From positions 1 to 21,139 of the IMG/VR virus record IMGVR_UViG_3300037517_002541: 21,139 bases of DNA, one strand, 5' to 3'. The notes under the pieces were generated by a model. The model was given only the letters and a program-made list of their open reading frames with translations, did no database searches and had not been told where the DNA came from. Position 1 is the stretch's first letter, and each line of letters opens with the position of its first letter. The position numbers and the translations under genes are program-made. This document shows, one piece after another, positions 1 through 21,139 of the stretch. This DNA comes from a virus.

Positions 1-1
1 G

Positions 2-331
2 CGATTATGGGAAACTGCCCGGCTTAGAGAAGAGGCAACGGATTCTTGGCTTTTTGCTGAATTTGCCACGGCTCTTGGAATAGGGGCTACACCGCAGCAG
101 GTAGAGGCTTGCTCTAGTAAAATGTGGGACAACCTAGGAATTCACTCTGAAGAGGCGGCTATGAGGTGGCAGGCCGAAACGGGAACCACGGATGAAACGT
201 GGAATTCATTTGCATTTAAAGAGGCAGTCAAGCAAAATGCAAGAAATTGGTTTAACGCAATCACTTCAGGCGCAGAAGCCATTTACATTACTAATCAGTA
301 TCAGCTTTTAAAGGGAAAATCTTATGGCTAA
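2..331 (+). CDS. Unknown phage protein, 5' end truncated by the window edge
   Basis: The frame is open from base 2 to the TAA at 329-331 and an in-frame methionine occurs only at 122, so the gene most likely begins before the window. At least 109 residues are visible. The stretch before 122 reads as ordinary protein (ETARLREEATDSWLFAEFA), which argues against a start at 122. The visible part is hydrophilic and rich in Ala, Glu and Trp, with no membrane segment or catalytic motif. It overlaps the next gene at 324, so it belongs to the same virion-gene operon and is probably a minor structural or assembly protein. That role rests on position only; I do not recognise the family. Confidence 0.7.
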   Translation, partial: RLWETARLREEATDSWLFAEFATALGIGATPQQVEACSSKMWDNLGIHSEEAAMRWQAETGTTDETWNSFAFKEAVKQNARNWFNAITSGAEAIYITNQYQLLKGKSYG

Positions 332-917
332 ACCTCGCGAACTTTATAATGGCCCGGCACCACAGGCGATGAGCCTAATGGGCGCTGGCATTGCTGACGC
401 TTATGCTAACGTCGGACGTATTCATGGTGAAGGATACAAGGCGATGGGAGCTGGTATTGCACAAGGGATCACCGCAGCAGCCAGTGCTTATGCAGGCTAT
501 AAACAACAACAGTCTCAGGCTAAAGCCTATGAGGGATTCTTAAATAATGAACTTGGGCAGAAGGCGCTTGGCATTAATGCAGAAACTGCTAAGGGCTACA
601 TCAAGGCAGCTAAAGACATGGGCGGCCCAGCGGCTCAAATTCAGTTTTATGAGATGGGTATTCCAAGCCTAATGAAAAGTAACCTTGGGCTTCAGGAGCA
701 GCTTAAGCTTGTTGGCGCAAGAGCTGGAGCGGAATCAGGATTAATTGACAAGCGGTTCTCTAATGAAGCTAGTCTGGCAGGAATAAACGCGCTGCTTGGA
801 AAGGGTGTTGGAGCGTCTGGTGGCACTTCAATGCCTACATACACTCCTGCTCCAACGCCTGCATTTAGTCCACAACCTCTTGATCTTAGACCCAAGTACA
901 GTTGGGAAGTAAAATAA
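324..917 (+). CDS. Putative small internal virion protein (T7 gp14-like by position and size)
   Basis: This encodes 197 aa, starting at an ATG that overlaps the preceding stop region; an AAAGGGAAAA stretch lies shortly upstream. Residues about 15-60 are strongly Ala/Gly-rich (MGAGIAQGITAAASAYAGY) and could form an amphipathic or membrane-inserting helix, followed by a Gln-rich stretch. The C-terminus is a Pro/Thr-rich low-complexity tail. Small Ala-rich proteins of about 200 aa placed before two larger virion proteins are typical of podovirus ejection genes; T7 gp14 is about 196 aa. The role is inferred from size, composition and order, because I see no diagnostic motif. The next gene starts 1 base after this stop codon. 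Confidence 0.6.
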   Translation: MAKPRELYNGPAPQAMSLMGAGIADAYANVGRIHGEGYKAMGAGIAQGITAAASAYAGYKQQQSQAKAYEGFLNNELGQKALGINAETAKGYIKAAKDMGGPAAQIQFYEMGIPSLMKSNLGLQEQLKLVGARAGAESGLIDKRFSNEASLAGINALLGKGVGASGGTSMPTYTPAPTPAFSPQPLDLRPKYSWEVK

Positions 918-918
918 T

Positions 919-2058
919 ATGGCATCAAACCTTTTAGACGATCCATACATTAAAGCTGCCTTAGCACAGAGACAGCAACAAGAGGCCATTGTTAAACAAC
1001 AGCAACAGGCTTACTATAATAGACTTGCTGATATAGATAAACGTAGGGATGATGCCATCTTGCAGGCTACTGAATCTGTTTCTAAATTGCCTGACTTTGT
1101 TAAGTCTGGTGCTGGCATTCAATGGGAGTTAAACGCGCAAAGAAAGAGAGTTGAGCGAGATGCTGAACTTGCAAAGATTGCGCTTGCCCCAGAAAGTAAA
1201 GGCGCTTCCGAGATGATTTCAATCATTAAAGGCAAGTACCCAGATGCTGAACTTTCTCCTTTTGAGAACACAGATACTTACAAGCAGGCAAATGAAAGGT
1301 TTGGCCAAATAGCAAACAAGTATCGTGTAGCTGATGTTCTTAATCAACAGCTAGAAACTCTTGGGCAAGATCTTGTTAAGATGAAAGAGGCCGAGGCAAT
1401 TGGAGATATGGAAACTGCTGCTGCCTTAAAGGAAGGGGCAAGACGGTATGCAATTACAAGCCTTACTCAAAATCTTTCAAATGCTGTAAATCCTAACGCG
1501 CAACAAAGGGATGAGTTTATCCGTCAAGCAGAGTCGCTTATCGATCCTGCGTTGATTGCATCACAGGGTGGAAGCATGCGTCAGATATTGGGCACAACAA
1601 TATCAAAGCTAACTAGTTCAAGTTCTGGAGAGAAGCAAAGGAATCAGGCTATATCTGATCTCACAAGCACACTTGTAAGTTCTGTTGGCTCAAACCCAGA
1701 GGCTTGGTATCAAACTGCACAAAAGGCTAACAAAGATTACATGACGGCCAAAGAAAAAGAACTACGCGAACAGGTAGTTAAGAAGATTGGCATTCATCAT
1801 GCGGAATTAATGGGGGCAACAAGACCGATTGCTAACGATCCACTTTCTCAATACATGGCCAAAATTGCGCAAACTCCTAAATCAGGGTTTGGTCAAAACA
1901 CTGGATCATTTACTCTTTCCACTGGTGCAGGATCGACAGTCCCGATGCAGTCTGGCACTATGCAAGCTGGAGCCATTCAGCCCGGAACAGTGTCTGGTGG
2001 CACAATGGCACCAACATCTCGTCCTCGCACTAAGTTCACAGTTCTTCTCCCTCAATAA
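919..2058 (+). CDS. Putative internal virion / structural protein, coiled-coil rich
   Basis: This encodes 379 aa. The N-terminal 35 residues are very rich in Gln (QRQQQEAIVKQQQQAYYNR) and much of residues 1-300 is charged and helical, consistent with a long coiled coil. The last 60 residues change to a Gly/Ser/Thr/Pro-rich tail with short repeats of the type MQSGTMQAGAIQPGTVSGGT. No enzymatic motif is visible. It lies between the Ala-rich 197-aa protein and the 1561-aa protein, 2 bases before the latter, which corresponds to the gp15 position in T7-like ejectosomes. It is shorter than T7 gp15 (about 747 aa), so the equivalence is positional only. A tail or scaffolding role is also possible. 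Confidence 0.6.
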   Translation: MASNLLDDPYIKAALAQRQQQEAIVKQQQQAYYNRLADIDKRRDDAILQATESVSKLPDFVKSGAGIQWELNAQRKRVERDAELAKIALAPESKGASEMISIIKGKYPDAELSPFENTDTYKQANERFGQIANKYRVADVLNQQLETLGQDLVKMKEAEAIGDMETAAALKEGARRYAITSLTQNLSNAVNPNAQQRDEFIRQAESLIDPALIASQGGSMRQILGTTISKLTSSSSGEKQRNQAISDLTSTLVSSVGSNPEAWYQTAQKANKDYMTAKEKELREQVVKKIGIHHAELMGATRPIANDPLSQYMAKIAQTPKSGFGQNTGSFTLSTGAGSTVPMQSGTMQAGAIQPGTVSGGTMAPTSRPRTKFTVLLPQ

Positions 2059-2060
2059 AG

Positions 2061-5000
2061 ATGCCTCAAGACCCTTCTCAGCCTCAAGTAGCCTCTGGAT
2101 ACTACCCTGCTGACGGGGGTTATTCTGCTCCAGAACAGTACGCTTCCGTATCAAACCAGAAGATTATCCCTGCTGGATCTATCATTACGCTTCCGTATCA
2201 CAACGGAAAAGACGGCAAGCCAATTCAGATTAGACTAGAGCAAGACGCCCTTGAAGATGATCTTCAGGCTGACCTTGACGCTCAGTTTCCAAAGACTGCC
2301 CAGAACATTGGGCTAGAGATGTTGAATGGGTTGACGCCTGTAAGTCAGGAAGACTTTGATTTTGCACTTAAAGTTTCTGAGGACATGCAGAAGGCAAGAG
2401 CATACAGGGACAAGGGTGATAACGGGACGATGGCAAAGCTTTCGGATGTTTTGCCTGAAGCAATTAAGGGACTATACGAGGGAGCATTGGCACTTGGGCA
2501 GTCTGGCGTGATGGCCATCAACACTGGATACACACCAAGGCAACAGATCAATGCTGTAGGATCTATTATTGAAGGAGGGATTCGCGGAACTGAGCTTTTG
2601 GCGGACACAGGCAAAATGTTGTTTAACTTGTCCACGGGTGACAAGTACGGTGCTTATGTTGCATTGAAAGAGATGCAGGCTCAGGAAGAGATCTACAAAC
2701 GAGGTGGCGGAACCCTGCCGCTCGATCCTGAAGCTGCTGCTCAAGCAAACAAGATCAAGAATGTACTAGATGTCACAGTACTGATGCCGGGGCTTGGCAA
2801 GTTACTTGGCAATATAGGCAAAGAAGCTGCCGTTCAAACTGTTAAGGATATTGCAGAGCAAAGCACTGTTGGATTAGTTCGCAGGGCAGTATCTTCTGTT
2901 GCAGATAAAGTTGGCTCAACTGGCGCAGAACTGCTAGGCAGTTCAACGGTTGGCACCGCTGGCAAGATTGGCGCAGGTGTTATTGGTACAGCCGCAGCTT
3001 ATGAAGCTGATAGTCCATTACTTGGGGCGGCAGTTGGACTTGGACTTGTAAAGGCACCAGCACTAGCTAAGGCAGGTATGTCCACGTTAAAGTGGGCAGG
3101 CAAGATTGTTGGCGCGGATGCAGCGAGTGAAGTGATTGCTCAAGGTCTAAAGGAAGCCGCTGAAGCTGGAACGAAAGAATCCACACTTAGAGCGGTTGCC
3201 AAGGTATTGCCGTCAGATCACGCAATGCGTGCCTTCGGTCAGATTGCAGACTCAAGTATTAATGGTGCTCTTATCGGGGCTAGCATATCTGGTGTGCAAG
3301 CAGCCGCAGATCCGTTTAACACTGGCTTAGACATTGCAGAGCAAGCCCTAGTAGGCGGAGTTGCCGGGGCCGCAGTTGGCGGATTAATAGGCACAGTCCC
3401 AGCAGCAATTGAATACAGCCCAGCAGGACGCAACCGTGCGTTTGTGCGTGAGATGGCGAAGGATATTGCTGGTCGCCCCGAGAACCGCAGCTTTGTTGTT
3501 GGTGATACAGAAGTCACTGTTCCTGATGTTCAGAACAGAATTAACCTTCTCAACAAAGAAGGCATGTCCACAACGGACAAGGCTCGCATCTTTGCAATCC
3601 TTAAAAGCGCAGAGTTCTCTGGCAATGACGTTGGGTTCATTAATGACTCTACTGCACTTCCTGAATCGTTAGGGGGCGCGGGTGAAGCGATGGGCAAGGG
3701 AGTGCGGATCACTCCGGGGTATGACGGTAAACGCTCAACCATCTTAATCAACGTCGATCAGATTAACCCAGCAAGTGCAGTCGAGGAAGTCACTCATGCG
3801 TTTGTTGGCCGTGAAGCTGGCAAGAAGATCATCTCTGACTTGATTGTAGATCGCGGAGGGTTGTCTGCTGCACTTGATCCGCTTATTCAGCTTGGTCAGC
3901 GATATTATGATACTCAGGTGCAGAGCAATCCGCAGGCTGCTGCTCGATTTGGCAGGGAACTTGCCATTGCTAAGGACGTTAATCTTCCACCAGAAGTACG
4001 GCAACAAGCAGCAATCACACTAGCTGAAGAATGGGCAGCAAACGGAGTTGGTGAATACCTTAAGAATGAAGATCCAACTGTCTTGCAGGTTGGCCGAGGC
4101 AATCAGAACTTTATTGGAGACATCATCCGCAAGGGACTGTTTGAGATCAACTCTGGCCTTAATCTTCAGCCTTCAGCTCCAACTCGCGACCCGATTACTG
4201 GCTTCTACTACAAAGATGGCAAGTTAATCAATGACCCTGTTCTTTCTGGTATTGCCCAGAAGATGAAGAATGCCATCCTTTACTTTGATAAAGGTGATGG
4301 ACGCTACTTCCCAGTTGATCGACCCGGCGCACCAATCAAGCAAAGGGCACGGAAGCCGTCTCCAGCAGAAGAGGCTGGCATACAGATCAACGATAAGCTG
4401 CCTGATGGCACGCAGGTAACTGGCACTCGCCCAGAACCTCGGTACGAAGATACCCATGCAGTAGATCAGAAGAGTGGCGCGAAGGCTGGAGAAGAAACAA
4501 CCAAGACTGGAGTAAAGCCAAGAGGCAAGGCTAAGACAGAACTAGGCAAGGATGACTATCACAACATGGTCTTCCAACAGTTTGCCAAAATTACTGGCGA
4601 AAAGGTTTTCGATCCAGAGATGAGTGGCCTTGGTGTTTACTTTGGACAAACAACTGGCATAAAGCCCGGCACTCCGATTGTTTATAGCAAGTACTTGGAC
4701 AATCAGCAGCTTGAAGGCTTGTTTGGCATTCAGACACACCAAGGGAAGCCGTTGATTGCGCCAGAGAACAGAGATGCTGTTGCTCGTTTTAATCAAGCCG
4801 CAAAAGACGGAAGTTTGATTGTCGTAGATTACGACAAGAACATTGGAAAAGAGACAAGTGGTCGAAGCTACGCAGTTAGTGGACAACAAGTCCTTTTGCC
4901 ACTTGGCATTCAACAAACCCCAAAGGGTGGCCCGATTGCCGGGGTGTTCAACCTCAGTCTTCTGAACGATGTCATCAACTATCAAAGGCTTCTTCCCGGA

Positions 5001-6746
5001 ATGGAGAAGATTGATGGTGCGCTGGCTCAGTTTGGTATCAACACGCTTAAAGACCTTGTTCCAATCGTAAAGACTCACATCGAGAACTATTCAGCAGCAG
5101 GGGCGCTTCCGGGTGTAGATGCACTTAGAGCAGCGTTTCCACAGGCAAGCAAGGAAAGCGCAACAATCCTTCGTGACCTACTGCATTTGTCTGCTGGCAT
5201 TGAGCCAAGGAAGGCATTTCCTTCTGAGAAGAGAGTCAACGAACCATTCATGGGTTCTGTTGCTGAACTGCCAAAGCAGCAGGTAACGGCATATAACGTC
5301 AAGGGTGAAGCTCGGCAGGCTGCGATGGCTCGCGAGAGGAGTGTATCGAACGACATTCGACTCGATGGTATCCGTAACGTACAGCTTTACGCTGATCCTA
5401 ATGGAATGCCAGTCAACGTGAATGTTGACCTTGCAAGGTTTGTCCCAAATCAAAGATCTAACTTCAGCCCATCAACCTCCATATCCGAGACACTCGGAGA
5501 CAAGACGGTTGTTACTGATCCTGAAACGGGGCGCAGAGCATTTATCCAGCCTAATGGTAAAACAAAGGTATACGGCAAAGATGGATCTTTGACTGGAATC
5601 TATGAAGACTTTAGCCAAGCTCAAACAAAGCTCAACCAAGCTGACATTAGATTCTCACCAAGAAGTCCTGCTGCAATTGCTCGTCGAGCTGAAGAAGCTA
5701 AGGCAATGCGTGCCCGTATCGAGGAGGAAGCTCCCACCAGAATAATGACTGAGTGGCTTGCTGCTGCTGGTCAGGCAAAACAAAAAGAAACGCCTTCACC
5801 TACAGCCGAACCACAGCGTGCAAAGGGCAAGGTTAAGCCGTCCATTGTAGAGCAGGCAGCAGTGCAGGCTCAGAGTGATTTGCTTCGCAAGATGGAAGCT
5901 ACCACTGGGTATTCTCAGCTATCGAAGGGACAAAGAGAACAGTTCCTTAAGGATGCATCAGAAGCTAGAAACGGCATTGCTCAGAAGGCACTTGAAAAGA
6001 TTGCTGCTCAACAACAGGCAAAGAGGCAATCCATGCAACAAGAGGCAGCAGCATTTAAGGCAGATGCTGAAAGCTATCTTGCAAAGCGAGATGTTCCATT
6101 CTTGGACGTTCAGGAAACGCGAGACATCCTCCGCAAGAAGCCAAACAAGCGAGCACAAGTCGCCCCTGTTGAACTTGAGGCCATAGCAAGGCTTGAAGTT
6201 GCTCCTTCTTTTGTACGTAGAGATCTTGGCCCAACGCCTAAACCTACTGCTCCCGGCACATATGCTGGCTTTGAAGCTTTAAGTGCTGTTGGTCTTCCAA
6301 GGGAAGCTGCGCCAGTAAGGCAAGTGATCTCTCCACGGGTTGTCAACTTGCTTGGGACTAACCCAACAAAGGCGATGGCGCGTATCTTGGGAGAACTTGC
6401 AAAGCAAGCCGCTGATAGGCCCGATTTGCTTAGAACCAAGCCCACTGAGTCAATGGCAAGAATCCTTGCAGAGCTTGCAAAGAAATCTGCTGAGATGCCA
6501 AAACGTGAGCCAGTCAGAGTTGATGTAACTACATCTATACCAGAACCTGCTATAGATATTGTCACTCCAATTGATGAACCTCGGTTACCATCGAACATGA
6601 TCGTGACCCGTACTCCAAAGGGCAACTTCCAGCTTTACGTCGTGACAACGGCTGGCAAGCTGTCTGCCGAAGGACTGTACAACAACTATCGTGACACCCT
6701 GCAAAGGGCTCAAACCAAATACCAAAAGAAATATGCCGCTCGTTAA
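2061..6746 (+). CDS. Giant virion protein (1561 aa), probable ejected internal protein with a degenerate zincin-like segment
   Basis: This is the largest gene in the window, starting 2 bases after the previous stop. Two glycine-zipper or Ala-rich hydrophobic stretches (about residues 290-340 and 400-450, including VGGVAGAAVGGLIG) could contact membrane. Around residues 574-660 there is AVEEVTHAFVG followed by LAEEWAANGVGEYL. This resembles zinc peptidase segments (HExxH plus a distal Glu) seen in large phage polyvalent proteins, but the first His is replaced by Glu (E575-E576-V-T-H579). A basic, Pro-rich region (700-800) precedes a second globular region (about 830-1080). FSP tripeptides occur near residues 1134 and 1198. 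The C-terminus is helical and Ala/Gln-rich with a duplicated 26-residue unit. Length and position fit a T7 gp16-like ejection protein; no lytic transglycosylase motif is evident. Confidence is high that it is a gene, low for mechanism. Confidence 0.8.
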   Translation: MPQDPSQPQVASGYYPADGGYSAPEQYASVSNQKIIPAGSIITLPYHNGKDGKPIQIRLEQDALEDDLQADLDAQFPKTAQNIGLEMLNGLTPVSQEDFDFALKVSEDMQKARAYRDKGDNGTMAKLSDVLPEAIKGLYEGALALGQSGVMAINTGYTPRQQINAVGSIIEGGIRGTELLADTGKMLFNLSTGDKYGAYVALKEMQAQEEIYKRGGGTLPLDPEAAAQANKIKNVLDVTVLMPGLGKLLGNIGKEAAVQTVKDIAEQSTVGLVRRAVSSVADKVGSTGAELLGSSTVGTAGKIGAGVIGTAAAYEADSPLLGAAVGLGLVKAPALAKAGMSTLKWAGKIVGADAASEVIAQGLKEAAEAGTKESTLRAVAKVLPSDHAMRAFGQIADSSINGALIGASISGVQAAADPFNTGLDIAEQALVGGVAGAAVGGLIGTVPAAIEYSPAGRNRAFVREMAKDIAGRPENRSFVVGDTEVTVPDVQNRINLLNKEGMSTTDKARIFAILKSAEFSGNDVGFINDSTALPESLGGAGEAMGKGVRITPGYDGKRSTILINVDQINPASAVEEVTHAFVGREAGKKIISDLIVDRGGLSAALDPLIQLGQRYYDTQVQSNPQAAARFGRELAIAKDVNLPPEVRQQAAITLAEEWAANGVGEYLKNEDPTVLQVGRGNQNFIGDIIRKGLFEINSGLNLQPSAPTRDPITGFYYKDGKLINDPVLSGIAQKMKNAILYFDKGDGRYFPVDRPGAPIKQRARKPSPAEEAGIQINDKLPDGTQVTGTRPEPRYEDTHAVDQKSGAKAGEETTKTGVKPRGKAKTELGKDDYHNMVFQQFAKITGEKVFDPEMSGLGVYFGQTTGIKPGTPIVYSKYLDNQQLEGLFGIQTHQGKPLIAPENRDAVARFNQAAKDGSLIVVDYDKNIGKETSGRSYAVSGQQVLLPLGIQQTPKGGPIAGVFNLSLLNDVINYQRLLPGMEKIDGALAQFGINTLKDLVPIVKTHIENYSAAGALPGVDALRAAFPQASKESATILRDLLHLSAGIEPRKAFPSEKRVNEPFMGSVAELPKQQVTAYNVKGEARQAAMARERSVSNDIRLDGIRNVQLYADPNGMPVNVNVDLARFVPNQRSNFSPSTSISETLGDKTVVTDPETGRRAFIQPNGKTKVYGKDGSLTGIYEDFSQAQTKLNQADIRFSPRSPAAIARRAEEAKAMRARIEEEAPTRIMTEWLAAAGQAKQKETPSPTAEPQRAKGKVKPSIVEQAAVQAQSDLLRKMEATTGYSQLSKGQREQFLKDASEARNGIAQKALEKIAAQQQAKRQSMQQEAAAFKADAESYLAKRDVPFLDVQETRDILRKKPNKRAQVAPVELEAIARLEVAPSFVRRDLGPTPKPTAPGTYAGFEALSAVGLPREAAPVRQVISPRVVNLLGTNPTKAMARILGELAKQAADRPDLLRTKPTESMARILAELAKKSAEMPKREPVRVDVTTSIPEPAIDIVTPIDEPRLPSNMIVTRTPKGNFQLYVVTTAGKLSAEGLYNNYRDTLQRAQTKYQKKYAAR
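6348..6503 (+). repeat. Tandem 26-residue duplication inside the giant virion protein
   Basis: Residues 1430-1455 and 1456-1481 align without gaps. LLGTNPTKAMARILGELAKQ is matched by LLRTKPTESMARILAELAKK, 26 residues (78 bases) later. The DNA copies have diverged more than the protein, so this is an old duplication kept under coding constraint. The unit is helical (MARILxELAKx). Confidence 0.85.
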
Positions 6747-6891
6747 ATCTCCATCCGATAAAGCCTTCACCGAGAACCTTCGCCGCGAGCTGGGAGCTGG
6801 GAAGCCAACCAAACAGGCACTTGCCATTGCGTACTCTGTACAGAAGGAAGCTGCAAAGAAGCAGCACGCAAAACCAGCAAAACGCAGATAA
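6733..6891 (+). CDS. Small basic phage protein with GKPxKQAxAIAYS motif
   Basis: This encodes 52 aa, starting at the ATG at 6733, which overlaps the last 14 bases of the giant virion gene. An in-frame start further upstream would only add residues inside that gene. The sequence MPLVKSPSDKAFTENLRREL, then GAGKPTKQALAIAYS and a Lys/Arg-rich end, matches a very common small phage protein pattern (K.(A/F)..N...E...GKP.KQA.AIA). I know this pattern from many phage genomes, with no established function. The protein is strongly basic at its C-terminus, so nucleic acid binding or packaging into the virion is plausible but unproven. It closes the virion module. Confidence 0.8.
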   Translation: MPLVKSPSDKAFTENLRRELGAGKPTKQALAIAYSVQKEAAKKQHAKPAKRR

Positions 6892-6940
6892 GTAAGAAAA
6901 AAGTCTTGCGCGTCCTTTTGTTGCGGCTAGGTTTGCTCCA

Positions 6941-6959
6941 CATCTTCATGGTGAGGATG
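6941..6959 (+). promoter_or_regulatory. Hairpin in the 5' leader of the ssDNA-binding-like gene
   Basis: CATCTTC and GAGGATG can pair over 7 bp (one G-U) around the loop ATGGT, 19 bases before the ATG at 6979. It is followed by TAAACTAG, not a T-run, so it is not an intrinsic terminator. The 87 bases between 6892 and 6978 hold nothing else I can assign; TTGCGC (6906-6911) and TAGGTT (6928-6933), 16 apart, are a weak promoter candidate. A translational operator for autoregulation by the downstream protein is possible but speculative. Confidence 0.35.
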
Positions 6960-6978
6960 TAAACTAGAAAACAACAAA

Positions 6979-7614
6979 ATGACTCAAATCAAAGACTTAG
7001 AACAATTAGCGCCAAACACCGCAATCGCGGAAATGGTACTCGGGGTAAAAGCTGTTTACCCTCCTAAAAGCCCAAAGGCACCTTACAACTTGGTGGTGTT
7101 CGACTCCACGGGTGAATCCCGTCTTGCCGCATGGAGTGATGTTGACCTCTCCGATTACAAGGGTGGCCGGATTACGGTGCGTTCAACCGCTACCAAGAAA
7201 GGTCTTGATGGCCTGAATGTAGTGTACAGCGAGTACAACAAGCGCAACGAACTCAAACTTGGCAAAGCTGGTCAGATCTTCAATGATGCTGAGTTGCAGT
7301 TGCAAGGTGGAAGCACGGGGCCAAATCCTGCTGTAACCAGCAAGAGTCCCATTGTGGCCCCCTCTGCTGCCAGCCCAAAGGCGTTCATCTTCCAAAATGC
7401 TCAACTCATGGTTGAGGCCATTAATGCTGCACAGTGGGTTGCAAAGCAAGTTGAGGCTCTTAGCCCGGAGCATGTTCAGGCTATTGCCACTTCACTGTAC
7501 ATCAGCGCCGAACGCGCAGGCATGGCAAGGCAGTTCCCGCAGTCCGAGAAGAAGGCTGAGACAAAGGTTGCTGCACCAGCAAAGAAGGACGACGAAGATG
7601 ATCTTGGATGGTAA
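6979..7614 (+). CDS. Putative single-stranded DNA-binding protein (OB-fold, acidic C-terminal tail)
   Basis: This encodes 211 aa. Residues about 15-100 alternate short beta-like stretches (YNLVVFDSTGESRLAAWSDV, ITVRSTATKKG, LNVVYSEYN) in the way of an OB-fold. A flexible Pro/Ser/Ala linker follows, then a helical segment (about 135-185), and the protein ends in KKDDEDDLGW. An acidic tail ending in an aromatic residue is the hallmark of SSB-type proteins, where it recruits partners such as helicase, polymerase and nucleases. The gene opens the replication module, just before the HTH and resolvase genes, which supports the role. It starts at an ATG behind an A-rich leader (TAAACTAGAAAACAACAAA) with no Shine-Dalgarno. 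It is not a classical bacterial SSB sequence, and the OB assignment is by pattern. It could also serve as an annealing partner for the RecE-like nuclease downstream. Confidence 0.6.
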   Translation: MTQIKDLEQLAPNTAIAEMVLGVKAVYPPKSPKAPYNLVVFDSTGESRLAAWSDVDLSDYKGGRITVRSTATKKGLDGLNVVYSEYNKRNELKLGKAGQIFNDAELQLQGGSTGPNPAVTSKSPIVAPSAASPKAFIFQNAQLMVEAINAAQWVAKQVEALSPEHVQAIATSLYISAERAGMARQFPQSEKKAETKVAAPAKKDDEDDLGW

Positions 7615-7615
7615 T

Positions 7616-7810
7616 ATGGAACGACTCATCAAAACCAAAGAGGTAGCCTTGCAGCTAGGGCTAGAAACAAACACCGTCCTCCGATTGGCGCGTGAAAACA
7701 AAATCCCACACTTTCGGTACGGCCCTCGTACTGTAAGGTTTAAGGCAAGCGATATTCACAAGTATCAAGCCAATGCCAAAAAAGATCAACAGCCGAGCGA
7801 AGGGGTGTAG
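7616..7810 (+). CDS. Small helix-turn-helix protein (excisionase / MerR-like HTH fold)
   Basis: This encodes 64 aa. The ATG at 7616 is 1 base after the previous stop. An in-frame start further upstream would lie inside the upstream gene and is unlikely. The pattern LIKTKEVALQLGLETNTVLR, LARENKIPHFRYGPRTVRF, then KASDIHKY is that of the winged HTH domain of excisionases and DNA-binding helix-turn-helix family 17: a recognition helix followed by a G-P-R-T-V-R-F wing and a DI/DL helix. Such proteins bind DNA as small regulators or as excisionases. No integrase gene lies in the window, so a transcriptional or replication-accessory role is as likely as excision. It overlaps the next gene by 38 bases, which couples their translation. 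Confidence 0.75.
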   Translation: MERLIKTKEVALQLGLETNTVLRLARENKIPHFRYGPRTVRFKASDIHKYQANAKKDQQPSEGV

Positions 7811-8132
7811 GGGCGAACGACTGTGGCGTGATGTCCTCCGCGAGGAGGGCTTCACTGCCCGTCGAGGCCAACAGTTCTCAGGTGGCACAGAGTCACCTGA
7901 TGTAATCTGCGATGAGCTTAAGTCCCTTCACATGGAGGTTAAGTTTGTCGAGCGGCTCAACCTTGAGCAGGCTTGTGAACAGGCTGACCGGGATCGCGGC
8001 GTTAAGCCGTACATCATTGCCCACAAGAAAAGCCGTAGCGGCTGGAAGGTAACGATGGATGCATCACTCTTTTTTGCACTCCTCCGTGATGGCATGGATG
8101 TTTTGAGAAATGAGTGGATGTCTGAGCTGTAA
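7773..8132 (+). CDS. Holliday junction resolvase-like PD-(D/E)XK nuclease
   Basis: This encodes 119 aa. It carries the signature of Hjc-type and phage resolvases: KGCRGERLWRDVLREEGF with an early catalytic-type Glu at 15, RRGQQFSGG, SPDV with Asp43, then MEVKFVERLNL with Glu55-x-Lys57, and a final IIAHKKSRSGWKVTM strand. These correspond to the E...D...ExK active site of the PD-(D/E)XK superfamily. The expected activity is metal-dependent cleavage of four-way or branched DNA during recombination, repair or before packaging. The gene starts inside the upstream HTH gene and lies in the replication operon. Length is normal for the family and all key residues are present. Confidence 0.85.
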   Translation: MPKKINSRAKGCRGERLWRDVLREEGFTARRGQQFSGGTESPDVICDELKSLHMEVKFVERLNLEQACEQADRDRGVKPYIIAHKKSRSGWKVTMDASLFFALLRDGMDVLRNEWMSEL

Positions 8133-8152
8133 GATTGCACAGTTTAGCTGGG

Positions 8153-8172
8153 GTGCGACAGCGGCAACGCAC
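8153..8172 (+). promoter_or_regulatory. Short hairpin in the intergenic leader before 8193
   Basis: GTGCG (8153-8157) and CGCAC (8168-8172) can pair around a 10-base loop. The 60-base gap between the resolvase stop and the next ATG also contains TTGCACAG and an A-rich leader (TTTAACAAAGAAAAAACA) directly before the start. It is a weak element and no promoter can be assigned with confidence. Confidence 0.25.
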
Positions 8173-8192
8173 ACTTTAACAAAGAAAAAACA

Positions 8193-8498
8193 ATGAAAAA
8201 ACAAAGACACTTAGTAGAAATCGGGGAGGACGTTGCCAGTGCGGTACTGATTACCCGGCACCAAGATGGTAAAATCGGGCTTGCTACTCCAAAGGGAGAT
8301 GTAGGCGTTATGGAGATCATGGCACTCACCTACGGCGTGTTTGTCAGTGTGCTACAGGGCGGCGAGCAGCAGGGCATCAAGGAGTTGAGCCTTATTCGGG
8401 ACGCTATCAAATTTATGTCACTTGAGGAAGTCCGCGAGAAGTTGGTTGAGATTACCATACTCGTTAAGGCAGACATGGAGGGCGCATCCAATGATTAA
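8193..8498 (+). CDS. Hypothetical phage protein (101 aa)
   Basis: This encodes 101 aa, starting MKKQRHLVEIGEDVASAVLI behind an A-rich leader with no Shine-Dalgarno. The predicted make-up is an N-terminal beta-rich segment (DVASAVLITRHQDGKIGLAT) followed by helices ending in an acidic tail. No catalytic residues, cysteines or membrane segment are obvious and I do not recognise the family. The stop overlaps the next start by 8 bases (8491-8498), so it is translationally coupled to the candidate helicase loader. A replication-accessory role is possible from context only. Confidence 0.7.
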   Translation: MKKQRHLVEIGEDVASAVLITRHQDGKIGLATPKGDVGVMEIMALTYGVFVSVLQGGEQQGIKELSLIRDAIKFMSLEEVREKLVEITILVKADMEGASND

Positions 8499-9249
8499 AC
8501 TTCGCATCACCACCTCAGGCGGCACCAAGATCGAACTCGATATTCCAATCGACGATTCTACGCCAGCTTCCATCCAGTCCGCTGTACCTTATCAGCCAGC
8601 ACCCGAACCTGTGGTAGAAACGGCCACAGAGACGCAGGACGAGGTAGTTCGTTTGTTTGATGAGCCAACGCCTGTTCAGCCAGCAACGGATCTTGAGGAT
8701 GCAATGTGGAAGCACAAGACCTCGCCAACCTTTCCGTCGAACAAGGATCTTGAACCGACAGGCAAACGCTACACCTCAGTCGAGGCAATGGTTGAGGATA
8801 CTTGCCCTGAGATTCTCGATGCATTCAAGCAAAGCCTACAGCAAGGGGAAGGGGAAAAGGGGGAAGATGGTAGGATAGGGGGTGTGGGGGAAAGGAAGGA
8901 AGATGGGGAAAAGGGGAAACCCGAGCGATCCATTGCGTTTGATTTTAAATTCATGTGCAAAGGTAAAGATGACTACACGCCACCAGACTTGTTGGTTCAA
9001 AACCATCTTGCCGCTTACGGCGAGGAGTTTGTCATTGCCCAGTATCGCGAAGCTCAAAACTGGCTACTCACAAACACGCACAAGTTGAAGACACTTGGAG
9101 GAACCGGAAAGTATCTTTCTGGATGGCTAAAGCGATCCAAGAAGTATCAAGACGATGAAGCTCGCAAGTTGGCGGCACAACCAGTTCGCGTTTTCCAAAA
9201 AGCAGATAATTTATTGAGCAATGCAAACACGCAAACAGAAGGGTGGTAA
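8491..9249 (+). CDS. Candidate helicase loader / primosomal replication protein with a purine-tract-encoded linker
   Basis: This encodes 252 aa from the ATG at 8491; reading further upstream only re-reads the preceding gene. The N-terminal 90 residues are acidic and Pro-rich, followed by a short helical region (95-117). A low-complexity Gly/Glu/Lys/Arg linker (119-143) is encoded by a G-rich purine tract. The C-terminal region (165-220) includes FVIAQYREAQNWLLTNTHKL and GTGKYLSGWLKRSKKY. The latter resembles the W-L-x-x-N-x-(x)n-K-T-x-x-G-x-x-(R/K)-(F/Y)-(I/L)-x-x-W-L motif at the C-terminus of many phage replication O, DnaD and DnaT-like proteins. It overlaps the DnaB-like gene by 29 bases, where loaders often sit. 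The loader role is inferred; there is no AAA+ motif, so it is not a DnaC-type ATPase. Confidence 0.55.
   Translation: MIKLRITTSGGTKIELDIPIDDSTPASIQSAVPYQPAPEPVVETATETQDEVVRLFDEPTPVQPATDLEDAMWKHKTSPTFPSNKDLEPTGKRYTSVEAMVEDTCPEILDAFKQSLQQGEGEKGEDGRIGGVGERKEDGEKGKPERSIAFDFKFMCKGKDDYTPPDLLVQNHLAAYGEEFVIAQYREAQNWLLTNTHKLKTLGGTGKYLSGWLKRSKKYQDDEARKLAAQPVRVFQKADNLLSNANTQTEGW
8845..8916 (+). repeat. G-run purine tract, potentially G-quadruplex or triplex forming, within the candidate loader gene
   Basis: In 72 bases on the plus strand there are seven runs of four or five G (GGGGAAGGGGAAAAGGGGG, GGGGG, GGGGG, GGGG, GGGG) with almost no C. It encodes residues 119-143 of the upstream protein as a Gly/Glu/Lys linker. 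Irregular GGGGA-type repeats like this are familiar from some cyanobacterial genomes, which is a weak host hint. Lying just before the helicase gene, it could act as an unwinding or replication-pausing element. Confidence 0.7.
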
Positions 9250-9940
9250 CCCAACGCCAGATCTTGAGTTCTGCCGTGCAGAGGAGGCCGAGAAAGGACT
9301 TGTCAGCATCATCCTGAACAACCCGGACGAGGCGTTGCTAAAGATAACCGAAGCAGCCTTTAGCGTTGCTGACATCTTCGACATCCAGCTCCGAAACATT
9401 GCAGAGATTACCCTCCAGCAGGCGGCTCAAGGTAAGGCGACTGACATCCGCGTCATCTACGAGTTGGCACGCAAAGATACTCATCTGGAGTTTTATCAGT
9501 TGAGTGACTTGTACACGGCTTGTCCGATCTTGTCGCTCGCTAGTGAGTTCATCGAGCTAACCCGTACAGCAGCAAAGCGCAGGACTATGCAGATAGTATT
9601 GCACAACGCACAGACGGATATCCGATCCGGGGACTTGAATGAGTTCCTAACGGGACTAGTGGCAGTATCGGAAGGAGTGCAAAATGAGATTGCTCCTCCT
9701 AAAGTGCTTGACACTAAAGCTCAATTAATGGAGGCAACTACACGCTATGAGACTGGCGATGACAACAGCACCAGAATCAGAACTGGCTTTCCAGAGATTG
9801 ATAACATGACACCGATGCGCGAATCAGATTTGATCGTCGTTGGTGGCGAAACAAAATCAGGGAAAACAACTTGGGTACTAAACGTAATCGCAAACATAAT
9901 CAAACATGAAATTAGTCAACTTAACACCGCACAAAATTAA
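9221..9940 (+). CDS. Replicative DNA helicase DnaB, N-terminal half (domain, linker and Walker A only)
   Basis: This encodes 239 aa. The first 100 residues follow the DnaB N-terminal domain pattern (AEEAEKGLVSIILNNPDEAL, then LRNIAEITLQ and ELARKDTHLEF). A linker helix region follows, then RIRTGFPEIDNMTPMRESDL with the typical entry to the RecA-like domain. Walker A is GGETKSGKTT (208-217) with Lys215. The frame then runs through the following helix (WVLNVIANIIK) and stops after 9 further residues that do not look like helicase. Everything C-terminal, including Walker B, is missing here and is encoded separately at 11244-11840. The last 35 bases overlap the next gene. Alone it cannot complete an ATP site, so it should need its partner polypeptide. 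Helicase identity is very secure. Confidence 0.92.
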   Translation: MQTRKQKGGNPTPDLEFCRAEEAEKGLVSIILNNPDEALLKITEAAFSVADIFDIQLRNIAEITLQQAAQGKATDIRVIYELARKDTHLEFYQLSDLYTACPILSLASEFIELTRTAAKRRTMQIVLHNAQTDIRSGDLNEFLTGLVAVSEGVQNEIAPPKVLDTKAQLMEATTRYETGDDNSTRIRTGFPEIDNMTPMRESDLIVVGGETKSGKTTWVLNVIANIIKHEISQLNTAQN

Positions 9941-10229
9941 CATCACCGGATACGGCGACATCGAGCCGTCAGGCACAATCCCGCGCAGCCACTCGTACCT
10001 CTCGCAGGTAGACTCCGTTGAGGGCATACCAATCATGCTCTCCACACAGGGAGACGTATCCAATATGCCTCCTGCAAAAAAAGGCGTGCTATACGTTGTG
10101 AGTTCGTATATCCGTGAATGCCTGCCGGAACGAGCAGACTTGCTCTCTCCGTCAAAATTGATTCGCGATCAGGGTGGTAACATCATCGGTTGCGGAGCAT
10201 TACAAGCCAACAACAGCTACAAGAAATGA
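9906..10229 (+). CDS. NLTPH-type small conserved protein, inserted within the split helicase locus
   Basis: This encodes 107 aa. The opening MKLVNLTPHKINI, the IPIMLSTQGDVSNMPPAKKG region, the YVVSSYIRECLPERADLLSP segment and the closing IRDQGGNIIGCGAL match a family I know from many phage and bacterial genomes (N-L-T-P-H; G-I-P-(V/I); G-x-(V/I)-x-x-(L/M)-P-x; Y-(I/V)-V-S; R-x-D-(L/V)-x-x-P; V/I-R-D-x-x-G-x-(I/V)-I-G-C). I know no established biochemical function. The predicted fold is small and beta-rich. Its start codon sits exactly at the breakpoint of the helicase gene, so its arrival probably accompanied or caused the split. It ends in an ATGA overlap with the RecE-like gene. Confidence 0.8.
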   Translation: MKLVNLTPHKINITGYGDIEPSGTIPRSHSYLSQVDSVEGIPIMLSTQGDVSNMPPAKKGVLYVVSSYIRECLPERADLLSPSKLIRDQGGNIIGCGALQANNSYKK

Positions 10230-10999
10230 AAAAAGAACTAATCCTAGACCTAGAAATGAACCAGTACAGAAAGCTCGACGGGCTTTCTAAGCATCAACTT
10301 GATGCTTTCAGCGTGTGCCCATCCTACTACAAGTGGCGCGGAACTCAGGAGTGGAAGCCATCAAAGGAGATGGAACTTGGCACTTGCATTCACTCACTTG
10401 CTCTTGAGGGGCGCGTGGACTATGTGCAGGCACCAGAGATCAATCGTCGCACTAACGCCGGAAAGGCCGAGTGGGAAGCCTTTTGCTACGACAATCAAGG
10501 TAAGATCGTCGTCAACGCCGAGGAAGCCGCTCGCATTGAAGGTGCAGTCAAAGCCTGCGAGCCACTGCTTAACATGATCTCTGCAAAGAAGATCATCGAA
10601 GGCAGTATGTTCTGGGAAAGAGGCGGCATGCAGTGCAAGGGCAGGCCAGATGTTATTACCGAGATCAAGGGCAAGCCAGCAATTGTGGATCTAAAGACCA
10701 CAAGCGACATCATGCGCTTTGATAGCAAGTTCTTTAGCCTTAAGTACGACAGGCAGGCAGCATGGTACGCTTATGGGCTAAAGCAGATTCACGACCTTGA
10801 TGAAGTGGACTTCTACTTTCTTGTGGTAGACACCGAAGAGCCGTTCTTGGCTCAGTGGGTTAAGCCAGAACAAGAGGTTCTAGATAGCGCAAATGTGAAG
10901 CTAGACCTTGCTGTTGCAGGCTTGAAGCATTGCATAGAGCAGGATGTGTGGCCCGGACTTCCAACCATCAGGACGATCAGTAAACGCTCATGGGACTAG
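10226..10999 (+). CDS. RecE-like exonuclease (exonuclease VIII nuclease domain, PD-(D/E)XK)
   Basis: This encodes 257 aa from the ATG at 10226, which overlaps the upstream stop as ATGA. The features are those of the RecE C-terminal nuclease family: LSKHQLDAFSVCPSYYKW, GTCIHSLAL with His56, CKGRPDVI with Asp142, AIVDLKTTSDI with Asp155-x-Lys157, and YDRQAAWYAYGL with the Gln and Tyr of the family's QxxxY box. These match the H, D, DxK, Q/Y order of processive 5'-3' dsDNA exonucleases. The full-length E. coli RecE protein is much longer but its active domain is about this size. The expected role is resecting dsDNA ends for recombination with an ssDNA-annealing protein. No RecT/Beta/Erf-like gene is visible nearby; the OB-fold protein at 6979 is the only candidate partner here. 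The gene is intact and lies between the two helicase halves. Confidence 0.85.
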   Translation: MKKELILDLEMNQYRKLDGLSKHQLDAFSVCPSYYKWRGTQEWKPSKEMELGTCIHSLALEGRVDYVQAPEINRRTNAGKAEWEAFCYDNQGKIVVNAEEAARIEGAVKACEPLLNMISAKKIIEGSMFWERGGMQCKGRPDVITEIKGKPAIVDLKTTSDIMRFDSKFFSLKYDRQAAWYAYGLKQIHDLDEVDFYFLVVDTEEPFLAQWVKPEQEVLDSANVKLDLAVAGLKHCIEQDVWPGLPTIRTISKRSWD

Positions 11000-11235
11000 A
11001 CTACATTGTCTTCCGCAAGACGACTGTCATTGCAGATGTGAAGCTGCCAAGGCCGAAGATTACCAATGACGTTGTCTTCCGTGGAACCAAGGAAGAAGCA
11101 TACAAGCATCTTGAAGAGATCGAGAAGCTGCCACAGAACCAGTCAAGTGATGTGATCCAAGTGGATCTTAAAGTGGTCAAGTACGATGGACAGAAGTCAA
11201 ACACATCAGCAAGACCCGGAAATGGAAAACGATAA
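10990..11235 (+). CDS. Hypothetical protein (81 aa) inside the helicase-splitting insert
   Basis: This encodes 81 aa. The ATG at 10990 overlaps the RecE-like stop by 10 bases and the stop lies 8 bases before the helicase C-half. The sequence MGLDYIVFRKTTVIADVKLP suggests beta strands, with a helix in the middle (TKEEAYKHLEEIEKL) and a basic, Ser/Gly-rich tail. I do not recognise the family. Its tight coupling to the exonuclease gene suggests a functional link such as an exonuclease partner or inhibitor, but nothing in the sequence proves it. Confidence 0.65.
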   Translation: MGLDYIVFRKTTVIADVKLPRPKITNDVVFRGTKEEAYKHLEEIEKLPQNQSSDVIQVDLKVVKYDGQKSNTSARPGNGKR

Positions 11236-11243
11236 ACTAAAAA

Positions 11244-11840
11244 ATGAAAAAAGGAATAATGATAGTCAGTCTGGAGATGTCTGCCCAGCAGATCATTGAT
11301 AGACTTGTAGCCAACTTAGGCGAGGTATCTTTGCGCTCTCTGGCAGAGGGCGTTAAAAGCGAGGGCGAGATGAAGGGTGTGTTCAAGGCTATGAACGCAC
11401 TCAACAAGGTGCCGATTGTGATCCGTGATGATCTGCACGACATTGCGTCCATAGTGGCAGCAGCGCGAGCGATGGGTAAGTCAAAGGACGGACTGAAGAT
11501 CTTGTTTATCGATTACATCCAGCTAGTGCGCTGTGACCTGACAAGTCACAAGGATATCACCCGTGAGCGTGAGGTGGCCGAGGTTAGCCGCAGGTTGCGT
11601 TTGCTGGGCCTTGAACTTGGGTGCGTGGTGTTTGCCATTACGCAACTCAACGAGCAGGGCAGGGCACGCGAGAGCCGGGCAATCGGACAAGACGCGACTG
11701 CGGTTGTGATCGTCAAGCTCACAGAAGATGCTGGAGAGCGCGAGATTAGCATCCCTATCCAACGCTCAGGCCCATCGGGCGTAAGCACCAAGCTAGGCTT
11801 TTCAGGCAGGCACGCAAAGTTCTTCTCTCTACCAAAATGA
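11244..11840 (+). CDS. Replicative DNA helicase DnaB, C-terminal half (Walker B onward)
   Basis: This encodes 198 aa. It begins MKKGIMIVSLEMSAQQIIDR, the strand and SLEM motif that normally follow the Walker A helix in DnaB. Walker B is ILFIDYIQL with Asp90. The H3 motif is AITQLNEQGR (Gln134), followed by RESRAIGQDATAVV (arginine and QD motif). H4 is IPIQRSGPSG, then KLGFSGRHAKF at the end. All C-terminal core motifs are present, but Walker A is absent and lies on the product of 9221-9940. A TAA in frame at 11238-11240 shows the frame cannot extend upstream. No Shine-Dalgarno is visible; the leader is TAAACTAAAAA. Together the halves give about 435 aa, near the normal DnaB length. It overlaps the next gene by 4 bases. 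Confidence 0.92.
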   Translation: MKKGIMIVSLEMSAQQIIDRLVANLGEVSLRSLAEGVKSEGEMKGVFKAMNALNKVPIVIRDDLHDIASIVAAARAMGKSKDGLKILFIDYIQLVRCDLTSHKDITREREVAEVSRRLRLLGLELGCVVFAITQLNEQGRARESRAIGQDATAVVIVKLTEDAGEREISIPIQRSGPSGVSTKLGFSGRHAKFFSLPK

Positions 11841-12202
11841 GCGCACAAGTCATCGATAACCTGATGGAGCAAATAAAAACCTTGCGACTGCAACAACAGA
11901 TCGATATAGGTGAAACTGTCGGTAAACTAACAAACGAAATCAAATATATGGAAACCCAAATCAATCAGTATGTTGAAGCGCACAACAGACAAGCGCAGGT
12001 AATCGCGGATCTGCGATCCACCTTAATCGTGTACAGGCACTTAACCTCGAAGTCACAGGAGTGCATCGAGAAACTGGCGCAACGGGTACGCAACCGTACC
12101 CCAGACGATATGTCCTCGTTCCCCGGAGATCGAGCAGCCCTACTGGATGCAGATATGGTTCTGTCCCAGATCTACAAAACCTTCCAAGCGGAGCAGGCTT
12201 AA
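11837..12202 (+). CDS. Hypothetical coiled-coil protein (121 aa)
   Basis: This encodes 121 aa, starting in an ATGA overlap with the helicase C-half. Residues 1-85 are almost entirely heptad-like helix (MEQIKTLRLQQQIDIGETVG, then METQINQYVEAHNRQAQVIADL), so a dimeric coiled coil is likely. The last 30 residues are a short separate segment (SSFPGDRAALLDADMVLSQI). I see no motif for catalysis, metal binding or membranes. It sits directly after the helicase half in the same operon, so an oligomerisation or helicase-accessory role can be imagined but not shown. Confidence 0.65.
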   Translation: MSAQVIDNLMEQIKTLRLQQQIDIGETVGKLTNEIKYMETQINQYVEAHNRQAQVIADLRSTLIVYRHLTSKSQECIEKLAQRVRNRTPDDMSSFPGDRAALLDADMVLSQIYKTFQAEQA

Positions 12203-12203
12203 T

Positions 12204-12539
12204 ATGAGATCAAAAGACGATATTCTTGCAATCAAAGAACTTGAAGGCACAGTAGAGTACTTGCATCGTCATTATGAGGATGTTGTAGAAGAGCGTGACA
12301 AGGCTCGCGCTGAAGTGGAGCAACTCAAGCAAGCCCTGCACGATGCAAGGCTGGAGAACAGCGCACAGGCAATGCTGCTTGAGCGGAAACGCCCAGAGCC
12401 ATCTAGGCTAGAGATTGCAGCTATGTTTAAAGCGGCATGGTTGGCAAACTCAGACTATAAATCCGAAGATGCTTGCGATGACGGCTGGTGGATCGAGCAG
12501 GCAGATAAACTCATAGAAGCAGCAAAGGAGGGGAAATGA
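12204..12539 (+). CDS. Hypothetical coiled-coil protein (111 aa)
   Basis: This encodes 111 aa from the ATG at 12204, 1 base after the previous stop, with GGAG about 10 bases upstream; reading further upstream only re-reads the preceding gene. Residues 5-65 form a long charged helix with heptads (YEDVVEERDKARAEVEQLKQ, then ALHDARLENSAQAMLLE). The C-terminal part (LEIAAMFKAAWLANSDY, then DDGWWIEQADKLIEAAKEGK) resembles the short Trp-containing tail found on many small phage proteins of unknown function. It ends at 12539, overlapping the next start by 4 bases. Confidence 0.65.
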   Translation: MRSKDDILAIKELEGTVEYLHRHYEDVVEERDKARAEVEQLKQALHDARLENSAQAMLLERKRPEPSRLEIAAMFKAAWLANSDYKSEDACDDGWWIEQADKLIEAAKEGK

Positions 12540-12730
12540 GTGACGAGAAGTCAATACGCGACAAGGTGCATCAGTTAACTGACACGCTACTTAGACTGGA
12601 GCGATATTTGGCGAGTTACGCACAATGTCAAGTTTACTGTGGGCGCATAAACAACTGGAAGGGAGAGGTAAAAGACTCGCTTTCAACGATGAACGATCAA
12701 ATAAAAAACATACTAGAACAACTAAAATGA
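12536..12730 (+). CDS. Hypothetical small helical protein (64 aa)
   Basis: This encodes 64 aa. A good Shine-Dalgarno (AGGAGG in AAAGGAGGGGAAATG) lies just before the ATG, which itself overlaps the upstream stop. The protein is predicted almost all-helical (VHQLTDTLLRLERYLASYAQ, NDQIKNILEQLK) with two cysteines in the middle. I do not recognise a family. The end overlaps the next start as ATGA. Confidence 0.6.
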   Translation: MSDEKSIRDKVHQLTDTLLRLERYLASYAQCQVYCGRINNWKGEVKDSLSTMNDQIKNILEQLK

Positions 12731-13095
12731 CCGACGAACAAATCAACGCAGCGATTGCGGAGGTGTGCGGTTGGGAGGACATCACTGAATCAGTAGCTCC
12801 AGAGGAGTTTCGGCGCAGGGCAACTGGAATGTTGCGCGATAAGCACGGCAATAGGACACCTCTCAAGCAGATCCCAAACTACTGCACCAACCTCAACGCC
12901 ATGCATGAGGCGGAGGCAACATTAAGTGTTAGTTGCAGGATGGACTATCCAACTGTGCTGCTTAGGGTTCTATTTGAGTTAGACAAATACACATGGTATG
13001 CAACTGGTGGATTCACTCATATTACAACTACAGCCCGGCAACGCGCAGAGGCGTTTCTGCGTACACTAGGCAAATGGGAGGAGGAACAGAAATGA
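12727..13095 (+). CDS. Phage ABA-sandwich-domain-like protein (122 aa)
   Basis: This encodes 122 aa from the ATG at 12727, overlapping the previous stop by 4 bases; reading further upstream only re-reads the preceding gene. The pattern MTDEQINAAIAEVCGWEDI, IPNYCTNLNAMHEAEATL, then ITTTARQRAEAFLRTLGKWE is that of the small phage family with an alpha-beta-alpha sandwich domain: an N-terminal helix ending in G-W, a central N-Y-C-x-D/N-L-N-A-M-H-E-A segment and a final A-T-A-R-Q-R-A-E-A-(F/L)-(L/I)-R-(T/A)-(L/I)-G-(K/L)-W helix. The family is common in phage accessory regions with no known function. The match to the family pattern is strong. Confidence 0.8.
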   Translation: MTDEQINAAIAEVCGWEDITESVAPEEFRRRATGMLRDKHGNRTPLKQIPNYCTNLNAMHEAEATLSVSCRMDYPTVLLRVLFELDKYTWYATGGFTHITTTARQRAEAFLRTLGKWEEEQK

Positions 13096-13229
13096 CTGAC
13101 AAAACGAAGTACATCATCATTGCCATCTTGTTCCCGTTGCTTGCTTACGCAGGCTTTAAGTTGCGGATTGCAGAGATCCGTTACTTTTCCAAGTGCTGCA
13201 ATTGCACACAGAATTGCACACAGAATTAA
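13092..13229 (+). CDS. Small single-pass membrane protein with Cys-rich tail (45 aa)
   Basis: This encodes 45 aa. The ATG at 13092 has a good upstream GGAGGA and overlaps the previous stop by 4 bases. Residues 6-25 (YIIIAILFPLLAYAGFKLRI) form one likely membrane helix with a short basic N-terminus. The C-terminus is unusual: SKCCNCTQNCTQN, where NCTQ is duplicated by a 12-base tandem repeat in the DNA. Small membrane proteins in this position may be involved in lysis (holin or spanin-like) or superinfection, but nothing identifies which. No endolysin is visible nearby. Confidence 0.55.
   Translation: MTDKTKYIIIAILFPLLAYAGFKLRIAEIRYFSKCCNCTQNCTQN
13200..13227 (+). repeat. Tandem 12-bp repeat AATTGCACACAG x2 plus AATT
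   Basis: Two perfect copies of AATTGCACACAG (13200-13211 and 13212-13223) are followed by AATT. The repeat is in frame, giving NCTQ-NCTQ in the membrane protein, and it ends 13 bases before the next start at 13241. It may be coding slippage or an operator for the gene at 13241. TTGCACA also occurs once in the gap at 8135-8141. Confidence 0.8.
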
Positions 13230-13240
13230 ACACGAAATGA

Positions 13241-13591
13241 ATGCGTGTCTTTATGGGAGCTTTCAAAAATAGACGGACACTATGGATACGCCGAGTTGAA
13301 GCTCGGTGCGGGATTGCGCCCCTCGACTTCAAGATGGCGCGGTACATCGAACTGCTTAACATTAGCAACATGCAGGACTTGCGCTGGTCGTTCACGACAC
13401 CGGGCAATGTGCGCGGCATTGGTGCTGGTACGATGAACAAGTTGCGTCAAATCGCAGGCTTGCCAATCAAAGAAAAAAGAACAACATGGAAGACCGAGGC
13501 ACAACACCTCTACAAACTACTAGAACAACATGGAATCGAATACATTAAAGAAAATCAAAAAGAATCCAATTCTCGAGCTGGACTTCTATGA
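13241..13591 (+). CDS. Hypothetical basic protein with a helix-hairpin-helix-like segment (116 aa)
   Basis: This encodes 116 aa, with the ATG at 13241 following the leader TTAAACACGAAATGA and no Shine-Dalgarno. The protein is basic (N-terminus MRVFMGAFKNRRTLWIRRVE). Residues 35-75 (ARYIELLNISNMQDLRWSFT, then GNVRGIGAGTMNKLRQIAGL) have a GIGxxTxxKL pattern like helix-hairpin-helix or RNA polymerase alpha C-terminal DNA-binding motifs. DNA binding is therefore plausible. The reading frame is unlike the alternative frame starting at 13245, which looks like low-quality coding. It overlaps the next gene by 62 bases, which is long and lowers certainty about one of the two boundaries. Confidence 0.55.
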   Translation: MRVFMGAFKNRRTLWIRRVEARCGIAPLDFKMARYIELLNISNMQDLRWSFTTPGNVRGIGAGTMNKLRQIAGLPIKEKRTTWKTEAQHLYKLLEQHGIEYIKENQKESNSRAGLL

Positions 13592-13739
13592 CTTAGATGT
13601 CACAGCATTCTTCTTAAACAAACACCGCAAGGCATTTATAGAAGAGATTATGGAGTTTGGCTACTCAAGGCAGTCAGCAACTAAGAAGGCAGAGAGGATC
13701 ATTCAAAGCATTTCCTTCCAATGTCTGCGCAACCTTTAA
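13530..13739 (+). CDS. Hypothetical small protein (69 aa)
   Basis: This encodes 69 aa, starting MESNTLKKIKKNPILELDFY within the end of the preceding gene. The predicted content is a short beta segment then helices (LNKHRKAFIEEIMEFGYSRQ, SATKKAERIIQSI). The only cysteine lies near the C-terminus and no known motif is visible. The 62-base overlap with the upstream gene and the 19-base overlap with the downstream one are compatible with dense phage packing. The gene is moderately supported by its normal amino-acid composition. Confidence 0.5.
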   Translation: MESNTLKKIKKNPILELDFYDLDVTAFFLNKHRKAFIEEIMEFGYSRQSATKKAERIIQSISFQCLRNL

Positions 13740-14011
13740 CGGAAGATTTCTATCGGCAAGCCAATCGTATTGTGCTAGATGCACTTAGGCGTAACATCGT
13801 TGTGTTTCCCGAGGATATCGGGGAGCGTAAAGGGTTTAGCTACAGAAAGATTGCGGCAGTCTGTGTGAAATGTGGTATTGATTACGAAAAGAACGTAACC
13901 ATCCAGAAGTTTTGCCAGCCTTGTGGCGAGATTGAATCCCGCGAAAGATACTTCAGGCGTAAACAGAGAAGACTCGATGCAAAAGCCAAAGAAAAAGAAG
14001 CGTCAGTATAA
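13721..14011 (+). CDS. Zinc-ribbon-type small protein (96 aa)
   Basis: This encodes 96 aa. CVKCGIDYEKNVTIQKFCQP followed by CG gives two CxxC knuckles (Cys48, Cys51, Cys65, Cys68) spaced 13 residues apart, a classical zinc ribbon. The N-terminus is helical (EDFYRQANRIVLDALRRNIV) and the C-terminus is very basic (RYFRRKQRRLDAKAKEKE), so nucleic-acid binding is likely. The neighbours are small phage regulators and the candidate small terminase, which overlaps by 35 bases. A role as transcriptional regulator or packaging accessory is possible; the sequence does not decide. Confidence 0.7.
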   Translation: MSAQPLTEDFYRQANRIVLDALRRNIVVFPEDIGERKGFSYRKIAAVCVKCGIDYEKNVTIQKFCQPCGEIESRERYFRRKQRRLDAKAKEKEASV

Positions 14012-14513
14012 GTCAGCCGAGACCCGTGCAAGGCAGCTTGCCGGGTTAGCCAATGTCAAGATCGAGGATCATGTCATGGGTGTACAGATCGAGAAGATCA
14101 ACGGTAAGGGCTTGTTTGCTGGGGTATCCGAGGAACAGCGTAAGGAGATCCTAGAACTGTACTGCCAAGGGCATGGTAGCCCGTATATCGCAGACAAAGT
14201 GGGTGTCTCGTACAATACAGTCAACGAGGTAAGGCAATACTTTTTGGATTACGATTCTCAATTTCGAAATTCATATTTCTCGGCAAACCTGAAGGGTAGG
14301 ATGCAGACCCTGATCGACGGAGCAATGAAGAGGGTAGAAGATACCCTGCCAGAGATGGCCCCTAAAGACGCCGTGCTGACCTTGGGCGTGACTCTGGATA
14401 AGTACATGGCCCTAGAGAAGAATAAGGCACCAGAACAGCTCCACCAACATGTACACCTGCACGCTCATGGAGAGATAGGGGACTTGTTCAATCAGGCTTC
14501 AAAACCAAAATGA
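13977..14513 (+). CDS. Candidate small terminase subunit or related HTH DNA-binding protein (178 aa)
   Basis: This encodes 178 aa from the ATG at 13977, the best start: an N-terminal extension to an upstream start would re-read the zinc-ribbon gene. A very basic N-terminus (KPKKKKRQYKSAETRARQ) precedes an HTH of the form SEEQRKEILELYCQGHGSPY, IADKVGVSYNTVNEVRQYFL (residues 51-90). A helical region ends in DAVLTLGVTLDKYMALEKNK, which recalls the central helices of many phage small terminases, and a His-rich segment HQHVHLHAH (156-164) is followed by GEIGDLF. Small terminases bind the packaging site and stimulate the large subunit. The large subunit lies 3.7 kb downstream across an opposite-strand cassette, so the assignment is tentative. 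A transposase-like or regulatory HTH protein is the main alternative. Confidence 0.5.
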   Translation: MQKPKKKKRQYKSAETRARQLAGLANVKIEDHVMGVQIEKINGKGLFAGVSEEQRKEILELYCQGHGSPYIADKVGVSYNTVNEVRQYFLDYDSQFRNSYFSANLKGRMQTLIDGAMKRVEDTLPEMAPKDAVLTLGVTLDKYMALEKNKAPEQLHQHVHLHAHGEIGDLFNQASKPK

Positions 14514-14539
14514 AAATGAAAATGAGATTTCAAATTTGA
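14510..14539 (+). other. Possible 9-codon coupling mini-ORF (MKMKMRFQI)
   Basis: The ATG at 14510 overlaps the preceding stop codon as ATGA. Three in-frame ATGs (ATGAAAATGAAAATG) lead to a TGA at 14537-14539, which itself overlaps the TTG start of the next gene at 14536. The arrangement would let terminating ribosomes pass from one gene to the next where no Shine-Dalgarno exists. It may be chance. Confidence 0.25.
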
Positions 14540-14811
14540 AAAATAAAACGATCTATTGCCCGGTACTTGGGCACTCTTTGGAGTACACGCAGTTCCTGGA
14601 TGAGGCAAAGCGTATTGCAACTCAACTGCAAAAGGCTCATCATGATGGCTTTGTAAAAGACGCAACATGCATAGATGCCAGACGGCTGGCCGTCGCGCTA
14701 GCAGCGTTTCAAGGTGATGTCAATGAGATTTTTGTGCCGATTAAAGAAGAGGACAGTGCAGAGCGTTGGGAAGCCTTAAGAGCTTCCCTAAGCGAAAAGG
14801 CAAAAGGGTAG
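14536..14811 (+). CDS. Hypothetical protein (91 aa) with a TTG start
   Basis: This encodes 91 aa. Between the in-frame stop at 14476 and this point there is no ATG or GTG, so translation probably starts at the TTG at 14536. Residues 20-60 are helical (LDEAKRIATQLQKAHHDGF, then CIDARRLAVALAAFQGDVNE) and the C-terminus is Glu/Ala/Lys-rich (EEDSAERWEALRASLSEKA). It has no recognised motif. It is the last gene of the plus-strand operon before the terminator. The rare start codon would keep expression low unless coupling helps. Confidence 0.6.
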   Translation: MKNKTIYCPVLGHSLEYTQFLDEAKRIATQLQKAHHDGFVKDATCIDARRLAVALAAFQGDVNEIFVPIKEEDSAERWEALRASLSEKAKG

Positions 14812-14821
14812 GGAAAAGAAA

Positions 14822-14851
14822 AGGGAAGCGCGAAGGCTTCCCTAGTCTTTT
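14822..14851. terminator. Bidirectional intrinsic terminator between convergent operons
   Basis: The stem AGGGAAGC (14822-14829) pairs perfectly with GCTTCCCT (14836-14843) around the loop GCGAAG. TTTT follows on the plus strand (14848-14851), and the T-rich complement of GGGAAAAGAAAA follows on the minus strand. It sits between the plus-strand stop at 14811 and the minus-strand stop at 14876, exactly where both operons need to end. Confidence 0.85.
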
Positions 14852-14875
14852 GGGTTTAAGCTGAATTACAAAGGC

Positions 14876-15241
14876 CTATAGCCCCATTTTTTCTAAGTAG
14901 TCTCCTACCGATTGAACGCGAAAACTTTGCGTTTTATAGCAAAAAAGAAGGGTATCTTGATAGGTTTCACCCAGGTTAACGTATGCCATCAAAGGGCATC
15001 GAAAGTCCTGGCCGTCAATTGCTTCAACTCCGTAGCCTTCTAAGAGTTCATTGAAACAGGAAAGGACCCTTTCCACCCATTTAGGCTCGTGGTAACAAGT
15101 TTTGATCCAAGCCACCGTTGAAGGGAAAAAAGCTTCATCCCTAGTTTTTTGCTCTTTTTTGATTAGAGCACGGATTAATTTTGCCTTGTCCCTTTCAAGG
15201 TTAAGGCTTTCGCAAAGTGTTTTGATGCTTGGGGCTTTCAT
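14876..15241 (-). CDS. Hypothetical protein with a VNLGETYxDTLL-type motif (121 aa)
   Basis: This encodes 121 aa, the last gene of the minus-strand cassette. The N-terminal half is helical (IKTLCESLNLERDKAKLIRA). The middle carries WIKTCYHEPKWVERVLSCFN and ELLEGYGVEAI. The C-terminal part is VNLGETYQDTLLFCYKTQSF followed by RVQSVGDYLE. The G(Y/H)GVEAI plus Y-V-N-x-G-(E/D)-T-Y-x-x-T-(L/I)-L arrangement occurs in many small phage and plasmid-borne hypothetical proteins I recognise by pattern only. The start ATG overlaps the upstream stop as ATGA. Three cysteines and many aromatic residues suggest a folded globular domain. No function can be assigned. Confidence 0.7.
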   Translation of the reverse strand: MKAPSIKTLCESLNLERDKAKLIRALIKKEQKTRDEAFFPSTVAWIKTCYHEPKWVERVLSCFNELLEGYGVEAIDGQDFRCPLMAYVNLGETYQDTLLFCYKTQSFRVQSVGDYLEKMGL

Positions 15242-15567
15242 AGAGATTCAACCTCCTTAACGGCTTTACTTTTCCAGGCGTCAATCCTGGCTCTATACAT
15301 TAAGTCTCTTTCAATTGCAGCCGAAACAATTCTCTCAGCTTTTTGCTCTGCTGCCGTAATCGCGCATTTTGCTGTATATTCTCCAGCTTTAATTAGCCCC
15401 ATCGCTCTTTCGCTTGCTTCGAAAAGGCTTAACGTGGGGATGTAGTCGCTTCGAAGAGCGTTCTCTAATTCAATCAAAAGAGACTGCATTGCCCCCTTCG
15501 AATAGCTTTCAATCGGTAAAGACTCGGCAAAGTCTTTCCAGGCGTCTAATTCTTGCTTTTTTGTCAT
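15238..15567 (-). CDS. Hypothetical helical protein (109 aa)
   Basis: I take the start at the ATG at 15567, giving 109 aa beginning MTKKQELDAWKDFAESLPIE. An upstream in-frame TTG at 15594 would add nine residues but lacks the leader signal. The ATG follows CTAAACATC, shared with other minus-strand starts. The sequence is helical throughout (GAMQSLLIELENALRSDY, then YTAKCAITAAEQKAERIVSA). The WKDFAESLPIES opening and YSKGAMQSLLIELENALRSD resemble small hypothetical proteins of phage early regions with no known activity. It is coupled by an ATGA overlap to the gene at 14876. Confidence 0.65.
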   Translation of the reverse strand: MTKKQELDAWKDFAESLPIESYSKGAMQSLLIELENALRSDYIPTLSLFEASERAMGLIKAGEYTAKCAITAAEQKAERIVSAAIERDLMYRARIDAWKSKAVKEVESL

Positions 15568-15587
15568 GATGTTTAGTTTGTTTGAAT

Positions 15588-15602
15588 GAAGCAAAATGCT
15601 TC
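15588..15602 (-). promoter_or_regulatory. Hairpin in the leader of the 15567 gene
   Basis: On the minus strand GAAGCA and TGCTTC form a perfect 6-bp stem around TTT, 20 bases upstream of the ATG at 15567. It lies in the 86-base gap after the small membrane gene. No T-run follows, so it is more likely an RNA stability or translation element than a terminator. Confidence 0.4.
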
Positions 15603-15653
15603 CTTCTCTCCCCTTGCCAAGGCAAAGAGAGAGACTGGAAACACTTTGAAAGC

Positions 15654-15818
15654 TTAAGCTTTAGGGAATAAAGGCTTTGCTAGCAAATAGAGAAGGGTAC
15701 CGGAGCAAACCAAAAGACTTCCGAAAATGTAAGCTTCCCAGCGAAGTTCGAAAGCTTTCAAGCTTCCAAGGTCAAATAAAGCCAAGCCAAGGGTGCCAAG
15801 GAAAAGGCTGGTTCTCAT
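15654..15818 (-). CDS. Small two-span membrane protein (54 aa)
   Basis: The ATG at 15818 starts 2 bases after the stop of the upstream minus-strand gene. The 54-residue product is MRTSLFLGTLGLALFDLGSL, a short loop KAFELRW, then EAYIFGSLLVCSGTLLYLLA and the tail KPLFPKA. It therefore has two likely membrane helices (about 3-20 and 28-47) with basic residues at both ends, suggesting a hairpin in the inner membrane. Holin, anti-holin, superinfection-exclusion or immunity roles are all conceivable for such a small phage protein; the sequence does not separate them. The codon pattern (many CTT, TTG, GCT) matches its minus-strand neighbours. Confidence 0.65.
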   Translation of the reverse strand: MRTSLFLGTLGLALFDLGSLKAFELRWEAYIFGSLLVCSGTLLYLLAKPLFPKA

Positions 15819-15820
15819 GA

Positions 15821-16240
15821 TTAAGCGTGTGCAATTGTTACGGTGTAATTCTTAAGCTCTGCAAAGTCTGCAAAAGCTTTGATGGCCGACATAATAGCAG
15901 GCTCGCCGACTCCACCAATTGCCTGTTCGAACCTAAGACCAGCCGACAAAAAAGCATTTTCAATAGCTTGGCTTTCTTTGCAGTACCCCCAGCCCCCAGC
16001 CTTTCCCCTTCCTACTGCATAGGCGTCTTTAGTTGATAGCCATAAGCATGCGTACGCTGTTTCCGCAGGCCAGTAAACGCGAATGATCAAGGGCTGATCA
16101 TACTGGGGAATCCCACTTTGCAGAATGTGCGCCTTTTCAAAATTAATGAGGGTATACTGGCGGAGTAAACCATGATTTTCTTTGCGATATGAACCAAGTG
16201 AATTGCTTTGAGGGTTAAATGATAGAACGGTATTTTTCAT
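15821..16240 (-). CDS. Hypothetical protein (139 aa) with KAGGWGY motif
   Basis: This encodes 139 aa, starting MKNTVLSFNPQSNSLGSYRK behind GAAAACATC. The central block VYWPAETAYACLWLSTKDAY, then GRGKAGGWGYCKESQAIENA, FLSAGLRFEQAIGGVGEPAI and MSAIKAFADFAELKNYTV resembles a family of small phage proteins with a K-A-G-G-(Y/W)-G-Y core and a terminal G-V-G-x-x-A-(I/M)-x-x-A-(I/L)-x-A-(I/F) helix, known to me only as hypothetical. It has a mixed alpha/beta make-up and no membrane segment. The cassette position and shared start signal suggest co-expression with the genes on either side. Confidence 0.65.
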   Translation of the reverse strand: MKNTVLSFNPQSNSLGSYRKENHGLLRQYTLINFEKAHILQSGIPQYDQPLIIRVYWPAETAYACLWLSTKDAYAVGRGKAGGWGYCKESQAIENAFLSAGLRFEQAIGGVGEPAIMSAIKAFADFAELKNYTVTIAHA

Positions 16241-16269
16241 GATGTTTTCGTTTGTTTAAGGGTTGAAGG

Positions 16270-16515
16270 TTAAAGGCTTTCCGAAGGTGTTAAGAATAGG
16301 ACAATGCAAGCGGATCCAAAGCGGGCCGATACTAAGTCAGAGTACTTCTCGGATGTATGCTTTCCAGTTAAGCCAAGGGCCCTTTTAGCTGCTCTAATGG
16401 CTCCACTAGGCGTACTAGCTTTGATTGTCCCCCTGCGTACCCAAGCGTAGTTGGCCTCCCCTCCGAAAGTATCTGTAAGCTCAAAGCTCCAAGTATAAGG
16501 TTTTTCTCGTTTCAT
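16270..16515 (-). CDS. Hypothetical protein (81 aa), TDTFGGEANYAWVRR family
   Basis: I take the start at the ATG at 16515, preceded by GTAAACATC; a more upstream start would read through the preceding gene. The protein is MKREKPYTWSFELTDTFGGE, then ANYAWVRRGTIKASTPSGAI, a helix RAAKRALGLTG and a final strand SARFGSACIVLFLTP. The T-D-T-F-G-G-E-A-N-Y-x-W-V-R-R core is a recurring signature of small phage proteins that I recognise without a function. The gap to the preceding gene is 5 bases, formed by the tail of the shared TAAACATC motif. Confidence 0.7.
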   Translation of the reverse strand: MKREKPYTWSFELTDTFGGEANYAWVRRGTIKASTPSGAIRAAKRALGLTGKHTSEKYSDLVSARFGSACIVLFLTPSESL

Positions 16516-16520
16516 GATGT

Positions 16521-16691
16521 TTACTTGGTGGCAAGTTTGCTGCGCTTGTATGCAAGGATGGCCTGCATTGCCTCTATAACCCTGCCGCAAGCTTGCAAGC
16601 GGGGTTTTCCAAAGATTCCATCCTTGGTTATAGCAAGTAAGGCGTCGTGAGCTTCTTGCAATTCTGCTTCCAGTGTTTTAAGTGTTTTCAT
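16521..16691 (-). CDS. Small helical protein (56 aa), first gene of the minus-strand cassette
   Basis: This encodes 56 aa from the ATG at 16691, after the leader CTAAACAAAAGAAAGAAA. A longer reading frame upstream has poor, Ser/Pro/Phe-rich composition and is rejected. The protein MKTLKTLEAELQEAHDALLA, ITKDGIFGKPRLQACGRVIE, AMQAILAYKRSKLATK is two helices around a GKPR turn with a basic end. I do not recognise a family. It is the promoter-proximal gene of the cassette, so it may encode an early regulator, but no DNA-binding motif is clear. Confidence 0.6.
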   Translation of the reverse strand: MKTLKTLEAELQEAHDALLAITKDGIFGKPRLQACGRVIEAMQAILAYKRSKLATK

Positions 16692-16735
16692 TTTCTTTCT
16701 TTTGTTTAGTGGTGGCGTGATTGCCAACGAAAGCG

Positions 16736-16763
16736 AATCTATCCGAAGCAAAAGGACTTGCAA
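16736..16763 (-). promoter_or_regulatory. Candidate promoter for the minus-strand cassette
   Basis: On the minus strand TTGCAA (16763-16758) and TAGATT (16741-16736) are separated by 16 bases, about 45 bases before the ATG at 16691. Each hexamer matches the sigma-70 consensus at four of six positions. It is positioned correctly for a divergent promoter but is otherwise weak. Confidence 0.4.
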
Positions 16764-16843
16764 CAAAAAAGAGAAGAAAAGGGCGAAAAAGGTTGCTTGG
16801 CCAGGGTGAAAAGCGGGCGAGATACAGGTGCAGGGTGAAGGGA

Positions 16844-16865
16844 TGACTTGATGCTGACTTGATGC
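16844..16865. repeat. Perfect tandem 11-bp repeat TGACTTGATGC
   Basis: TGACTTGATGC occurs twice head to tail (16844-16854 and 16855-16865). The spacing of about one helical turn suits two protein molecules binding side by side, such as a repressor or origin-binding protein in this divergent regulatory region. Confidence 0.75.
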
Positions 16866-17034
16866 GTTGACGTGAAGACGGCGCAAACCAAACGCAAGCT
16901 CAGCAAAGCCTGGACATTCATGCACTTACACAAGCAAAGCATCACAAGCACGCACAAGTACTTGAAGCAGCGCACCATGCAACATGATGGCAAGCAGTGC
17001 AGCCTGGCTTTTGTCTCTGTATCTGTAGCAGTAA

Positions 17035-17104
17035 GGGGGGGAGGGGGTTCGACGTTGTTCCGGCTGGAAAGCTGCGACGCATCCCCCCCCTCGGATTTTA
17101 TTTT
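17035..17104 (+). promoter_or_regulatory. G-run / C-run stem structure followed by a T-rich stretch
   Basis: GAGGGGG (17041-17047), preceded by more G, can pair with CCCCCTC (17086-17092) at the end of a run of eight C. The loop contains a smaller TTCC-GGCT-GGAA hairpin. GGATTTTATTTTTAC follows directly. It may be a large-loop terminator, the end of a small RNA, or a structured DNA site. The loop of nearly 40 bases makes a simple terminator less certain. Confidence 0.4.
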
Positions 17105-17247
17105 TACAAATGGGCCCACATGCACTTGACTGCCGCTTTTACTCTGTAAGACTGATGTTGTGTGTGTGTAGAAACGTGACGCGAGCGTGATTGCTCCTTA
17201 GCGTGTTTAGGCAGCCTTTACTTTGGGGAGTGGAGGTGAACTTGAGC

Positions 17248-17307
17248 ATGACTAAGCTGGTCTTCCTGTGGAAGGCTGGGCGTCATTTTTTGTGTCGACA
17301 GTATTGA
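17248..17307 (+). CDS. Possible 19-residue leader peptide with a strong Shine-Dalgarno
   Basis: The ATG at 17248 is preceded by GGAGGTGA (17232-17239) with 8 bases of spacing, the best ribosome-binding site in the window. The product is MTKLVFLWKAGRHFLCRQY. It ends at 17307, 32 bases before the next gene. A 7-bp hairpin and a T6 run lie within it. It may be a regulatory leader ORF. It has no run of identical codons of the kind seen in amino-acid attenuators, so the signal sensed, if any, is unknown. Confidence 0.4.
   Translation: MTKLVFLWKAGRHFLCRQY
17260..17291 (+). terminator. Attenuator-like hairpin with distal T6 run
   Basis: GTCTTCC (17260-17266) and GGAAGGC (17270-17276) form a 7-bp stem (one G-U) around TGT, and TTTTTT lies at 17286-17291. 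The T-run is 9 bases away from the stem, further than in a standard intrinsic terminator. It lies inside the 19-codon leader ORF, so ribosome position could control its folding. Confidence 0.35.
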
Positions 17308-17330
17308 CGTATGAACTTTGGGCGTATAGT
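17304..17330 (+). promoter_or_regulatory. Candidate promoter TTGACG - 15 - TATAGT
   Basis: TTGACG at 17304-17309 and TATAGT at 17325-17330 lie just upstream of the ATG at 17340. Each hexamer is close to the sigma-70 consensus, but the spacer is 15 bases, shorter than the preferred 17, and the predicted start would leave almost no untranslated leader. Confidence 0.4.
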
Positions 17331-17339
17331 CCAAGAAAG

Positions 17340-17750
17340 ATGACACAAAAGTACGAGTTAAGTGAGAAGAAGGTAAAAGAGGTGTATGGAGACAAGTTTG
17401 AGGACAAGTTAGCCCTACTTAAGGAGGGGTTTGACTACATTAAGATCAAAGATAAACGCTGTTTGGCTGGCTTTAAGCGTGTTTACCGGGCTGATCTTCT
17501 TGATTCGCTAGAGAAGAGGGTGGGTTTGGAAGAAGATAACGCAAAGATAGACGTACTTCCTATCAAGTTAAGTGAACAAGATGAAGTTATCTTCACTGAA
17601 GAGGTACAAAACATCTTTCCAAACACAAGATATGTGCGGGTAAAGAGTGGAAAGACGATTTATGTTGGTGGTAAAGGGACAAGTTTGCGACTTGGCCAGA
17701 AGATAAACTACAAAGGAACCACTATGTTTCTAGGTAAAGCGCAAAGCTAG
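17340..17750 (+). CDS. Hypothetical protein (136 aa), possible DNA-binding N-terminus
   Basis: This encodes 136 aa from the ATG at 17340. A longer frame from a GTG at 17268 would translate the leader region and is not preferred. The N-terminal half is charged and helical (YELSEKKVKEVYGDKFEDKL, ALLKEGFDYIKIKDKRC) and could be a small winged or helix-turn-helix domain. The C-terminal half looks beta-rich and basic (VRVKSGKTIYVGGKGTSL, then RLGQKINYKGTTMFLGK). I do not recognise the family. It is a single-gene transcription unit between its own promoter and terminator, and its position before the terminase block suggests a regulator, but that is inference. Confidence 0.65.
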   Translation: MTQKYELSEKKVKEVYGDKFEDKLALLKEGFDYIKIKDKRCLAGFKRVYRADLLDSLEKRVGLEEDNAKIDVLPIKLSEQDEVIFTEEVQNIFPNTRYVRVKSGKTIYVGGKGTSLRLGQKINYKGTTMFLGKAQS

Positions 17751-17761
17751 GCCCTAGCTTT
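17743..17761 (+). terminator. Terminator-like palindrome overlapping the stop codon of the 17340 gene
   Basis: AAAGCTAGG (17743-17751) and CCTAGCTTT (17753-17761) are perfect inverted repeats centred on one C; a stem of 7 bp with loop GGCCC is realistic. A pyrimidine-rich stretch (CCTTTCATCTTCTTCTT) follows. The TAG stop lies inside the stem. The lack of an uninterrupted T-run makes it a moderate terminator. Confidence 0.6.
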
Positions 17762-17767
17762 CCTTTC

Positions 17768-17789
17768 ATCTTCTTCTTATCTTCTTCTT
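17768..17789. repeat. Perfect tandem 11-bp repeat ATCTTCTTCTT
   Basis: ATCTTCTTCTT occurs twice in direct succession (17768-17778 and 17779-17789) within a polypyrimidine stretch. It follows the terminator-like stem and precedes a GC-rich stretch in which GTCGCTC is itself repeated (near 17793 and 17806). Confidence 0.75.
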
Positions 17790-17880
17790 TCTGTCGCTCC
17801 CTTTGGTCGCTCTCGCTTCGCTCGTTAGTTAACCTACTAAAGAAGAAAACCTCACCAGAACCAGAGACCTGAGTGAGCAT

Positions 17881-17935
17881 AAGTAACCCTGTCAAAAGTG
17901 ACATAAAAAAAGAAAATCTTTTTATGAAGTTACTT
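17881..17935 (+). promoter_or_regulatory. Two-tier inverted-repeat structure in the region upstream of the terminase gene
   Basis: The outer arms AAGTAAC (17881-17887) and GTTACTT (17929-17935) are perfect complements. Inside, CATAAAAA (17902-17909) and TTTTTATG (17919-17926) form a second perfect 8-bp stem around AAGAAAATC. The internal loop is asymmetric (14 bases against 2). It may be a structured RNA element or a protein-binding site; there is no evidence for a gene here. Confidence 0.45.
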
Positions 17936-18201
17936 AAGCTCACCGCAAGAAGAAGTGACACTCACCGTCACCGTCGCCTTTCGTTTCGCTTTTACCAAGT
18001 CACGCGCAGAGGGTACCCGAGTCAACCTACGCTAGTCTTCTTTCGTGGACTACTTGGAAGTATCGGGCTCCCAGCTCCCGAGTTATTAATCCCCCCCGGT
18101 TTTCATGCAAGGGGAACCTCTCCTTCACCTGTGGCTCGCCTTACGCGACTATCCAGAGGCTACACGGCAGATCTATTTTGACCTGCGAGGTAAACATAGC
18201 T
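17936..18201. other. Non-coding stretch before the terminase gene
   Basis: No convincing gene is seen. An open plus-strand frame (17873-18181) is basic, Pro/Arg-rich and unlike a structured protein. The stretch contains a near-repeat CACCGTCACCGTCGCC (17962-17977), a run of eight C near 18092 with GGGG downstream, and a GC-rich CGGGCTCCCAGCTCCCG near 18063. It could include a packaging (pac or cos) site, given that the terminase follows. Confidence 0.4.
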
Positions 18202-18217
18202 ACATAGGAGCCTATGT
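18202..18217 (+). promoter_or_regulatory. Palindrome covering the ribosome-binding site and first start codon of the terminase gene
   Basis: ACATAGG (18202-18208) and CCTATGT (18211-18217) are perfect inverted repeats around AG. Folded as RNA, a 6-bp stem with loop GAGC would bury the GGAG Shine-Dalgarno and the ATG at 18214, while the second in-frame ATG at 18220 stays outside. As DNA it is a 16-bp symmetrical site. Confidence 0.6.
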
Positions 18218-19941
18218 CAATGACAGAAGAACAGAAAAATAAGCTGATAGAGAAAATTTTAAGGTTCAAGCTGACGGATCACCCTACCTTGCCTAGACCG
18301 GACGAGGAACAGAGAAGGGCGATGATCGAGAATGTTGGTCCCGAGAAGGTGATGGAGCTCTTCATCATTAGAGAGAACAGGGCCAAGGCAGAGACGGAGG
18401 ATCCGCACAGGTATGGGGCAGACTTGGAACCTTGGAAAGATGCTGATGATTTATTGACTAGGTTTAACGAGGTGGTGGCACTTGGGGGGAACCGGGCAGG
18501 CAAAACTGAGTGGGCTGCTAAACGGATGGCACAAGCGTTTGTGGGTGCGGACTTGTCTGGAACAGTGCCGCATTGGATTGGTGAACGGATACAGCAGAGA
18601 GGCTTGCGTATTTGGTGCCTGCATACGTCTAACCAGACTAGCATTTCGATGCAGCAGATGGTCTTTTACAAGTACCTGCCGAAAGAACTTAAGAGTGCCA
18701 AGCGCAACAACAACATCCATGTCAGCTTTACCCAGAAGAACGGCTTTTCAGACAACACGGCTGTTTACATGCAGAACCAGATTTGGTTCTTAAACTACTC
18801 TCAAGACATTAAAGTGGTTGAAGGTGGCGAAGTTGACTTTATTTGGTGCGATGAAATGGTGCCAAAAGACTGGCTGGATACGCTTCGATACCGTTTAGTG
18901 ACCCGGAACGGCAAGTTGATTGTCACCTTTACCCCGGTACAAGGCTATACCCAGACCGTTAAGGACTACATTAACTCAGCAAAAATTACACATTGGAAAG
19001 AGAGTGAACTACTTCCAAATAGCAATGTGTTAAGTGTGCCTGCTGGCAACATGCCGTATAAGGCCGAGAACATCTATGGGAGACACGCCTGTATCTGGTT
19101 TCATTCTAAGTTGAATCCCTACAACAACTGGGATCGCATGAAGCAGGAGCTTAAGGGGCGCAGTACCAATGAGCTTAAGATTCGGGCTTATGGTTGGGCA
19201 GATCAGACTGCTGGTACGGAGTTTCCGTACTTTGGCGAGGTGAACATCTTTAAGGGGGATGTCATGGAAGTTGCACCTGAAGGGACAAACTACATGGCGA
19301 TGGACCCTGCTGGAGCGCGGAATTGGTTTATGTTGTGGGGCAGGGTGGATGAAGATGATATACTATGGATCTACAGGGAATGGCCTGACCAAAGTTACGG
19401 CGAATGGGCTTTGCCAAGCGATAAGCCTGACGGTAGACCCGGCCCTGCACAGAGAGGTGGAGCTGGAAGAGGCGTAAACGAGTATAGCGAACTTATTTGG
19501 GGAGTAGAAGCCCAAGGAGATAAGCGTGAAGAGATTGCTGAACGCTATATTGACCCTAGAACTGCCGGGACAGAGACAATTACCAAGGAAGGTGGAATTA
19601 CAATTGTAGACCTATTTGCCGAGGCTACAGTTCCTCTGTACTTGCAGGCATCTGCTGCAGTTCCTGTCGAGGAACGAGTTCTTTTAATTAATGACATGTT
19701 GTGCTACGACAGAGAACAGCCGTTGGTTAAAGGACGTAATCATCCTAAAATAATGGTACATGAATCTTGTCAAAACTTGATTTATAGTTTAAGGGAATGG
19801 ACTGGGGCTGATGGACAGAAGGGTGCCAGTAAAGATCCTATTGATGCTTTAGGCTACCTTGTGGTCATGCAACCCAAGCACTACGGCGGCGAACAATGGG
19901 AGAAGCAGATAAGACAAATGTCGAAATGCGGTTCCTATTGA
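18214..19941 (+). CDS. terL: Large terminase subunit (packaging ATPase and nuclease)
   Basis: This encodes 575 aa from the ATG at 18214; the second ATG at 18220 is better spaced from GGAG (18207-18210) and may be the real start. Walker A is GGNRAGKT (91-98), Walker B is VDFIWCDE (207-214) with the catalytic Glu at 214, and TFTPVQG is the coupling motif. The C-terminal RNase H-like nuclease starts with MAMDPAGARNW (Asp364) and ends with DPIDALGYLV (Asp541/Asp544). Both activities therefore appear intact and length is normal for the family. The enzyme translocates DNA into the prohead through the portal, encoded 13 bases downstream, and cuts the concatemer. Residues about 405-420 form an unusual Gly/Pro/Arg-rich insert (DGRPGPAQRGGAGRGVNEY), probably a surface loop. 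Confidence 0.95.
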   Translation: MSMTEEQKNKLIEKILRFKLTDHPTLPRPDEEQRRAMIENVGPEKVMELFIIRENRAKAETEDPHRYGADLEPWKDADDLLTRFNEVVALGGNRAGKTEWAAKRMAQAFVGADLSGTVPHWIGERIQQRGLRIWCLHTSNQTSISMQQMVFYKYLPKELKSAKRNNNIHVSFTQKNGFSDNTAVYMQNQIWFLNYSQDIKVVEGGEVDFIWCDEMVPKDWLDTLRYRLVTRNGKLIVTFTPVQGYTQTVKDYINSAKITHWKESELLPNSNVLSVPAGNMPYKAENIYGRHACIWFHSKLNPYNNWDRMKQELKGRSTNELKIRAYGWADQTAGTEFPYFGEVNIFKGDVMEVAPEGTNYMAMDPAGARNWFMLWGRVDEDDILWIYREWPDQSYGEWALPSDKPDGRPGPAQRGGAGRGVNEYSELIWGVEAQGDKREEIAERYIDPRTAGTETITKEGGITIVDLFAEATVPLYLQASAAVPVEERVLLINDMLCYDREQPLVKGRNHPKIMVHESCQNLIYSLREWTGADGQKGASKDPIDALGYLVVMQPKHYGGEQWEKQIRQMSKCGSY

Positions 19942-19954
19942 ACTTCTTTTATCT

Positions 19955-21139
19955 ATGTATTCAGCTTCTTCTGATCCTCTGGCTATTGCGACAAATGTCC
20001 CTGATGTGGGAGATTTGCTAAGTGAATATGGACGCGCAATGGTCAACTCTACTCAGGGGAACCTGACTACCAAGTTTGACGATATCCGCTTTGCACGCTG
20101 GGCTGGACAGAGTGATGACGGGAAAAAGCATAGTAATCTCCGCAATGAAGGTGATCCAGCTTGGCCGTTTGAAGGTGCTAGTGACGTTCGCAATCGTTTG
20201 ATTGACTCAACTTGCAACGAGTTGTCTTCGCTTTTGGTTACGTCTTTTGAACGCTCAAATATCCGGGCCAACGGGGTTGAACTGAACGACACCTCGATAA
20301 GTGGAATTGCAACTACGCTACTTCGCTGGATTCGCGACAATAAGATGCCTCTAGAGCTTCGCAGGGAGGCTGAACTTGGCGCTCAGTACGCTTTTCAGTA
20401 CGGTTGGACGGCTTTTTTTATTGGCTGGCGACAGAACATTAGTAAGCGTGAGCAGCAGGTAACCATGCAAGAGGTTATGGCTATCGCTGAGCAGAGTGGC
20501 AGCCCTACACTCATGCAGTTGCCTGACCTTATCATGCAACAGTCCGAAGAGGCTGCTGCAATTATTCAGGCTGCTGTGCCCGGCACCACGGAATCCGAGG
20601 CAAAACGGATGGTTAAGGAGCTAGCCGAAACTGGCGCAACAACCCGTGACGAGGAGTATGTCAGCAAAAATTTGCCGGAAATCATTGCGCTTAAGCCATG
20701 GGACGAGATTCTTTTCCCGCCTGAAGCAGCGGATTTGCAGCGTTCTCGCGTGATTTTCCGCCGGACTTGGATGTCTGAAGTTGAGATCCGCGAAAAGATT
20801 ACTACCGAAGGCTGGAACAAGGATTGGGTGGAACTTGCAGTGCAGATGGCAGGCAAGAGCAGTACGGTGTACAACACGAACATTCTGCCAAGTACAGAGA
20901 TGTTGGTTTATAACGGCCTGAACTACCAGAACATGATTGAGGTGGTTTACTGCTATACCAAGAGTTTGGATGGCAAGGCTCCGTGTATTTACTACACTGT
21001 TATTTGCCCTCAAGCGGCAGTAGATCATCGTAAGGAAAGGATCTCATATGCGATTCATGAGAGGTTGGATTACGCTCACGGAGAGTATCCGTTTGTGGAG
21101 TTTCGTCGCGAGTGCATTCGTCGTGCCATTACTGATTGC
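19955..21139 (+). CDS. Portal protein, 3' end cut by the window edge
   Basis: The frame is open from the ATG at 19955 to the last base, giving 395 residues without a stop. FARWAGQSDDGKKHSNL followed by AWPFEGASDVRNRLIDS matches the P-(W/F)-E-G-A-S-D motif near the N-terminus of a group of large portal proteins. ELGAQYAFQYGWTAFFIGW lies further on, then a Glu/Ala-rich helical insert, and LKPWDEILFPPEAADLQRSR with RTWMSEVEI. The portal forms the twelve-subunit channel at the capsid vertex used for DNA entry and exit. Order (terminase then portal) supports this. No Shine-Dalgarno is seen; the gene starts 13 bases after the terminase stop and probably relies on read-through ribosomes. The family usually has several hundred residues more than are visible here. 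Confidence 0.88.
   Translation, partial: MYSASSDPLAIATNVPDVGDLLSEYGRAMVNSTQGNLTTKFDDIRFARWAGQSDDGKKHSNLRNEGDPAWPFEGASDVRNRLIDSTCNELSSLLVTSFERSNIRANGVELNDTSISGIATTLLRWIRDNKMPLELRREAELGAQYAFQYGWTAFFIGWRQNISKREQQVTMQEVMAIAEQSGSPTLMQLPDLIMQQSEEAAAIIQAAVPGTTESEAKRMVKELAETGATTRDEEYVSKNLPEIIALKPWDEILFPPEAADLQRSRVIFRRTWMSEVEIREKITTEGWNKDWVELAVQMAGKSSTVYNTNILPSTEMLVYNGLNYQNMIEVVYCYTKSLDGKAPCIYYTVICPQAAVDHRKERISYAIHERLDYAHGEYPFVEFRRECIRRAITDC

Follow-up and report, generated by a model that had tools for sequence, protein, structure and literature searches.

A hypervariable small-gene cassette between the terminase genes of an uncultured tailed phage group

The stretch of viral DNA analysed here (the window; 21,139 nucleotides, 21.1-kb IMG/VR record IMGVR_UViG_3300037517_002541) is tailed phage DNA with its genes on the plus strand, except for six small ones that part the candidate small terminase gene (TerS) from the large one (TerL), and the locus raises the question of what a counter-oriented block does at this position. 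The initial annotation had described the block at 14876–16691 and read it as an early or moron module with anti-defence, superinfection-exclusion or host-takeover functions. The six genes are indeed there, nearly every sequence detail of that description proved correct, and they form the sole opposite-strand block both in the window and in L005, a near-complete relative of 39.8 kb with the same gene order. Our best explanation, to which we give a probability of about two in three, is a fixed exchange site in a lytic-type tailed phage of ~40 kb, occupied by an accessory module that is transcribed separately, serves in host interaction and contributes nothing to the virion.

The naming of the flanks as small and large terminase proved reasonable. 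TerS, on the left side of the slot (13977–14513, plus strand), encodes a 178-aa HTH protein whose HTH_23/HTH_38 matches fell just below the cut-off, and TerL, on the right side (18214–19941, plus strand), matches Terminase_6N (E = 0.0017) and, by tblastn, its distant kin, the TerLs of PaP3/tf-type podoviruses and of phage C75C1. Two further plus-strand genes complete the setting, orf91 (14536–14811) after TerS, with 46–100% amino acid identity across close relatives, and orf135/136 (17340–17750) between the slot and TerL, found in all 30 TerS–TerL intervals of the relatives described below. Searches of phage records returned no near-identical entry and no close named relative, and bacterial genome contigs searched with TerL contained no close relative.

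Elsewhere in the window, the replicative DnaB helicase is split just after Walker A into two plus-strand ORFs (9221–9940 and 11244–11840), the N-half corresponding to DnaB_C positions 2–46 and the C-half to positions 49–253, with a DUF3799 PD-(D/E)XK nuclease and two small ORFs in between. The break falls at DnaB_C position ~46 in all 14 group genomes searched, with the halves about 1.2–3.8 kb apart. Two ORFs ahead of the helicase (6979–7614 and 7773–8132) read like an SSB and a small nuclease, judged by eye alone, and may form with it a compact block for replication; inspection by eye of the 39.8 kb of L005 revealed no DNA polymerase. The ORF at 2061–6746 (plus strand) encodes a 1561-aa protein, conserved in L005 and with no Pfam match, which is probably a large virion or ejected protein.

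The cassette genes, all on the minus strand and ordered F-E-D-C-B-A from the promoter side, are real coding genes, and their dN/dS values against relatives (0.02–0.38) reveal purifying selection on all six. Start codons were refined for B, E and F and are ATG in each case. The first gene, F (16521–16691, ATG at 16691), encodes 56 aa (dN/dS 0.04–0.16). Gene E (16270–16515, ATG at 16515) encodes an 81-aa protein with the signature TDTFGGEANYAWVRR, matching phrog_22729 (E = 3.8e-8) and modelled with a pLDDT of 87.5, and gene D (15821–16240) a 139-aa protein with the signature GKAGGWGY, matching phrog_7028 (E = 2.9e-9) and modelled with a pLDDT of 90. Gene C (15654–15818) encodes a 54-aa predicted membrane protein with an invariant Asp (residue 16). 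Gene B (15238–15567, ATG at 15567; 109 aa, dN/dS 0.10–0.19) and gene A (14876–15241; 121 aa, VNLGETY, dN/dS 0.06–0.14) are swapped in relatives for genes X (107 aa) and Y (165 aa), respectively. The tight coupling attributed to the block holds for the pairs F-E (5 bp), D-C (2 bp) and B-A (overlapping), but not for C-B and E-D, separated by 86 and 29 bp. Its supposed AT-rich codon style likewise stands in comparison with TerL and TerS, since GC3 is 0.42–0.48 in the cassette and 0.52–0.58 in these genes, but not in comparison with other plus-strand genes (0.34–0.42).

A stem-loop at 14822–14843, with an 8-bp GC-rich stem and a T-rich tail on either strand, bears out the proposed bidirectional intrinsic terminator common to orf91 and the cassette. 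On the opposite side, the candidate cassette promoter (16736–16763, minus strand) consists of a −35 element TTGCAA (16763–16758) and a −10 element TAGATT (16741–16736) placed 16 nt apart. This pair is weak by consensus and a generic sigma-70 scan picked up no cassette promoter; nevertheless, the arrangement TTGCA(A/T)G, 16 nt, TANNNT is kept in 10/10 relatives in a 650-bp upstream alignment, directly before the first gene and even when that gene differs, which is consistent with the promoter that had been suggested. The non-coding divergent region (16692–17339) is long and holds conserved blocks common to ten relatives (TTTG-AAAAATAAAAT and GAGGGG...ACCCCCTCCCCC), and a candidate divergent promoter toward orf135–TerL (TTGACG, 15 nt, TATAGT; 17304–17330, plus strand) may be recognised in a conserved alignment block. 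The region could contain promoters, an operator or, as it adjoins orf135–TerL, a packaging site. An A-rich leader of the type AAACAAACTAAACATC-ATG, lacking a Shine-Dalgarno sequence, precedes F, E, D, B, X and a number of other genes; strong Shine-Dalgarno sequences are found at A and Y, both closely behind an upstream gene, and, in some relatives, at C. In the mechanism that we propose, a sigma-70-like, host-type promoter at 16763–16736 would drive leftward transcription of F-E-D-C-B-A to the terminator at 14822–14843, in opposition to the packaging and structural genes.

The 86-nt spacer that parts C from B is predicted to fold with a ΔG of about −35 kcal/mol (z = −4.4) and contains an intercistronic RNA hairpin (15598–15642, minus strand) of 6 bp, a 2x1 internal loop, 13 bp and a tetraloop, detected by folding and covariation. 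A small GAAGC..GCTTC hairpin (15588–15602, minus strand) follows and shares bases with the large one. In the close relatives all 19 pairs are formed in 10/10 sequences, with three compensated pairs (U-A/C-G, U-A/A-U and C-G/U-A) and G-U wobbles on the cassette strand only; pairing was lost when the partners were slid by 1–3 columns, and the covariation score was reached by 0/500 shuffles, the alignment consisting of ten related sequences in just two or three haplotypes. The two main haplotypes are independent of whether B or X comes next, and the hairpin was therefore retained across exchanges. Beyond the close group the hairpin model gave only reverse-strand echoes and one weak match in L098; among distant relatives two of eight stretches downstream of C fold strongly (L207 and L209), with no common element, and Rfam gave only sub-threshold chance matches on the region. 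The hairpin is thus a conserved RNA stem within the putative cassette transcript, in the close group only. The early genes of phage T7 have irregular RNase III hairpins in between, and the C-B element appears similar in lying between genes and in forming an irregular ~19-bp stem interrupted by an asymmetric internal loop, but its compensatory conservation is confined to a close phage group. In the message the hairpin probably keeps the two halves apart or makes them more stable, perhaps as a site of processing; it might also act as a recombination linker.

Comparison with relatives shows the cassette to be one filling of a variable slot. In close relatives found through the cassette genes (TerL 78–100% aa identity), position and strand are kept and genes are exchanged: in place of B+A stands X+Y or B+Y, in place of D a DUF7249 gene (PF23907, above cut-off), and in place of F unrelated small ORFs. 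As these loci had been found with cassette genes, sampling was repeated with TerL alone, giving 80 loci (out of >560 reachable relatives), of which 30 have TerS upstream of TerL (IMG/VR relatives, TerL 68–99% identity). The interval measures 2.8–7.7 kb in all 30 and is empty in none, so that the presence-or-absence comparison called for at the outset finds the site always filled and its gene content changing. Opposite-strand ORFs of about 1 kb or more occupy 24 of the 30 intervals by mechanical ORF calling; the other six, among them L136, L142 and L143, have no such block. In L136, whose TerL is 96% identical, the whole slot is a different, same-strand module (4674–6759, plus strand) coding for a 392-aa Cys-rich protein, a class II glutamine amidotransferase-like protein and a 58-aa hydrophobic protein; L142 has the same kind of module (a ~390-aa protein, a glutamine amidotransferase-like protein and a small hydrophobic one) and L143 a similar one. 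In a sister phage, L026, E and a gene of the DUF7249 type run in the direction of the terminase genes. Because of this same-strand content in L026, L136, L142 and L143, it is the slot and not the strand that is constant, and the opposite orientation can no longer be regarded as defining. The slots of distant members contain AAA_5 (PF07728) and DUF7192 (PF23822) modules, GP88 (PF17338) or DUF7227 (PF23872) proteins; in L211 (4039–6300, minus strand) an AAA_5 ATPase and DUF7192 lie beside a C-type membrane protein, and by reading the slots of L209, L203 and L150 resemble it. The DUF7249, DUF7192 plus AAA_5, GP88 and DUF7227 families occur in the slot of relatives and are absent from the window itself.

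The slot is, then, a hypervariable accessory-gene locus, with the same flanks, differing content and genes under purifying selection. It resembles other such loci (PMC12373910) in its conserved flanks, its interchangeable small genes and its mosaic structure between close relatives. What sets it apart is the TerS–TerL location, the usual opposite orientation, the recurrence of a membrane mini-protein and the hairpin in an intercistronic gap. A second likeness is with lambdoid prophage morons such as HK97 gp15 (PMC10883804), which have their own promoter and terminator, are transcribed independently of the flanking late genes and are suspected of a host-interaction role; judged by its sequence signals, the cassette would share this independence and carries a candidate promoter and terminator of its own. 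Unlike them, it has six genes instead of one or two and its composition is not clearly foreign. In the strict sense the label of moron fails, since none of the 30 relatives has an interval below 2.7 kb, that is, an empty site, and no sign of lysogeny was found. The case for a host-interaction module is built on content that varies at a fixed site in the TerL-only sample and among close relatives, on the conserved promoter-like pair and the bidirectional terminator, on the divergence between the window and L024 (dS 0.20 for TerL against 0.81, 0.97 and 1.69 for A, C and B, the value for TerS being left out because of a frame error), on the places of homologues in other phages and on the structural cluster of L005, where none of the cassette families, which might have been dispersed among structural operons, is found. 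It is weakened by the variation in strand, including one lineage in which E is co-oriented with TerL, by the weak consensus of the promoter and by the lack of a convincing fold match for the models of D and E.

Three of the cassette families, E, D and A, recur in unrelated phages, as the signatures singled out earlier had hinted. E has 367 matching stretches in IMG/VR, with homologues inside the terminal repeats of giant Caulobacter phages (phage Ccr2) and in small-gene clusters of JP1, 20Sep420 (Beaumontvirinae) and MW202825, in the last of these opposite the terminase strand; in one phage lineage with a 416-aa TerL it lies near the terminase and in the same orientation. A homologue of D is found in Vequintavirus Murica, in a small-gene cluster with Macro-domain and T7 gp1.1-like genes, and one of A among clustered small genes close to the cos end of BcepNazgul. 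Together with the content swaps, this sharing with unrelated phages supports, at the level of sequence, the proposed separate accessory module of high turnover. From the positions of these homologues and the promoter-like signal we infer early expression, and the products would be small non-virion proteins acting early on the host cell, C in the inner membrane and the others probably cytosolic.

Among more specific forms of the host-interaction module, the one that survives best is an anti-defence island, in which most of A-F inhibit restriction or other immune systems and turnover follows the defences of the host. As a special case of the main explanation it overlaps with it in confidence, and taken by itself we hold it to be plausible, with the odds somewhat against it. 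It would account for the high turnover at a single locus, the small size of the proteins and the families common to unrelated phages, and highly variable phage regions of this kind have been a source of anti-defence genes in screens (PMC12373910). On the other hand, searches of the PHROGs function classes and Pfam matched none of A-F to a known anti-defence, exclusion or host-takeover family, PADLOC, a library of defence and not of anti-defence systems, gave no match, and sequence searches of solved structures with the D, E, A and Y families returned nothing meaningful. A plasmid search for D and E found none. The models of D and E had no match in the PDB at E ≤ 0.001 (Foldseek, VIA-align), and that of D matched only unannotated phage proteins in BFVD. 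The best structural Z values, 5.7 for D and 5.5 for E, are within the range of common arrangements, and no solved fold was convincing.

Gene C directs attention to the membrane. A strict two-segment hydropathy count missed the protein of the window, only one of whose two segments passes the cut-off, and the family was for this reason traced with a profile. Homologues were found in 15 of the 30 TerL-chosen intervals, which makes C the most widespread cassette gene, every one on the cassette strand and down to 68% TerL identity; the seeds of the profile came from the same loci, which inflates their E-values, so that independent support comes from the non-seed matches only (e.g. L162, L210, L190, L182, L180 and L191). 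An alignment of 11 sequences shows residues M1, T3, L12, D16 and L20 to be invariant, with Asp16 within the first hydrophobic segment; we know of no invariant intramembrane Asp in HK97 gp15 or P22 SieA. C is predicted to be a small inner-membrane protein encoded outside the virion operon, and its point of action might be DNA entry or superinfection. Its spread and its Asp would fit a superinfection-exclusion module in which C blocks the entry of incoming DNA and its companions are passengers or partners, as would its dN/dS (0.06–0.38), which includes the highest values of the cassette. As a small predicted membrane protein encoded apart from the virion genes, C resembles HK97 gp15 and P22 SieA, inner-membrane exclusion proteins that stop DNA injection (PMC10883804), but no sequence relationship of C to them or to any other known exclusion protein was found. 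Exclusion, moreover, chiefly helps lysogens, and this phage group has no sign of lysogeny; C might just as well regulate lysis or serve as a membrane anchor. We regard exclusion as an improbable specific role, although anti-defence and C-based exclusion are the best specific guesses and both would be compatible with the main explanation.

Wholesale content swaps among close relatives would also be expected if the slot were a neutral landing site, tolerated between operons, for random cargo without a common role, but the purifying selection on all genes, the C family, promoter and hairpin kept through the swaps and the filling of 30/30 intervals make this quite unlikely. Least likely is a regulation of packaging, in which slot genes, counter-transcription or the hairpin modulate terminase expression, as the location always between the two terminase genes, the counter-directed transcription converging on orf91/TerS and the conserved RNA structure might suggest, because phages with nearly identical terminases differ in the entire content of the slot, which in L136 is even a same-strand module, while the hairpin is restricted to the close group and the terminator insulates TerS/orf91.

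Under the host-interaction reading, recombination within conserved flanks and linkers would exchange gene pairs or entire modules. A tentative extension, to which we assign perhaps a minor share of belief, is that the slot is a standardised gene-exchange platform in which promoter, Asp-bearing C and hairpin stay constant and flanking gene pairs are plugged in and out. If so, C and the hairpin would be functional parts of the platform and not cargo, C as a membrane-level effector and the hairpin as a point of mRNA processing or an exchange junction. For this uncultured phage group, the slot is a fixed, always-occupied exchange site whose coordinates allow accessory genes to be harvested systematically. 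The families E/phrog_22729, D/phrog_7028, DUF7249 and the A and Y types, widespread and functionally blank, are now placed in a single interchangeable context, and their functions can therefore be tested through direct swaps.
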